Positions 1 to 64,000 of a DNA stretch of 64,000 nt are shown here, piece by piece; position 1 is the stretch's first letter, and the number at the start of each line of letters is the position of its first letter. Origin of the DNA: Collinsella phocaeensis (GTDB taxonomy: Bacteria; Actinomycetota; Coriobacteriia; Coriobacteriales; Coriobacteriaceae). Location: contig NZ_FQLR01000004.1 in the NCBI RefSeq assembly GCF_900119895.1, positions 1,302,001-1,366,000 on the forward strand. The letters run 5' to 3'. A program made the position numbers and the translations under genes. Below the pieces are notes generated by a model. That model was given only the letters and a program-made list of their open reading frames with translations, had not been told where the DNA came from and made no database searches.

Positions 1-1442
1 TCGGCCGGCACGAAGCCGGTCGCCCCGATCTTCGCGAGGTCGAGCGCGGAGTGCTCCGGCCTCGGGGCGATGGGGCCCTCGGCGGAGGCGTAGTACTCGG
101 CGGTGGAGACGGGCGCGACGCGGTCCCCATTGCCGTTGGCGAGGTCGAACACGCGGGCGGCGATCTGCGCCCAGGACTCCACCGGGCCGCTCCCGGTGAG
201 GTTGTAGGTGCCGTGGGGGCACGGGGAGGTCGGCTCGACGTCGGCCTCGCGGTAGCCGAGCAGCCAGAGGATGCCCTCGGCCATGTCGCGGGTGAAGGTG
301 AGCCGTCCGTACTGGTCGTCGACCACGGTGACCTGATCGAGGGGGTCCTGCGGGTCGGCCACGCGGTCGGAGAGGGACCTCATCGTCCTGACGAAGTTGC
401 GGCCCTCGCCGATGACCCAGGAGCTGCGCACGATGTAGTGCCTGGGGCACCCGGCCACGGCGAGGTCCCCGGCGGCCTTGCTCTGGCCGTAGACGGACAG
501 CGGGCTGAAGGGCTCGTCCTCGGTATGGACCTCGGCGGCGCCGTCGAAGACGTAGTCGGAGGACACGTGGACGAGCGTGATGCCGTGCTCGGCGCAGGTG
601 CGGGCGAGGAGCGCCGGGCCGGTCGCGTTGGCCCTCCAGGCGGCGGTGCGGCCCTCGGGGGTCTCGGCCCTGTCCACGGCCGTGTAGGCGCCGCAGTTGA
701 TGACCGTGCCGTAGAGCGGCCAGTCGTACTGGCCGTAGGCCGCCGGGTCGGACATGTCGAAGGTGTCTATGTCGCAGAAGTCGAACCAGGCGGTAAGCCC
801 GCGCTCCTCGGCGAGCGCGCGAACCGCATGTCCCAGCTGGCCGTTGCAGCCGGTGACGAGCGTCCTCTTGGGCGCCATCGGGACGACGTCGGCGAGCATC
901 GGGTGGTTGAGGTCGGCCTCGGAGACGGTCGCTTCCTCCAGCGGGATCGGCCACTCGATGGCGAGCTCGGGGTCGGCCAGGTTCACGAAGGTGTAGGTGC
1001 CCTTGAGCTCGGCCGACCAGTGGGCGTCCACGAGGTAGGTGTAGGCCGTGCCGTCCTCGAGCGCCTGGAAGGAGTTGCCCACGCCGCGGGGCACGTAGAT
1101 GGCCTTGCTCGGGTCGAGCACGGTCGTGTAGACCTTGCCGTAGGTGGCGCTGCCCTCGCGCAGGTCGACCCAGGCGCCGAAGACCGAGCCGCGGGCGACG
1201 GAGATGAACTTGTCCCAGGGCTCCGCGTGGATGCCGCGGGTGACGCCGCGGTTCTCGTTGTAGCTGATGTTGTTCTGGACGATGCGGAAGTCCGGGACGC
1301 CCAGAGCGCACATCTTGGCGCGCTGCCAGTTCTCCTTGAACCAGCCGCGCGAGTCGCCGTGGACGGCGAGGTCGACGAACTTGAGGCCCCCGATTCCGGT
1401 CTCCGCCACGGAGAGGTCCTTCTCGAATGCGATGTCTGCCAC
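1..1442 (-). CDS. rfbC-rfbD: Bifunctional dTDP-4-dehydrorhamnose 3,5-epimerase / reductase, 3' end outside window
   Basis: The last two steps of dTDP-L-rhamnose synthesis appear fused in one polypeptide. About 480 codons are visible and the frame is still open at base 1, so the C-terminus is missing. Residues ~1-185 are an RmlC-type cupin epimerase (RGIHAEPWDKF region, GVGNSFQALEDG). Residues from ~195 are an RmlD-type short-chain reductase, with Rossmann motif TGCNGQLG, the YVFDG segment and a YxxxK pair (YGQSK). The start is a GTG at 1442, placed 14 bp after the rfbB stop behind a strong AGGAGGGGAG ribosome site. Separate RmlC and RmlD are the norm, so the fusion is notable; I recall it as frequent in Coriobacteriia. 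It is the last visible gene of the operon starting near 7.2 kb. Confidence 0.9.
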   Translation of the reverse strand, partial: MADIAFEKDLSVAETGIGGLKFVDLAVHGDSRGWFKENWQRAKMCALGVPDFRIVQNNISYNENRGVTRGIHAEPWDKFISVARGSVFGAWVDLREGSATYGKVYTTVLDPSKAIYVPRGVGNSFQALEDGTAYTYLVDAHWSAELKGTYTFVNLADPELAIEWPIPLEEATVSEADLNHPMLADVVPMAPKRTLVTGCNGQLGHAVRALAEERGLTAWFDFCDIDTFDMSDPAAYGQYDWPLYGTVINCGAYTAVDRAETPEGRTAAWRANATGPALLARTCAEHGITLVHVSSDYVFDGAAEVHTEDEPFSPLSVYGQSKAAGDLAVAGCPRHYIVRSSWVIGEGRNFVRTMRSLSDRVADPQDPLDQVTVVDDQYGRLTFTRDMAEGILWLLGYREADVEPTSPCPHGTYNLTGSGPVESWAQIAARVFDLANGNGDRVAPVSTAEYYASAEGPIAPRPEHSALDLAKIGATGFVPA

Positions 1443-1456
1443 CTGTCTCTCCCCTC

Positions 1457-3390
<1,934 letters not shown>

Positions 3391-3397
3391 ATTGGCC

Positions 3398-4225
3398 CTA
3401 CCTATTAATTAAGAAATAGATCCTTTTACCAAACGTCCTTAATGTAACAGATACCTTATGCAGTAAAACATCAACAATAGATATTGATGTCTCAAATCGT
3501 TTTGAGACAGCTTCTATAAAGAAGGCATCATCCTTTTTAAGCCGGGCTGAATCTTCCTGAAATAGCTTTCCCGTCATAGATTCAGTATTTACTCGAAAAC
3601 GAGATAATTCTTCATCGACATATGCAACATCGCCACAAGATGACAACCGAAGCCAATACTCCCAATCAGGAGCATAAGTCATAGAATCATCAAATGATCC
3701 CACGCGCTTTGAAGCAGACATGGAGAACATCACATTAGAAGGCTCTCCATAGAAATTATATGTACGAAAAGACCTATGCAAAATCTCGTCACCGTTAAAT
3801 ATACGACTCCGTTTAAAAGGGCGCCTCCGCATGGTGACTCTACCTTGATCATTTATTACACAAGAAGCGCCAAAACATAGGGATACCATCGAATTGCCTC
3901 GGAAAGCATCGACTTGCTTTTCGAGGCTATCACCAGACATAATGTCATCTTGAAACAAAAAACGTATATATGATCCTTTTGCCTCTGAAAGACATCTATT
4001 CCAGTTACCAACTAAGCCACAATTCTTGACGTTTTGAATGAAACGAATGCGGTCATCAGAAAATGATTTAATAATCGAAACGGTATCATCTGATGAGCCG
4101 TCATCAATAATCAAAAGTTCAAAGTTGGAGAACGACTGATTCAATATTGATTCAATTGCTTCAGATATATGCCTTGAGCCATTATATGTGGGCATGCATA
4201 TGCTAACAAGTGGTTTCATCATCAT
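3398..4225 (-). CDS. Family 2 glycosyltransferase (AT-rich)
   Basis: A 275-residue GT-A fold transferase. The nucleotide-sugar binding start [11 protein letters not shown], the [12 protein letters not shown] segment and the FQDD motif that stands for the DxD metal site are all visible, and DWEYWLRLS marks the acceptor half. It probably adds one sugar to a rhamnose-containing surface polymer; donor and acceptor cannot be told from sequence. Three tandem ATG codons (4225, 4222, 4219) could start it, and the first overlaps the upstream gene by 23 bp. Codon use is strongly AT-biased compared with the rfb genes, which suggests horizontal acquisition. Confidence 0.88.
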
Positions 4226-5186
4226 CCGTTCTATGGTCTATTATTTTTTCAACGATATATCTTGGCCTGTGCTTGCTTTCCATATAAGTCTTGCCAACAT
4301 ATTCACCAATTACACCAATAGCAAGGAGCTGAAGACCACCCAGACACCAGATCGACATCACGATGCTCGTCCAACCAGCCTGAACATCACCGAACAGTCG
4401 ACCAAAAAGGAAATATAATAAGAATAGCAGGCTTACTATAAATATCACCATGCCGGCAATGGTTATGAACCTAATAGGTTTTGTACTGAAAGAGGTAATG
4501 CCTTCGAAGGCAAAAGCTAACATTTTTTTAAGTGGATACTTCGATTCGCCAGCAAACCTCTCAGCACGCGAATAGTAAACAGAACATGATTTAAAACCAA
4601 TCTGAGGAACCATACCGCGTAGAAAGAGATTAACCTCGTCATACTTCATAAGGGAGCAGACTGCACGCCTGCTCATAAGGCGATAATCAGCATGGTTATA
4701 TACGGACTCCACTCCTAATCTAGATTGAAGCCTATAAAATGCTTGAGCACTCGTCCTCTTAAAAAAAGTATCAGATGACCTGTCTTTACGAACACCATAG
4801 ATCACCTCATATCCCTCATTGTAGCGTGCAAGCATTTCATCAAGAGCATTAATATCATCCTGAAGATCAGCATCCATTGAGCCGATAACATCAGCATTAT
4901 CCATGGCATAATTTAAACCGGCAATAAGCGCATTCTGATGGCCGCGATTACGAGATAGCTTAAGTCCAGAGAACATGGTTGCGGAATCATAGAGTGAACA
5001 AATGATCTCCCATGTCCTATCCGTTGACCCATCATCAACAAATAGAACCCTGCTAAAAGTAGAAATCATTCCACGTTGTATAAGGTCCTCATACTTATCT
5101 TTAAGCTGTAGAGAAGTCTCACTCAGTACTTCTTGTTCGTTAAAGCACGGAACAACAAGATAAAAAATGGGGGGGTTAGCACCCAT
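4203..5186 (-). CDS. gtrB: GtrB-like bactoprenol (undecaprenyl-phosphate) glycosyltransferase
   Basis: A 327-residue DPM1/GtrB-type family 2 enzyme that loads a hexose from a nucleotide sugar onto undecaprenyl phosphate at the inner membrane face. Visible motifs are LVVPCFNEQEVL, FVDDGSTDRTW, SRNRGHQNA and the catalytic DADLQDD. Two hydrophobic segments lie near the C-terminus (~residues 232-256 and ~267-290) followed by GEYVGKTYMESK, which is the classical GtrB layout. It directly abuts gtrA (0 bp) and follows a GT-C gene, completing a three-gene Gtr set. Which sugar is loaded is unknown. Confidence 0.88.
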   Translation of the reverse strand: MGANPPIFYLVVPCFNEQEVLSETSLQLKDKYEDLIQRGMISTFSRVLFVDDGSTDRTWEIICSLYDSATMFSGLKLSRNRGHQNALIAGLNYAMDNADVIGSMDADLQDDINALDEMLARYNEGYEVIYGVRKDRSSDTFFKRTSAQAFYRLQSRLGVESVYNHADYRLMSRRAVCSLMKYDEVNLFLRGMVPQIGFKSCSVYYSRAERFAGESKYPLKKMLAFAFEGITSFSTKPIRFITIAGMVIFIVSLLFLLYFLFGRLFGDVQAGWTSIVMSIWCLGGLQLLAIGVIGEYVGKTYMESKHRPRYIVEKIIDHRTDDDETTC

Positions 5187-5576
5187 CTAATCATCCTTCT
5201 TTCTGTAGGCCCAATTCTTACTTAATAGATAGTTCAAAGGCATAGTAAAGAATAGATTAAACAAAGGGCCCAACAATGAAGGCAATCTTAAAACTTCTAT
5301 CCACACAATAAGTAAGATATTATTTAAAATGAGACCAGTAAAGGCGTTGGAGCAGAGTGTCTTCAACAGCACTTCAAATTTACGCCTCCAGCTTACGGAA
5401 CCAAGTTTGAAAACAAACCTACTATTCCAAAAAAACGAATTGAGAACTCCTACAAAATATGACACAACATTTGCAGCAAGATAATGGCAGCCTATCATAA
5501 TTAAAAATAGATAAGATAGATAGGACACTATAGTATTAGAAGCACCGACAATAAGAAATTTTAGAAACTGACCCAT
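5187..5576 (-). CDS. gtrA: GtrA-family membrane protein (lipid-linked sugar flippase)
   Basis: A small, very hydrophobic protein of about 129 residues with four predicted membrane spans and the GtrA-like pattern FLIVGASNTIVSY near the start and NYLLSKNWAYRK at the end. GtrA proteins are thought to flip undecaprenyl-phosphate-sugar made by GtrB to the outer leaflet. The ATG at 5576 is preferred because GGAGAAG stands at good distance; a TTG at 5588 would add four residues and overlap that site. It sits between the GT-C gene and gtrB with almost no spacing, so the three products should work together. Confidence 0.88.
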   Translation of the reverse strand: MGQFLKFLIVGASNTIVSYLSYLFLIMIGCHYLAANVVSYFVGVLNSFFWNSRFVFKLGSVSWRRKFEVLLKTLCSNAFTGLILNNILLIVWIEVLRLPSLLGPLFNLFFTMPLNYLLSKNWAYRKKDD

Positions 5577-5590
5577 TGACTTCTCCAAAC

Positions 5591-7237
5591 TTAACTTACT
5601 TTAATAAGATAAGCCATACAATCGGTCTCGTCTTGAATAACTTGATAGCCCGGCAGAGGCCCATACTCATCAGTTCCTAATCGATTTGCCAGAAATGGTA
5701 TAAATGTAGAAAGAGCATTCGGATCATCAGTATATAGAACAATATCTCCGTCATCGTCATACCTGCCAAGAGCGGATTCAATTCCTTCTTCTGTGGGTAC
5801 ATCAGCAATTACTTCATCAAAGTTCTGAGCCTCAATAGATTTAGATGTTAATTTAAAGTAATTATATGAAATAAAGAATGCATCTGTATCACCCTCGCAT
5901 TCATTCACAACAGCGCTTAGATTGTCTTCTGCACCTGCTATTAGGTAAAGAACATTGGAGCTCTGTCCTGCAATGCCAAGCATAGCAATTGCAACCATCG
6001 TTGCAGCGCCAACGAAGGAGAGCGTTACATTCGAAAAACGACGCTCGATTGAGGATGATTCTACTAAAGCAGCAGCGGCCCAGCCAACGATTAGGCAAAG
6101 AACTGGGTAGACAAAACAAACGTACCTGGAAGAAATCCAAGGAGAAACCGCTGCAGACACAAAATAAAAGCATAAAGAGACAATTGAAAGCAACACTACG
6201 GAATGTAAAGATGCTGCCTTGGTGTCTTCAACGATTGCACCATCCACCCGCTGTCGACGAAGACTCCTAAAACCAGCAAACAAAGCAACTATGACAATAA
6301 CTAAATATAGGAAGGCGATCCATCTAAAACCAAAAGCCAAATCATTTATGCTCAAAAGGGCAGTGCTCAGTACACGCTCGGCCCTCGCTTCCAAAGGAAG
6401 AGCCGATTTTGCCCCTGATGTATATCCGTTTCCAAACATGCTCTCAACCGCATTCGGGAACACGGCAAAGGCCACAAGAACGCTAGCAATTATGACGCAG
6501 CCGTAGATTAGTGCGCTTGTATAGCTATGTTTAATTAGAAGATATAGACATGTGAATAATGCAATAAAGAACATGGTTATGAACATATAGTAATGAACCA
6601 TATATCCAAAGAATGCGGACAAGAACACTCCGATCAGGATCTTCGGATCACGACTGTTTTCAAAAAGATATCTATACTGAAAGTAGCAGCACACAATAAC
6701 CGCCAACATCGCCAGCATGTACATACGAATATAAATAGAAAAGCTAACAGCAGCAGGGCTGAAACCGAATAGCAACGGAGGCAGTAGTGCTGTGTCAGAA
6801 TTTGATATTATCCGTCTTGATAGACTGTATAGAACAAGCTGGATAAGCAGGAAAAACATAATATTTGGAATAATTCCATACCATTTGGAAATTGTTCCTG
6901 GAAAGAACGAGCAGATAGCATGAATAATTAAAAAGTATAGAGGTGGATGCGCGTCGTTCGATAGATTATAGATTACAGAATCGAATCTAAAAGCTTCACC
7001 TGGATCAACCTGTAAATAGCTTTTAAAGAAATCTGGGCGCAGGACAGTTCCATCCATTGCACCGTTCCAGAATAATGAAGGTTGATACAGGCTATTAGCC
7101 AAACCAAAGGTCCACAACTCATCAACATGGAAACCTTCCTTTCGAAAGGCCCAAAATAAAATGAGAACGATTTGCATCAGCACCATTGAGCCAAAAACAA
7201 CATGTTGCTTGTTGATGAGTTTCACCCTTAGCTCCAC
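5591..7237 (-). CDS. Multi-span GT-C type glycosyltransferase (PMT/GT39-like)
   Basis: About 548 residues with around ten to twelve membrane spans. The first external loop contains FHVDELWTFG, an acidic pair in the place of the GT-C catalytic Asp-Glu motif, and later HPPLYFLIIH, a hallmark of ArnT/PMT-like enzymes using polyprenyl-linked sugars. The C-terminal ~110 residues are soluble. With GtrA and GtrB downstream it fits the third, specificity-giving member of a Gtr system, taking sugar from the flipped lipid carrier and decorating a surface polymer outside the membrane. Start choice is uncertain: GTG at 7237 has the better-spaced AAGGAAG site; GTG at 7243 is also open. AT-rich like its neighbours. 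Confidence 0.8.
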   Translation of the reverse strand: MELRVKLINKQHVVFGSMVLMQIVLILFWAFRKEGFHVDELWTFGLANSLYQPSLFWNGAMDGTVLRPDFFKSYLQVDPGEAFRFDSVIYNLSNDAHPPLYFLIIHAICSFFPGTISKWYGIIPNIMFFLLIQLVLYSLSRRIISNSDTALLPPLLFGFSPAAVSFSIYIRMYMLAMLAVIVCCYFQYRYLFENSRDPKILIGVFLSAFFGYMVHYYMFITMFFIALFTCLYLLIKHSYTSALIYGCVIIASVLVAFAVFPNAVESMFGNGYTSGAKSALPLEARAERVLSTALLSINDLAFGFRWIAFLYLVIVIVALFAGFRSLRRQRVDGAIVEDTKAASLHSVVLLSIVSLCFYFVSAAVSPWISSRYVCFVYPVLCLIVGWAAAALVESSSIERRFSNVTLSFVGAATMVAIAMLGIAGQSSNVLYLIAGAEDNLSAVVNECEGDTDAFFISYNYFKLTSKSIEAQNFDEVIADVPTEEGIESALGRYDDDGDIVLYTDDPNALSTFIPFLANRLGTDEYGPLPGYQVIQDETDCMAYLIKVS

Positions 7238-7508
7238 GCGCACCTTCCTTGAACCAGTTTTTGGATAAGTCTAGTCGCTTCTTTCTCAACACAAAATACA
7301 AGCCACTAGACAGCTATAAAGTAACAAAGATAAATGTATCTCAATACTTGTCGATTTAGAGCCCATATAACCCAGATAATGAAAATACCAACTGAGTGGT
7401 GAGCAGCTGGATCAATACAGCTGTCGCCCCACGTCCAAATGACTTGACCGTGGGGCAATTCATTTAGCTTAACCAAAAGCGGTTTGAATTCATTGAAACT
7501 ACTGATAG
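7238..7508. other. AT-rich intergenic region upstream of the glycan operon
   Basis: About 270 bp with no credible gene. It must hold the promoter of the minus-strand glycan/rhamnose operon; several TTGAGA-like and TATA-like elements occur between 7250 and 7380, but I could not pick one pair with confidence. Near 7405-7423 the hexamer CAGCTG occurs twice, and a GCCCCACG/CGTGGGGC hairpin stands at 7426-7456. Confidence 0.5.
7426..7456 (-). terminator. Hairpin downstream of the GH2 gene
   Basis: Eight-base perfect arms, GCCCCACG at 7426-7433 and CGTGGGGC at 7449-7456, about 50 bp after the GH2 stop at 7509. No T-run follows on the minus strand, so it may be a weak terminator or a transcript-stabilising structure. 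Confidence 0.45.
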
Positions 7509-10500
7509 TTATCGCTCCACCACCCTGATTTCCAACGCCTCGATGGCTCTCCCCTGCCCGGTCGTGCCGGCGGTCTCACCATTGGAGACCCAGCCCTGCC
7601 AGCCTATCTCGGCAACATGCGTACGGTACCGAATATCGTAGCGACCCGCATCTGCACCTGTCAGCTCGATCTGCAGAGCCTCGAGCTGCAAAGAACGCCC
7701 GGTAGTGCCGCCCAATTCGCCGGAATCGACCCAATCCTGCCAGCCGATCTGCGCAGAGTGCGCCCTGTAGCGAATTCCCAGGTCATCGCTTGGAAGATCA
7801 AGCTTGATCCGAATTGCCTCCATGCTTTTCGCCTGACCGGTCGTTCCCGCAAGAGCGCCGTCGTGCACCCATGCCTGCCAGCCAATATCAGACACATGCC
7901 TCCTATAGGAAATCATCGGCTGCAGGAATGCGCCTTCAGTCGCACCGGGAGCAGCACCGCCCTTCTCCACCAGAACGATTTGAAGGGCCTGCATATCCTT
8001 TGCCATGCCTTCGCTGCCAGCAGATTCTCCATTCTTGGCCCAACCAAGCCAACCCGCATCGGCGATGTGGGCACGATAGTACACATCGTACAAGCCGGCA
8101 ATATCGCCCGTCAGCTTTATCTTGACTGCCTCCATGGCATTGCCCTGCCCGACGGTTCCACCGGAGCCCGCAGTCCAGCCCTGCCACCCGATATTGGAAA
8201 CATGGGCAGAAACCTGGATATCGCCATACGCAACGACATTCTCCACAGTCATACGAAGGGCCTCAAGCTGTTTGTTCTTTCCTACGGTACCGCAAGTCTC
8301 TCCGCCCGATACAGGAGTCATCCAGCCGATATCCTCCACATGCGCGGTGGACACCACCTGCGCACTCCTATCGGATGCGACGGAAAACGCCTGTAGGTTG
8401 GACCAGGGTCCATCGGCACCCTTCTCCACGAGCACGACCTGAAGCGCCTGCATGGGCTTCGCCTGCCCTTGCGAACCGGCTGGTTCACCGTTTTTCGCCC
8501 ATCCAAGCCAGCCGCTATCTGCGATATGGGCACGATAGTAGATGTCGTACCGGGAAGCGAGATCACCCGTCAGTCGAATGCGAATGGCCTCGATCGCCCT
8601 TGCCTGACCCGTCGTGCCCGCCTTGCCAGCAGACCATGCTCGCCATCCTATGTCTTGGACATGGGCAGAAAGCTCTATATCGCCCGCAGTCGGGCCTTCC
8701 GCGTCGAGCCTGATGGACTCAAGATTCAAGCTACGGCCTATGGTTCCCAACGTAGCGCCCGCGGGGTTCTCGTCGAGCCAGCCGAGTTCCGAAACATGGG
8801 CCTGCCCCACCAACTCGTCCTGCGGCACCGTGATGCCCTCGACGACATCCTCGCACTGCACCCCATCGCGAGTTGCGACCACACGGATCGAGTTGAGCGC
8901 ACGGGAATCTAAGGCGACGCTGTCCCACACAAACACGCCGTCCTGGGTTTTCACACCGCAACCCACCTGCTTACCGTTCACGTAGAGCACGCAATCGTCG
9001 CAGTTCGAATACACCTTGATGTCCCGTTCGGCACGATGTCGCTGCGTAAAACGCTTGCTCGTGATATGCGCAAACGGCTCATCGTCATTCCACACGGCCT
9101 TGAAGAAGTAATACGCATCCTTCTGTGTGGCATGGTCGTAGTTGACGAGCCCCTTGGTGTTCATGCGGGAGATTCCGCCCTCATCGCGATAGCACGAGAA
9201 ATCGAACATGTTCCACACGAAGCTGGCGGGGACATCGTCTCGCTTGGAGATCGTATCCCAGAACGTCTCAAGAACGAACCCCTGGTACTCCTCGGTATGC
9301 ATGGCATGCGATGCGTCCTCGTTTCCATTCCAGGCAAAGTTTTCGTCCACTTCCCAGTGGTGATTAGTATTCGCTCCGGAACCGTATTCGGAAACCATGA
9401 TCGAAGGAGTCTGATAGATGCTCTTGTAGCGATCGAGCTTCTCGTTGATCTGCGCAGCAAGCTGCTGCTTTCCCGACGTGCCGGCACTCGCGACCGGCGT
9501 CTTGAAGCCGTCGTACAGGTTGACGCCCGTAAGGTCAATCGAGGCGCTCCAGCGGTTCGTCAGAGATGCCGTGTCATAGGAATCAATCGTAGCCTGAACA
9601 ATGAGGCGGTTGGGGTCCTCAATTTGAGCAAGCTCGACGAGATCTTTGTTAAACGCCACAACCTCATCCTGCGTCACGTTGAAATCGCTTCCGAACTGCG
9701 CAAAGCCAGGATTCCAGCCGACCTCGTTCTGAACGCCCCACATCACGACGGACGTATTGTTGTAGCTCTGGCGAATCATTTCCTTCAGCTGGTTCAGAAC
9801 GGAGAGACGATAGCTCTCCGCCTTCGAGTACAGCAGGTAATAGGGAATCTCGGTATACACCAAGACGCCGGCTCGATCCGCCATCTCGAAGAACTGCCGG
9901 TCGTGCGGATAGTGCGCCACGCGTACCGCGTTGACACCCATATCGAGCATCATGTCCAGGTCCTGCTGCATATCCTCAGCTGTAACGGCGTTACCCCGGT
10001 CCTGACGATCCTGGTGGTAACCCACACCGTGGATTTCTATCTTTGATCCGTTCAGATAGGCAGCCCCGTCGCGAATCTCAAACGTCCTCACGCCGTACTG
10101 CCGCTCGACGTGATCGAGAACGGCTCCGGACCGATCCAAAACATCGAGGGAGACGGTGTAGAGATAGGGGTCGGCAACACCGTTCCAAAGATGGGGGTTG
10201 CTCACCCGAAGGCTGCACCGCAGCGGAACTGCCGTCGAACTCGCAGAAAGCTCCGAAGGAACATCGACGGATCGAACCAGATTGCCATCAGCATCCAACA
10301 CGGAAGCGCGCAGCGTAACGGGAGCGTCGAAGGATGCCGAATTGGAGAGCTGGACGCGAATGGAAATGTCGGCAACACCGCCCGAAACAGCCGAATCGAT
10401 GTAGAACCCGTCCGACCCGTAGTCTTCAAGGGAAACGTGCTGAGCCTCAGGGGATATCAGCTCGACATCACGATAGATGCCCGCCCATTGGGTGTAGTCG

Positions 10501-11246
10501 ACGTTGATCGGTATGGACACCGTGTCGATATTGGTCACCCTTGCAACCACGGAGACCGACGATTTGCCCTGCACGTAGTCTGTGATATCGAACGTGAAAG
10601 CCGAATAGCCTCCCACATGGGTACCCACGTTCACGCCGTCGATGAGAAGCACGGTATTGCGACTCGAACCGTAAAACTTGATGAAGAGCTTCCGTCCCTG
10701 ATAGGCAGCAACATCGATCGTCTTGCTGTACGTGACCGTCTTCGTGTTCATCTGAGGGATAAATGACATGGCGGGATGCGTGTACTCCCACGAGTGCGGA
10801 AGATCGACCATGCCGGAAGATCCTCCAACGGGAAAGGTCCAACCCGAGAAGTCGGTCGTTCCGGCGTCGAACTCCCATCCGGCATTGATGTTCTGCACGA
10901 TTCGACCCTTGACGTCCGCCGCAGGAGCAACGGCGTCGACGACTTCGGCATCCTCGACGCTCGGCGCTGCCGAGGATGCATCAGTGGAAGAATCCTTTAA
11001 GGCCCGCTCCTGACCCGGAAAGCCCTCAGCATCGCCCGCTGTAAACTCTTCAGAGATCGGCTCATTCATCGCCTCTTCGGAGGAATCCGTAGCGGCTGAA
11101 GCTCCCGTGTCAGCCGTCCCCGTCGCAGAGAGCTCCGCTGCCACATCGATGCTTTCGGGTTCAACTTCTGCATAGATAGCAAACGGGTTTGCACATGCGC
11201 CTATAGCGAAGATACCGATCGCCAGCCACCGAGCGAGTCGCTTCAT
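7509..11246 (-). CDS. Secreted GH2 glycosidase (beta-galactosidase-like) with nine ChW repeats
   Basis: A 1245-residue exported enzyme. Residues 1-~27 are a signal peptide ending in PFAIYAE, followed by an acidic Ser/Ala/Asp/Glu spacer to ~110. GH2 follows: jelly-roll sugar-binding domain (~115-265), Ig-like domain (~270-390) and TIM barrel (~395-690), with general acid/base E508 in WGVQNEVGW and nucleophile E620 in SEYGSG. A further beta domain (~725-810) precedes nine ChW repeats from ~816 to the end, in three triplets. The ATG at 11246 is preferred over GTG at 11255 because GAGGTG lies at good distance. The family covers beta-galactosidases and glucuronidases; substrate is not decided. The ChW repeats probably hold it on a cell surface. 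Confidence 0.9.
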   Translation of the reverse strand: MKRLARWLAIGIFAIGACANPFAIYAEVEPESIDVAAELSATGTADTGASAATDSSEEAMNEPISEEFTAGDAEGFPGQERALKDSSTDASSAAPSVEDAEVVDAVAPAADVKGRIVQNINAGWEFDAGTTDFSGWTFPVGGSSGMVDLPHSWEYTHPAMSFIPQMNTKTVTYSKTIDVAAYQGRKLFIKFYGSSRNTVLLIDGVNVGTHVGGYSAFTFDITDYVQGKSSVSVVARVTNIDTVSIPINVDYTQWAGIYRDVELISPEAQHVSLEDYGSDGFYIDSAVSGGVADISIRVQLSNSASFDAPVTLRASVLDADGNLVRSVDVPSELSASSTAVPLRCSLRVSNPHLWNGVADPYLYTVSLDVLDRSGAVLDHVERQYGVRTFEIRDGAAYLNGSKIEIHGVGYHQDRQDRGNAVTAEDMQQDLDMMLDMGVNAVRVAHYPHDRQFFEMADRAGVLVYTEIPYYLLYSKAESYRLSVLNQLKEMIRQSYNNTSVVMWGVQNEVGWNPGFAQFGSDFNVTQDEVVAFNKDLVELAQIEDPNRLIVQATIDSYDTASLTNRWSASIDLTGVNLYDGFKTPVASAGTSGKQQLAAQINEKLDRYKSIYQTPSIMVSEYGSGANTNHHWEVDENFAWNGNEDASHAMHTEEYQGFVLETFWDTISKRDDVPASFVWNMFDFSCYRDEGGISRMNTKGLVNYDHATQKDAYYFFKAVWNDDEPFAHITSKRFTQRHRAERDIKVYSNCDDCVLYVNGKQVGCGVKTQDGVFVWDSVALDSRALNSIRVVATRDGVQCEDVVEGITVPQDELVGQAHVSELGWLDENPAGATLGTIGRSLNLESIRLDAEGPTAGDIELSAHVQDIGWRAWSAGKAGTTGQARAIEAIRIRLTGDLASRYDIYYRAHIADSGWLGWAKNGEPAGSQGQAKPMQALQVVLVEKGADGPWSNLQAFSVASDRSAQVVSTAHVEDIGWMTPVSGGETCGTVGKNKQLEALRMTVENVVAYGDIQVSAHVSNIGWQGWTAGSGGTVGQGNAMEAVKIKLTGDIAGLYDVYYRAHIADAGWLGWAKNGESAGSEGMAKDMQALQIVLVEKGGAAPGATEGAFLQPMISYRRHVSDIGWQAWVHDGALAGTTGQAKSMEAIRIKLDLPSDDLGIRYRAHSAQIGWQDWVDSGELGGTTGRSLQLEALQIELTGADAGRYDIRYRTHVAEIGWQGWVSNGETAGTTGQGRAIEALEIRVVER

Positions 11247-11511
11247 TCGAAACACCTCACATACTCAATACATCGTACACAGCACAGCCATACCTATTCT
11301 ACGGGAGCGCAGCCAAACACCAGGGGCACTCGATGAACGGCGCTGAACTAGGATGCGGTCGCCCCCCTCAGCAGTCTTTTCCCGTGGCGTGCTCTTATGC
11401 ATCGACTCGATGGTTAAAGGCAAACTCCCCTTTAGGCCATATTGGAAACAGTTGTGCCCGAGCCTTCCCAAGAAAGCCCGGGCACACAAAGGATTCTGTC
11501 GAGCAGGGCCC
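11247..11511. other. Intergenic region between the GH2 and NlpC/P60 ChW genes
   Basis: No gene seen. The half next to the GH2 start contains a TAGAAT element (minus strand, plus-coordinates about 11294-11299) that could be the -10 of a separate GH2 promoter, with no good -35. The other half contains the hairpin at 11453-11486. Confidence 0.45.
11453..11486 (-). terminator. Hairpin downstream of the NlpC/P60 ChW gene
   Basis: Arms TGTGCCCG (11453-11460) and CGGGCACA (11479-11486), with imperfect inner pairing, 26 bp after the stop codon at 11512. It lacks a clear T-run. Confidence 0.45.
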
Positions 11512-14244
11512 CTACGGCATAGGCCTAGCGACTGCAAGGACCTTTGCGTTGTACACGCTCGCGATCCTCACCCCGACGCGCGGGCTGTACGCCTCGATGA
11601 TCTTGTCATTGCCCAGATAGATCGACACATGGCCGGAAGACAGGATCAAATCGCCAGGCTGCCTGCTCGCAAAGGATACGTGCATGAAGCGCGACGACGC
11701 CCTCATCTGGTTCGCGTACTGGTCGTGACCGGGCGTGTAGTAGTGGTCCCAGGGGTTCATGGGAGACAGGTCCATGCCGCATGCATAGAGGCTCTGCATA
11801 ACCAGACCGGCGCAGTCGACCCCCACGCCGGGTGCGCACGAGTAGTCCCAGATGTATGGGGTGTTGAGATAGTCCATCGAGCGTGTGACCATCGCGTTCA
11901 CGCAATCCATACGCGTAGCGTCGAACGGGATGCGCGATTCGGTTCGATACCCAAAGATACCCGAGCCCTGGTTCTTGATGGAGACGGACTTGTTAGACAC
12001 CTTGTAATAGCTACCCGGCGTCTGGTAGCCGATATATGGCAGAGACCCCACGGCAGCATAGTACGCCCCCGTGGTCGAGCCGGGCGCAGCGGCACCCTTC
12101 GCTCTCAGCCGGATCTGAACGGCCTGAACGCTCAAGTTGCATGACGTCGTGCCCGCCACGGCGCCGTTGGACGTCCATCCAAGCCATCCGATCTTCTCAA
12201 CGTGCACGCGGTACCACACGTCGAAATGCTTGGACGCTTGGCCGGTCAGTGAGATTGCGACAGCCTGCAGCGATTCGTTAGCAGCCCCAGCGTCCGCACC
12301 ATCTGATACCGCGGAAAGCCAACCCTTGTTCGAGACATGGACGCGATAGGAGATTCCGCCCTGGAGACTCGAAGACCCGTATGTGACTCGAAGACCCTTC
12401 AGCACCTTGGACTGCCCGACGGTGCCGCATACGGATCCGGTGGAGACCGCAGTCTGCCAGCCAGACCCCTCCACGTTGCCGGAGTAGGAGATCTGCGGCG
12501 TCTGGATGAATGGCGTGCCCGTAGAACCCGGCGCCGCGGCCCCCTTGGAGACCAAGCAGACCTCGACAGCCTCGACAGAGGCCGCAAGCCCCTCCGACCC
12601 TGCCGCATCACCGTTGCATGCCCAGCCGAGCCAACCGATATTGGCGACATGCACGCGGTACCAAACGTCGTAGCGGTCCGCCAAAGATCCCGTCAGGCTG
12701 ATCTTCACGGCCTCGATCGGAAGGTTCCTGCCCGTCGTGCCCGATGTCGCCCCATCGCGGACCGAGCCCTGCCATCCGATGTTGGAGACATGGGATGCGT
12801 AGACGATGGACCCGGAATCTGGAATACCAGGACAGGAAAGGCGAATAGCCTGGAGCGAAAGACCGCGACCGGTCGTACCGAGAACGATGTGGGCCCCTGG
12901 GGAGTATTCCTTACCGGTGCGCCAGCCTATCTCGGCGCTATGGGCACCGTACTCGAAGACAGGCGCCTTGAATGCGTTGGATTGCGGGCCCGGGGCAGCG
13001 AAGCCCTTCTCTACCAGAACAACCTGAATTGCCTGCACGTCTCGTCCGTACCCCTGGGATCCGGCAGGGTCCCCGTTGCTCGCCCATCCCAGCCAGCCGA
13101 ACTCAGCAGAATGGACGCGATACCAGATGTCGTACTTCTGCGCAACCTCCCCGGTCAACCTCATGCAGATGGCCTCAACGGCGAGCTTGCGTCCCGTCGT
13201 GCCTACACTGCCCGTCGACCAGCCTTGCCATCCGATGTTCGAAACATGCGCCCGCGCCTCGATTGCGCCACCCGCATCTGCAAGAAGGCTGAATCTCAAC
13301 GCCTCAAGCCGCAGCGCGCGGCCCGTCGTCCCGGCAGTCTCGCCGTCCCTGCTCTGCCCCATCCAGCCGATATCCGCAACATGGGCAGAGTAACCGACCA
13401 GCGCCTGTGTAAAGGCATCACCAGTGGATCCCGGAGCCGAAGCGCCCGATGCAACAAGCGCCACCTGGACACCGTACAGTTTGCGCCCGAAGCCCTGAGA
13501 CCCCGCAGGTTCTCCGTTTTTGGCCCAGCCGCTCCAGCCGGACGCCCCGCAGACCCGGTAGTACAGGTCGAACGATTGTGCGGCCTCTCCCGTGAGCTGG
13601 ATCTTCACGGCCTCGACCGCCTGGCTTTTACCGACTGTTCCCGCATAGGCCGTGCCGTCCATCGCGGTCCATGGCTGCCAGCCGATGTTGGAAACGTGAA
13701 GGCTCGCCTCGATGCCGCCGGGCACGTCACCGGAATACGCGACGCGCAGCGCCTCGAGCGCATTGCCCGCACGGTCCGACCCGGCGGTCTTCCCAGCCCC
13801 TACCGGATCGAGCCATCCCAAGTTGGACACATGCGCCTGGACGAGAAGCCCTTCGCCCGATGCATTCTCGCCTGCGTCCAGAGGGCACTGGTTTTCATCT
13901 TGAACATCAGGTTCGACAGGAATCTCCTCATTCGCCCCGGCTCCACCGGACGTGGATGAACCCTCAACCAAAGTGCTTTCGCTATCGGTCGGCTCAAAAG
14001 CTCCCGAATCATCGGCAACCTTGTCGGAATCCATGTCCTCGTCCTTGACGCCGTCGACGCCGCCATCAGTCGACGCAGCCCCGTCCATCGGTTGCGCGGC
14101 GGCTGCGCCGTCTTGGATGTCAACGTCGCTCGATACGGTGTCATTCACTACGGCGTCCGCATAGATCGAGACGGGCTGAATCAGGTATCCCAACACGAAC
14201 GCCACCATGGAAATCCAGGCGATCGTCCTCCTCAACGACTTCAT
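11512..14244 (-). CDS. Secreted NlpC/P60 peptidase with twelve ChW repeats
   Basis: A 910-residue exported wall hydrolase. Signal peptide ~1-30 ends in QPVSIYAD, and an acidic spacer follows to ~133. Twelve ChW repeats (~135-735) fall into four triplets separated by linkers such as APGSTGDAF. The C-terminal NlpC/P60 domain (~778-910) shows catalytic Cys811 in GVDCAGLVMQ and His872 in SSGHVSIYLG, with PGDLI before it. NlpC/P60 enzymes cleave peptide bonds of peptidoglycan stems (often gamma-D-Glu to diamino acid). The start ATG is preceded by AAGGGGG. It appears to have its own promoter and is flanked by hairpins, so it may be monocistronic within the ChW locus. Confidence 0.92.
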   Translation of the reverse strand: MKSLRRTIAWISMVAFVLGYLIQPVSIYADAVVNDTVSSDVDIQDGAAAAQPMDGAASTDGGVDGVKDEDMDSDKVADDSGAFEPTDSESTLVEGSSTSGGAGANEEIPVEPDVQDENQCPLDAGENASGEGLLVQAHVSNLGWLDPVGAGKTAGSDRAGNALEALRVAYSGDVPGGIEASLHVSNIGWQPWTAMDGTAYAGTVGKSQAVEAVKIQLTGEAAQSFDLYYRVCGASGWSGWAKNGEPAGSQGFGRKLYGVQVALVASGASAPGSTGDAFTQALVGYSAHVADIGWMGQSRDGETAGTTGRALRLEALRFSLLADAGGAIEARAHVSNIGWQGWSTGSVGTTGRKLAVEAICMRLTGEVAQKYDIWYRVHSAEFGWLGWASNGDPAGSQGYGRDVQAIQVVLVEKGFAAPGPQSNAFKAPVFEYGAHSAEIGWRTGKEYSPGAHIVLGTTGRGLSLQAIRLSCPGIPDSGSIVYASHVSNIGWQGSVRDGATSGTTGRNLPIEAVKISLTGSLADRYDVWYRVHVANIGWLGWACNGDAAGSEGLAASVEAVEVCLVSKGAAAPGSTGTPFIQTPQISYSGNVEGSGWQTAVSTGSVCGTVGQSKVLKGLRVTYGSSSLQGGISYRVHVSNKGWLSAVSDGADAGAANESLQAVAISLTGQASKHFDVWYRVHVEKIGWLGWTSNGAVAGTTSCNLSVQAVQIRLRAKGAAAPGSTTGAYYAAVGSLPYIGYQTPGSYYKVSNKSVSIKNQGSGIFGYRTESRIPFDATRMDCVNAMVTRSMDYLNTPYIWDYSCAPGVGVDCAGLVMQSLYACGMDLSPMNPWDHYYTPGHDQYANQMRASSRFMHVSFASRQPGDLILSSGHVSIYLGNDKIIEAYSPRVGVRIASVYNAKVLAVARPMP

Positions 14245-14291
14245 GCGCAGTCCCCCTTACATTCTTACATCCATTCGTTCTCAGGGCATCC

Positions 14292-14297
14292 ATTATA
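14292..14297 (-). promoter_or_regulatory. Candidate -10 of the NlpC/P60 ChW gene
   Basis: A consensus TATAAT on the minus strand lies 48 bp upstream of the ATG at 14244. No convincing -35 is seen 16-18 bp further up. Position between the preceding gene's hairpin and the start codon supports the call. Confidence 0.5.
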
Positions 14298-14358
14298 CGC
14301 AGAGCCCCGATAAGGCGCCGTATGGACTGTGGGAAACCCCGACCTCGCCCAATACAGC

Positions 14359-14389
14359 GAAGCGCCCGGCCATATCGACCGAGCGCTTC
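14359..14389 (-). terminator. Hairpin terminator after the L,D-transpeptidase gene
   Basis: Arms GAAGCGC (14359-14365) and GCGCTTC (14383-14389) with three further inner pairs, starting 19 bp after the stop codon at 14408. Few T residues follow on the minus strand. Confidence 0.5.
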
Positions 14390-14407
14390 CCGACCACGAG
14401 CATCACG

Positions 14408-17400
14408 TTACTCGTAGGTAACGACCTTGGTACCCGTTGGGATGTTGTCCCAGATCCACTTGGCGTTTTCGAGCGAAAGCCTCACGCACCCTTCCGAGAC
14501 GTGCTCCCCGAGCCTTCCGTCCTGGACGTTAAAGGTCCCCTGGTCGTACTTGATCGTATGGAACAGGTAATCACCGTAGAACTGGGTGTAGTAGTAGCAG
14601 CTGTAGCCGCGACCGAACACGTACCCCTTAATCCCGACGGTGTACTCGCCGAGGACCGTAGGCGTGAGCGGCGCACCCACGGAGCATACCCAGTACGCCT
14701 GCTGCTGCCACATGCCCTTGGAGCCACGGTAGATGCCCACACGGCACGTCGTCGTGTTGACCATGATGAGCCACGGGGTCCTGCTGCCGTACGCATTGGC
14801 ACGGTTCTTCATTTCCAGCTGGTCCGCAGGAACGATGGGCTTATCCGTAAACGGCTTATACGTAGAGCCCGGAGCGGCAGAGCCCTTGGGCAGAATGCGA
14901 ATCTGGACCGCCTCGAGGCGATACCCGAGCTTGCTCGTGCCCGCCGGCTCGCCGTTCTTGGTCCAACCGAGCCATCCGTACTCCTCGGAATGCGCACGGT
15001 ACCACACATCGAAGTACTGGGAGAGCGTGCCCGTGAGCCGGATCTTAACGGCCTCGATGCGCTTGCCCTTACCGGTGGTTCCAGCAAGCAAGCCATCGGA
15101 GACCTCGGATTGCCAACCGATATCCTGCACGTGGGCGGAGTAGGCGATGCCGCCGTCGAGCGAAGAGTCGACGGAGAGCTTGAGCGCCTCGAGGCTCAAC
15201 GCCTGACCCGTCGTGCCCACCGTGCCATCGGTCGTGCTCGAGAGCCAGCCCTTGTTCGAAACGTGCGCCTGCGACGTGAGCGTGGGCTTCGAGACGACGG
15301 TGGGTTTATCGCTCGCGGGCGCATCGGAGGAGCCCTTCTTCACGAGCCTGATCTCGATGGCCTCGGCCTGCAGGGCGGTGCCCACCGTGCCCGCGTCGGA
15401 TCCGTCGTGAGCCCAACCGAGCCAGCCGTACTCTGCGGAGTGCACGCGGTAGTACACGCTGTAGGAATCGGCGAGCTCGCCCGTCAGCTTGATGCGGATG
15501 GCCTCGATAGGCAAGTTCTTGCCGGTGGTACCAGAGATGGTGCCGCCGTTCACCCAATTCTGCCAGCCGATGTTGGACACATGGGAGCTGATCTGGATGT
15601 CACCGGAGACGGGACCGGAAACGATGGCTCGAACGGCCTGGAGCGAAAGGGACTTTCCGGTAACGCCCACGGAAGCGCCCTCTCGGACGGGGTCTTGCCA
15701 CCCGACGTTAGCGCTGTGGGCCTGGATCGTGATATGGGGCGTATCGTAGGAGGTCTGGACGTACGCATTGGACGTCGAGCCCGGGACGGAGGAGCCCTTC
15801 TTCACCAACGCCACGCGCACCGCGACGGCATGCGAATCCGTACCGGTCGAACCGGCTTCGGCTCCATTGGACGCCCAGCCGAGCCAGCCGGCATCGGAAT
15901 CGTATACCTGGTACCAAATATCGTAGGAGCTCGCCAGATCGCCAGACAGCTTAAGCGAGACGCCCTTCAGGACATCGCCCGATGCACCGGCGGCAGAACC
16001 CTCGGAAACCCAGGCGCCCCAACCACCGAACTGCGAGAGCCCGCGATACTGGAGGGATCCGGCGGCGAGCTTGTTATCAACCGACAAGGCGAACGTCGAG
16101 ATACGACCACCCCTCTCGGAGCCGAGGGTAACGGTCGTCGCCTTGCCAAAGCCAGTTGATGTGCCGGAGAGGTAGGAAACGGAGCCCGACAGCTGCTCTT
16201 GGGACCCAAGATACGCTCCTGACGTGGAGCCCGGGGCGGCGGAGCCCTTGGCGACGAGCTTGACCTGAACGGCCTCGACGGCATGCGACATCCCGACCGT
16301 GCCGGCGGGATCGCCGTCCTTCGCCCAGCCCATCCAGCCGATGCCCGAGACGTGGGCGCGGTAGTACACGTCGTAGGAAGCGGCCATCTCGCCGGTGAGC
16401 CGGACCTGCAGGGCCTCCATCCTGAGGCTGCGGCCGGTGGTGCCGGCGGTGCCGGAGGTCCAGTCCTGCCAGCCGATGCCGGAGACGTGGGCGCGGACCT
16501 GGACCGTCCCGGGGAGCTGCTGGTTCTCGAGGGAGACCCTCAGGGCCTCGAGGGACAGGGAGCGGCCGGTGGTTCCCGCGGTGGCGCCGTCGCACACGGC
16601 GGCCATCCACCCGATGCCGGAGACGTGCGCCCCGACAGACACGTCGACCGGCTTGCGGCGAAACGCCTCGGAGGTCACAGATCCCGAGGACGACGGAGCC
16701 TCCCCGCCCTTCTCGACGAGCAGGATCTGGACCGCCTCGAGGGCGCTGGAGTAGCCCTGGGTGCCCGCCTCCTCGCCGTCCTTCGCCCAGCCCATCCAGC
16801 CGATGCCCGAGACGTGGGCGCGGTAGTACACGTCGTAGGAAGCGGCCATCTCGCCGGTGAGCCGGACCTGCAGGGCCTCCATCCTGAGGCTGCGGCCGGT
16901 GGTGCCGGCGGTGCCGGAGGTCCAGTCCTGCCAGCCCACGTTGGAGACGTGGGCGCGGACCTGGACGGAGCCGGCGACGGCTGGGTTCTCCAGGGTGACC
17001 TTCAAGGCCTCGATGGAAAGGGAGCGCCCGGTGGTGCCGGCGGTGGCGCCGTCGCGGAGGGCATCCTGCCAGCCCATAGAAGCGACATGTGCGGAATATG
17101 CGATCGCCGTCTCCTTTGCCGGCGTAACGGACTCGACATGCTGAGCGGCAGCATCGTTCGCATCGACGATAGCAGGGTCGTCCGCTTCGTCCCCTTCGGT
17201 GGCAGAGGGGCTCTGATCGGATGCGTCCACCTGCGGGGATTCAGTGGCGTTTTCGGAAGCCGGACCATCGGAGCCAAGGACGGCAGACGCTCCGTCATCA
17301 GAGGATTCCGCCGTAACCGGCAAGCTCTCCGCGACCGCCTGGCTCAACCCTCCCGTTAAAGATAGCGTGAAAAGCGCGATGCACGCCAGCACGCAAATGC

Positions 17401-17434
17401 ATCGCCAGGCTGTCAGCAATCTTCTTCTGTGCAT
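14408..17434 (-). CDS. Secreted L,D-transpeptidase (YkuD) with fifteen ChW repeats
   Basis: A 1008-residue exported enzyme. A signal peptide (~1-36) and an acidic spacer (to ~110) precede fifteen ChW repeat units (~112-860) in five triplets; the seventh unit has lost its GW core. The YkuD domain (~875-1008) has the catalytic signature HVSEGCVR with His978, Cys983 and Arg985, and the upstream His959 in LFHT. L,D-transpeptidases form 3-3 cross-links or attach proteins to peptidoglycan. The start lies 18 bp after the GH25 stop with GAGGGAT as ribosome site, so the two genes form one operon. Two of the triplets share a 164-bp identical DNA stretch (16311-16474 and 16773-16936), a sign of recent duplication or gene conversion. 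Confidence 0.93.
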   Translation of the reverse strand: MHRRRLLTAWRCICVLACIALFTLSLTGGLSQAVAESLPVTAESSDDGASAVLGSDGPASENATESPQVDASDQSPSATEGDEADDPAIVDANDAAAQHVESVTPAKETAIAYSAHVASMGWQDALRDGATAGTTGRSLSIEALKVTLENPAVAGSVQVRAHVSNVGWQDWTSGTAGTTGRSLRMEALQVRLTGEMAASYDVYYRAHVSGIGWMGWAKDGEEAGTQGYSSALEAVQILLVEKGGEAPSSSGSVTSEAFRRKPVDVSVGAHVSGIGWMAAVCDGATAGTTGRSLSLEALRVSLENQQLPGTVQVRAHVSGIGWQDWTSGTAGTTGRSLRMEALQVRLTGEMAASYDVYYRAHVSGIGWMGWAKDGDPAGTVGMSHAVEAVQVKLVAKGSAAPGSTSGAYLGSQEQLSGSVSYLSGTSTGFGKATTVTLGSERGGRISTFALSVDNKLAAGSLQYRGLSQFGGWGAWVSEGSAAGASGDVLKGVSLKLSGDLASSYDIWYQVYDSDAGWLGWASNGAEAGSTGTDSHAVAVRVALVKKGSSVPGSTSNAYVQTSYDTPHITIQAHSANVGWQDPVREGASVGVTGKSLSLQAVRAIVSGPVSGDIQISSHVSNIGWQNWVNGGTISGTTGKNLPIEAIRIKLTGELADSYSVYYRVHSAEYGWLGWAHDGSDAGTVGTALQAEAIEIRLVKKGSSDAPASDKPTVVSKPTLTSQAHVSNKGWLSSTTDGTVGTTGQALSLEALKLSVDSSLDGGIAYSAHVQDIGWQSEVSDGLLAGTTGKGKRIEAVKIRLTGTLSQYFDVWYRAHSEEYGWLGWTKNGEPAGTSKLGYRLEAVQIRILPKGSAAPGSTYKPFTDKPIVPADQLEMKNRANAYGSRTPWLIMVNTTTCRVGIYRGSKGMWQQQAYWVCSVGAPLTPTVLGEYTVGIKGYVFGRGYSCYYYTQFYGDYLFHTIKYDQGTFNVQDGRLGEHVSEGCVRLSLENAKWIWDNIPTGTKVVTYE
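16311..16936 (-). repeat. Two identical 164-bp copies inside the L,D-transpeptidase ChW array
   Basis: Positions 16311-16474 and 16773-16936 read identically base for base, 462 bp (154 codons, one ChW triplet) apart. They cover the end of a third-position repeat and the start of the preceding second-position repeat. A related, slightly diverged pair of 66 bp lies in the neighbouring GH25 gene at 18521-18586 and 18983-19048. Synonymous positions are also conserved, so this is DNA-level homogenisation rather than protein selection alone. Confidence 0.85.
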
Positions 17435-17452
17435 AGCTATCCCTCATTCCAG

Positions 17453-20314
17453 CTACAAAAGCGGCGCGTTTCTATACCAACCCCATTTCGGTGCGTAGGT
17501 CGTACCATAATGGGAGGTCCACCATTCAAGGGACAACGTGCGGATTCGCCCGTCCGCGTTGTCCATCACAAGACCGTCCCCCACGTATATGCACACATGG
17601 CCGTATCGGGACCCCATGACCGTATTGCCATGGGAGGGAACCGAAACGACCATACCGACCTTGAGGTCGGCAGGTCGAGACGAGGTGCAGAAGTTCCAGT
17701 AGTACTCATACGCATCCATATGGACGTTACCGAGCCCGATGTTGTCGAAAACGCGTGCGACCCACTCAGCGCACATATTAGGACCGGGACGCGGAACGGT
17801 GCGAGCGCTTTCGACGACGCGCTTTTGCATGGCGCTTCCCGCGGCAAGGGCCTGGGGGACGCCGCCGACGTAATAAGGACCGTAGCTACCGCTGCTCGGC
17901 ACCGCAGAGCCGCAGGCGCGCACCGAGACCTGTATGGCGGTGACGTCCTGCCCCGCGCCCGTGGTGCCCGCCGTGGCACCGTTGCGAGCCCAACCGAGCC
18001 ATCCGACATCTTGGACGTAGACGCGGTACCAGATATCGAAATACTTCGACAGCTCCCCAGTGAACGAGAAGCGCACGGCCTGGACCCTGTTGGCCGAACC
18101 CAACCCACCGGCCACGGAGCCCCCGGCGTACGATCCCAGCCAGCCCGCATTGGACACATGGACCTGATAGGAAACCCCACCGGAGACACCGCTCTGAACG
18201 GAGAGCTTGATGGCGTTGAGAGCGGTACGCGACCCCGTGCTACCGCTCACGGCGTTGTTGCCGACAGCGGAAGACAAGGCCGATCCCGTTGAGGTCTGCA
18301 GGGCGATAACGGGCATCTCGAGAGAGGGGCGGGCCGTCGAACCGGGAGCGGATGCGCCCTTTTTGACCAACTTGACCTGAACGGCCTCCACGGGCGCGCT
18401 CAATCCGACGGTACCTGCGGTAGCGCCGTCCTTCGCCCAATCCAGCCAACCGATGTTGGAAACATGAGCACGGTAGTAGACGTCGTAGGACTCGGCCATA
18501 TCGCCGGTGAGGCGCGCCTGGACCGCCTCGATGGGCAGGCCCCGGCCCGTGGTGCCGGCCGTGCCGGAGGTCCAGTCCTGCCAGCCCACGTTGGAGACGT
18601 GGGCGCGGACCTGGACGGAGCCGGCGAGCTGCTGGTCGGTGAGCCCGACCTGCAGCGCCTCGACGGCGAGCGCGCGGCCCGTGGTGCCGGCGGTCGCCCC
18701 GCCGCGGACGGCCCCCTGCCAGCCGATGCCGGAGACGTGGGCGCGCACCGAGACGTCAACCGGCCTGCGGCGGAAGGCCTCGGGGGTGGCGGAGCCGGAG
18801 GACGAGGGGGCCTGGCCGCCCTTCTCGACGAGCAGGACCTGGACGGCCTCCACGCCGCAGGCGTAGCCCTGGGTGCCGGCCTCCTCGCCGTCCCTGGCCC
18901 AGCCCATCCAGCCTATGTTGGCGGCGTGGACGCGGTAGTAGACGTCGTAGGACTCGGCCATCTCGCCGGTGAGGCGCACCTGGACCGCCTCGATGGGCAG
19001 GCCCCGGCCCGTGGTGCCGGCCGTGCCGGAGGTCCAGTCCTGCCAGCCCTCGTTAGAGACGTGGGCGCGGACCTGAACGGAGCCGGTCTTCACTTGATTC
19101 ACAAGGGTAATCTTGAGCGCTTCTATGCTCTTCGCTTTCCCCACCGTGCCAGCAGTCTCGCCATCAAGGGCAGCTTGATTCTGCCAGCCGATGTCGGCAA
19201 CGTGGGCGTGCGTGGAGATGTGCTGGTTGGCCTCAGCCACCGAGCCCGGCACAAGCCCCTCATACGCATAGTTCACGTCCACGTTGCCCGAAATGCCCGG
19301 AACCTTACCCTGAGACGTGTACTGCCACGCATCCGGATCGCTCGGATACTCGCAAATCTTGTAGTACTGCGCCGACCACTTGCTCCACGAATCGAAAACA
19401 GGACTCGTGAGGTAGTACTTCCACCAGCGGGCGCCCGCATACACGCCCGCATCGTAGCCGGCGGCCTCGATCTTAGAGCAGAACGTCTGGGCGATATCCG
19501 CGAACCTGTCCTTGGCTCCGAGAGTCGAATCGTCCTCCATATCGTAATAGATGGGCAGATCCGGCGTGAGACCCTTCATCTCCGAAAGGACGTGTGCGGC
19601 TTCGTCAGCCGCCTCCTTGGTGTTCACCGAATAGGAATACAGATAGGCGCCCCACTTGATACCAAGGCGCTCGCACTCCTCGACATTACGCTTGAAATAC
19701 TTATCCGTATCGCCGGCATTCTGGTCACCATATCCGATCCGCAGGATCGCAAAGTCCACACCGGCCGCCTTGACGGCATCCCAGTCGATCTTGCCCTGAA
19801 ACTCGCTGACGTCGATGCCCTGTGCAGTAGCGCCATCGGGCAACGGATCCATGGCGCGACTTAAGAAATCACCGCTCGGGGCGCTCTCGTCGTCCAGGGA
19901 CTCGATGCGCTGACCGTTCTGGTAACGCCAAGAATTCTCGACAAGCGTGCGCGAGGCCATGGTGTTCGCCTCAGAGGCGTCTTCAGCTGCGACGCTTTCC
20001 TCAGCTTCAGAAACATCATCCTGCGCTACGGCAAGTTCATCCGTCGACGCTGCGCCCTCCCCCATCTCGGTCGACGCACTGCCAGGGGCCTCATCGGCAT
20101 CCTGCGACGCCTCCGCCTCCGAATCGACAGGTTCGTCGGACGTTGAGCGATCAGATTCCGTCCCGTCCGCCTGAACTGACCCGTCCTGAGCAGAATCCGC
20201 CTGCCCGCCTTCGTCCGAGACCGTTTCGGCATAGATGGCAACCGGCTGAATCGCAGACGAAGCGATCATCACGCCCGTAAGCAGCGAAACAACCGCACTC
20301 TTCCAATAGCTCAT
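17453..20314 (-). CDS. Secreted GH25 lysozyme with nine ChW repeats and a C-terminal CHAP/NlpC-like domain
   Basis: A 953-residue bifunctional wall hydrolase. The signal peptide ends in QPVAIYAE (~30) and is followed by a very acidic spacer to ~120. The GH25 muramidase domain (~163-355) has Asp168 in GIDVSEFQG and the YYDMED motif (Asp258, Glu260). Nine ChW units in three triplets follow (~366-815); the seventh is degenerate. The last ~125 residues form a cysteine peptidase-like domain with Cys848 in NMCAEWV and His906 in YGHVCIYVGDG, closest in look to CHAP or NlpC/P60. It could therefore cut both glycan and peptide. ATG at 20314 behind GAGGGG; first gene of an operon with the L,D-transpeptidase. 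A good promoter lies just upstream. Confidence 0.92.
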   Translation of the reverse strand: MSYWKSAVVSLLTGVMIASSAIQPVAIYAETVSDEGGQADSAQDGSVQADGTESDRSTSDEPVDSEAEASQDADEAPGSASTEMGEGAASTDELAVAQDDVSEAEESVAAEDASEANTMASRTLVENSWRYQNGQRIESLDDESAPSGDFLSRAMDPLPDGATAQGIDVSEFQGKIDWDAVKAAGVDFAILRIGYGDQNAGDTDKYFKRNVEECERLGIKWGAYLYSYSVNTKEAADEAAHVLSEMKGLTPDLPIYYDMEDDSTLGAKDRFADIAQTFCSKIEAAGYDAGVYAGARWWKYYLTSPVFDSWSKWSAQYYKICEYPSDPDAWQYTSQGKVPGISGNVDVNYAYEGLVPGSVAEANQHISTHAHVADIGWQNQAALDGETAGTVGKAKSIEALKITLVNQVKTGSVQVRAHVSNEGWQDWTSGTAGTTGRGLPIEAVQVRLTGEMAESYDVYYRVHAANIGWMGWARDGEEAGTQGYACGVEAVQVLLVEKGGQAPSSSGSATPEAFRRRPVDVSVRAHVSGIGWQGAVRGGATAGTTGRALAVEALQVGLTDQQLAGSVQVRAHVSNVGWQDWTSGTAGTTGRGLPIEAVQARLTGDMAESYDVYYRAHVSNIGWLDWAKDGATAGTVGLSAPVEAVQVKLVKKGASAPGSTARPSLEMPVIALQTSTGSALSSAVGNNAVSGSTGSRTALNAIKLSVQSGVSGGVSYQVHVSNAGWLGSYAGGSVAGGLGSANRVQAVRFSFTGELSKYFDIWYRVYVQDVGWLGWARNGATAGTTGAGQDVTAIQVSVRACGSAVPSSGSYGPYYVGGVPQALAAGSAMQKRVVESARTVPRPGPNMCAEWVARVFDNIGLGNVHMDAYEYYWNFCTSSRPADLKVGMVVSVPSHGNTVMGSRYGHVCIYVGDGLVMDNADGRIRTLSLEWWTSHYGTTYAPKWGWYRNAPLL

Positions 20315-20353
20315 AGGTATAGACCCCTCACAGCAGCAACGTGATACGGGGTC

Positions 20354-20382
20354 ATTTTACTCTAGGGGCACGACCATCTCAA
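20354..20382 (-). promoter_or_regulatory. Sigma-70-type promoter of the GH25/L,D-transpeptidase operon
   Basis: On the minus strand TTGAGA (20377-20382) and TAAAAT (20354-20359) are separated by exactly 17 bp, 39 bp upstream of the GH25 start. This is the best promoter match in the window. Confidence 0.7.
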
Positions 20383-20392
20383 ATCGATTTGA
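20379..20392. promoter_or_regulatory. Palindromic operator candidate overlapping the -35 box
   Basis: TCAAATCGATTTGA is a perfect 14-bp palindrome sharing four bases with the -35 hexamer of the GH25 operon promoter. A dimeric regulator bound here would block or alter polymerase binding. No regulator gene is in the window. Confidence 0.5.
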
Positions 20393-20487
20393 ACTTGAAA
20401 CGAGGAAGCCTGCAATACAGAGGTGCAGCCCCGGCATCGGGCTCGACGATGAGCGGCGCATGACCATGAAAGGGCGAAACTCGGGAT

Positions 20488-22290
20488 CTAGACCCTAGGC
20501 ACCGTTTCCGCCGCCACCGCAACGTGCTTACCGGAACACGCAATCCCCCAGCGCACGCGCGACGACGCGCGCTCCGGCAACGCGCCCGCATCGTAGCGAC
20601 GATCATCGATCTGCCGCAGAGCTTCCTGCGCCAGCCGTTTCAGGTCGCCCTCATCAGCCCCGCGCATATACTTGAGCTCGATGGTGACCAGGGGGCGGCT
20701 ACCCTCGAAGAAAGGCGTCGCCTGGGGCACAAGTTGAATGTCCGGACGGCCGTCTCCCACCTCGCGATTAGAAACAGGGTCGGCAAACCCGCTAATCCCG
20801 AAACAAAGACCCAGGATGAGCATGTGAACGGAACGCTCGGACGTGATGTCGTGATAGCTTGCGGAATCCCTCAAGATGCGCCTCAGCTCTGCGCGCACCG
20901 TCACGGCGTCACAAGAGACCAGCGCTTCGTGAAACGCAGCGAGGCTGTCGCGCCCACCGGCGCCACGTGCGAACCGTTCGACGACCTCGTTTCTGTACAG
21001 CTCGGAAACCTCCGCATTGGGAATGCGCATTCGGCGCTGGATCCGCGTATTGTTGGGTAGCCCCGTATCCTCCGTCGTAAGATAGCCTGCCAGATACAGC
21101 ATGCTCCACAGTGCATCCGAACGCACGCCGATATCAGGAAAGACAACACCAAGATCGAGCGGAGCAAGCAGGGTACCGCTTGACGAGAGAAGGCTGTACA
21201 CCTTAGCGAGCATGGACTCGTCAGCATCGCGCACAAGGTCGGCCAAAACGGAATTGCCCGACGTGTTTCCCCAGTACACATCCGCAATACAGCCGTAGTT
21301 GACGTAGTTGAGCACGCTCCAAGGGTTATACACATCGGCCGCACCGAAACGGTACCCGTCATACCACCGGCGCGCCTCGACCATATACTTTGGATCGTCA
21401 TAGCCCATGTAAGCGATCAGCGCAGCCGTCTCCGTGTCGGTGAAGCCGAAGCGCTCGTCGGAGTCGGTGGAAAGCGGCGTGGACACCACGAGGTTGTTCA
21501 GGTCGGAGAAGATCGACTCCTTGGAGATGCGCTGAACGCCGGTAAGGCACGCGAAGGCCAGCACCTCGCCTCCGTCCTTGAGCGGACCGGTGAGAAGGCG
21601 CTTGAGGAACGTGACGACCTCGCGGTAATACCCGCCGTTAGGACCGGAATAGCCCGCCATGACCGGGGCATCGTACTCGTCGACAAGCAGGACCACCGGG
21701 CGCCCATGGTAGGCGCGAAGCAGGCGGGCGAGGTACAGCAACGACCCCGCATAGTCCGACTCGGATGCCGAGCCTGTGATGATACCCATCACGGCATCCC
21801 AGTCGTACGCTGCCACCGCATCAGACTCTAGCACGTACGCGTGCCGATCGAACTCCGCAGCGAGCACGTCCTTGAGCGCCTCGTATGTCTGCTTCCAGGT
21901 GTCGCCCTTGGCGGTGCGCATGCTGAGGTAGATCACGGGATACGCCGCGAAATGCTCCCGATACGCGCCGCCGCCCATCTCCCAGACCTCCGTGCCCTCG
22001 AACAGGGAGGGATCGGCCACACCAGCGGGGACGGCCTCGAAGAACGCCTTCATCATGGTCATATTGAGCGTCTTGCCGAAGCGCCGCGGGCGGCAGAACA
22101 GCGTCGCCTTGTAGTTCGAGTCGAGCACGTCAGCGATAAGGGCGGTCTTGTCGACCAGCACCGACACCGCGGCGGCAGAGGTGAACCCGTCGTCGCCGAT
22201 GGGCAGCCGTCTGCGCCCCGTGCGGTCCACGATGCGGGCGCCGGGAGCGCGCCATACGCCTTTACTGCATTCATGCAGCTCCACAGACAT
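20488..22290 (-). CDS. AAA-ATPase-like protein with C-terminal PD-(D/E)XK-type domain
   Basis: About 600 residues. The N-terminal half is an AAA-ATPase-like domain: after YVDKT-like VDKTALIADVL comes CRPRRFGKTLNMTMM, the family's P-loop variant, then VVLLVDEYDAPV as Walker B and sensor-like residues. The C-terminal ~120 residues contain PDIQLVPQ and TIELKYMRG, matching the D...(E/Q)xK core of PD-(D/E)XK nuclease folds. These two-domain proteins are common and often multi-copy in gut anaerobes, with no settled function; defence or mobile-element links are speculation. ATG at 22290 is chosen for its AAAGGGG site. It stands alone between the ChW locus and the sialic acid locus. Confidence 0.82.
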   Translation of the reverse strand: MSVELHECSKGVWRAPGARIVDRTGRRRLPIGDDGFTSAAAVSVLVDKTALIADVLDSNYKATLFCRPRRFGKTLNMTMMKAFFEAVPAGVADPSLFEGTEVWEMGGGAYREHFAAYPVIYLSMRTAKGDTWKQTYEALKDVLAAEFDRHAYVLESDAVAAYDWDAVMGIITGSASESDYAGSLLYLARLLRAYHGRPVVLLVDEYDAPVMAGYSGPNGGYYREVVTFLKRLLTGPLKDGGEVLAFACLTGVQRISKESIFSDLNNLVVSTPLSTDSDERFGFTDTETAALIAYMGYDDPKYMVEARRWYDGYRFGAADVYNPWSVLNYVNYGCIADVYWGNTSGNSVLADLVRDADESMLAKVYSLLSSSGTLLAPLDLGVVFPDIGVRSDALWSMLYLAGYLTTEDTGLPNNTRIQRRMRIPNAEVSELYRNEVVERFARGAGGRDSLAAFHEALVSCDAVTVRAELRRILRDSASYHDITSERSVHMLILGLCFGISGFADPVSNREVGDGRPDIQLVPQATPFFEGSRPLVTIELKYMRGADEGDLKRLAQEALRQIDDRRYDAGALPERASSRVRWGIACSGKHVAVAAETVPRV

Positions 22291-22572
22291 ATGCGCACCC
22301 CTTTCTCTCACGTCCATCATGGTACCACGCCGCGTGGCGCGTCAATGCCGCCCGGCTCCATCGGCATCAGGAAAGGCTGCTCGAGCACTAATGGTTTCGC
22401 AGTGTGCTCCGCATCGATTCGTAGATTTCTTCCCGTTCGGTACGATTTCCTCACGTTGCGGATTTTCTTCCCGAGCGAGAAGAAATTGCGGCATCTCGTA
22501 CAAGAAAGCCCCGCCGCGCAGTTCAAAGCGCGACGGGGCAGCAATCATGAGGCTATCGAGAGACGGTAGGCC
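22291..22572. other. Intergenic region with repeats between nanE and the AAA-ATPase gene
   Basis: No convincing gene. It holds the nanE terminator at 22501-22539. It also holds three related direct repeats on the plus strand: GATTTCTTCCCG at 22424, GATTTCCTCACG at 22444 and GATTTTCTTCCCG at 22461. The last continues into a TTTCTTC/GAAGAAA inverted repeat (22464-22485). They sit in the presumed promoter region of the AAA-ATPase gene. Confidence 0.5.
22501..22539 (-). terminator. Rho-independent terminator of the sat-nan operon
   Basis: A 12-bp G+C-rich stem (22508-22519 with 22528-22539, one G-U pair) is followed on the minus strand by TTTCTTG. It stands 34 bp after the nanE stop and marks the end of the sialic acid operon. 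Confidence 0.8.
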
Positions 22573-23259
22573 CTACTTCTCCACCTCGGCCTTGAACCAG
22601 CTGGTGAGGCTCGTGGGGTGGGTGATGGCGGTGCCCACCACGACGGCCCATGCGCCGGCGTCGATGGCCGCACGGGCCTCTTCCGGCGTGTGGACGCGCC
22701 CCTCGCAGATCACGGGGATCTCGGGGAACTCCTCGGTGGCCTGACGCAGGAGCGGCAGGTCCGGACCGTCCGCCATGGTGCAATCGACAGCGGCGACACC
22801 GTGGGAAAGCGTCGTGGACACGATATCGAAGCCCATGTCCACCGCGCGGCGGATGTCCTCGATGGTAGCGCAGTCGGCCATGCAGAGAACGCCCTCCTCC
22901 TTGAGGGGGATCAGCGTGTCCGCGACGGTCTTGCCGTCGGGGCGCGGGCGGTCGGTCGCGTCGAACGCGACGATGTCCGAGCCCGCAGCGACGCAGGCAC
23001 GGGCGTGGCGCAGCGTCGGGGTGATGTACACGCCCTCGTGACCGTCCTTCCACAGACCGATCACGGGAACCTCGACGCGGCTGCGGATGGCGGCGATATC
23101 CGCCAGGCCCTGGCAGCGGATGGCGGCGGCGCCGCCCAGCTCGCAGGCGCGGGCCATCTGGGCCATGGTCTCCGGGCAGCGCAGGGGCTCACCGATGTAG
23201 GACTGCACGCTGACGATCAGCTTGCCCTTCAGGGACTGAATGATGGGGTCAACAGCCAT
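22573..23259 (-). CDS. nanE: N-acetylmannosamine-6-phosphate 2-epimerase
   Basis: A 228-residue TIM-barrel enzyme that turns ManNAc-6-phosphate into GlcNAc-6-phosphate, the third intracellular step of sialic acid use. The start VSVQSYIGEPL, the AAAIRCQG segment and the active-site lysine in VIGLWKDG (Lys71) are typical. The phosphate-binding end shows VICEGRVHTPE and WAVVVGTAITHP. The ATG follows a full AGGAGG site 15 bp after nanK, last in the operon and followed by a strong terminator. Confidence 0.94.
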   Translation of the reverse strand: MAVDPIIQSLKGKLIVSVQSYIGEPLRCPETMAQMARACELGGAAAIRCQGLADIAAIRSRVEVPVIGLWKDGHEGVYITPTLRHARACVAAGSDIVAFDATDRPRPDGKTVADTLIPLKEEGVLCMADCATIEDIRRAVDMGFDIVSTTLSHGVAAVDCTMADGPDLPLLRQATEEFPEIPVICEGRVHTPEEARAAIDAGAWAVVVGTAITHPTSLTSWFKAEVEK

Positions 23260-23274
23260 GGTACCTCCTAGGAA

Positions 23275-24231
23275 TTAGATCTCGACGTATGCGGAGCGGA
23301 CGAAGTTCTCGGCCGCACCGATGAGCGGGGCGTCCCCGCCCAGGTCTCCCCCGATGATCGGGGTCTTGGCAACGGGCGGCATGGCCTGCTCGGCAAAGCC
23401 GGCGCGCATGGCGTCGGACCATGCCGGACCGCATTGGGCGACGGAACCGGAAAGGATCACGCACGAAGGGTCGAGCATGTTGCACATGCTGCCCATCACC
23501 TCGCCGAGCGCTCGGCCCGCGCGCGCCTCGGCCGCGATGGCGGCCGGATCGCCCGCCGCGGCGCGACGGTCGATCTCGGCGCCATGCATAGGCGACCCGT
23601 CCGCGCAGAGCTCGTCTCCGCCCAAGCGGATGTACTCGCGGATGATGCCCGGACCGGCGCCGATCGGCTCCAGATGCGCGGTGGCACCGCACGAGCAGGG
23701 GACGCCCGCGGCAGCCGGACAGCACACGTGGCCGATATGGCCCGCCTCGTCGTGCTCGCCGAGCATGATGCCGCCCCGCTCGACGAAGGCCCCGCCGATG
23801 CCGGTCCCGACGGCGACGACAAGGCAGCTCGCCTTGTCGCGTCCGCCTCCCCAGCGCGCCTCGCCCAGAGCATGGGCGTGCACGTCGTTCAGCACGCAGC
23901 ACGGAAGTCCGACGGCCGCCGTGACCTCGGCGGCCAGATGCGTCCCTCCCCACCCGGGCATGATCTCGTTGGCGTAGGTGATGTCTCCGGTCCTGGGGTC
24001 CACGACGCCGGCGGACGAGATGCCCACGCCCACGGGATGGCGATCGCTGCGCTCGATGGCGTCACGGACCTGTTCGATCACGCGCGCGAGCACGGCGGGG
24101 CCGCCCTGGGCGGCATCGGTGGGGACCTTGACGACGCTCTCGACGGTCGGGGCGGACTCCCCCATCACCACGAGGCCGCAGGCGATCTTGGTGCCGCCGA
24201 TGTCGACGGCGACGATGGTACGGGCATCCAT
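23275..24231 (-). CDS. nanK: ROK-family N-acetylmannosamine kinase
   Basis: A 318-residue sugar kinase with ATP motif VDIGGTKIACG, catalytic region LNDVHAHALGE and VGTGIGGAF. The zinc-binding ROK motif is CSCGATAHLE: the third cysteine of the common CxCGxxGCxE is replaced by His, a known kind of variant. By context, between nanA and nanE, it phosphorylates ManNAc made by NanA; by sequence alone a glucokinase cannot be excluded. Start ATG at 24231 behind GTAGGAGG, 9 bp after the nanA stop. Confidence 0.87.
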   Translation of the reverse strand: MDARTIVAVDIGGTKIACGLVVMGESAPTVESVVKVPTDAAQGGPAVLARVIEQVRDAIERSDRHPVGVGISSAGVVDPRTGDITYANEIMPGWGGTHLAAEVTAAVGLPCCVLNDVHAHALGEARWGGGRDKASCLVVAVGTGIGGAFVERGGIMLGEHDEAGHIGHVCCPAAAGVPCSCGATAHLEPIGAGPGIIREYIRLGGDELCADGSPMHGAEIDRRAAAGDPAAIAAEARAGRALGEVMGSMCNMLDPSCVILSGSVAQCGPAWSDAMRAGFAEQAMPPVAKTPIIGGDLGGDAPLIGAAENFVRSAYVEI

Positions 24232-24240
24232 GACGGCCTC

Positions 24241-25161
24241 CTACAGAAGGCCGTTGTCGACGAGCACCTTGCGGATGGCCTCGACGTTCTCGCCCTCGAG
24301 GGCCTTGACCGGACGCGGCATCGTGGGGCTGTCGAAGACACCCATCAGGTGCATGGCGGTCTTGAACGCGCCGACGCCGCCAGCATAGCCCTGGACGCCA
24401 GAGGTGACGTCCCAGATGTGGCTGATCTCGTTCAGGCGGTCCTGCTCGGCCTTGACAGCCGGCCAGTCTCCGGCCTGCGCGGCCTTCCACATGCGGACGT
24501 ACCCTTCAGGCTCGACGTTGGCGAGGCCCGGGACGGAACCGTCTGCGCCGCCCAGGTAGGCGCCGTCGACGACGACCTCATGACCGGTGAGCAGCGTCAG
24601 CGGATGGCCGAGCTTCTCGTTCTCCTGGACCAGGTAGCGGAAGGACACGTCGTCGCCGGAGGAGTCCTTGACACCGGCGAGCACGCCCTCGGCACCGAGC
24701 TTGGCGAGGAGCTTCCAGGGCAGCTTGGTGTGGACGCACACGGGGATGTCGTAGGCGAAGATGGGGAGGTCGAGCTCGGCATGGAGGATGCGGAAGTGCT
24801 CCTCGACCTCAGCCATGCCGCCCAACGCGTAGAACGGGCAGGTGGCGACGAGGACGTCGGCGCCCAGCTCCTGGGCAACGCGGCCGTGCTCGAGGACGCG
24901 CTCGGTCTCGGTGTCGATGATGCCCACCATCACGGGAACGCGGTGGTCGACGATGCGGACGGCCTCGGAGATGATCTGGCGGCGGCGCTCGTCGGTGGAG
25001 AAGACGACCTCGCCGGAGGAGCCGAGGAAGAACAGGCCGTCGACGCCGGCGTCGATCATGCGGTTGATGCTGCGCTCGAACGAGACGACGTCGAGCTGGT
25101 GGTCGGGGGTGTCGGGGACGACGACGGGCGGATAGACACCGGTGAACGCGGGCTTCGTCAT
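24241..25161 (-). CDS. nanA: N-acetylneuraminate lyase
   Basis: A 306-residue NAL/DHDPS aldolase that splits sialic acid into ManNAc and pyruvate. Key residues fall at the positions I recall for E. coli NanA rather than DHDPS: Tyr137 (FAYDIP) and the Schiff-base Lys165 (AGVKDSSG), with the pyruvate loop GSSGE at 47-51. The ATG at 25161 follows GGAG at proper spacing; an in-frame upstream extension to 25212 lacks a ribosome site. It is separated from the transporter genes by 144 bp holding a hairpin and a palindrome, so its expression may be tuned apart from transport. Confidence 0.87.
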   Translation of the reverse strand: MTKPAFTGVYPPVVVPDTPDHQLDVVSFERSINRMIDAGVDGLFFLGSSGEVVFSTDERRRQIISEAVRIVDHRVPVMVGIIDTETERVLEHGRVAQELGADVLVATCPFYALGGMAEVEEHFRILHAELDLPIFAYDIPVCVHTKLPWKLLAKLGAEGVLAGVKDSSGDDVSFRYLVQENEKLGHPLTLLTGHEVVVDGAYLGGADGSVPGLANVEPEGYVRMWKAAQAGDWPAVKAEQDRLNEISHIWDVTSGVQGYAGGVGAFKTAMHLMGVFDSPTMPRPVKALEGENVEAIRKVLVDNGLL

Positions 25162-25230
25162 GGGAAGGCTCCAATCTGTTTCAAGGCGGGCGCTGGGCTG
25201 GCGCCCGGACAACTTGGCGCGTACATACTA

Positions 25231-25245
25231 CTACGTACTACGTAG
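25231..25245. promoter_or_regulatory. Inverted repeat between satD and nanA
   Basis: CTACGTACTACGTAG has perfect 7-bp arms around a single central base. It lies 70 bp upstream of nanA and just downstream of the satD hairpin. It may be an operator or part of a larger stem with the flanking GGCGCG/CGCGCC. Confidence 0.4.
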
Positions 25246-25260
25246 CGCGCCTGGTAAGAA

Positions 25261-25291
25261 GGCGCGCCCGACGGATGCGGTCGGGCGCGCC
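25261..25291 (-). terminator. Hairpin between satD and nanA
   Basis: Perfect 12-bp arms GGCGCGCCCGAC (25261-25272) and its complement (25280-25291), 15 bp after the satD stop, followed on the minus strand by TTCTTACC. It may be a partial terminator that lowers nanAKE transcription relative to the transporter. Confidence 0.6.
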
Positions 25292-25305
25292 GGCTCGTGC
25301 TGGCG

Positions 25306-26130
25306 TTACTGTCCGAGCTTCGGATGAAGCAGCGACGGGGCGGCGCCGAGCAGCATCTTGGTGTAGGGGTCCTGCGGGTTCTCGAAGACCTGCTTCGCCG
25401 GGCCCTCCTCCATGATCTGGCCATGGTTCATGACCACGATCTTGTCGGAGATGTAGCGGACCGTCTGGATGTCATGGCTGATGAACATCATGGACAGGCC
25501 GAGGTCCTTCTTGAGGTCGGTGAGCAGGTTCAGGATCTGCGCGCGGACCGAGACGTCCAGCGCGGAGGTGGGCTCGTCGGCGATGATCGCGCTGGGGTTC
25601 AGCGACATGGCGCGTGCGATGGCGACGCGCTGGCGCTGGCCGCCGGAGAGCTGTCCGGGCAGGGCGCGCAGAGCGCTCTTGGGAAGGCCCACGAGGCCGA
25701 TCAGCTCGTTGATCCGCTTCTCCTGCTCCTTGGGGCTGCCCACCTTGTGGACGAGCAGCGGGTCGAGGAGCTGGTCGTGGACGATCATGCGCGGGTTGAG
25801 CGCGGTTGCGGGGTCCTGGAACACGACGGACACGACGCGGCCCATCTGCTTGCGCAGGTCGGCGGTGCGCTTGGTGACGTCCTGCCCCTTGAAATAGACC
25901 TTGCCGGACGTCGGGCTCTGCAGGCCGCACATGACGTTGGCCGTGGTCGACTTGCCGCAGCCGGACTCGCCGACGATGCCGATGGTCTCGCCGGGCATCA
26001 ACTTGATCGTGACGTGGTTGACCGCGTGCACCAGGTTGGGGTGCAGAAGCGAGCCGGTGCGCGTCTTGAACGTGACGGAGATGTCATCGAGGAAGATGAT
26101 GGGCTCCTTCTCGGCAGATGCGTTGCTCAT
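25306..26130 (-). CDS. satD: ABC transporter ATP-binding protein (Dpp/Opp type, SatD-like)
   Basis: A 274-residue ATPase of the oligopeptide/sialic acid class. Walker [11 protein letters not shown], signature [15 protein letters not shown], Walker B AIIADEPTSALD and the H-loop region FISHD are intact. The C-terminal OppF-like extension (EEGPAKQVFENPQDPYTKMLL) is present. It pairs with the ATPase half of the upstream permease-ATPase fusion to form the nucleotide-binding heterodimer. The ATG directly follows the satC stop, with its ribosome site inside the end of satC. The symbol is given by analogy to the Haemophilus sat system and the adjacent nan genes. Confidence 0.9.
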   Translation of the reverse strand: MSNASAEKEPIIFLDDISVTFKTRTGSLLHPNLVHAVNHVTIKLMPGETIGIVGESGCGKSTTANVMCGLQSPTSGKVYFKGQDVTKRTADLRKQMGRVVSVVFQDPATALNPRMIVHDQLLDPLLVHKVGSPKEQEKRINELIGLVGLPKSALRALPGQLSGGQRQRVAIARAMSLNPSAIIADEPTSALDVSVRAQILNLLTDLKKDLGLSMMFISHDIQTVRYISDKIVVMNHGQIMEEGPAKQVFENPQDPYTKMLLGAAPSLLHPKLGQ

Positions 26131-28182
26131 CTAGTTCACCTCCGTGGCGGTAGCGGTCTTGACGGTCTCGAGGTACGGCGTGAGGCCGTTGGCCTTGAGG
26201 TAGTCGTCGGGGAGCTCGGAGAAGCGATGGTACTTGCCGGGCACCGACTTGATGACGGGATGCACGTCCAGGCCGAGCGTGGGATGGCTCGAGCGCGGGG
26301 CGAAGCGGTCGCCCTTCGGGAAGTCCTCGGGCGAGGGCACGGAACCCGGGACCTGGTGCAGGCGGGTGCCGTCCTTGGCGCCCTCCTCGATGGAGAGGAC
26401 GGAGCCGAGCAGGCCGCGCGTGTACTCGTGGATCGGGTTGGTGAGGAGCTCGACCGTGGGGGCCTGCTCGATGACCTGGCCGGCGTACATGACGGTGATC
26501 TCGGAGCCGACCTCGGCGACGAGGGCCAGGTCATGGGACACGAAGATCATGGCGAAGCCAAGCTGGGCCTGAAGGTCGTTCAGAAGCTTGATGACCTGCT
26601 TCTGGACGGTCACGTCGAGCGCGGTGGTGGGCTCGTCGCAGATGATGAGCTTCGGGTCGCGGGTGAGCGCCATGGCGATGAGGACGCGCTGGCGCTGGCC
26701 GCCGGACAGCTCATGCGGGTAGCTCTCGAGGGTGCGCTTCGGATCGAGGCCGACCAGCTCGAGGAGCTCCTCGGCGCTACGGGTGCCGCCGCGGCTCGTG
26801 AGCTGCTTCATCTGGCTGGAGATGAGCATGGAGGGGTTGAGCGAGGACAGGGCGTCCTGGTAGACCATCGCGATCTCGTGGCCGAGCAGCTGACGGTGCT
26901 CGTCTTTGGTGAGCTTCAGCAGGTCCTTGCCGTCGAACAGCACCTCGCCGCAGATCTTCTCGCCGGGGTCGGTGAGGCCCATGATGACCTTGGTGGTGAT
27001 GGACTTGCCGCAGCCGGACTCGCCGACGAGCGCCATGCACTGGCCCGGACGGACCTCGAAGGAGACGCCGTCGACGACCTTGACGTCGCCGTGGCTCTCG
27101 AAGCTGATGGAGAGGTCCTTGACCTGCAGCAGCGGGGGCACGGTCAGGTCGGGGACATGGCGGTCGGTGCGCTTGAGCTCGACCTCGCGCAGGGCGGCCA
27201 GGCGACGGTTGAGGGACTCAGCCTGCTGCTCGTAAGCGAGAACCGGGTTGTTGACGAGGATGTCGTCGGCGCGGTTGGACTCGGCGTCGTTGGACTTGAC
27301 CGGGGCGCCGGGCTTGGCCGCCATGGCGTCGGTGAGGCCCTCGGAGAGGATGTTCAGCGCAAGGCAGGTCACCATGATGGCGATGCCCGGGAACAGCGCC
27401 TGCCACCAACGGCCGGCGAGCACGCCGCCGCGCGCGTCGGCGAGGATGTTGCCCCACGTCGCGGTGGGCTCGGTGATGCCGGCGCCGATGAAGGTGAGGG
27501 ACGCCTCGAAGATGATGGCGTCGGCCACGAGGGTGACGGTGAACACCATGATCGGCGCGATGCAGTTGCGCAGAACGTGCTTGATGAGGATCCACGGCGC
27601 CTGGGCACCGGACACGATGACCGCGCGGACGTAGTCCTCACCGTACTCGGACACGATGTTCGCGCGCACGATACGGGCGATCTGAGGCGTGTACATGAAG
27701 CCGATGGAGAAGATGATCGCGGGTACGGAGTTGCCGAGAATCAGCACCAGGACGGCGGCGAGCGCGATGCCGGGCACCGACATGATGATGTCGAGGACGC
27801 GCATGATGACCTCGGACACGCCCTTGCGCGCGACCGCGGCGATGGCGCCGACGATGGAGCCGCACACGAGCGCGAACAGGGTCGCGCCGAAACCGATGAT
27901 CAGGGAGTAGCGTCCGCCGTACAGCATGCGGGACAGGATGTCGCGACCCTTGTCGTCGGTACCGAACAGGAAGCCGTCGCCGGGAGCCTGGCGGGCGGTG
28001 AAGATCTCGAGCGGGTTATGCGGGGCGATCAGCGGGGCCAGGATGGCCGTGAGCGCGACGAGCACGAGCAGGATCAAAGAGATCTTGCTGCTGAGCTTCA
28101 TGTTCTTGAAGCCGCCGAACTTCAACCCCTTGGAGGCCGCCTCCTCGAGCTTGGCGGTCTGCTCTTCACGAATCTTGGTCAT
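26131..28182 (-). CDS. satC: Fused ABC permease and ATP-binding protein (SatC-like)
   Basis: A 683-residue two-domain protein. Residues ~30-300 form a DppC-like permease: six membrane spans, the [20 protein letters not shown]-terminal motif, and the EAA-like ATPase-contact loop in [14 protein letters not shown]. After a linker (~305-345), residues ~350-600 are a DppD-like ATPase with Walker [11 protein letters not shown], signature [15 protein letters not shown] and Walker [13 protein letters not shown], then an Opp-type tail. Such permease-ATPase fusions occur in SatABCD-type sialic acid transporters and in some actinobacterial peptide systems. The reading frame is continuous through the linker, so it is a real fusion. 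Confidence 0.9.
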
Positions 28183-28185
28183 GGC

Positions 28186-29145
28186 CTACACCGTCCTAAT
28201 GCGCGGGTTGATGAGCAGGTACAGCATGTCAACCACGATGTTGATGATGACGAAGGCGAGGGCCACGACGATGACGACGCCCTGGACGAGCATGGTCTCG
28301 CCGCCGGTGATGCCGGCGAGGATGGCCGTGCCCATGCCGGGCAGGTTGAAGATGACCTCGATGACGACGGCGCCGCCCATGAGGTAACCGATCTTCAGGC
28401 CGAGCGTGGTGACGGGGGTGATCAGCGCGTTGCGCAGCACGTTGCGCGCGATGACGACGAACTCGGGGAGGCCGCCGCCGCGGGCGGTGCGCACGTAGTC
28501 CTTGTCGAGCTCCTCGACCATGGCCGTGCGCACGATACGGGTCATCTGGCCGGTGAGCGGGAACGCGAGGGCGACCGCGGGCATGAGCATGCGGGCGAGG
28601 TAGCCGCCGGGGTTAGCGAAGAAGCTGGGCAGCGGGCCGGAAGCCGGCAGCACGTGCATATACGAGGAGAAGAGAAGGATGAGCAGGACGGCGAACCAGA
28701 AGGACGGCGTCGCGATGCCCGCGATGGAGAACACGCGGATCAGCTGGTCGGGCCACTTGTCGCGGTAAAGCGCGGCGATGACGCCGAGCACGAACGAGAC
28801 GACGGCACCGATTATGAGGCCGATGAACGTGAGCTGCATCGTGACCGGAAGCGCGGTGGCGATGCGGTCGACGACGGGCGTGCGACCGGCGCCGTAGGTG
28901 CCGAGGTCGCCGTGGAGCAGACCGCCGATGTAGTTGACGTACCGCTCGGGAAGCGGGTCGTTCAGGCCCTGCTCCTCCATGTACTGCTCGATTGCCTCCG
29001 GCGAGGCGCCCTCGCCCAGCGCGTTGCGCGCAGGGATGCTCGGGTCGGTGAAGGACATCAACCCGAAGACGAGCAGCGTGACGCCGAGCGCCATGATGGG
29101 CAGCGCGATAAGACGTCGGCCGATGAGGCGCAAAAGATTGTTCAC
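28186..29145 (-). CDS. satB: ABC transporter permease (DppB/SatB-like)
   Basis: A 319-residue inner-membrane permease with the N-terminal LRLIGRRLIALPIMALGVTL span, six predicted spans in all, and the EAA loop in ARGGGLPEFVVIARNVLRNA. It partners with the permease half of SatC to form the translocation pore. A GTG at 29145 behind AGAGGGGAAG is the likely start, because upstream in-frame sequence to 29235 lacks both a ribosome site and similarity. It overlaps nothing and is followed 3 bp later by satC. Substrate is assigned from the neighbouring nan genes only. Confidence 0.88.
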   Translation of the reverse strand: MNNLLRLIGRRLIALPIMALGVTLLVFGLMSFTDPSIPARNALGEGASPEAIEQYMEEQGLNDPLPERYVNYIGGLLHGDLGTYGAGRTPVVDRIATALPVTMQLTFIGLIIGAVVSFVLGVIAALYRDKWPDQLIRVFSIAGIATPSFWFAVLLILLFSSYMHVLPASGPLPSFFANPGGYLARMLMPAVALAFPLTGQMTRIVRTAMVEELDKDYVRTARGGGLPEFVVIARNVLRNALITPVTTLGLKIGYLMGGAVVIEVIFNLPGMGTAILAGITGGETMLVQGVVIVVALAFVIINIVVDMLYLLINPRIRTV

Positions 29146-29280
29146 TTCTTCCCCTCTCTCTCTTCTTATAGGACGCATCGAGACGGTGAGTGGGGGGCCC
29201 AGGTAGACCGAGTCACCCGAGCCCCCCACGCTCACACATCTCAGCTCACGCGGGCGCGTGGGCTCGTTGAGGCACCGATG

Positions 29281-30891
29281 CTACTCGGTGACCGTGGCGC
29301 AGTCGATGAAGGACATGCCGGTGGTGCCGATGCCCTTGAAGCCGTCGATCTTGACGCCCTCGGCGTTGGCGGTGTCGCGCCAGGACGCCGTAGCGGTCTT
29401 GACCTGGAGGACCGGGTACAGAACGGCCTGCTCCGCGATGAGGTCGAAGCACTTGTTCCAGGTCTCCTGCTGCTCGTCGCCGGTTTGGCCGAGAGCGGTG
29501 GCCATGAGCTCGGTGAGCTGCTTCCACTCAGCGGACTCGTTCCAGCGGGCGCGGGTCTTCATCCAGGCGTTGTCGCCGTACCACCAGTTCATCAGCAGGT
29601 CGGGGTCGGCACCGAAGCAGCTGGGGTCACCAGGGGCGAGGAGCATATCGAACTCAGCGCCGCCATCGATGTCGGCGTAGGTGTCGGCGGAGGTGCGCTC
29701 CTTGAGGGTGACGGTGAAGCCGAGGGCCTCGAGGTCCTGCTGGACCTGGGTGGACATGTTGACGACCTGCTCGTTGTCGGTGGTGCAGAGCTCGACGGCG
29801 CCCGGGGTGATACCGGCCTCCTCGATGAGCTTCTTGGCCTTGTCGACATCATGGGTGTAGACCGTGGAGGCCTCGTTGTAGTTGGTGAAGGACTTGGGCA
29901 GGTAGCAGGTGGGGGCGGTGGCGAGGCCGGCGAACGCGTTTTCGATCATCTTCTCGTAATCGAGCGCGTACATGACGGCCTGACGGACCTTGACGTTGTC
30001 CCACGGGGCCTTCTTGGTGTTGAACATCATGAAGCGGGTGCCGAAACCGTCGACGGTGTCGATGGAGCAACCGGCGCCCTCGAGCTGCTCGACGGCGTCA
30101 GCGGTGACCATCTCCATGACGAGCGTGGTGCCCTCCTGCTGGGCCTGGACGCGAGCGGTCGGGTCGACGAGGATGTCGTAGTGCAGCTTCTCGTCCTTGG
30201 CGGCATGGTCACCGTTGTACTCGGGGTTGGGAACCATGTCGACGGCGGCGTCGGAGATGGACTCGTACATCCACGGACCGGAGCCGACGGGCTTGGCGGT
30301 CATCTCTTCCTTGGTGGAGGAGGCGGGAACGACGCGGACGATGGCCAGGCGCTCCTTCAGCAGGGAGAAGTTGGGGACGGTCGTCTTGACGGTGACCGTG
30401 GTGTCGTCCTTCTTCTCGACGGAGGCGATGGGGGCGAGCATCGGGACGTAGATGTTGCCCTCGGCGTTGGAGCGGTTGAAGGACTCGACGACGTCGTCGG
30501 CGGTGACGGGGTCGCCGGTGGAGAACTTGGCGTCCTTGCGGAGCGCGATCTCGAAGGTGGTGTCGTCGACCTGCTCGGGATCGCCGGCGGCCAGCTCGTT
30601 GAACACGCTGTAGTCGTGGAAGTCGAGGCCGTAGAGACCCTCGACGACATGCCAGTTGGTGCCGCAGGCGAGCGCGGAGGAGGTGCTGGACGGATCGAAG
30701 TTGGTGGTGGTGTAGGCGGAACCGGCGGTGATCACGCCGCCGCCGACCTTACCGCCCTCAGCGGACGCGGAACCCTTGCTCTCGTCGCCGCCGCCACCGC
30801 AGCCGGCGAGGCCCATGCCGGCGACCGCAGCGGCGGCACCGGAAAGGCCGAGGAAGGAACGCCTGGTGAGACCGTTCTTGAACATATCCAT
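29281..30891 (-). CDS. satA: Tat-exported substrate-binding lipoprotein (SatA-like, family 5)
   Basis: A 536-residue extracellular solute-binding protein of the oligopeptide/nickel/sialate class. The N-terminus LTRRSFLGLSGAAAAV is a twin-arginine signal, and MGLAGCGGGG is a lipobox with the lipidated Cys, so it is folded before export and anchored on the membrane. The mature part has family features such as FNRSNAEGNIY and VRQAVMYALDYEKM. The ATG at 30891 follows TTGGAG. First gene of the transporter-nanAKE operon. Sialic acid as ligand is inferred from the operon; peptide binding is the alternative. Confidence 0.88.
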   Translation of the reverse strand: MDMFKNGLTRRSFLGLSGAAAAVAGMGLAGCGGGGDESKGSASAEGGKVGGGVITAGSAYTTTNFDPSSTSSALACGTNWHVVEGLYGLDFHDYSVFNELAAGDPEQVDDTTFEIALRKDAKFSTGDPVTADDVVESFNRSNAEGNIYVPMLAPIASVEKKDDTTVTVKTTVPNFSLLKERLAIVRVVPASSTKEEMTAKPVGSGPWMYESISDAAVDMVPNPEYNGDHAAKDEKLHYDILVDPTARVQAQQEGTTLVMEMVTADAVEQLEGAGCSIDTVDGFGTRFMMFNTKKAPWDNVKVRQAVMYALDYEKMIENAFAGLATAPTCYLPKSFTNYNEASTVYTHDVDKAKKLIEEAGITPGAVELCTTDNEQVVNMSTQVQQDLEALGFTVTLKERTSADTYADIDGGAEFDMLLAPGDPSCFGADPDLLMNWWYGDNAWMKTRARWNESAEWKQLTELMATALGQTGDEQQETWNKCFDLIAEQAVLYPVLQVKTATASWRDTANAEGVKIDGFKGIGTTGMSFIDCATVTE

Positions 30892-30972
30892 GGAGCACTC
30901 CAATCGTGCAGTCCGTCGTCCGCACAGACGACGCCCGTTAGAACTGCCTTTACCTTATCCACGAATGACCTA

Positions 30973-31080
30973 ATACCACTTCACATACCAGTGAACGGTC
31001 GCGATGCCGTCCGCGCGGAATTTGCAACCATCCGGCTGTTTTGTTGACAGCAGGTTTTGCTTATGGCGTAATGCATACCA
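30973..31080 (-). promoter_or_regulatory. TGGTAT boxes upstream of satA
   Basis: Minus-strand TGGTAT occurs at 30973-30978, 30985-30990 (12 bp apart) and 31075-31080. E. coli NanR, a GntR-family repressor of sialic acid genes, binds repeated GGTATA, so these may be sites of a comparable regulator. The pair also frames a small TTCAC/GTGAA inverted repeat. Confidence 0.35.
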
Positions 31081-31197
31081 CTCCAGTGAGATAGTCTGAC
31101 CTGCACATATGTTGCCTAACGACGGCGCTGCATGAGACTAAAGCAATCGCAAAACGCAAGAAGCCGAAGGTAAGAAATCATTCGAATAGGGGTCTCT

Positions 31198-31234
31198 TTT
31201 ATATGAGATTTACTAAACGTTCGGTGAACGTTTA
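31198..31234 (-). promoter_or_regulatory. Promoter candidate with overlapping palindromic operator
   Basis: TATAAA (minus strand, 31198-31203) is a good -10. Starting 10 bp upstream lies TAAACGTTC-ggt-GAACGTTTA (31214-31234), a perfect 9-bp inverted repeat covering the spacer and -35 region. The -35 itself is poor, as expected for a regulated promoter. It points towards satA. Confidence 0.55.
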
Positions 31235-31344
31235 AGTGACACCTGCAATTTATACGTCATCATTATCTCAATTTGTTGAATGAACCGAATGCTCACCCCG
31301 AGCAGCCTCCTACCGACACCCCAGGAGCAGGGAGGCAAGCGGCC

Positions 31345-33351
31345 CTACTCCCCTTCCGGGCCGCCGTCGGATCCGTCCATGGCGCGCAGCACCCTGAAGA
31401 CTTCGCGGGCGACGTCGGCCGGGAGCCCCTTGACCGCGCAGATCTCCTCGAGGCTCGCGTCGCGAAGCCGCTTCATGGAGCCGAAGTGCCGCATGATGGC
31501 CCGCTTGCGCGTAGGGCCCACCCCTTCGATCTCATCGAGGATCGACACCGTCATCGCACGTCCGCGCAGCTCGCGATGGAACGTGATGGCGAACCGATGG
31601 CTCTCGTCGCGAACCTGCTTGATGAGGTAGAGCGAGGCGGAGCCCGTCGGCAGGACGACCGGGGTGTCGTCCCAGGGGACGAACACCTCCTCGTCCGCTT
31701 TCGCCAGGCCGCAGACGGGGATGTCGAGCCCGAGATCGGAGAGCTGCCTGATCGCGGCGGTGAGCTGAGGGCGACCGCCGTCGACGACGAGGAGGTCGGG
31801 CCGGCTGCCGAAGCGCTCGTCGGCCATGCGCTCGGGCGCGTACCGACGCCCTAGCACCTCGGACATGGACGCGAAGTCGTTCGCCTCGGTAAGCTCCGCC
31901 CTGATCTTGAATCTCCGGTACTGGGACTTGTCGGGGCGCCCGTTGCTAAACACCACCATCGATGCGACCGTGAAGGCCCCGTGCAGGGTGGAGATATCGA
32001 AGCACTCGATCCGCAGGGGCGGAGCGTCGAGCGCGAGCGCGCTCTCGAGCTCCAGAAGCGCCTGGTTCGTCCTGTCGTCGGCGTACCCCGTTCGAAGCAT
32101 GTAGCGCATGAGCGCATGGCGCGCGTTCCGCTCGCACATCTCGAGCAGACGACGCTTTTCGCCGCGCTGCGGACGGTGGACATGGCACGCGCGGCCGCGC
32201 TTCTCCGAGAGCCACTCCCCGATCACCTCGGCATCGGGCAGGTCCACGGCGATATCGACCTCGGCGGGTATGTCCGCCGTCTCGTCGTAATACCGCTTGA
32301 CGAAACCGGCGACGAGCTCGTCCTCGGGGACGTCGAGCCCCTTGTCCAAAATGAACTCGCAGGTGCGCTGCGTGCGCCCTTCGCGCACCGCGAACACGCA
32401 AGCCCCCGCGATGGTCTCCTCGCGGAAGAACCCGATCACGTCGATGTCCACACGGGACGGGAACACCACCTGTTGCCGATCGTCGAGCCCGTCGATGACC
32501 TCCAGCCTGCGCTTGACACGGGCCGCGCGCTCGAAATCGAGCTCGGCGGCGGCCTCGGCCATCTCCTCTTTGAGCTCGGTCACCACATCGGAACGATGGC
32601 CGGACAGAAAGCGCTCGACCCGCCGAACCGAGGCGGCGTACTCGTCCGGACTGACGAGCCCCGCGCAGACGCCAGGGCCCCGCCCGACGTGATAGTCGAA
32701 GCAGGGGCGCCCGTTCTGGGCACAGATGAGCGATATGAGGTCGGCATCGGCCGGCTGCTTGGCGAGCAGTCGGTGCACGCGCTTCCACTCCGCACACGTC
32801 GCCGAGCAGATCGGGCAGATCCGGCGCAACGTATCGATGGTGTCGCGCGCCGCGCGCGCATCCGTGTAGGGACCGAAGTAGCGCGTCTTGGGCTTGTGCT
32901 TCTCGCGCGTGTACTTGATCGCCGGGAAGGCGTCGCCGTGCGTGACGGCGATGTAGGGATAGGTCTTGTCGTCCTTGTAGTCGACGTTGAAGTACGGGCG
33001 ATGCTGGGCAATGAGCTCGCGCTCGAGGACGAGCGCCTCGTGCTCCGACTCGACGACGATGTAGTCGAAGCTCTCCACCGTCTGCATCATGAGCGGGATC
33101 TTCGCGCGATCGTCCGCCAGCGTGACATACTGCTTCATGCGGGCGCGCAGGTTCTTCGCCTTGCCGACGTAGACGACCGCACCGGAGGCATCCTTCCAGA
33201 GGTAGCATCCGGGATCGGTCGGAACGAGGGCGACCTGTTCCGCAAGCGATGGTGATCCGGAATCCGAAGAGGTCACGTGCTCGCGCGCGGCCCTCGCGTC
33301 AAGCGGGGAACCGAGGCGGTGGCGGCCGGGACTCGCAGGCGCTTCGGCCAT
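31345..33351 (-). CDS. uvrC: Excinuclease ABC subunit C
   Basis: A 668-residue nucleotide excision repair nuclease that makes both incisions with UvrAB. Order of domains: GIY-YIG 3'-incision nuclease (~40-120; CYLWKDASGAVVYVGKAKNLRARM), the cysteine-containing linker (ICSATCAEW and later RPCFDYHVGRGPGVC), UVR motif (~230-265), the RNase H-like 5'-incision domain (IECFDISTLHG... LLVVDGGRPQL) and a helix-hairpin-helix end (LDEIEGVGPTRKRAIM). The ~35-residue N-terminal extension before GIY-YIG is longer than usual. It starts 2 bp after the ATP-grasp gene, so it is co-transcribed with the wall cluster. Confidence 0.96.
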   Translation of the reverse strand: MAEAPASPGRHRLGSPLDARAAREHVTSSDSGSPSLAEQVALVPTDPGCYLWKDASGAVVYVGKAKNLRARMKQYVTLADDRAKIPLMMQTVESFDYIVVESEHEALVLERELIAQHRPYFNVDYKDDKTYPYIAVTHGDAFPAIKYTREKHKPKTRYFGPYTDARAARDTIDTLRRICPICSATCAEWKRVHRLLAKQPADADLISLICAQNGRPCFDYHVGRGPGVCAGLVSPDEYAASVRRVERFLSGHRSDVVTELKEEMAEAAAELDFERAARVKRRLEVIDGLDDRQQVVFPSRVDIDVIGFFREETIAGACVFAVREGRTQRTCEFILDKGLDVPEDELVAGFVKRYYDETADIPAEVDIAVDLPDAEVIGEWLSEKRGRACHVHRPQRGEKRRLLEMCERNARHALMRYMLRTGYADDRTNQALLELESALALDAPPLRIECFDISTLHGAFTVASMVVFSNGRPDKSQYRRFKIRAELTEANDFASMSEVLGRRYAPERMADERFGSRPDLLVVDGGRPQLTAAIRQLSDLGLDIPVCGLAKADEEVFVPWDDTPVVLPTGSASLYLIKQVRDESHRFAITFHRELRGRAMTVSILDEIEGVGPTRKRAIMRHFGSMKRLRDASLEEICAVKGLPADVAREVFRVLRAMDGSDGGPEGE

Positions 33352-33353
33352 GG

Positions 33354-34616
33354 CTAGGACCTGGCTCCAGAACCCATGAATCGGTCGAACTTCTCGGTCT
33401 GGTGCAGATACGTCACGCGGGCGTACAGCTTATGGGCGAACGTGTCGCGGGGGTTGTCGTACGGATAGCCGGCCTTGCCCGCGCGGTACATGCCGAGAAC
33501 CGCCTCGCGCAGCTCGGGGTTCGAGACGTGCCGCTCGATGACCTTCTTGGGGACGCAGGTGTAGAGGGTCTCGCCGAAGGCCTCCTGATAAGGAATCTCG
33601 CGATGCAGGATGTACTCGTCGACGAGCAGGCGGGCGATGTTCGCTCCGCCCTGCGCGACGTAGTAGGTGTTTCGGCCGGGCCTGGTGTTGATCTCGAAGA
33701 ACTTGTAGGACCCGTCGCGCGCATCGTACTTGATGTCGAAGTTGCCGAACCCGCGGTAGCCCACATGACGGCAGAAGCGCTTGGCGTCCTCGATGATGCG
33801 CTCGACGCGCTCGGGAAGGATGCACATCGGGTTGCCGATGCGCGCCGGGGAGTGGTCCTGAAGAACGACGCGGCCGCCCGAGACCACGCGCACCTCGCCC
33901 GACGCATCGGAGAACGTGGTGAGCGAGCGCAGCGCATCGTCGTCGCCGGGGATGAAGTCCTGCACGACGAGCTCGCGGTCGTATCCCGCGGAGCGCAGGA
34001 GGTCGAAGATCCGGAGCAGCTCGGACGGACCGTGGACCTCGTAGACCTTCTCCTTGCCCGGGAAGTCCATCAGGTCGTAGCGCGCGGAGTTGGAGGGCTT
34101 GGCGATGAGCGGGTAGGTGAACGCCTCGGCATCGATCTTGACCTCGGCGTCCGAGCAGTCGAACGTCCAGGTCTTAGGATAGGCGATCCCAAGCTCCTCG
34201 CAGATGGCGTAGAAGCGCTCCTTCTGCGTGATGTCGTCGAGGAGGTCGAAGTCGTTGTAGGGGACGGCGAACCACTGGGAGAGCTCCTCCTTGTTCTGGG
34301 AGAGGATGCGGGCGTGCCAGTCGGCGCTACCGAAGACGATGGCGACCTTGCCCGCGGCGGCAAGTTCGGAACCGAGGCCGCGCAGGTAGTCCATGACCGC
34401 CTCGTCGCCCTGGCCCATGGCCGGAACGACGCGGTAGTCCACCAGGTTGCTCGTCGAGGTCACCTTCACGTCGACGGCGGAGACGACCATGGTCTTCACG
34501 CCGTAGGCCTCGTGGAAGCAGCGGGCGAACCCGTAGGACATGATCTCGCCGCCCAGGGCGACGGGAACCAGCCGGCTCGAGAGGTCGGATGCCGTGAGTC
34601 GGGACGTATCGATCAT
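33354..34616 (-). CDS. ATP-grasp amino acid ligase, D-aspartate-ligase-like
   Basis: A 420-residue ATP-grasp enzyme. The N-terminal pre-grasp domain begins LVPVALGGEIMSYGFARCFHEAYG, a pattern resembling enterococcal D-aspartate ligase (Asl), which adds D-Asp to the third residue of the peptidoglycan precursor. ATP-grasp elements follow: YPLIAKPSNSARYD, ELVVQDFIPGDDD and the metal-binding FFEINTRPGRN. The ATG at 34616 follows AGGTGG; upstream in-frame sequence belongs to the FemAB gene in another frame. The neighbours FemAB, MurJ and a DegT-like enzyme support action on wall precursors. Substrate is inferred, not shown. Confidence 0.78.
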   Translation of the reverse strand: MIDTSRLTASDLSSRLVPVALGGEIMSYGFARCFHEAYGVKTMVVSAVDVKVTSTSNLVDYRVVPAMGQGDEAVMDYLRGLGSELAAAGKVAIVFGSADWHARILSQNKEELSQWFAVPYNDFDLLDDITQKERFYAICEELGIAYPKTWTFDCSDAEVKIDAEAFTYPLIAKPSNSARYDLMDFPGKEKVYEVHGPSELLRIFDLLRSAGYDRELVVQDFIPGDDDALRSLTTFSDASGEVRVVSGGRVVLQDHSPARIGNPMCILPERVERIIEDAKRFCRHVGYRGFGNFDIKYDARDGSYKFFEINTRPGRNTYYVAQGGANIARLLVDEYILHREIPYQEAFGETLYTCVPKKVIERHVSNPELREAVLGMYRAGKAGYPYDNPRDTFAHKLYARVTYLHQTEKFDRFMGSGARS

Positions 34617-34654
34617 GGGACCACCTATCGTCAAATAAAAAAGGGGGACGGAAG

Positions 34655-35653
34655 CTAGCGGAGCCGCGAGCGCAGCGCCTTGATGCGGACGAGGGCGCCG
34701 TAGAACCCTGCCCGCACGGGGAGGTCGCGATCGGGGGCGATCATGCGCACGCCGTCCTTCGCGAACTTGGTCTTGAACGTGTTGAGGTTCAAGGTCTCGG
34801 GGGCGAACTCGCTGCCGATGCCCATCTGGTCGTACTCGGTGCACCCCATGCGGGCGAGCTCGCAGCACTCGAAGAAGATGAGACGGTCGGTGGCGAGGAA
34901 ACGGGCGTCACAGGAGCGGGACGCTCCGTAGTATCGGGTCGCGCGCGCTCCGGAGATGGTGGCGATGGTCCAGGTGATCACCTGGTCGCCGTCGCGCCCT
35001 GCGAACAGACGGCAATGCTCGGGCCCGAGAACGCGCAGCATGCTGCGATAATCCTCGATGGGCGCCGGAGAGAACCCGTCGCGGGCACCCGTCTCGACCA
35101 TGACCTCGTAGTACTCCTCGAACGAGGCGAGCGCGCGCTCGGTCTCGTCGCTGAACGAAAGGGTGCATTCGCGCAGCGCCTTGCGGACGTCGCGGCGGCC
35201 GCGCGGCTTCATGCGCGAGAGGATCTCATCCTCCCCGCCCGTGAGGTCGATGATGACGGTGGTGTCGTACGGAAGCGTGGAAAGGCAGGGACGGGTCGCG
35301 GGGAGCTCGTGCTTCACCGCGAGGCGGCAGAACACCTGGCGGGGATCCTCGGCGCGCACGTACGCGCGAAGCGCCTCGAGCGCCGCGGCCTCCTGCTCGG
35401 CGGTGGGCTCCTGCGCCCACACCGGGCCGTGATGGGCGCGCAGGTACCGGTAGCCGTGCGTCTCGTACTGCGCGAAGCAGACCGCGGCGACGGTGCGGCC
35501 AGCGTCCTCGACGGCGGCGTAGCCCCACGGGCTGCGCCCGGGGATGGTCGCCTCGAACTCCAGCCACACGGGAAGCTGCTCGACGGGGACGCCCGTCCCC
35601 AGCTCGCCCAGCGTGGACTCGTATTCCTCGCGCGTCAACTTCTTGGCCTGCAT
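34655..35653 (-). CDS. FemAB-like aminoacyltransferase (GNAT fold, peptidoglycan bridge type)
   Basis: About 332 residues with the double-GNAT look of FemABX proteins: QLPVWLEFEA near the start, YRYLRAHHGPVW, then ILSRMKPRGRRDVRKALRE (the helical acceptor-binding stretch) and a second half with LFAGRDGDQVITWTIATISGARATRYYGAS and NLNTFKTKFAKDGV. FemABX enzymes add amino acids from tRNA to lipid II or transfer activated acyl groups. The ATG at 35653 has GGAG upstream; a TTG at 35671 is less likely. It is 38 bp upstream of the ATP-grasp gene. Confidence 0.8.
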   Translation of the reverse strand: MQAKKLTREEYESTLGELGTGVPVEQLPVWLEFEATIPGRSPWGYAAVEDAGRTVAAVCFAQYETHGYRYLRAHHGPVWAQEPTAEQEAAALEALRAYVRAEDPRQVFCRLAVKHELPATRPCLSTLPYDTTVIIDLTGGEDEILSRMKPRGRRDVRKALRECTLSFSDETERALASFEEYYEVMVETGARDGFSPAPIEDYRSMLRVLGPEHCRLFAGRDGDQVITWTIATISGARATRYYGASRSCDARFLATDRLIFFECCELARMGCTEYDQMGIGSEFAPETLNLNTFKTKFAKDGVRMIAPDRDLPVRAGFYGALVRIKALRSRLR

Positions 35654-35743
35654 ATCGCCGCTCCGTCTCAACTGCTCGCGTGCGTCACATAGGGTATCGA
35701 TTGTACCGCCGGCGACCGGGCGCGAGGAACGGACCCGCCGTTT

Positions 35744-36928
35744 CTATGAAGAGACCACGCCTTTGAGCACATCGACCACGGCTCGTGCGCCCTCGGCCCC
35801 CTGGTTGGTGGGGAGCGTGAGGATCCTCTGCACCATATCGTCGCACACGGGTATCGCCGAACGATCGACGGGCACATGGTAGGCCGACTCGTCGAGGACG
35901 CCCGGTCCGAGCTCGGGGCGGTACCAGACGGTCATGTAGTGCCCCGCCGCGCAGCACGCCTCGCAGACGGCATCCGACGTAGCCGCATCCGCAACGAGCA
36001 CGGGGTATTTGAGCAGGGGCTGGTACGGGCCCTGCGCCGCAGAGGAGAGAAGCGTCACACCGGGGACGTCGGCAAGAAGCTCCGAGTACGCCCGCGTGGC
36101 CTCGGTGCGCGTCACGACATCCTCATCCAGGCACCCGAACGCCTCGATGACCGCATCGCAGATCGCATCGCTCGGACGCATGGGGTCGTGCGAGACGCCG
36201 CCACGACGCTCCTCATCCGAAACGGCGGGTTCGAAAAGCCCGGTCGCGGAGAGGAATCTTCTAAGCCCGCGCGCAACGGGAAGCGGCAGGTGGTTGAAGA
36301 CTCGGTTCCAGAAGACGAACGTCCCGGTGAGCGCCGTAAGGTGGGCTCCGGTGACGGGGAGCTGCGCGAGGCGCTCGCGCAGCACTTGCAGCACCTCTGG
36401 GGAGGCGCCCTCCGGATTCACCCAGACGGCGCCGCCGAACTGGGCATGAAGCATCTTCTCGACGCCGAACGAGTGGAAGGAGACGTCGGCCAGGGGCGAC
36501 CCATCAGGACCCTTGGCCATGCGCGCCACGCCGTGCGCGCAGTCTTCGAAAACAAGGGCGCCCGCCTTGTGCGCCGCCGAGGCGATGCGCCGCGAGGCGC
36601 CATCGTCCACAAGCCCGAAGGTGTGCTGCAGCATCACCGCGCGGACGGACGAGTCGAGCGGCAAGGCGGCAGGATCCAGGGAGGCCGTGTCTGCTGAGAC
36701 CTCCCCGTAGCGCGGGATCAGGCCGGCGGCGAGTATGGGGTCGACCGCGGTGCAGCAGGTGAGGAGCTGCGTCACGACGTGCCCCTCCCCTATCGTCGCG
36801 CGCACGGCCTCGCACGCCGCGAGCATACCGTGACGGGCCCGGTACACGCAGTACCAGTCCTCGGGGCGCGTCCCCGTGCGCTCGGCCATGATGCGGGCGA
36901 TTGACGCCTCGCGCTCAGTTCGGTCCAT
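35744..36928 (-). CDS. DegT/DnrJ/EryC1/StrS-like PLP-dependent enzyme
   Basis: About 394 residues. PLP-binding features of the DegT fold type I class are visible: VFEDCAHGVARM (Asp that touches the pyridine nitrogen) and SFHSFGVEKMLHAQFGGAVWV, where Lys of VEKM is the likely Schiff-base lysine. Family members usually aminate keto-sugars, but here the neighbours are wall-peptide enzymes (MurJ, FemAB, ATP-grasp), so an amino acid or unusual amino sugar substrate is possible. The ATG at 36928 follows AGAGGGG. Reaction unknown. Confidence 0.78.
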   Translation of the reverse strand: MDRTEREASIARIMAERTGTRPEDWYCVYRARHGMLAACEAVRATIGEGHVVTQLLTCCTAVDPILAAGLIPRYGEVSADTASLDPAALPLDSSVRAVMLQHTFGLVDDGASRRIASAAHKAGALVFEDCAHGVARMAKGPDGSPLADVSFHSFGVEKMLHAQFGGAVWVNPEGASPEVLQVLRERLAQLPVTGAHLTALTGTFVFWNRVFNHLPLPVARGLRRFLSATGLFEPAVSDEERRGGVSHDPMRPSDAICDAVIEAFGCLDEDVVTRTEATRAYSELLADVPGVTLLSSAAQGPYQPLLKYPVLVADAATSDAVCEACCAAGHYMTVWYRPELGPGVLDESAYHVPVDRSAIPVCDDMVQRILTLPTNQGAEGARAVVDVLKGVVSS

Positions 36929-36999
36929 AAGAAAAGCCCCTCTCGGTTGCAACCGGCTCAAAGAACCAGGTGAAATCCCAGATCGATATCAACGCGGCG

Positions 37000-39099
37000 C
37001 TACCGCGCGCCAGCGCGTTTCGGCAGGAAACGGCTCAGCATGGAAGACAGGAACGCCACCTCGGGCATGTTCCGGGCGATAGCGACGCCGAACGTGACGA
37101 GCACCGCAGGGATTCCTCCCGCCACCGCGTAAAGCAGGGCGACGAGCATGCCGCCCTCGGAAAGCGGCATCACGAGGGCCTGCAGCGCGGCGAGGATCGC
37201 GAAGCCGACGCCGGCTCCGGCGATACCCAGGACCGTGGCGCGGACGCTTGCGCGCAACATGGCGCGCGCCCCGATCCGCCCGAGCTCATGGCGCAGGAAC
37301 GCCAGCGTGACGAGGTCGATCGAGACGAAGAAGAACGTCGAGGAGAAGCCGACGACGTTGAACCCGAACCGGGGCGTGAACACGAGGCAGATCGCGATCT
37401 GGATCGCGCCGGCGATGCACTCGGCGACCGCGAAGAGCTTCATCTTGCGAAGGGACGAGCAGGCCTTCTGCAGATAGGTGCACAAGCCGTAGCCGGGCAG
37501 GGAGAGCGACAGCCAGCCGATGTAGACCGCGAGCGCATGCACGTCCTCAGCGGGCATCTTGCTGCCGCGCAGCATGTTGGCCAAGCAGGGCGAGAACACG
37601 ATGAGGTAGAGCGCGAACGGAATGAGAAGGAACAGGATCTGCCCAGAACCTTGGGCAAGGCCGTCGATAAACCGCTTCATCCTCCCGCTCGCCACGAACG
37701 AGGAGAGCTCGGTGAACATGGCGGTCGTGATGGGGATCGCGAAGACGGAGTACGGCAGAATGTACCAGATGCGCGCATAGTAGGTGATAGCCGCGCCACT
37801 CGGGTTGACGGAGAGGGCGCACGAGCTCTGGACGGATGTCGTGGCGAACGATACCACCGTCACGACGAGCGTGGGGATGCCGATGGAGAGCGTCTCGCGG
37901 ATGAGCGGATCGTGGACGTCGATGCGCACACGCAGCTTGACGCCGTGACGCCTGAGGGCAGGCACCTGCATGAGGACCTGGACCAGGACGCCCAGCGGGT
38001 TGGAGACCGCGAGCACCAGGATCGCCGCCTGCGGGTTGGAATCCACGAGCAGGCCGTAGAGCAGGAACGCCACGGTGATGACGATGTTGTTGGCGATGGG
38101 GGCGGCCGTCGACCAGAAGTAGTCGCGCTCCGCGTTGAGGACGCTCGATATGACCGAGGACAGCGCGTACAGGACGATCTCGATCGCAAAGAACCGGAAG
38201 AAGTACGTGGCGAGGTCGAAGTCGAATTGCGCCGAGGCGTTGAACGACTGCGTCCAGATGATCTCGCCGGCGAAGATGAACGACAGCACCGACAGCGCGC
38301 CCATGAGCAGGGTCACGAGCGAGAGCAGGTTGGATGCGTACGCACTCGCCCCCTCGCGCCCCGCCTTCTTCTTCGTGGATACGTAGACCGGCAGGAACGC
38401 GGTGACGAGCATGCCGCCCATCACGAGCTCGTAGAGGGCGTTGGGCATGTTGTTGGCGACGGTGAACGCACTCGAGACGAGGGTCGTCCCCATACCGAAG
38501 GCCTGGGCCCACGTGCGGAAGAACCCCGTGATGCGGCTGACGATCACCAGTCCGCTCATCAGCGCAGCGGACCGCCCGACGTCCTCGGCGCTCGCCTCGT
38601 CTTCCTCGGCCGAATCGCCGGAAACAGGGTCTTGCGCAGGGGCCTCGACCGCACCGGAGGGGCCATCGGCCTCGGCGAGGGAAGCGAACATGAAGGTGTC
38701 GTCGACCTCCGCGGCCTCACCGCAGGCATGCCGCACGGGAAGGTCATCGTCCCAGCCGAGCGGCGCATCCTCGTCCAGATCGCCGTCAAGCAGGGCGAAC
38801 TGGGCCGTCTCGTCGGCACGGACGGACGCGGAGCCCGACGCCGGCGCCGAAGCGTACTGGGCGGCGACCATGAACGCGGCGGTCTCGTCAGGCGAAGCGG
38901 GGCGCTGGGCGAAGTCGGAGTCACGCGCGTCGGCGGTGCCGGGAACCGATCCGTGCGAGGACGCGCCTGCGGCGATGATAAATGCCGTCGTCTCGTCCGG
39001 ACCAGGAACGGCCCGCGGCGGCGCAGGAACAGAAGCGTCGGTGCTACCGGAGAAGTGCGCGCCACGGGGGCGCTGGTCCATCGAGTCGTCTGAGGTCAC
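37000..39099 (-). CDS. murJ: Lipid II flippase MurJ (MviN) with long acidic N-terminal tail
   Basis: A 699-residue MOP-superfamily transporter that flips lipid II across the membrane. Membrane spans start at ~178 (SAALMSGLVIVSRITGFFRTW), followed by the family motifs ANNMPNALYELVMGGML and ITYYARIWYILPYSVFAIPI. The first ~175 residues are cytoplasmic, acidic and disordered, unlike standard MurJ. They contain four related motifs: DETTAF (35-40), DETAAF (71-76), DETAQF (96-101) and DDTFMF (133-138). The GTG at 39099 with AGGAAGGG is the start; it falls 2 bp after the ybaK stop. See the finding on phospho-threonine docking. Confidence 0.93.
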   Translation of the reverse strand: MTSDDSMDQRPRGAHFSGSTDASVPAPPRAVPGPDETTAFIIAAGASSHGSVPGTADARDSDFAQRPASPDETAAFMVAAQYASAPASGSASVRADETAQFALLDGDLDEDAPLGWDDDLPVRHACGEAAEVDDTFMFASLAEADGPSGAVEAPAQDPVSGDSAEEDEASAEDVGRSAALMSGLVIVSRITGFFRTWAQAFGMGTTLVSSAFTVANNMPNALYELVMGGMLVTAFLPVYVSTKKKAGREGASAYASNLLSLVTLLMGALSVLSFIFAGEIIWTQSFNASAQFDFDLATYFFRFFAIEIVLYALSSVISSVLNAERDYFWSTAAPIANNIVITVAFLLYGLLVDSNPQAAILVLAVSNPLGVLVQVLMQVPALRRHGVKLRVRIDVHDPLIRETLSIGIPTLVVTVVSFATTSVQSSCALSVNPSGAAITYYARIWYILPYSVFAIPITTAMFTELSSFVASGRMKRFIDGLAQGSGQILFLLIPFALYLIVFSPCLANMLRGSKMPAEDVHALAVYIGWLSLSLPGYGLCTYLQKACSSLRKMKLFAVAECIAGAIQIAICLVFTPRFGFNVVGFSSTFFFVSIDLVTLAFLRHELGRIGARAMLRASVRATVLGIAGAGVGFAILAALQALVMPLSEGGMLVALLYAVAGGIPAVLVTFGVAIARNMPEVAFLSSMLSRFLPKRAGAR
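38674..39000 (-). repeat. Four DETxxF-like repeats in the MurJ N-terminal tail
   Basis: Residues 34-44, 70-80, 95-104 and 132-142 of MurJ share the pattern (P/A/V)D(E/D)Txx F followed by two hydrophobic residues and Ala or Leu. Spacers between them are low-complexity Ala/Ser/Pro or acidic. Confidence 0.75.
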
Positions 39100-39101
39100 A
39101 G

Positions 39102-39596
39102 CTATCCCTTCCTGCAGATCGAAGCGGCGGTCGCGCCGGTGTGAGCGATAAGGTCGCGGGGCGCGATCCTCAATTGTATGCCGCGTTTGCCCCCGGAGAT
39201 AAAGATGATGTCGTAGCTTAGGCAACTTTCATCGATGAGCGTCGGGAAGCGCTTCTTCATGCCCACGGGCGAGCAGCCGCCGCGAATATAACCGGTTGTT
39301 TCCAGAAGATCGCGCACGTGCAGCATCGAAAGCGACTTTAACCCCGCCACGCGCGCCGCGACCTTGAGGTCGAGCTCCTCGGCCACGGGGATACAGCAAA
39401 CGACATGCTCCCCGCCAGGCGCCACGGTGACGAGCGTCTTGAAGCCCTGGCCCGGATCTTCCCCGAGCTGTTGGGACACATGGATGCCGGAAAGGTCGTT
39501 CTCGTCCACCTCGTAGGTCCTGACCTCGTAGGGGATGCGGGCGCGATCGAGCTCGCGCATCACGTTGGTCTTTGGGGTCTTGTCCTTCTTGGCCAT
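39102..39596 (-). CDS. ybaK: Cys-tRNA(Pro)/Ala-tRNA(Pro) deacylase YbaK
   Basis: A 164-residue editing protein that removes wrongly attached amino acids from tRNA-Pro. The family pattern is clear: TNVMRELDRARIPYEVRTYE, VSQQLGEDPGQGFKTLV with the conserved Lys, and GYIRGGCSPVGMKKRFPT. Length is standard. The ATG follows GGAGG. It is the first gene of the set running through murJ to uvrC, with only 2 bp to murJ. Confidence 0.93.
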   Translation of the reverse strand: MAKKDKTPKTNVMRELDRARIPYEVRTYEVDENDLSGIHVSQQLGEDPGQGFKTLVTVAPGGEHVVCCIPVAEELDLKVAARVAGLKSLSMLHVRDLLETTGYIRGGCSPVGMKKRFPTLIDESCLSYDIIFISGGKRGIQLRIAPRDLIAHTGATAASICRKG

Positions 39597-39624
39597 GGGC
39601 CGAATCCTCCCTGTTACAGACGAA

Positions 39625-39652
39625 GGCCCCAGAACGCTAGCGTCCTGGGGCC
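39625..39652 (-). terminator. Hairpin after the NlpC/P60 gene
   Basis: GGCCCCAG...CTGGGGCC with an ACGCTAGCGT core forms a near-perfect 28-base stem, 30 bp after the NlpC/P60 stop at 39682. Only a short T-rich stretch follows on the minus strand, and some read-through into ybaK is possible. Confidence 0.6.
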
Positions 39653-39681
39653 GACTCGATCCTGTGGGTTAAGCGGCTCGC

Positions 39682-40920
39682 CTAGATGATGGATCCGCCG
39701 CCGAGGAAGCCGCCGATGTAGCTGAGCGTGCGATAGCCCACGCCGGCGCCGGGAATCGAGTCGATCATCGATCCGCCGCCGATGTAGATGCCCACGTGAC
39801 CGCAATACCGACCGCCGGAAGAGAAGAAGACGAGGTCGCCGTATTTGAGCTGGCTCACGCTCGTGGTAAAGGTCCCGCGCGCCTTGACAGACGCCAGGTA
39901 GGACTCCGGGCTGTTGGACCAAGGACCGTAGCCAAGCGCGTAGTCAACCAGGCCGGAGCACGTGAAGTACGACGTGGACGTAGATCCGGTCCACTTGTAC
40001 CCGGTGTAGCTGTAGCCGGAACCGATGACGCTCTGGGCGCGGGCGACCATAGCGTTCGCGCTGCTCGTCGGGGTATTGCTTACGTTGCCTCCGGTGCTGC
40101 CGCCGCCGGTGCTGCCGCTGTTGCCGGAATTGCTGTTTCCCGTGTTACCGGTGTTGCCGCTGTTTCCCGTGCTGCCGCTGTTACCGCTGTTTCCCGTGTT
40201 GCCGCTGTTGCCGGTGCTTCCGCTGTTGCCGCCGCCCGACTGCTGCTGGGCCTGCTGGCGCGCGGCCTCCTCCTCGGCGGCCTTGCGCGCAGCCTCCTCC
40301 TCGGCGGCGATGGCCTGCTTGAGGTCGTCGGAGAGCTGGTCGTAGTACGTCTGCGCATCATCGGCCGCGGCCTGCGCGGCGTTCATCTTGGACTCCTGCT
40401 CGCTGACGAGCTTCTCCTGCCTCTCCTTCTGCTCCTCGAGGTCGGAGCGCTTCTGCTCAAGCGACGCCATGAGCTCGCGAGCGCCGGTGATGACGTCCTG
40501 CTTGTGCTCAGCCGCCTTGTCGGCATAGTGGAGGTTGGAGATGAGGCTCGTGAAGCTACCGGAACTCAGCAAGGCGGACACGATGTTCGCGCTGCCACCG
40601 GACTTGTACTGGCTCGTCACGAGTCCGGAGAGCTCCTCCTGGAACGCGGCGAGCTGCTGCTCCTCCTGTTCGATCTCGGCAGAGGTCTGGTCGATCTGCT
40701 CGAGCGTGGCGTTGAGGTCGTTGGAGACCGTCGCGTAATCGTTGCCGGCCTGCTCGGCAGCAGCGTACAGGCTGTACAGCTTGTCCTGGGCGCTATCGAG
40801 CTGCTGCTGGATCTCGCTGGAAGAGACCGCCAGCGCGGGGGTGGGGCAAAGGCCTGCCATGAGCACGACGCTCAGGCCGAAAACGGGAATGGCGGTGCGG
40901 GTGCGTTTAGGGTGCGCCAT
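39682..40920 (-). CDS. Secreted coiled-coil NlpC/P60 wall endopeptidase (CwlO/PcsB/RipA-like)
   Basis: A 412-residue exported hydrolase. A signal peptide (~1-31, ending PALAVS) is followed by a long coiled coil (~33-215: SSEIQQQLDSAQDKLY... EEEAARKAAEEEAARQQ), a Gly/Asn/Ser/Thr linker (~228-283) and an NlpC/P60 domain (~285-412). Catalytic Cys is in YFTCSGLVDYA and His in YCGHVGIYIGGG. Coiled-coil hydrolases of this type are controlled by FtsEX in division or elongation. The domain order differs from the ChW proteins and no ChW repeats are present. ATG at 40920 behind GAGGAGA. Confidence 0.92.
   Translation of the reverse strand: MAHPKRTRTAIPVFGLSVVLMAGLCPTPALAVSSSEIQQQLDSAQDKLYSLYAAAEQAGNDYATVSNDLNATLEQIDQTSAEIEQEEQQLAAFQEELSGLVTSQYKSGGSANIVSALLSSGSFTSLISNLHYADKAAEHKQDVITGARELMASLEQKRSDLEEQKERQEKLVSEQESKMNAAQAAADDAQTYYDQLSDDLKQAIAAEEEAARKAAEEEAARQQAQQQSGGGNSGSTGNSGNTGNSGNSGSTGNSGNTGNTGNSNSGNSGSTGGGSTGGNVSNTPTSSANAMVARAQSVIGSGYSYTGYKWTGSTSTSYFTCSGLVDYALGYGPWSNSPESYLASVKARGTFTTSVSQLKYGDLVFFSSGGRYCGHVGIYIGGGSMIDSIPGAGVGYRTLSYIGGFLGGGSII
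40078..40245 (-). repeat. Low-complexity GN(S/T)G linker repeat in the NlpC/P60 gene
   Basis: About 55 codons of Gly, Asn, Ser and Thr, encoded by near-identical short units such as GGTAACACCGGCAAC on the coding strand. It is a flexible linker between the coiled coil and the enzyme; slippage could change its length between strains. Confidence 0.8.
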
Positions 40921-41015
40921 ATGTACATCTCCTCACGGTGCGCGCGCCGGGGCGCATGCGCTCGTACGGGTTTCCGCCGTTACGCCCATCCCGGGCGCAC
41001 GACGCGGATGCCGCA

Positions 41016-41021
41016 ATTCTA
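41016..41021 (-). promoter_or_regulatory. Extended -10 promoter of the coiled-coil NlpC/P60 gene
   Basis: Minus strand TGG-TAGAAT matches the TGn-extended -10 form, which tolerates a weak -35. It would give a leader of about 90 nt. Confidence 0.5.
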
Positions 41022-41189
41022 CCAGCCTGTCCATCGTGCGCACCAGCTTTCATGGTCACTCCATACGCATGTGCAGAAGATCGATCTCGCCGCCGCCCGG
41101 CGCGAATCCAGCGGCGCCGTGCCAAAAAAGGACGTACCCTCATGGCACGATACGCTCGCCTCCCCTGGCGGGCGCCGAATGCCTGAACG

Positions 41190-41195
41190 TATAAT
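41190..41195 (+). promoter_or_regulatory. Candidate -10 of tcdA
   Basis: Consensus TATAAT 27 bp upstream of the tcdA ATG, giving a leader of about 20 nt with a GAGGAGGA ribosome site. Confidence 0.5.
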
Positions 41196-41222
41196 GGGTC
41201 CGCACCATCGAGGAGGACCATC

Positions 41223-42086
41223 ATGATCGACCAGACCGCCGCCGGACACGAGCCGGCACTCGAGGCCGCGCCCGAGACGCCGCCGTCCCCGGCTCCCCAG
41301 GAGAGCCCGAAATCGAAACTCGAGGTCATCTTGGGCGTCGAGGGCGTCGAGCGGCTCGACCGCGCGCGCGTGCTGGTCTTCGGCTGCGGCGGCGTGGGCT
41401 CGAACTGCATCGAGGCCCTCGCCCGCGGGGGCGTCGGCACGATCGCCGTCGTCGACCGCGATATCGTCGCGCCGAGCAACATCAACCGGCAGGCCATCGC
41501 CTACCACAGCACCGTCGGCAAGCGGAAGGTCGATGTGACCGAGGCGATGATCGCCGACATCAATCCGGGCTGCCGCGTCATAGCCGAGCACGCGTTCGTC
41601 CTCGCCGAAAACGTGGCGGAGCTCTACGCGCAGCTCGTCAGGCTGGCCGGGGGACCGTTCGACTACGTCGTCGATGCCATCGACACCGTCTCGACCAAGC
41701 TCGCCATCGCCCAGCTCTCCGAGACCGCAGGCTTCCGTCTCATCAGCTCTATGGGCGGAGCGAACAAGCTCCACCCCGAATGCCTCCGCATCGCCGACAT
41801 CCACCAGACGGTCAACTGCTCGCTGTCGCGCATCATGCGGAAAGAGTGCCGTCGCCGCGGCATCCGCAAGCTTCAGGTGCTCTATTCCTGCGAGGAGCCG
41901 CTGCACATCAAGGCGCGCGAGGGGGCGGCGCGCAGCGAGCGAAGCGACCTGGGCACCGCTTCGTTCATGCCGCCCATCATGGGGCAGATGATAGCCGGCG
42001 AGGTCATCCGGCAGATCTCCGGCGTGGGCTGCGAGGCGATGCGCGCGGATGGCGCGATCATCCGTGCCCGCAAAACCAGCCGCTAG
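41223..42086 (+). CDS. tcdA: tRNA threonylcarbamoyladenosine dehydratase (TcdA/CsdL-type E1-like)
   Basis: A 287-residue ThiF-fold adenylyltransferase that cyclises t6A to ct6A at position 37 of ANN-decoding tRNAs. The ATP-binding FGCGGVGSNCIEALARGG, the adenylation-site DRDIVAPSNINRQAIA and the conserved DYVVDAIDTVSTKLA are visible. The later part contains SCEEPLHIK and GTASFMPPIMGQMIAGEVIR, typical of TcdA rather than ThiF or MoeB. The first ~35 residues are an unusual Ala/Pro-rich extension. The tatD-like gene follows 16 bp later. Confidence 0.9.
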   Translation: MIDQTAAGHEPALEAAPETPPSPAPQESPKSKLEVILGVEGVERLDRARVLVFGCGGVGSNCIEALARGGVGTIAVVDRDIVAPSNINRQAIAYHSTVGKRKVDVTEAMIADINPGCRVIAEHAFVLAENVAELYAQLVRLAGGPFDYVVDAIDTVSTKLAIAQLSETAGFRLISSMGGANKLHPECLRIADIHQTVNCSLSRIMRKECRRRGIRKLQVLYSCEEPLHIKAREGAARSERSDLGTASFMPPIMGQMIAGEVIRQISGVGCEAMRADGAIIRARKTSR

Positions 42087-42102
42087 CGCGAAGGGACACG
42101 CG

Positions 42103-42882
42103 ATGCACCGCCTGTACGACATGCATTGCCACCTGTCCGCCGCCACGTCCTGCACAGCCATCGCGAACGAGGCGGATCGGCTCGGGATAGCATTTCTCGA
42201 CATGGGCGTCACCCCCGACGCAGACGAGGGGGCCAGCCGCACGACCGGGCCGCGCAACGTCGCTCGGGCCTGCGGCCTCCATCCCTGGTGGGTCGAGGCG
42301 GACGAAGACGGCCGCCGCGCCGCGAGACGCGCCGCCGAGCTCTGCGGCGGCGCTCGGCTCGTAGGCGAGGTGGGCCTCGACTTCTCCCCCGCCCGATGCC
42401 GAACCAGGCCGGCGCAAATCGCCGCGTTCGCGGACATCGTCGAAGCCTGCTCCCAGACGGACATCCCGCACCGCGTGCTCAGCCTGCATGCGGTGCGCTC
42501 GTCGGGCACGGTGCTCGACATCCTGCAGACCTACGGCATGACAGCGCGCGCAGCCTGCGTGTTCCATTGGTTTTCCGGCACCGGCGATGAGTTCGCTCGG
42601 GCGCGCGATGCAGGGTGCTTCTTTTCCGTCAACCCACGCATGCTCGAGACCAGGCGGGGCCGCGAGTTCGCCCGTCAGGCGCCCCTCGACCGCCTTTTAC
42701 TGGAAACCGACCTGCCCGCCCCGCTTGAGGCGCCGGTCGCTGCGTCAGATTACGCATGCGCCCTCGAGGCCGTGCTCGACGGACTCGCCGAGATCCGCCG
42801 CGAGTCCCGCGCCGAGCTTGCCGAACGCATCGCCGCCACCAGCCGCGCGCTCATGCGGCTCGAAGAAGGCCGAAGGGCCTGA
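42103..42882 (+). CDS. TatD-family metal-dependent hydrolase
   Basis: A 259-residue amidohydrolase-fold protein, usual TatD length. Metal ligands appear as MHCHLS near the N-terminus, GEVGLDFSP (Glu) and HWFSG, with LLETDLPAP near the end. Family members are 3'-5' exonucleases or other DNases. The second ligand region reads PHRVLSLHAVRSS, a variant of the usual P(V/I)xIHxR, so activity may differ. The ATG at 42103 follows AAGGGA; a longer frame from 42049 overlaps tcdA. It runs towards the HAD gene, with 21 bp between their ends. Confidence 0.85.
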   Translation: MHRLYDMHCHLSAATSCTAIANEADRLGIAFLDMGVTPDADEGASRTTGPRNVARACGLHPWWVEADEDGRRAARRAAELCGGARLVGEVGLDFSPARCRTRPAQIAAFADIVEACSQTDIPHRVLSLHAVRSSGTVLDILQTYGMTARAACVFHWFSGTGDEFARARDAGCFFSVNPRMLETRRGREFARQAPLDRLLLETDLPAPLEAPVAASDYACALEAVLDGLAEIRRESRAELAERIAATSRALMRLEEGRRA

Positions 42883-42903
42883 CGACGGCACGCGGCAGGA
42901 CGT

Positions 42904-43578
42904 CTATCCAGCGAACGCGCAAGCGGCGGTCAGCACATCGGGAATCTCGTCGATGACGGCATCGGCGGCATCTTGGGAGAACCCGAAGCGGTCCTCGCGC
43001 TTGGCGAAGACGGTAAGCCCCGCGCGCTTTCCCGCCGTGATGCCGGGGACCGAGTCCTCGATGCAGCAGCATGCTGAGACAGGCAGACCCAGGCACTCAA
43101 CCGTATGCCGGTAGATAGCGGGATTCGGCTTGCTCTCGACGAAGTCCGCCCCGCTGACGACGACCTCGAACCGCCCCTCCAGGCCGCATGCGGCGAGCAC
43201 GGCGCGAATGCTCTCGAGAGGCGAGGACGACGCAAGCGCGACGCGGACGCCGCGCGCATGCAGCTCGTCGATGGTCTCCGCGACGCCGGGGTTGAGGATG
43301 GACGGGTAGTCGCACGGGTGGAGCGCCGACCAGGCGCGGAACTCGCGCTCGGCCTCCTCGCCGGAGAGCTCGCGGCCCGCGCGCGAGAACCAGTCGACGA
43401 GGGTAGCCAGAAACACCTGATGGGACTGGCCGACCAGAGCCAGGATCTCATCGTCGCCCACGGGCAGGCCGAGCTCGTCGGCGAACTGGCGCTCCTGGTC
43501 CTGATAGAAGGCCTCGGTGTCGACGATGACGCCGTCCATATCGAAGATGACGGCGTCGAACGGGAATCGGTTGCTCAT
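42904..43578 (-). CDS. HAD-superfamily phosphatase / beta-phosphoglucomutase-like
   Basis: A 224-residue HAD subfamily I protein. Motif I is FDMDGVIVDTE, motif II LASSSP, motif III near ESKPNP and motif IV EDSVPGI. A helical cap with QVFLATLVDWF lies at ~20-90. Such proteins dephosphorylate sugar phosphates or act as phosphoglucomutases; VIVDTE plus the short helical cap fits either. It lies downstream of pgi, beyond a strong hairpin, so it may be expressed at lower level from the same transcript. Confidence 0.85.
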   Translation of the reverse strand: MSNRFPFDAVIFDMDGVIVDTEAFYQDQERQFADELGLPVGDDEILALVGQSHQVFLATLVDWFSRAGRELSGEEAEREFRAWSALHPCDYPSILNPGVAETIDELHARGVRVALASSSPLESIRAVLAACGLEGRFEVVVSGADFVESKPNPAIYRHTVECLGLPVSACCCIEDSVPGITAGKRAGLTVFAKREDRFGFSQDAADAVIDEIPDVLTAACAFAG

Positions 43579-43621
43579 GGACGGTCTCCTACGTGTCGGG
43601 ATGGCCTCCGCGTCGCGAGAA

Positions 43622-43656
43622 GAGCGCGGGGGACGGATGCACCGTCCCCCGCGCTC
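43622..43656 (-). terminator. Terminator after pgi
   Basis: Perfect 15-bp arms at 43622-43636 and 43642-43656 with a 5-base loop, 37 bp after the pgi stop. A short T-rich stretch (TTCTC) follows on the minus strand. Confidence 0.7.
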
Positions 43657-43692
43657 GCGCCGGCGCGCGGCCGCCTGCGGTCTGCGTGTCGC

Positions 43693-45387
<1,695 letters not shown>

Positions 45388-45537
45388 ATGAAACCTCCTC
45401 GTTCACCGGGGCGCGCATCCGTGCACAGCGCCCCGTCCAAGTAGGTTCATTCTAGCCCTTTAGGGTGAGAAACGGGGGCGCATCGCCGGGATTCGGCGTC
45501 AGACGGTCCGGTGCCAGCGAAACGGCGCGGAAAACGA

Positions 45538-45550
45538 GAGCGAAGCGCTC
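45538..45550 (-). terminator. Small hairpin with T-run after the ABC-F gene
   Basis: GAGCG-CTT-CGCTC on the minus strand, followed by TCGTTTTCC, 22 bp after the ABC-F stop. A short stem, but it has the T-run most other hairpins here lack. Confidence 0.5.
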
Positions 45551-45571
45551 AGCTCGGGAGGCGTGCGGACC

Positions 45572-47380
45572 CTAGCCCTCGAGCCGCTCGCTCGCCTCAA
45601 GCCACGCGAGCTCGAGCTCCTCGAGTTCCGAGCGGGCGGCGGAAATCTCGTCCTGAAGAGACGACAGCGCGGCGAAGTCCGTGGGGTCGATGTCGAACAT
45701 CCCCCGCTCCAGCTCCTCGACGCGCTCGCGTCGCGCATCCATCTTGCGCTCGAGCGACGCGATCTCCTTTTTCAGACGCTGGCGCTCGGCATTGGAGAGG
45801 CCCCGCGCGGCCTCGGTCTGCGCCGGGGCGGGCGCGGCTGCCGGGGCCTGGGAGCGCGACACGGCCCCCGAGGACGATGCGGTCAGGCGCAGGTACTCAT
45901 CAACCCCTCCGGGAACATGGCGCAGACGCCCGCCCAGCACCGCCCACTGCTGGTCGGTGACGCGCTCCATGAGGTAGCGATCGTGGGTGACGAGGATGAG
46001 CGTTCCCGGCCAGCCGTCGAGCAGGTCCTCGACGATGGCGAGCATGTCCGTATCGAGGTCGTTGCCGGGCTCGTCGAGGATCAGCACGTTCGGCTCGTCG
46101 AGGATCGTGAGCAACAGCGACAGGCGGCGGCGCTGCCCGCCGGACAGGTCGCCGATTCGGCTCCAGAGCTGCTGGGTGGTGAAGCCCAGGCGCTCGCAGA
46201 GCTTCTCGGGGCTCGTCTCCTTGCCGTCCACGACGTAGACGCGCTTGTAGCGCGCGAGCACTTCGCGGATCGTCTCGTCCATGTGCGGGGCGAGCTCGTC
46301 GAGCTGCTGGGACAGCACGCCGAACCGAACCGTGGCGCCGATCTTCACGCGGCCGCGCGTGGGTGCGAGCTTGCCTTGGATCACCTGCAGGAGCGTGGAC
46401 TTTCCCGCACCGTTCTCTCCGAGCAGGCCGTAGCGGTCGCCCGCGCCGATGAGCCATGTCACATCGGACAGCACGGGCGCGGCAGCCCCCTCGTAGCCGG
46501 CATCGACGTCGACCACGTCGATCACCTGCTTGCCCAGGCGGCTCACAGCCAGGCGCTTCAGCTCGAGCTCGTTGCGCACGGGCGGGACGTCGGCGATGAG
46601 CTCGCGCGCCGCCTCGACGCGGAACTTGGGCTTGGTGCTGCGCGCCTGAGCACCGCGGGAGAGCCAGGCGAGCTCCTTGCGGGCCATGTTGCGGCGGCGC
46701 TCCTCGGAGGCCGCAGCCATGCGGTCGCGCTCGACGCGCTGCAAGATGTAGGCGGAGTAGCCGCCCTCGAAGGGGTCGACGCGGCCGTCGTGGACCTCCC
46801 ACATCGAGGTGCACACCTCATCGAGGAACCAGCGGTCGTGTGTCACGACGAGCAGCGCGCCGGACCCGGAACCCCAGCGCTCCTTGAGATGCGCCGCGAG
46901 CCAATTGATCGTGCGCATGTCGAGATGGTTGGTGGGCTCATCGAGCATGAGGACGTCATAGGAGCCGATGAGCAGCCTCGCCAGGTCGACGCGCCGGCGC
47001 TGCCCGCCCGAAAGCTCCCCCACCGCCCCCTCCCAGGGCACGTCGGCGATGAGGCCGTCGAGGATCTGTCGGACGCGAGGCTGCGAGGCCCATTCGTACT
47101 CGGGCATGTCGCCGACGACGGCGCGGTGGACGGTCGAGGCGTCATCGAGCGCATCTTTCTGCCCGAGCAGGCCGACCGTGACGTCCCGTCTGCGGGTGAC
47201 GCGTCCGCCGTCGGGCTCTATGGCGCCGGCGAGCACCGAGAGCAGCGTCGATTTGCCGTCGCCGTTCCTGCCGACGATGCCGATCCGGTCCCCCTCGTTC
47301 ACGCCGAGGGTGACGGAATCGAAGATATGCTTGGTGGGAAACTCGAGCCCCACCGAATCGCATCCCAGAAGGATCGCCAT
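45572..47380 (-). CDS. ABC-F family ATPase (Uup-like)
   Basis: A 602-residue soluble protein with two ABC ATPase domains and no membrane spans. Domain 1 has Walker A GRNGDGKST (Asp in place of the common Ala/Ser) and LSGGQRRRVDLARLL; domain 2 has GENGAGKSTLL and LSGGQRRRLSLLLTIL. Walker B motifs are LMLDEPTNHLD and LILDEPGNDLD. The C-terminus (~530-600) is a coiled coil (ASLERKMDARRERVEELE) as in Uup, which acts on stalled ribosomes or branched DNA. An extended -10 is seen just upstream; AGGAG precedes the ATG. Confidence 0.92.
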   Translation of the reverse strand: MAILLGCDSVGLEFPTKHIFDSVTLGVNEGDRIGIVGRNGDGKSTLLSVLAGAIEPDGGRVTRRRDVTVGLLGQKDALDDASTVHRAVVGDMPEYEWASQPRVRQILDGLIADVPWEGAVGELSGGQRRRVDLARLLIGSYDVLMLDEPTNHLDMRTINWLAAHLKERWGSGSGALLVVTHDRWFLDEVCTSMWEVHDGRVDPFEGGYSAYILQRVERDRMAAASEERRRNMARKELAWLSRGAQARSTKPKFRVEAARELIADVPPVRNELELKRLAVSRLGKQVIDVVDVDAGYEGAAAPVLSDVTWLIGAGDRYGLLGENGAGKSTLLQVIQGKLAPTRGRVKIGATVRFGVLSQQLDELAPHMDETIREVLARYKRVYVVDGKETSPEKLCERLGFTTQQLWSRIGDLSGGQRRRLSLLLTILDEPNVLILDEPGNDLDTDMLAIVEDLLDGWPGTLILVTHDRYLMERVTDQQWAVLGGRLRHVPGGVDEYLRLTASSSGAVSRSQAPAAAPAPAQTEAARGLSNAERQRLKKEIASLERKMDARRERVEELERGMFDIDPTDFAALSSLQDEISAARSELEELELAWLEASERLEG

Positions 47381-47714
47381 ATACCGTGCTCCTCATCCGA
47401 TCAGGTTGCATCAGCCCTCCATCCTAGCACGCGCCGTTCCTCGAGGGCGTCGAGGCCGATCGAGAACCCGCCCCTTCCTGCTGCTCGGATCTCAATTTGG
47501 GGACAGGCACCGAATTGAGGGCCGGGCACGGCGACGCGAACAAGAGGCCGTGCCTTGAAAATCCTGTGGACAGGATCGGATCGGCAGCCGCCCGCGCACC
47601 GCGGACATGCGGCCGGCGGACGACCCCTGTCGGAGCGCAGGGGCGCATGGTACACATAGGGACGAACCGGCATCGGGGACCCGATGCAAGCACGCAATGA
47701 CAAGGAGCAGGACC
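47381..47714. other. Divergent intergenic region between the ABC-F and GNAT genes
   Basis: 334 bp without a convincing gene. TGCTAGGAT (minus strand, hexamer at 47421-47426) is an extended -10 for the ABC-F gene with a short leader. A weak GGTACACAT near 47647-47655 might serve the GNAT gene. A small CCCCTG/CAGGGG stem lies around 47624-47643. Confidence 0.45.
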
Positions 47715-48359
47715 ATGACACCCGACGGCATCTCGATCCGCGCGGTCGAGCTGGACGACCTCGACGCCATCGCAGAGATCTACAGCACCCTGTGGTGCAA
47801 CACGCTTCGCAACCGCGGCGACCTCGAAGACGCGAAGCTCGCCTCCCGTTTCAACATCGCCATGCAGCTCGAGCGCTCCCCCATCGCCCTCGTGGCCGAA
47901 TCCGGGGCGGGCATCGTCGCCGCCTGCTGCGTCGGCATCTTCGATTCGGGGAGCCCTCGTCAGAACGACGCATGGGAGCCGACCTACCGAGACCTGCTGG
48001 GGCGGGCGACCGTGCGCGCTGAGCAAGGTGACGCCAAGCTCGAGGGCTCGCTGTTCGGGGACAGCCGCGAGAAGGTGACCGCCGACCAGTTCGCCGCGTC
48101 GGGCAACGAGTACGCCCAGGGCCAGATCAACCTCATCATCATCCGGCCCGATTGGCAGGGCCGGGGCCTCGGCCGCACGCTCATCGAGCGGGCGCGGGCG
48201 GAGCTGCGCGCACAGGGGTGCACGAAGTTCTTCCTCATGACCGACAACCAGAGCGACTATGCGTTCTACGATCATCTCGGCATGGTCCGCATCGCCGAGG
48301 ACCACAGCCAGGACACCGGCGACGGCTTCATCGTCTACATGTACGGCGACGAGGCCTAG
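47715..48359 (+). CDS. GNAT-family N-acetyltransferase
   Basis: A 214-residue acetyltransferase. It begins ISIRAVELDDLDAIAEIYSTLW, has the acetyl-CoA loop in IIRPDWQGRGLGRTLIERAR (RxxGxG/A form) and ends with YDHLGMVRIAEDHSQ. Residues ~75-125 form an inserted stretch without family similarity that I recognise. The ATG at 47715 follows AAGGAG; a longer upstream frame has no ribosome site. Substrate unknown. It is convergent with pst. Confidence 0.88.
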   Translation: MTPDGISIRAVELDDLDAIAEIYSTLWCNTLRNRGDLEDAKLASRFNIAMQLERSPIALVAESGAGIVAACCVGIFDSGSPRQNDAWEPTYRDLLGRATVRAEQGDAKLEGSLFGDSREKVTADQFAASGNEYAQGQINLIIIRPDWQGRGLGRTLIERARAELRAQGCTKFFLMTDNQSDYAFYDHLGMVRIAEDHSQDTGDGFIVYMYGDEA

Positions 48360-48607
48360 CCACCGCGCGCGGAGACGCGTCGCGGAAGCCCGCCGAAGCC
48401 AAGGGCGGCGCGGCCGCTGCATCGAAGCCGCGCCGACCCGCCGCCGAGGCACGAATCGCCGGCCCGCGCCTTCGCCGCCCGGGCAGCGGCCCCATATTGA
48501 CGTGAAGCGAGCGGCGACCCGCCAATCTCGGGTCGCCGCTCGCTTCGTATAGGCCGCACCGAGAAGCCGCATCGAGGCTACGCAGCGGGCTTGCAGGGAC
48601 GTTGCGA
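48360..48607. other. Convergent intergenic region between the GNAT gene and pstB
   Basis: About 250 bp, very G+C rich, no gene. It contains the bidirectional terminator at 48504-48546. Confidence 0.5.
48504..48546. terminator. Bidirectional terminator between the GNAT gene and pstB
   Basis: Perfect 17-bp arms (48504-48520 and 48530-48546) with a 9-base loop, in the gap between two converging genes. No long T-run on either side. Confidence 0.7.
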
Positions 48608-49468
48608 CTAGGAGAACATCCCCGTGAGGTAATCGTTCAGGCGCGCATCGTTCGGGCGCTGGAAGATCTGGTCCGTCTCCCCGTACTCGACCATGTCGCC
48701 CATGTAGAAGAACGCGGTGCGGTTGGAGACGCGGGCCGCCTGCTCCATGTTGTGCGTGACGATCACGATGGCCCGCTCCTGCGCGATCTGGTTCATGAGG
48801 TCCTCGATCGCGAGCGTGGAGATGGGATCGAGCGCCGAGCAGGGCTCGTCGAACAAGATGACGTCGGGATTCAGCGCCAGCGTGCGGGCGATGCACAGGC
48901 GCTGCTGCTGGCCGCCCGAGAGCGCGTAGGCGCTCTCGTCCAGCTTGTCCTTCACCTCGTCCCACAGGGCCGCTCCGCGGAGGGACTCCTCGACGAGGCG
49001 GTCGAGCGCGGCGCGGTCGGTGAGCCCGTGCCGCTTCGGCGCGAACGTGATGTTCTCCCGAATCGACTTGCGGAACGGGTTGGGCTGCTGAAAGACCATA
49101 CCGATCGACTTGCGCAGCTCGTAGAGGTTCTCGCGGCGCGTGTTGATGTCGTGGTCGCGGTAGACGATCTGCCCTTCGACCCGGCAGCCGCGAATCTCGC
49201 GGTTCATGAGGTTGAGGCTGCGCAGGAAGGTGGATTTGCCGCATCCGGACGGCCCGATGAGCGCCGTGATCTCGCCCTTGTGGAACGCGAGGCTCGTGTC
49301 GTGCAGCGCATGGTGGTCGCCGTAGTACACGTTGACGTCACGCGTCTCGAGCACGACCTCGTCGGAAATGGCGACGCCGCTGATGTGTGCGGGACGCGCC
49401 TCGCACACGGCTTCGGAAAACGCCTGGGAATCCGAGCCGACCGTGGTGGTATTGTTCTCGTTCATCAT
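48608..49468 (-). CDS. pstB: Phosphate ABC transporter ATP-binding protein
   Basis: A 286-residue ATPase of the high-affinity phosphate importer. Walker A GPSGCGKSTFLRSLNLMN, signature LSGGQQQRLCIARTL and Walker B VILFDEPCSALDPIST are all diagnostic of PstB. An N-terminal extension of ~35 residues precedes the core, longer than usual. The tandem ATGATGA at 49468-49462 overlaps the pstA stop codon, so the first ATG is the likely, translationally coupled start. No phoU follows; a terminator and a convergent gene come next. Confidence 0.96.
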   Translation of the reverse strand: MMNENNTTTVGSDSQAFSEAVCEARPAHISGVAISDEVVLETRDVNVYYGDHHALHDTSLAFHKGEITALIGPSGCGKSTFLRSLNLMNREIRGCRVEGQIVYRDHDINTRRENLYELRKSIGMVFQQPNPFRKSIRENITFAPKRHGLTDRAALDRLVEESLRGAALWDEVKDKLDESAYALSGGQQQRLCIARTLALNPDVILFDEPCSALDPISTLAIEDLMNQIAQERAIVIVTHNMEQAARVSNRTAFFYMGDMVEYGETDQIFQRPNDARLNDYLTGMFS

Positions 49469-50391
49469 TCGGCAGTCATCCTTTTGGCGATCGCCTTGCC
49501 CGCGACGCGGGAGAGCACGTTGAACAGAAGCACGCAGATCATGAGCAGCGCAGCGGTTCCCCACACGATGCTCTGGGCCTCTGGGCTTCCCTCGCCGTAG
49601 ATCTTGTAAATGTGGACGGCGAGCGATTCGCCCGGCCTGAAGATGTTCCAGGCGCACGTGGGGCTCGCGAAGTTCAAGGAGAGGAAGTTCAGGCGCGCCG
49701 GCGAGCTCATGCCGCTCGTGAAGAGCAGGGCGGCCGCCTCGCCGAACACGCGGCCCGCGGAGAGGACCACGCCCGTGACGATCGCGGGCATCGCGGCGGG
49801 GATGAGCACGTGGACTGTCGTCTCCCACCGGGTGAGGCCCATCGCGAGGCAGGCGTCGCGCTGCGAAGAGGGGACGTCTTCGAGCGCCTGCTGGATGACG
49901 CGGACCAGAATGGGGATGTTGAACATCGTGAGCGCGATGGCGCCCGAGATGAGCGAGTAGCCCCATCCGAAGTTCACAGAGAACATCAGGAACCCGAACA
50001 TGCCGACCACGATGGAGGGAAGCGATGAGAGCGTCTCGATAGCGGTCGACGCGATGCGCGTCACCGGTCCGTCGGGGGCGTACTCGACCAGGTAGACGGC
50101 ACCGCCGAGACTGATGGGCACCGAAATCACCAACGTGATGACCAGAAGGTAGAAAGAATCGAACAGCTGGTAGGCGACGCCTCCCGCCGTACCATTCGAA
50201 CGGGCAGCCTCGGTGAGAAAGCCCGGCTTGACGAGCTGGCCGACACCCTGGAACAGGATGTAGGCGACCATCGACACGACGATCAGCATGACGACGCCGA
50301 CGATCGCGGCGAGCACCGCGGTCGCGATGCGGTCTGCGCGCATCGAGCGGCGGATGCGGGCGGCCTGCGCCCCATCGTTTTTGTCAGCCAC
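49465..50391 (-). CDS. pstA: Phosphate ABC transporter permease PstA
   Basis: A 308-residue permease with six membrane spans after a basic N-terminus. The EAA-type loop contact appears in SSQRDACLAMGLTRWETTVHVLIPAAMPAI. It forms the phosphate channel with PstC. Starts with GTG at 50391, overlapping the end of pstC by 8 bp, and overlaps pstB by 4 bp, so the operon is translationally coupled. Confidence 0.94.
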   Translation of the reverse strand: MADKNDGAQAARIRRSMRADRIATAVLAAIVGVVMLIVVSMVAYILFQGVGQLVKPGFLTEAARSNGTAGGVAYQLFDSFYLLVITLVISVPISLGGAVYLVEYAPDGPVTRIASTAIETLSSLPSIVVGMFGFLMFSVNFGWGYSLISGAIALTMFNIPILVRVIQQALEDVPSSQRDACLAMGLTRWETTVHVLIPAAMPAIVTGVVLSAGRVFGEAAALLFTSGMSSPARLNFLSLNFASPTCAWNIFRPGESLAVHIYKIYGEGSPEAQSIVWGTAALLMICVLLFNVLSRVAGKAIAKRMTAE

Positions 50392-51292
50392 GGGACTTCG
50401 CCCCCTTATGTCCGATGAGATGGATGATCATGATGAAGACGAGGGACATGCCCATGAGCAGCAGGCCCAACGACCACAGCGCATCGTTTTGGACGGAACC
50501 CGTCGCATAGACGGCCATGCTCGTCGTCAGCGTCGTGGTGATGGTCGAAGCCGAGCTGATGAGGGAGGTCGGCATGGCCTCGATGCCGCCGATGACCATG
50601 CGGACGGCAAGCGTCTCGCCGAACGCGCGGGTCATGCCCAAGATCACCGCGGTCATGAGCGAGGGGGTCGCGCTGCGCAGCACGACGTGCCAGATGGTCT
50701 GCCAGCGGGTGTACCCGAGCGCGAGCGAACCCTGGCGGTAGCTGTCCGGCACGGCGCGCAGGGCATCGATCGAAAGCGTCGTGACGGTGGGAAGGATCAT
50801 CACGGCGAGCACGATGGATCCAGGAAGGATGCCGAGGCCCACGTCCACGTTAAATATCGCGCGCACGGCACCGACGATGACGTGGAAGCCGATGAGGCCG
50901 AACACGACGGAGGGAATGCCGACCAGCAGCTCGATGAGCGGCTGGAACACCCGACGCCCGAACTTGGGCGCGATCTCGACGGTGAAGATCGCCGATCCGA
51001 GCGCCACCGGAAGCGCCAGCACGGTCGAAAGCACCGTTACCGAGAACGAGGTCACGATGAGGGGGAGGGCTCCCGTCGCGGGAAGCCCGTCAGGGCCCGT
51101 CGACGCGAGGTTCCATTTCGTGCCGGTGAAAAATCCGGCTACATCCACTCCGTCCTTGATGAAGGTCGTGAGGCCGCGCTGGGCCACCATGAAGATGAGC
51201 GCCAACACGACGAGCGTCACGAGCGCGACGCACGCGCCCGTGACGCCCAGACCGACCCTCTCAAGGTTGCGCTTCGGCATGATTTTCGCCAT
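50384..51292 (-). CDS. pstC: Phosphate ABC transporter permease PstC
   Basis: A 302-residue permease with six spans. The EAA loop is in PDSYRQGSLALGYTRWQTIWHVVLRSATPSL, and GSAIFTVEIAP and VELLVGIPSVVFG-like residues match PstC. ATG at 51292 behind AAAGGTG, 42 bp after pstS. Partners with PstA, PstB and PstS. Confidence 0.94.
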   Translation of the reverse strand: MAKIMPKRNLERVGLGVTGACVALVTLVVLALIFMVAQRGLTTFIKDGVDVAGFFTGTKWNLASTGPDGLPATGALPLIVTSFSVTVLSTVLALPVALGSAIFTVEIAPKFGRRVFQPLIELLVGIPSVVFGLIGFHVIVGAVRAIFNVDVGLGILPGSIVLAVMILPTVTTLSIDALRAVPDSYRQGSLALGYTRWQTIWHVVLRSATPSLMTAVILGMTRAFGETLAVRMVIGGIEAMPTSLISSASTITTTLTTSMAVYATGSVQNDALWSLGLLLMGMSLVFIMIIHLIGHKGAKSRG

Positions 51293-51334
51293 GACGCACC
51301 TTTCTGAGACTCGCGGACACCCGCGAGGTCCGTG

Positions 51335-52267
51335 TTACTTGCTGGTGACGTTGCCCTCGGCGTCCTTGGTGACCTTCATCTCGGAGACGGGGATGAAGCC
51401 CTGCTCCTCGACGAGGGAGCCCTGGACGTCCTCGGAGAGCATGTACTCGAGGAACGCGACGGTGGCCTCGTCGGCATCCTTGGCGCAGTACATGTGCTCG
51501 GTAGCCCAGATGGGGAACGAGTCGTCGAGCACGTTGTCGCTCTTCGGCTCCACGCCGCCGACCTTGATGGCGGTGAACTTGGCGTCGTCGAAGTGGGAGA
51601 AGTCGAGGTAGGAGATGGCGTTGTCGGTGCCGCCGAGCTGAGTCTGGACGTCACCGGACTTGTCGAGCTCGGCGTCGCCGGCGAACTCGGGGACATCGGC
51701 GCCGAAGACGGCGGCCTCGAAGGTGGCACGGGTGCCGGAGCCGGCCTTGCGGTTGAGGACGACGATCTTGGCGTCCTCGCCGCCGACCTCGGACCAGTTG
51801 GCGATCTCGCCGGAGAAGATGCCGGCGAGCTGCTCGAGGGTCAGGTCGTCGACGGTGACGTTCTTGGAGACGACCGGGCCCATGCCCACGACGGCGACCT
51901 CATGGTCGACGAGCTTCTCGGCGTCGGCGGCCTCGAGCTTCTCCTCCGCGAAGACGTCGGAGTTGCCGATGGTCACGGTGCCGGAGGCGACGGCGGTGAG
52001 GCCGGTGCCGGAGCCGTTGCCGGAGCCGGAGATGGAGCAGTCGGGGTTCTCGGCCATGAACTGCTCGGCGGCAGCCTCGACGAGGGCCTGGAAGGAAGAG
52101 GCGCCGTCGTAGGTGACCGTACCGGTGATCTTCTTGGCCTCAGCGGCGCTGCCCGCAGCGGTGGCGGCATCGTTGCTGCCACAGCCGGCGAGACCGAGGC
52201 CCGCGAACGTGGCGACGCTACCGGCAAGACCGAGGAACTGGCGACGAGAGCAAGCGTTATCGAACAT
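51335..52267 (-). CDS. pstS: Tat-exported phosphate-binding lipoprotein
   Basis: A 310-residue phosphate-binding protein. CSRRQFLGLAGSVATFAGLGLAGCG combines a twin-arginine signal with a lipobox. Ligand-binding stretches of the family are seen: GTVTYDGASSFQ, ISGSGNGSGTGLTAVASGTVTIGNSD and NRKAGSGTRATFE. The ATG at 52267 follows AAAGGAG. First gene of pstSCAB. The upstream region has repeated CGTAA-type boxes consistent with control by an OmpR/PhoB-class regulator. Confidence 0.95.
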   Translation of the reverse strand: MFDNACSRRQFLGLAGSVATFAGLGLAGCGSNDAATAAGSAAEAKKITGTVTYDGASSFQALVEAAAEQFMAENPDCSISGSGNGSGTGLTAVASGTVTIGNSDVFAEEKLEAADAEKLVDHEVAVVGMGPVVSKNVTVDDLTLEQLAGIFSGEIANWSEVGGEDAKIVVLNRKAGSGTRATFEAAVFGADVPEFAGDAELDKSGDVQTQLGGTDNAISYLDFSHFDDAKFTAIKVGGVEPKSDNVLDDSFPIWATEHMYCAKDADEATVAFLEYMLSEDVQGSLVEEQGFIPVSEMKVTKDAEGNVTSK

Positions 52268-52389
52268 GATTCTCCTTTCGCGGACGCATGTCCGCCCTGA
52301 GATGCTAGGCAGGCCGGTTCTGTCCTGCCCGCGTGTCGATATGCACTCTATCGCGCGCTCACCGGGCGATTTTGCTCGTTCGCGTGTTA

Positions 52390-52440
52390 TTACGCATGCC
52401 TGACGCATGCTTACGGTGGGCTGCTTTCAGCCTTACGGAT
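52390..52440 (-). promoter_or_regulatory. PHO-box-like direct repeats upstream of pstS
   Basis: On the minus strand CCGTAAG (ending near 52438), CCGTAAG (near 52416), GCGTCAG (near 52406) and GCGTAAT (near 52395) recur with spacings of 22, 10 and 11 bp. PhoB-type regulators bind tandem repeats with an 11-bp period, and pst is their classic target. Confidence 0.5.
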
Positions 52441-52483
52441 TGTTTACAGTGCCCGCGAAACATCGGGAGCCCGCAAGGAAGTG

Positions 52484-52578
52484 AGGGGCCTGACCCGGCT
52501 CAATCGCGGAATCAGGCCCCTTCGCAAGACGACACGGCAGCCATCGGGCGCACGTGCTCAAGACGTGCGCCCGATGGC
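52484..52578 (-). terminator. Tandem hairpins after the dipeptidase gene
   Basis: Hairpin A pairs AGGGGCCTGA (52484-52493) with TCAGGCCCCT (52512-52521). Hairpin B has perfect 16-bp arms at 52540-52555 and 52563-52578. Hairpin B lies 33 bp after the dipeptidase stop at 52611. Confidence 0.65.
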
Positions 52579-52610
52579 TCGATGTTCGAAGTCTTGTCGC
52601 GTCCGGCTCC

Positions 52611-54038
52611 CTAGAGCTCAACGTCCTGCAGGCGCAGGATGGAGAGGATGTACATCTTGAGCGCATCGCGCAGCAGCTCCTCGCTCGCCGCCTCGTTGGG
52701 GCCATGCATGGTGCCCGCCCACGCGGGCAGCAGCAGGCTGTTGTCCTCGGGACCGAAGGAGACGGCGCTCTTGAAGTTGCGCGCATAGGTGCCGCCGCCC
52801 ATGGAAAACGGCTCGGCGGGCTTTCCCGTCACCTCGCGGTAGACGGAAAGCAGCGTCTGGACGGCAGGGCTGTCCGCCGAGACGGAGAAGGGCGGCTTGG
52901 CGCGCGTGGACTCGAAACCGCATCCGAACTCGTCGGCAAGCGACCGGCAGCGCGCTTCGAGCGCGTCGGCATCGATGGCATCGGGGAAGCGCACGTCGAT
53001 GGTCTGGCGAATCCGGCCGCGTGCGACCTCGACGGTTCCCGCGTTGCAGGTCAGCGGCCCGAACGCCGGACTTGCGCACGCGATGCCGATGCCCGTGCCG
53101 TCGGAGCCGGCATGTACGCGGCTCAGCAGGTCGATGAAGGAGGCCTCGGCCGGGTCGAACGACTCGGGCAGGGCCGCGATGACCTCGCGCAGATAATCGA
53201 CGACGAGCGCGATGGCGTTGACCGTGCCCTCGGGAAGCGATGCGTGCCCGCCGACACCTTGCGCGAAGATGCGGACGGCCCCTTCATCCATCGCCTCGAC
53301 GGTCAAGCGGTCCGCATGGGCCTGCGGCTCGGGCAGCTCGGAGACGGGCACATCGAGCACGCAGACCGATTCGCTCGGAATGGCGTTGGTCGCCTCGGCG
53401 CCGCTCCAGCTGCGGATCGCCCCGTGCGCGACGGGGGCGCTCGCGAAGGTACCGCCGAAGCAGCCCTTCTCGGCATTGCAGACGGGAAACTCCGCATCCG
53501 GGGTGAACAGGAACGCAGGGTCCTCATGGGAGTCGAGATAGTGGTGGACGTCGGTCATACCCACCTCTTCATCGCAGCCCAGAAGCGCACGGAAGGTGTA
53601 GCGCGGCGTGATCCCGCGCTTGATGAGATAGGCGCCGGCATAGAGGGAGAGCACAGCCGGACCCTTATCGTCAATGACGCCGCGACCGAGCAGCCAGCCT
53701 TCCCGGCACTCCATGCGGAAGGGATCGGTGGCCCAACCGGGGCCCGCGGGCACGACGTCCACGTGCGCGATGGTCGCCACCTGGGCAGCCTGTGCGCCCG
53801 GGACATCGGCCATGCCCACATAGCCGTCATCATCCGCCGTGCGGTAGCCGAGACGCTTGGCCACGGCGAGCGCACGGTCGAGCGCCTCGCGCACCGGACG
53901 GCCGAACGGGGCGCCCGCCTCGGCAGCGGAGGCGTCGGCGATCGAGGGGACCTCGACCAGACGGGCTATATCAGCGACGACGTCCTCCCAGACCTCGTCG
54001 ACGTAGGACTCGACGTCACGGACGAGCTTGTTATCCAT
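52611..54038 (-). CDS. Sapep-family Mn(2+)-dependent dipeptidase (M20)
   Basis: A 475-residue cytoplasmic metallopeptidase of the M20 clan. VEVPSIAD, the metal ligand stretch HVDVVPAGPGWATDPF, bridging Asp in LGRGVIDDKGP, and catalytic GCDEEVGM are all present, followed by a lid domain and MGGGTYARNF near the end. Sapep and PepV cleave unblocked dipeptides. ATG at 54038 behind AGGAG, 35 bp downstream of nothing but the HAD start region. Probably supplies amino acids from peptides in a fermenting anaerobe. Confidence 0.9.
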   Translation of the reverse strand: MDNKLVRDVESYVDEVWEDVVADIARLVEVPSIADASAAEAGAPFGRPVREALDRALAVAKRLGYRTADDDGYVGMADVPGAQAAQVATIAHVDVVPAGPGWATDPFRMECREGWLLGRGVIDDKGPAVLSLYAGAYLIKRGITPRYTFRALLGCDEEVGMTDVHHYLDSHEDPAFLFTPDAEFPVCNAEKGCFGGTFASAPVAHGAIRSWSGAEATNAIPSESVCVLDVPVSELPEPQAHADRLTVEAMDEGAVRIFAQGVGGHASLPEGTVNAIALVVDYLREVIAALPESFDPAEASFIDLLSRVHAGSDGTGIGIACASPAFGPLTCNAGTVEVARGRIRQTIDVRFPDAIDADALEARCRSLADEFGCGFESTRAKPPFSVSADSPAVQTLLSVYREVTGKPAEPFSMGGGTYARNFKSAVSFGPEDNSLLLPAWAGTMHGPNEAASEELLRDALKMYILSILRLQDVEL

Positions 54039-54073
54039 ATCAGTGCTCCTAACTGGACCATAGGTCGTATCGT

Positions 54074-54784
54074 TTACGCATCTTGAAGGCTTTGCGGCAG
54101 CTCCACGCCGAGTGCGGCAGCGACCTCACGGAAATCCCGGCAGACGATGTCCGCACCGGCGGACTCGTGCTCACCAGCCGGCGCCGCGCCGGTATACACG
54201 GCGATGCAGGGAAGTCCGATCTCGTGAGCCCCCTCGACGTCGTGCCGGCGATCCCCCACCATCACGGCCTCCGCGCGATCGGCGCCGAGCTGAGCGAGCG
54301 CATCGCGTATACAGTCGGCCTTGGTGTCGCGGCCCGGTTCGAGCCTGCCGACGATGACCTCGAACGGTGGCAGGTCGAGGCTCCGAATCATCTCGCGAGC
54401 TGGGCCCTCGAGGCGCGAGGTGGCGACGCCCAGTCGCGTTCCGCGGTCCGAGAGAGCCCGCAGCAGCTCACGGACGCCCGGCATCGCAGGATAGTCATCG
54501 GCCGTCACCTCCGCCTCGAACCGCGCACGGTACTCATGCGTGATCTCGATCGCGGTCTCGCGCGGAACATGGCAGAGGTCGGCGAAGCCGTCGAACAGGG
54601 GCGGACCGATGAGCGCATGCAGGTCGCCGAGGGCGTCGACGTCGTAGCCGCGCGCTTCGAGCGTCTCGCGCGCCATGCGGATGATAGCCTTGCTGGTATC
54701 GGCGATCGTGCCGTCGAAATCGAACAGAACCACCGGCTTGCGCTCGAGTCCGAGCGCGCGGGCGCGCTCGCGAACTGCGTCCAT
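54074..54784 (-). CDS. HAD-superfamily phosphatase (phosphoglycolate-phosphatase-like)
   Basis: A 236-residue HAD subfamily I enzyme. Motif I VLFDFDGTIADTS, motif II ATSRLEG, motif III around LEPGRDTKAD and motif IV VGDRRHDVEGA resemble Gph/PpaX proteins. The helical cap (DLHALIGPPLFDGFADL) matches PpaX-type. Substrate could be phosphoglycolate, pyrophosphate or a nucleotide. AAGGAG precedes the ATG. It lies 35 bp upstream of the dipeptidase and 196 bp after rpsA, beyond a terminator. Confidence 0.86.
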   Translation of the reverse strand: MDAVRERARALGLERKPVVLFDFDGTIADTSKAIIRMARETLEARGYDVDALGDLHALIGPPLFDGFADLCHVPRETAIEITHEYRARFEAEVTADDYPAMPGVRELLRALSDRGTRLGVATSRLEGPAREMIRSLDLPPFEVIVGRLEPGRDTKADCIRDALAQLGADRAEAVMVGDRRHDVEGAHEIGLPCIAVYTGAAPAGEHESAGADIVCRDFREVAAALGVELPQSLQDA

Positions 54785-54923
54785 AGGCCCATCTCCTTAC
54801 ACTATGCGTCAGCTAACGCACCGAACGATACCAGAAAGCGGCGCCCGAACGCGATGCCGCGGCGGACGCGGGCGACGCGCCGCGCCCGCCCGCGCCATGA
54901 GCGAGGCATCCTTCGAGGCGCAA

Positions 54924-54958
54924 GAAAAAAGGTCCCCCGGGCGAACCCGAGGGACCTT
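54924..54958 (-). terminator. Rho-independent terminator of rpsA
   Basis: A 13-bp stem with CGAA/TTCG loop (54929-54958), followed on the minus strand by TTTTTTCTT. It stands 22 bp after the rpsA stop and is the clearest intrinsic terminator in the window. Confidence 0.9.
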
Positions 54959-54979
54959 GTCGAACATGAAGCTCAGACG

Positions 54980-56149
54980 CTACTCGGCGTCAGAGGCGTC
55001 GTCGTCCTTCTTCTCAGAAGGAAGCGGGGTGACCTCGATCTCGATGCCGAGAGTCTCGGCAGCGGACTTCATGGACAGGGAGATGCGACGACGGTCGAGG
55101 TCGATCTCCATGACCTTGACCTGGACCTTCTCGCCCACGCGGGTGACCTGGGAAGGCTGGTCGACGTGCTTGTTGGCCATCTCGGAGATGTGCACGAGAC
55201 CCTCGATGCCCTCGCCGAGGTCGACGAACGCGCCGAACGGGACGAGCTTGGTGACGGTGCCCTCAACGATGGCGCCGACCGGGTACTTCTTGACGAGAGC
55301 GCGCCAAGGATCCTCGGTGGTCTGCTTGAGGCCGAGGGAGATGCGCTCGCGGTTCAGATCGACGTCGAGAACCTCGACCTCGACCTCCTGGCCGACCTTG
55401 ACGACCTCGGAGGGGTGGTTGACGTGGTTCCAGGAGAGCTCGGAGATGTGGATGAGGCCGTCGATGCCGCCCAGATCCACGAAGGCGCCGAAGTCCACGA
55501 TGGAGGAAACGGTGCCCTTGAGACGCATGCCGCTCTTGAGCTTGGAGAGGATCTCGGAGCGCTCGGCCTTGCGGGACTCCTCGAGCACGACGCGGCGGGA
55601 CAGCACGACGTTGTTGCGGTTGCGGTCCATCTCGATGACGCGAGCCTCGATGGAGGTGTGCAGGTAGGAGGTGAGGTCCTTCACGCGGCGAAGGTCAACG
55701 AGGGAGGCGGGCAGGAAGCCGCGCAGGCCGATGTCGAGGATGAGACCGCCCTTGACGACCTCGATGACCTCGCCCTCGACGTTCTCGCCGGCGTTGAACT
55801 TCTCCTCGATGCGGTTCCAGGCGCGCTCGTACTCGGCACGCTTCTTGGAGAGCACGAGACGGCCGTCCTTGTCCTCCTTCTGGAGCACGAGAGCCTCGAT
55901 GGGATCGCCCAGGGCGACGATGTCTGCAGGGTTGGCATCCTTGCGGATGGAGAGCTCGCGGACGGGGATGACGCCCTCGGACTTGAATCCGATGTCCACG
56001 AGAACCTCGTCATGCTCGATCTTAACGACGGTGCCGTTAACCAGATCGCCCTCGTCGAAATCGGTGATAGTGCCGTCGATGAGGCTGTTCATCTCCTCCT
56101 CGTTGACATCGTCGAGGGAGAAAATGGACGAGTTCTGAATCTCACTCAA
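54980..56149 (-). CDS. rpsA: 30S ribosomal protein S1
   Basis: A 389-residue RNA-binding protein that helps mRNAs onto the ribosome. Four S1 (OB-fold) domains are visible at ~33-103, ~118-187, ~203-272 (TVSSIVDFGAFVDLGGIDG) and ~289-359 (TVTKLVPFGAFVDLGEGIEG). The last two are the most conserved. An acidic C-terminal tail (KKDDDASDAE) closes it. Four-domain S1 is normal in actinobacteria, and at 389 residues this is on the short side. Own promoter, ~140-nt leader and strong terminator make it monocistronic. Confidence 0.95.
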   Translation of the reverse strand: MSEIQNSSIFSLDDVNEEEMNSLIDGTITDFDEGDLVNGTVVKIEHDEVLVDIGFKSEGVIPVRELSIRKDANPADIVALGDPIEALVLQKEDKDGRLVLSKKRAEYERAWNRIEEKFNAGENVEGEVIEVVKGGLILDIGLRGFLPASLVDLRRVKDLTSYLHTSIEARVIEMDRNRNNVVLSRRVVLEESRKAERSEILSKLKSGMRLKGTVSSIVDFGAFVDLGGIDGLIHISELSWNHVNHPSEVVKVGQEVEVEVLDVDLNRERISLGLKQTTEDPWRALVKKYPVGAIVEGTVTKLVPFGAFVDLGEGIEGLVHISEMANKHVDQPSQVTRVGEKVQVKVMEIDLDRRRISLSMKSAAETLGIEIEVTPLPSEKKDDDASDAE

Positions 56150-56447
56150 AGGTGGACCCCTTTCGAACTACGGGGCCCCGATTGCTAGGACCTGCAGATT
56201 GCGCAACCGAGCGGACTCGGACCGCGCGCACGTTTGGAACTTCTCGGGAGCCGACAGATACGGATGTGATGCGGATGCATTCACGTTTGTCTACATTACG
56301 TGGAAACGGGCACGTTTTCAAGGTTGAAGATTGTTTTTTAGGCAAGCGTCACAAACCCGGCGAGACCGTGCGCGCACGCGCGCCCCGACGCTATACAATG
56401 TGCTCCACCAATCGCTAGGCGACCGCGCCGAGAAGAAAGGCGACCCG
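56150..56447. other. Divergent region between rpsA and a HAD gene
   Basis: 298 bp, no gene. Holds the rpsA promoter and leader to the left and a TACAAT -10-like element at 56394-56399 facing the HAD gene. The long rpsA leader could be a site of autogenous control, as known for S1 in other bacteria. Confidence 0.5.
56293..56321 (-). promoter_or_regulatory. Candidate promoter of rpsA
   Basis: Minus-strand TTGAAA (56316-56321) and TAATGT (56293-56298) separated by 17 bp. The -35 is good, the -10 only partial. An A/T-rich stretch (TTTTTT) lies just upstream of the -35. Confidence 0.5.
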
Positions 56448-57227
56448 ATGCTCAAAGCCGTGGTGTTCGACATGGACGACACCCTCCTCCACCTCAACCT
56501 GAGCGCGTTCATCGCGGTCTTCGCGAAAGAGGAGGCGACGATCCTGTCGCAGATCGCCCGGCGCAACATGCTGTCGACGTTCGCGCAGTTCAGCGGCGCC
56601 CTCTTCGAGCTCAATGCGAACGAGCGCGACGACGACCTCACCAACATGCAGTTCTTCCGCAACCAGATCGAGCGCCGCTGCGGCGTGCCCCTCGACGACC
56701 CCGTCGTCGCCGAGGCCTTCGAGTTCTACGAGCGCGAGGTGCTTCCCACGCGCAACGACTCGATCATCCGCGCCCGGCCCCGCACCGGCTCCCACGCCAT
56801 TATCGAGCAGGTCGTCTCGCACGGGCTCCGCACCGCGCTGCTCACCAACCCGAGCTTCAGCCGCGCCTGCATCGAGTGCCGCATGGGCTGGGGCGATATG
56901 CTCGACATGCCGTTCGAGCTCGTGACGAGCATGGAGAACTCGACCCGCTGCAAACCTGACGCCAGGTACTACCTCGAGAGCCTCGAGGCGCTCGGGCTCG
57001 CGCCGGAGGAGGTCCTCATGGTGGGCAACGACCCGAAGCGCGATTTCCCCTCCCCTGACTGCGGCATCCAGACCGCCTACGTGGGCGCAGGCCAGGCCGC
57101 CCGCGCCACCTGGTCGGGGACGCTCCAGGAGCTCGCGGACGGATTCGACGAGGTCGTCGATTTGTTCTACGCCCGGCAGGAGGCCGAAGCGGCCAGAAGG
57201 TCAGCCGACGCGCAACCCGCCGGCTGA
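56448..57227 (+). CDS. HAD-superfamily hydrolase
   Basis: A 259-residue HAD protein with motif I VVFDMDDTLLHLN, a large helical cap, motif II LLTNPS, motif III in TRCKPDARYY and motif IV VGNDPKRDFPSPDC. The DMDDT form and long cap place it near YjjG/epoxide-like HAD phosphatases of unknown substrate. The ATG at 56448 is preceded by AAAGG; upstream in-frame codons lack a site. A hairpin spans its stop codon and it converges on the desulfidase gene. Confidence 0.84.
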   Translation: MLKAVVFDMDDTLLHLNLSAFIAVFAKEEATILSQIARRNMLSTFAQFSGALFELNANERDDDLTNMQFFRNQIERRCGVPLDDPVVAEAFEFYEREVLPTRNDSIIRARPRTGSHAIIEQVVSHGLRTALLTNPSFSRACIECRMGWGDMLDMPFELVTSMENSTRCKPDARYYLESLEALGLAPEEVLMVGNDPKRDFPSPDCGIQTAYVGAGQAARATWSGTLQELADGFDEVVDLFYARQEAEAARRSADAQPAG

Positions 57228-57229
57228 CC
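57199..57229 (+). terminator. Hairpin spanning the stop codon of the HAD gene
   Basis: GGTCAGCCG (57199-57207) pairs with CGGCTGACC (57221-57229), which contains the TGA stop, and is followed by TCTT. An economical terminator between converging genes. Confidence 0.55.
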
Positions 57230-57286
57230 TCTTCGAAAGCGAAAGGGACCGAACGGCTCTTCCGCGCCGCACGGACGGAAGAAGGG

Positions 57287-58657
57287 CTAGCAGGCCTCTA
57301 CGTCGGTCTTGCCGATCATGATGTTCAAGATCTCCACGTCCGTGTCCTTCATGCCGACGCGGCCGACATAGCCCATGCTCGCGATGGTGTCCTCGACCGT
57401 CTCCTGCACCAGGCCCTCGCCGGCGCGGAACCCGCGCCCGGCCATGGCCATGTCGTGGCCCAGGATCGCGGCATCCACGGCGGCGGAGATCTTCGCGGCA
57501 CAGCTCGCCTTCGCGCCGTCGCACACGATGCCGCCCACGTTGCCGAGCGTGTTGACGACAGTCGCCCCGATCTGCTCGCGAGACCCACCGCTCATCCAGG
57601 TGATGGCCGCGCCCGCCCCGCAGGCGGCGCAGACCACGCCGCAGAAGGCCGAGAGCGCGCCGATGTAGCTCTTCGTATGGATGGCGACGAGGTCGGCGAG
57701 CGCGACGGCGCGCAGCAGGCGCTCGCGGTCGGCCCCGAGCGCCTCGGCGTAGGTGATGACCGGCAGCGCGCACGTGATGCCCTGGTTGCCCGATCCGCAC
57801 ACGATCACGACGGGCAGCGCGCAGCCGCTCATGCGGGCATCCGAGCCGGCGGCGGCTCGGGCGCGGGCGCGGCAGGCGATGTCGCCGCCGCGGGTCGCGA
57901 GCAGCGTGCGGCCGACCTCGGCTCCCCAGGGGTTGGCGAGCCCCTCGTCGGAGATGGCCCGGTTGAGCTCGACCTGCCGCTCGAGCGACGGGGCTGCGGC
58001 CGATATGTCCCCATGCTCGACGAAATCGAGAATCGTCTCGAGGGAGAGGCCGGGGCGGCCCGCCGCCTGCTGCGGCTCCGTCGGGGGGACCTGGGCGAGG
58101 GCGCAGGTGCCCGAGCAGGTGTCCTGAACCGATCCGGTGCGGGCCGCCGGGCACATGCTGGCCACCGCGACCCCGTCGCGCGTGCAGCGGACGACGTTGG
58201 TGTGGTGCTCGGAGATCGCCACCTCCGCGACATGGCCGAGCGCCTCGGCGCGCACCTCGATGTAAAGGTTGGGGACTGCCTCCACCAGGGACACCGCGCA
58301 GTATCCGTCGACGGCGAGCAGCTCGCGCGCGCGGGCGACGTCCGCATCGGTGACGCCCTCGAGCACCTCCAGCGCGCCCGCCGCGTCGCCGCCGATCGCT
58401 CCGAGCACCGCCGCGGACTCGACGCCGCGCATGCCCTGCGAGTTGGGAACCGTCACGCTCTTGACGTTCTTGATGATGTTGCCCGAGCAGCCGACCTCCA
58501 TGTGCTCGGGCTCGCACCCGAGCACGCGCCGCGCGAGCGCGGCGGCGTATGCGACGGCGATGGGCTCGGTGCAGCCCAGCGCGCAGATCAGCTCATGCTC
58601 GAGCAGATCGCACAGCTCCTGATCGGTCACGGTTGGGGACGCAGCGTTCTCGGCCAC
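57287..58657 (-). CDS. L-cysteine desulfidase-like protein (CyuA / UPF0597, serine dehydratase alpha family)
   Basis: About 456 residues. The start ELICALGCTEPIAVAYAAALARR with its conserved Cys, VGCSGNIIKN, and the three further cysteines in CGSGNQGIT-like and GVVCAACGAGAAITWMSGG stretches match the CyuA/YhaM family, which contains an iron-sulfur cluster and degrades L-cysteine (some act on serine). The GTG at 58657 behind GGAGG is preferred over an upstream in-frame ATG without a site. It is a single gene, divergent from the DJ-1 gene across ~120 bp. Confidence 0.85.
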   Translation of the reverse strand: MAENAASPTVTDQELCDLLEHELICALGCTEPIAVAYAAALARRVLGCEPEHMEVGCSGNIIKNVKSVTVPNSQGMRGVESAAVLGAIGGDAAGALEVLEGVTDADVARARELLAVDGYCAVSLVEAVPNLYIEVRAEALGHVAEVAISEHHTNVVRCTRDGVAVASMCPAARTGSVQDTCSGTCALAQVPPTEPQQAAGRPGLSLETILDFVEHGDISAAAPSLERQVELNRAISDEGLANPWGAEVGRTLLATRGGDIACRARARAAAGSDARMSGCALPVVIVCGSGNQGITCALPVITYAEALGADRERLLRAVALADLVAIHTKSYIGALSAFCGVVCAACGAGAAITWMSGGSREQIGATVVNTLGNVGGIVCDGAKASCAAKISAAVDAAILGHDMAMAGRGFRAGEGLVQETVEDTIASMGYVGRVGMKDTDVEILNIMIGKTDVEAC

Positions 58658-58778
58658 GATGAACCTCCGGGTGTCTCGCTTCAGTACTCGAAAGCCCATT
58701 GTAGACAATAGCCTGAATCCGCGGACCGAGGCGGGGTATAAGCGCTACGACATATACCACCATATGAAAGGGACCGCC

Positions 58779-59324
58779 ATGCCCAGTGTCGCCGTACTCG
58801 TAGCCGACGGCTTCGAGACCATCGAATGCCTGACCGTCGTAGACATCCTCCGCCGAGGCGGCGTACGCGCCACGCTCGTCTCCGTGATGGCTACGCGCGA
58901 CGTGGTCAGCGCCCAGCAGGTCTCGCTCACCTGCGACTACACCTTCGATGAGATCGACTTCGACGATTTCGAATACGTCGTGCTCCCCGGCGGGCTCCCC
59001 GGCACCACCAACCTGCGCCACGACGAGCGCGTCTGCGACGTGGTCCGCGCCTTCGCCGCGAAGCGCCATGTCGCCGCGATCTGCGCCGCGCCCTCCATCC
59101 TCGGCGAGCTCGGCTTGCTCGAGGGGCGGCGCGCCACCTGCTTCCCCGGGTTCGAGGAAGCGTTCCCCAAGGGCTCTTACGCCGGGGAGAAGACCGTCGT
59201 CGTGGACGGCAACATCATCACCGCCTCCGCCATGGGCCAGGCGCTGCCGTTCGCCCTCGCCATCCTGAACGACATCGCGGGCGAGGTCGCCGTCGCGAAG
59301 GTCCGCGAGGGAATTCAGCTCTAG
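58779..59324 (+). CDS. DJ-1/PfpI family protein
   Basis: A 181-residue class I glutamine amidotransferase-like fold protein. VLVADGFETIECLTVVDILRRGG holds the conserved Glu, and AAICAAPSILGELGLLEG carries the nucleophile-elbow Cys followed by Ala. FVLPGG-like VVLPGGLPGTTNLR is also present. Members act on glyoxals or in stress and redox protection. ATG at 58779 follows GAAAGGG; an alternative ATG at 58764 exists. A large hairpin follows the stop. Confidence 0.9.
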   Translation: MPSVAVLVADGFETIECLTVVDILRRGGVRATLVSVMATRDVVSAQQVSLTCDYTFDEIDFDDFEYVVLPGGLPGTTNLRHDERVCDVVRAFAAKRHVAAICAAPSILGELGLLEGRRATCFPGFEEAFPKGSYAGEKTVVVDGNIITASAMGQALPFALAILNDIAGEVAVAKVREGIQL

Positions 59325-59359
59325 GGCCATTCCCCGCCACGGGCCCGCCCCGTCCCAGA

Positions 59360-59400
59360 GCGCCCGTCGCTCGAGCCGCACGGCTTTGGGCGGCGGGCGC
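59360..59400 (+). terminator. Hairpin between the DJ-1 and maf genes
   Basis: GCGCCCGTCGC (59360-59370) pairs with GCGGCGGGCGC (59390-59400) through one G-U pair, with an inner AGCCG/CGGCT stem. It starts 36 bp after the DJ-1 stop. Confidence 0.5.
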
Positions 59401-59474
59401 CCTCGCGCATGGTCGACCCCGGCCCGACCACCTCGACATCACCCCCTGCCCCACCGACCCATAAGGAACGAACC

Positions 59475-60020
59475 GTGATACTCGCCTCGCAATCCCCCCG
59501 ACGCATCGAGCTCATGCGCGATGCCGGCTACGACATCACCGTGCGCCCCGCCGACATCGACGAGTCGCCGCATCCCGATGAGGCGCCCTTCGCGCTCGTC
59601 GAGCGCCTTGCGCGGATGAAGGCCGCCGCCGCGCACGCCGCCGCCGGCGGCGACACCGTCGTCGCTGCCGACACCGTCGTCGTGTTGGATGACGCGATCT
59701 TGGGCAAACCCGCCGACGAGATGGACGCCCGGCGCATGCTCCGGGCCCTCTCGGGCAGGACGCACCAGGTGGCCACGGGCGTCTGCATCATGCGCGGCGA
59801 CTCCATCTCGTCCTTCGTCGAGGTGACCGACGTCACGTTCTACGAGCTCGCTGACGAGGAGATCGCCGCGTACGTCGCAAGCGGGGAGCCCATGGACAAG
59901 GCCGGCGCATACGGAATCCAGGGATCGCGCGGGCGCATGCTCGTGAAGCGCATCGACGGCGACTTCTACAACGTCGTGGGTCTTCCCATAGCACGCCTCG
60001 TCCGCGCACTCGAGCACTAA
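59475..60020 (+). CDS. maf: Maf-like nucleoside triphosphate pyrophosphatase
   Basis: A 181-residue house-cleaning nucleotide hydrolase (dTTP/UTP or modified nucleotides). The Maf signature LASQSPRRIELM, VVAADTVVVLDDAILGKP and QVATGVCI are intact, with AGAYGIQGSRGRMLV at the end. The likely start is a GTG at 59475 behind AAGGAAC; an ATG at 59409 would add a Pro/Thr-rich stretch lacking family similarity. The P1 peptidase gene follows 9 bp later, so they are co-transcribed. Confidence 0.92.
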   Translation: MILASQSPRRIELMRDAGYDITVRPADIDESPHPDEAPFALVERLARMKAAAAHAAAGGDTVVAADTVVVLDDAILGKPADEMDARRMLRALSGRTHQVATGVCIMRGDSISSFVEVTDVTFYELADEEIAAYVASGEPMDKAGAYGIQGSRGRMLVKRIDGDFYNVVGLPIARLVRALEH

Positions 60021-60029
60021 GGAGCAACC

Positions 60030-61037
60030 ATGTCCGCATTCGACCCCATCCCCCTCACCTCGATTCCCGGATTCCGATTCGGCCACTACACCGATCAAGA
60101 CGGCGGGACCGGCTGCACCGCCATCGTCGCGCCCACGGGCGCAGTCGGAGGCGTCGACGTGCGCGGGGCCGCGCCGGCTTCGCGCGAGACCGACCTGCTT
60201 CGCCCCGAGAACACCGTCGATGAGGTGCATGCCGTCATCCTCTCCGGCGGGTCCGCCTTCGGCCTCGAGGCGGCGAGCGGGGCGGCCCGCGAGCTCGAGG
60301 AGCACGGCATCGGCCTGGACGTCGGCGTCGCCCGGGTCCCCATCGTGTGCTCGAGCTGCCTGTTCGACCTCGCGTTCGGCCGTGCCGACGTCCGCCCGTC
60401 GAGCGTCGCAGGCATCCTCGCGGTACGCGACGCGCTTTCCCGCGAACCCGGCGCGGCCCTTGACGAGGGCAACGTCGGAGCAGGGACGGGCGCGACGGTC
60501 GGCAAGCTCAACGGACCGGACTGTTGCATGAAATCCGGTCTCGGGGCGCGCGCCTTCCGCCTCGGGCCCCTCATGGTCGGCGCCATCTCCGCGGTCAACG
60601 CCGTGGGCAACGTCATCGACCCCGCGACGCAGGAGCCAGTCGCCGGCATGCGCGCGACAGCCGACGGCACGACGATCGTCGACATGGAGGACGCCATGCT
60701 CGCCGCCGCCGAGCAGGTCACGATGCCGCTCGACCGGACGAACACCACCATTTCGTGCATCGTCACCAACACATGCCTCACCAAGGCGCAGGCGACCAAG
60801 GTCGCCCAGATGGCGGCCGACGCCTACGCGCACACCATCCGCCCGACGCACACCTCCAACGACGGGGACACCATCTACGTGCTCGCGAGCGGGCATCTTG
60901 GCGCCGAGGAGTCCTCCTCGCTCCCCATCGACCTGATCGGCCTCGCGGCGACGCGCGCGCTCGAGGCGGCCATCGTCGCAGGGTGCACCGAGTCCGAAGG
61001 CGCAGGCGGCCTGCCCGCCCATCGCGACCTCGCATAG
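60030..61037 (+). CDS. P1 family (S58, DmpA-like) peptidase
   Basis: A 335-residue Ntn-type aminopeptidase/amidase that matures by self-cleavage. SIPGFRFGHYTD opens it, followed by GGTGCTAIVAP, VILSGGSAFGLEAASG and GNVGAGTGATVGKL. The segment RTNTTISCIVTNTCL contains the expected cleavage and nucleophile Thr/Ser, and IRPTHTSNDGDTIYVLASG follows. DmpA relatives release D- or beta-amino acids from peptides or amides. Ribosome site AAGGAGC. Next comes an amino acid permease. Confidence 0.92.
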   Translation: MSAFDPIPLTSIPGFRFGHYTDQDGGTGCTAIVAPTGAVGGVDVRGAAPASRETDLLRPENTVDEVHAVILSGGSAFGLEAASGAARELEEHGIGLDVGVARVPIVCSSCLFDLAFGRADVRPSSVAGILAVRDALSREPGAALDEGNVGAGTGATVGKLNGPDCCMKSGLGARAFRLGPLMVGAISAVNAVGNVIDPATQEPVAGMRATADGTTIVDMEDAMLAAAEQVTMPLDRTNTTISCIVTNTCLTKAQATKVAQMAADAYAHTIRPTHTSNDGDTIYVLASGHLGAEESSSLPIDLIGLAATRALEAAIVAGCTESEGAGGLPAHRDLA

Positions 61038-61204
61038 CGCTCCCCGCGCGGGCACGCATGCCGCCCCTCGAACCGTTAGCGGGAGCGAGCGGGCCGAACG
61101 GGACCGTTCACGCTACACTTCATAGAAGGACCCATCGCGCCGCGACCGCCCCAGGCGGGCGCGGCGCTTCCTTCCCGATCGATTCCGTCCGACGAGGAGC
61201 ATCT
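61038..61204 (+). promoter_or_regulatory. Leader region of the APC permease with strong hairpin
   Basis: A TACACT -10-like element at 61114-61119 is followed by a stable hairpin (about 61137-61167: GCGCCGCG...CGCGGCGC) and then the GAGGAGC ribosome site. The hairpin could be the peptidase terminator or an attenuator for the permease. Confidence 0.4.
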
Positions 61205-62683
61205 ATGGCCGAAACGAAGCACGATTCCGCACCCGATGCGTCCCACCCGCACCGCGGCATCAGCCTCATGGGGCTTATCGCGCTCGTGATCAGCTCCGCC
61301 ATCGGCTCGGGCGTCTTCGCCCTCTCGTCCGATATCGCGACCGCCGCCGCGCCCGGCCCCGCGCTCATCGCGTGGCTTATCACGGGCATCGGGTTCATGG
61401 GCCTCGCCACGACGCTCGGCCGGCTCTCCATCGTCGCCCCGGATATCGACGGCGTCGTCGGATATGCCCGCGCGGGGTTCGGACGCTTCGTGGGCTTCGT
61501 GTCGGGCTGGGGCTACTGGCTCTCGATCTGGATCGGCAACGTCGCCTTCGGCGTCATGCTCGTCAGCGCGATCGGCTACTTCGTCCCGGCGCTCTCCGGC
61601 CAGCTCGAGGTTCCGGGGCTCGTGCTTATATCCTGCGTCAACTGGCTCATGGTGCTACTCGTGAACCGCGGCGTCGAGGAGGCGAGCTTCCTCAACGCCA
61701 TCGTCATGGTGTGCAAGCTCGTTCCCATCTGCGCGTTCATCGTCGCCATGCTCTTCGTGTTCAGCTTCGACGTGTTCACGGCGGATTTCTGGGGGACCCT
61801 CGCGGCGAACATGACGGCGGACCCCGGCACCGGTTCTGCACCGAGTCAAATCGTCTCCTGCCTCATGGTCATGATGTGGACCTTCGTGGGCATGGAGGGG
61901 GCGAGCGTGTTGGGACATCGAGCCGAGCGCAAGTCCGATGTGAGCCGCGCCACCATACTCGGCTGCACGGCGCTCGTCGTGATCTACGTCGCCGCGTCCA
62001 TCCTCCCCTACGGCTACCTGCCCCGCGAGGAGCTCGCGCAGATCGGGTCGCCCTCCATGCCCTACATCTTCGAGCGCGTCATGGGCCCCTGGGGCGGAAC
62101 CTTCATCTCGGCAGGCCTCATCGTCTCCGTGCTCGGAGCTTGGCTCTCGTTCACCATCCTCGCCGCGGAGGCGATGTGCGGCATGGCCCAGATGCGCCTG
62201 CTTCCACGCCGCTTCGCCCGCCTCAACACCTACAGCGCACCCACGGCCTGCCTCTTCACGACCGGCCTCATGATTCAAGCGCTTGCCATCCTCATGCTGT
62301 TTTCGCAGGAGGCCTACAGGTTCGCCTACTCGCTGTGCACCGCATCGATCGCCATCAGCTGGATACTCGCCGCGGCGTACATGGTCAAGCTCGGCTTGAG
62401 CAAGACCGGACGGACCGCGATGGGAATCACGCCCGTCGACATCGGGCTTGCGCTGTTCGCGGTCGCATTCCTGACGATCGCGGTGCTCGTCGCGGGCATG
62501 GAGCTGCTCATGCTCTGCTGCATCGCGTATGTGCCGGGCATCGTCTTCTACCTTATGGCCTCCCGAGAGCAGGGTGAGCGGGCCCTCTCCCCTATCGAGC
62601 GCCTGTTTGCAGCCGCGATCGTCGTCATCGCAATCGTCACGATCGTGCTCGTGGTCAAAGACCCGACACTCATCTCAGGGTAG
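61205..62683 (+). CDS. APC-family basic amino acid / polyamine permease
   Basis: A 492-residue transporter with twelve predicted membrane spans. The first span carries the APC substrate motif ISSAIGSGVFAL; SGWGYWLSIWIGNVAFGVML, MMWTFVGMEGASVLGHRA and SFTILAAEAM are typical of the arginine/ornithine-lysine antiporter branch (ArcD/LysP-like APA). Substrate is inferred from the family only. ATG at 61205 behind GAGGAGC; the open frame extends far upstream through the P1 peptidase gene but that part is not this protein. Two hairpins follow. Confidence 0.9.
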   Translation: MAETKHDSAPDASHPHRGISLMGLIALVISSAIGSGVFALSSDIATAAAPGPALIAWLITGIGFMGLATTLGRLSIVAPDIDGVVGYARAGFGRFVGFVSGWGYWLSIWIGNVAFGVMLVSAIGYFVPALSGQLEVPGLVLISCVNWLMVLLVNRGVEEASFLNAIVMVCKLVPICAFIVAMLFVFSFDVFTADFWGTLAANMTADPGTGSAPSQIVSCLMVMMWTFVGMEGASVLGHRAERKSDVSRATILGCTALVVIYVAASILPYGYLPREELAQIGSPSMPYIFERVMGPWGGTFISAGLIVSVLGAWLSFTILAAEAMCGMAQMRLLPRRFARLNTYSAPTACLFTTGLMIQALAILMLFSQEAYRFAYSLCTASIAISWILAAAYMVKLGLSKTGRTAMGITPVDIGLALFAVAFLTIAVLVAGMELLMLCCIAYVPGIVFYLMASREQGERALSPIERLFAAAIVVIAIVTIVLVVKDPTLISG

Positions 62684-62744
62684 CAGGCCCAGCCAACATG
62701 GAAGCCCGCCCCGCTTCGTCCCATGACTTCAAGCGCGCGTCGGC

Positions 62745-62857
62745 TCGTGCGCCGGAGGGGTACGCCCCTTCCGGCGCGCACGGGCGCGAGCGCCGCTTTC
62801 CCTCGCACGGCATCAAACGCATATCGCCGGGCACCCCGATCGGGGAACCCGGCGATA
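62745..62857. terminator. Two hairpins between the permease and the final glycosyltransferase gene
   Basis: An imperfect hairpin at 62745-62782 (GTGCGCCGGA...CCGGCGCGCAC) and a composite one at 62822-62857 (TATCGCCGGG with CCCGGCGATA and a CCCCGATCGGGG core). They separate converging genes and probably terminate both. Confidence 0.6.
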
Positions 62858-62923
62858 CTGCCGTCCGCACGGCCGAGCATGCCGCAGGGGCGCATCCCTT
62901 ATGGCGCACGCGCAAGCTGCGGC

Positions 62924-63973
62924 CTAGTTGAACTTGAAGATCTTGCTCGCCAGGCGATACAGGCCGATCGTCGTCTTCTCGCCTGCACGCGAGGGGAGAT
63001 TGGTGAACAGGCCGATGACGCCGTAGCGGGCATGGCGGTACATGCGCTCGTCGTACTCCTTGAGCTCGCTCCACAAGTCGGTAAGCCAGCCGTCGGCCTC
63101 GGGGTCGTCAGAGAGCTTGGAGAATACCGAGCAGATCGCGAGCATCATCGCGAAATACCCCTCCATGTACGAGCGGAGACGGGCGCTCTCGACGTCGCGA
63201 TGCAGATGGTACGCGTTCATCATGATCCGCGTGATGCGGAACTGCTGGTCGAGACGCTTGACCATCGTCGCCTCGTTGACGCTCTGCCCCTCGCGCCCGA
63301 TGAAGTACCGGTACAGATCGATGTCGGCATAGTACAGCGTGCGGCACAGCGGCAGCGGAACGTACGCGTAGATGTTATCGACGTAGAAGGTGTGCGGAGG
63401 CATCGGGAGGTTCGCCTCGCGCAGCACTTCCGTGCGGTAGCACAGGCTGTGCATGAGGAGGTTCTGGTCCGGGCGGAAGTGCCCGATGTCGTCCCAGCCG
63501 AACACCTTCTTTCGGGGAAGGACGGTACGGTAGCTGACCACGTTGCGCTTTCCCTCGTGGACCTTCTCGTACACGTAGTTCGAGATGAACAGGTCCACGC
63601 GGCAGTCCCGCTCCTCGAATCCGCGCAGGATGGAGAGCATCGCGGAAAGCGCGGCGCCATCGAGCCAGTCATCGGAGTCGACGACCTTGTAATACGTTCC
63701 GCGCGCCTCGCGCAGCCCGGAGAGCACGGCGATGCCGTGCCCGCCGTTCTCCTGATGCACGGCGCGGACGATGCCCGGGTAAGACGCCTCCCACTCATCG
63801 GCCTTGGCGGCGGTGCCGTCGCTGCTGCCGTCATCGACGATGACGACCTCGATGTCGGGTGCGAACGATGAGCCCTCCAAGATAGAGAGGACGCACCGAT
63901 CAAGATCCTTCTCGGCGTTGTACGACGGGATGCCGAACGTGATGACCTTATGCTGCTCGCTCGGGTTACGCAT
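62924..63973 (-). CDS. Family 2 glycosyltransferase
   Basis: About 349 residues. GT-A motifs are clear: ITFGIPSYNAEKDLDRCVLSIL, VVIVDDGSSDGT, QENGGHGIAVLSGL and the metal-binding DSDDWLD. The C-terminal half is helical with no membrane span. The acceptor is unknown; G+C-rich codon use indicates a resident gene, unlike the AT-rich transferases at 3.4-7.2 kb. The start is uncertain: ATG at 63973 is taken, TTG at 63982 is possible; neither has a strong ribosome site and the upstream region leaves the window. Confidence 0.87.
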   Translation of the reverse strand: MRNPSEQHKVITFGIPSYNAEKDLDRCVLSILEGSSFAPDIEVVIVDDGSSDGTAAKADEWEASYPGIVRAVHQENGGHGIAVLSGLREARGTYYKVVDSDDWLDGAALSAMLSILRGFEERDCRVDLFISNYVYEKVHEGKRNVVSYRTVLPRKKVFGWDDIGHFRPDQNLLMHSLCYRTEVLREANLPMPPHTFYVDNIYAYVPLPLCRTLYYADIDLYRYFIGREGQSVNEATMVKRLDQQFRITRIMMNAYHLHRDVESARLRSYMEGYFAMMLAICSVFSKLSDDPEADGWLTDLWSELKEYDERMYRHARYGVIGLFTNLPSRAGEKTTIGLYRLASKIFKFN

Positions 63974-64000
63974 GGCAGGCAATGATCTCGTCCGAGAGGT

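Follow-up and report, generated by a model that had tools for sequence, protein, structure and literature searches.

Croux et al. (1993) are said to have engineered an exchange of parts between pneumococcal and clostridial lytic enzymes (chimeric lysins), in which the clostridial part was reportedly the repeat region of Clostridium acetobutylicum now called ChW. In Enterococcus faecalis, the autolysin EpaU is encoded in the rhamnan locus, and its variable wall-binding domain recognises the strain-specific local decoration (PMC13343894). The choline-binding repeats of streptococci have phosphocholine as their ligand, and a review describes the ligand of ChW repeats in the wall as unknown (PMC5817068).

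We analyzed a 64,000-nucleotide stretch of Collinsella phocaeensis DNA (hereafter, the window) in which four genes with ChW repeats lie beside genes for a putative rhamnose-containing polymer, and compared it within a sample of 65 genomes of the family (Collinsella and relatives, Coriobacteriaceae).

Four ChW enzyme genes in the window

Positions 7509-20314 hold four consecutive minus-strand ORFs (genes A to D), each apparently encoding a secreted enzyme: a GH2 glycosidase (A, 7509-11255; GH2 domain 8856-10904, 9 ChW units 7518-8798), an NlpC/P60 endopeptidase (B, 11512-14244; NlpC/P60 at about 11545-11862, 12 units 12106-13833), a YkuD protein (C, 14408-17434; YkuD at about 14420-14770, 14-15 units 14894-17089) and a GH25 muramidase (D, 17453-20314; GH25 19292-19816, 9 units 17921-19204) with a C-terminal CHAP-like domain (17456-17890). 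The original prediction of four neighboring ChW enzymes stands for the genes, their domains and the 9, 12 and 9 units of A, B and D; in C, 14 units are scored, and the predicted 15 are reached by adding a degenerate unit placed by eye only. Pfam recovers GH2 in three parts in A, NlpC/P60 in B (2.3e-7; 31.2 bits, cut-off 23), YkuD (PF03734) in C (6.5e-14; 53.2 bits, cut-off 23.4) and GH25 in D (6e-26; 92.3 bits, cut-off 27), while the ChW model (PF07538) passes its curated cut-off in all four proteins, at ≤1e-90 in each. Signal peptides were assigned by eye, and between them and the first domain lies an acidic spacer with 24-27% Asp+Glu, 0-3% Lys+Arg and 16-22% Ser+Thr; from residue 151 on, Asp+Glu amounts to 7-9% in B, C and D and to 13% in A. 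Counts of promoter-like sites (9, against 7.1 in shuffles) and of terminator-like sites (7, fewer than the 15.0 in shuffles) make operon signals uninformative here.

Cys and His motifs are the hallmark of NlpC/P60 enzymes, and gene B carries VDCAG and SGHVSIYLG. The D-x-E motif that marks GH25 muramidases is present in gene D, the GH25 motifs of which read GIDVSEFQ and IYYDME. The last domain of D falls under the Pfam cut-offs for CHAP (PF05257; 0.0057, 17.6 bits against 26) and NlpC/P60 (0.029), and a Cys, a Gly-His and an Asn are invariant in an alignment of three homologues; on this sequence evidence we class the domain as CHAP-like only.

Gene A finds its nearest solved structures among GH2 enzymes, entered under names such as putative beta-galactosidase (8dhe, 4.4e-91; 3cmg, 1.2e-88). 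Against the GH2 beta-glucuronidase LacZ4 model (NF050095), the protein scores 447 bits and does not reach the NCBIfam cut-off of 950. A homologue of this gene was found in none of the other loci examined, and the position beside the GT-C gene that GH2 occupies in the window is taken by domain X (below) in three relatives. The GH2 enzyme may trim a sugar peculiar to the polymer of the window species.

The usual active-site motif of YkuD L,D-transpeptidases is S/T-H-G-C. Gene C has S-E-G-C, retaining the Cys and the upstream His; the His of SHGC is replaced by E, Q or L in all eight ChW-type YkuD domains and by Ala in four of five choline-type domains compared, and SHGC is intact in the YkuD of genomes G020 and G046 and in structure 4xxt, which gene C matches. 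The cross-linker originally predicted from gene C is accordingly not assured by its SEGC motif, and we describe the product as a YkuD domain that is probably a transpeptidase, with a cross-linking role that is not assured. Since a second YkuD gene lies elsewhere in the genome, gene C is probably an accessory enzyme.

The ChW triplet

A profile derived from the repeats of the window itself scores 9 ChW units for A, 12 for B, 14 for C (one at 5.8 bits) and 9 for D (one at 5.0 bits), whereas the Pfam model alone gives 9, 11, 13 and 8. All 41 Pfam ChW matches in the 2.1-Mb genome (E ≤0.001) are inside genes A-D. Among relatives of gene C (76 loci from the best 80 of 213 matches), the best named are from Collinsella and another Coriobacteriaceae bin, with many Firmicutes among the lower-ranked loci, and 348 of the 438 ChW runs at these loci are exactly three units long. 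A triplet of gene C (16691-17113, minus strand), modeled with 110 others, is predicted to form a compact domain (pLDDT 96.9). Because of the runs of three and this compact model, the likely domain is the triplet, not the single repeat. Searches of the model against the PDB gave a best E of 0.21 (Foldseek) and Z ≤3.2 (VIA-align), which does not in itself establish a new fold. The fold recurs in five phage proteins in BFVD (E ≤6.3e-6, TM-score 0.72-0.79), and the names of three of these are lysin, endolysin or lysozyme.

Polymer genes and surroundings

From left to right, the genes for RmlC, RmlB, RmlA, a GT2, GtrB, GtrA and a probable GT-C precede the four ChW genes, all on the minus strand. 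The RmlC epimerase domain (888-1403; PF00908, 3.1e-41) belongs to a frame that runs past the left edge of the window and continues as what looks, by eye, like RmlD (L138:17993-19903). A gene with a GlfT2_N match (8.4e-7) is next to this frame, just outside the window, and because the two adjoin, the polymer may hold both rhamnose and galactofuranose. Then come an RmlB-type dehydratase (1457-2479; PF16363, 3e-70), an RmlA-type nucleotidyltransferase (2488-3390; PF00483, 4e-72), a family 2 glycosyltransferase (3398-4225; PF00535, 6.6e-29), a GtrB-type polyprenyl-phosphate glycosyltransferase (4203-5186; PF00535, and sll0501, 5ekp, at 1e-53), a GtrA-type flippase (5187-5588; PF04138, 3.1e-21) and a hydrophobic membrane protein, probably a GT-C glycosyltransferase (5591-7243). 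Of the three components of Gtr glycosylation systems, GtrA and GtrB are thus matched; the candidate for the third, the 5591-7243 protein, has no Pfam or PDB match, and its strong homologues are confined to the vicinity of the ChW genes in G009, G013 and G016. Read along their shared strand, the GT-C/GtrA/GtrB module comes immediately after the ChW genes.

The G+C content is 39% (4001-6000) and 46% (6001-8000) in the gtr genes, compared with 57-70% in all the other 2-kb steps of the window. The low value in the gtr genes is a sign of recent foreign origin. On the other side of the ChW genes, an AAA-ATPase-like/PDDEXK gene (20488-22320, minus strand; Pfam) has relatives near the enzyme clusters of G009 and G013 (ChW) and of G021 (choline). 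Just upstream of it, 22573-25212 is likely an operon for sialic-acid breakdown (NanE, ROK, DHDPS family).

ChW clusters and rmlC across the family

ChW matches occur in 18 of the 65 genomes and number at least 15 in 13. At least two ChW genes, and up to five, are neighbors in 12 of these 13 (stretches fetched), sometimes with other genes interspersed and, in G041, on both strands. In these 12 genomes the genes are thus not scattered singly, in agreement with the original prediction. G064 differs, having one ChW gene on each of two contigs, and in some genomes outside the family the ChW matches are spread over many contigs. In G009 and G016 contig ends break up the ChW genes, which lie on two contigs, and one additional match in G048 is away from its cluster; that all ChW matches are in one place is certain for the window genome only, the counts for the others covering the matches listed. 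Four genomes from one genus of the same order (G228, G204, G236 and G264) have very large scattered ChW sets on many contigs, the largest with up to 242 first-look ChW candidates in one genome, 25 of them scored.

NlpC, YkuD and GH25 (with the CHAP-like domain) are recurrent on ChW, and some clusters also have a C39 peptidase, amidase_3 plus glucosaminidase, amidase_2 or domain X. Domain X, of about 560 aa, is located between ChW triplets in eight ChW-cluster genomes (e.g., L033:5009-6697, L041:951-2633, L061:10868-12532), accompanies choline repeats in G020, and extends to Slackia and to a bin assigned to the Erysipelotrichaceae. It gave no Pfam or PDB match, and its model (pLDDT 59) is too poor for use; its KGHP and GSST motifs may resemble those of sialyltransferases.

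RmlC is encoded in 39 of the 65 genomes, comprising all 13 with at least 15 ChW matches and 26 of the 52 others (Fisher p = 0.0009, kinship uncorrected). In all 11 genomes having both on one contig, rmlC is 5.1-22.5 kb from the ChW genes; G034 and G049, where the two are on different contigs, were left out of this distance test, and in G019, which has only 6 ChW matches, rmlC is at 14.3 kb. Co-occurrence of neighboring ChW genes with nearby rfb genes, the test proposed with the original prediction, is borne out by these counts (12/13 and 11/11 testable). The chance of such proximity is 0.008-0.024 per single genome (spans partly rounded), and the combined p is 3e-7 when the worst value is taken for each of seven hand-grouped lineages and independence, perhaps broken by common descent, is assumed. 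The conserved adjacency may be one inherited arrangement.

The GT-C/GtrA/GtrB/GT2 module resides beside the ChW genes in 4 of the 13 genomes (the window, G009, G013 and G016) and not in the other nine. We therefore reject GtrA/GtrB/GT-C as the general maker of a ChW ligand, so that a decoration added by this module cannot be the general one; the rhamnose-containing polymer named in the original prediction would be a candidate ligand. LicD, the enzyme that transfers phosphocholine, is not a general candidate for this role either (licD in 6 of the 13 ChW-cluster genomes), and among the loci compared we found no glycan gene that is present at all ChW loci and absent elsewhere.

Other anchors on the same enzyme set

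Choline-binding repeats (PF19127) are present in 14 of the 65 genomes, with at least 30 repeats in seven and 6-25 in six others. In six of the seven large-set genomes, which were read, these repeats accompany NlpC (6), GH25 (6), YkuD (5), C39 (5, one gene split), CHAP-like (3) and domain X (1). The choline-type domains share 56-65% (YkuD), 40-48% (NlpC), 46-56% (GH25) and 48% (CHAP-like) identity with those of the window, and the choline-type C39 and X domains are 50-51% and 38% identical to those of G048 and G016. The distance from choline repeats to rmlC on the same contig is about 2.6-18 kb (hand subtraction) in G006, G011, G012, G020 and G021, with the CHAP-like gene alone on the rmlC contig in G012; in G008 the repeats and rmlC are on different contigs, and G015 has no RmlC match.

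In all seven genomes with at least 30 repeats, licD is part of the choline cluster or no more than about 3 kb away (distances by hand), and LicD is absent from all six genomes with 6-25 repeats. In G018, G023 and G043 the choline repeats are distributed over several contigs and licD is missing. G023 and G057, the latter also lacking licD, each have a YkuD gene carrying choline-like repeats (by eye), at distances from rmlC of about 8 and 17 kb, respectively. Since these four genomes lack it, licD is no general partner of choline-type repeats.

Further anchors occur on related enzymes. DUF5648 is found in three genomes, on GH25 or glucosaminidase, about 4.5-10 kb from rmlC in each. In G046, GBS_Bsp-like repeats are attached to YkuD (the whole protein is above the cut-off, single repeats below it), and a CHAP-like protein has a similar make-up by eye, these genes being about 13-17 kb from rmlC. 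The rml locus of G064 has a GH25 with SLH beside its ChW gene. The eight enzyme domains are absent from 8 of 20 rml loci of non-ChW genomes (G001, G018, G027, G032, G037, G038, G043 and G051) in the stretches read, some of which are on short contigs, and the enzyme set is therefore not a constant feature of these loci.

Exchange of anchors

None of the genomes with at least 15 ChW matches carries a choline or DUF5648 match (E ≤0.001). With genomes of 6 or more choline repeats taken as choline-bearing (13 genomes), 2.6 genomes would be expected to have both ChW and choline (p = 0.039); within RmlC-bearing genomes the exclusion has p = 0.008, kinship being uncorrected in both values. A single anchor type is used in 19 of the 21 genomes with at least two enzyme genes at the locus (shuffle mean 4.6; 0 of 20,000 as high), in line with the originally predicted single binding address per locus. 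With near-identical loci collapsed and G046 left out, 9 of 11 are uniform (shuffle mean 3.7; 0 of 20,000 as high). The exceptions to uniformity are G064 (ChW beside GH25-SLH) and G031 (DUF5648 beside an amidase with no anchor).

Trees of the catalytic domains require changes of anchor. The NlpC tree has at least two, each of which is required by well-supported branches, although G020 carries a long-branch warning, the YkuD tree at least two, which is the minimum for three labels, and the GH25 tree at least five (the minimum is 3, and well-supported branches force fewer). Some genomes with different anchors are alike in their surroundings. Between G013 (ChW) and G021 (choline), four neighboring genes are 91-98% identical (in one gene, across under half of its length), whereas the NlpC, GH25 and YkuD domains are 73%, 52% and 59% identical and the anchors are different; between G034 (ChW) and G011 (choline), three glycosyltransferase-like genes are 93-98% identical. 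Similar neighboring genes are common to G009, G048, G049, G063, G064 and G051, and sameness of the chromosomal site covers only the genomes that share such genes. This anchor exchange, which did not figure in the original prediction, is the strongest evidence here.

Proposed explanation and alternatives

We lean, with some caution, toward the explanation that a wall-enzyme set occupies a variable wall-polymer locus and that its anchors are switched en bloc to match the local polymer, as the sequence comparisons suggest. Genes A-D would be the local version of a wall-remodeling set, in which each enzyme looks exported (predicted from the signal peptides) and has an acidic spacer and three to five triplets. 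Each triplet would be a small wall-binding domain that recognises the polymer of the locus or its decoration, several in a row would provide avidity, and the anchoring would bring muramidase, peptidase, YkuD and GH2 activities to the sites at which the polymer is exposed. An exchange of the polymer genes would be accompanied by an exchange of anchors throughout the enzyme set. By analogy, the choline type may serve as a positive control from within the family for interpreting the ChW type in this way, because its phosphocholine ligand is known and licD accompanies the seven large choline sets. A more far-reaching version is that Coriobacteriaceae switch the wall-binding address of the whole set, together with polymer-decorating genes, by cassette exchange at one locus, that the decoration recognised by ChW triplets is as specific for them as phosphocholine is for choline repeats, and that a comparison of sister species would identify the ChW ligand; this is a serious possibility that we doubt slightly more than we credit.

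The clustering could also reflect nothing but a hot spot for the exchange of surface genes, with ChW binding peptidoglycan or an invariant part of the envelope. Peptidoglycan has been suggested as the binding partner of ChW in an autolysin survey (PMC8051824), and the locus is clearly variable. We nevertheless consider this unlikely, as a hot spot alone is not expected to produce uniform anchors on whole sets, nor the occurrence of licD with large choline sets, and a ChW anchor on Lactococcus is absent from the cell-wall fraction released by lysozyme/mutanolysin, for which its authors suggest binding to the membrane or lipoteichoic acid (PMC6700490).

Two further alternatives, which we find distinctly improbable, concern the function of the neighboring module and the direction in which the enzymes act. 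The GT-C/GtrA/GtrB module might glycosylate the Ser/Thr-rich acidic spacers instead of making a ligand, which would be compatible with an en bloc anchor switch; the Ser+Thr content of the spacers (16-22%) and the module's place directly after the ChW genes on the same strand fit this, and the Ser/Thr-rich N-terminal region of EpaU is suspected of O-glycosylation (PMC13343894), but only 4 of the 13 ChW-cluster genomes have the module while acidic, Ser/Thr-bearing spacers (by eye) are found in proteins of other genomes too. A literature search on spacer glycosylation by Gtr-type enzymes returned nothing useful. Equally doubtful to us is an outward action of the enzymes, against rival bacteria or on the glycans of host mucus, in which ChW would do no more than hold them on display at the surface. 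The resemblance of the GH2 enzyme to beta-galactosidases/glucuronidases and the likely sialic-acid operon upstream point in that direction; the recurrent set, however, consists of peptidoglycan families (NlpC, YkuD, GH25, CHAP-like, amidase and glucosaminidase), and GH2 is limited to the window among the loci examined.

If an en bloc switch is correct, the anchor would predict the wall polymer and vice versa, with a bearing on lysin design and phage specificity in a common gut family. Relatives with neighboring genes that are 91-98% identical and another anchor class constitute a natural experiment.

Comparison with known systems

A change of anchor class en bloc across a whole enzyme set, or ChW used in this way, was not found in the literature (titles and abstract openings), where only EpaU comes near; by title, none of the matches listed for ChW in Collinsella was on the subject. 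The anchor cAM12 of a lactococcal phage endolysin is a ChW anchor that is likewise non-covalent and directed to the surface; it differs in belonging to a single phage enzyme and in having no Pfam match, its ChW repeats having been recognized by manual alignment (PMC6700490). The chimeras of Croux et al. were engineered, whereas the exchange proposed here would be natural and would involve sets of genes. Streptococcal choline-binding proteins resemble the ChW set in that several wall enzymes share one repeat anchor, which in streptococci reads a phosphocholine decoration; unlike in streptococci, ChW or other repeats here replace the choline repeats near the same rhamnose gene.

EpaU is the closest precedent. 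There an autolysin gene is part of a rhamnose-polymer locus, which the rml genes (888-3390) suggest may also be so in the window, but EpaU is one enzyme and the locus described here has a set. The binding domain of EpaU is described as an OB-like repeat, and the paper never uses the word ChW (PMC13343894). That domain varies in sequence (48% between two strains), whereas the loci compared here differ in anchor class throughout the set. The principle is thus already known for one enzyme, EpaU; on the literature searched, the set-wide exchange of anchor class and ChW in that role would be new.
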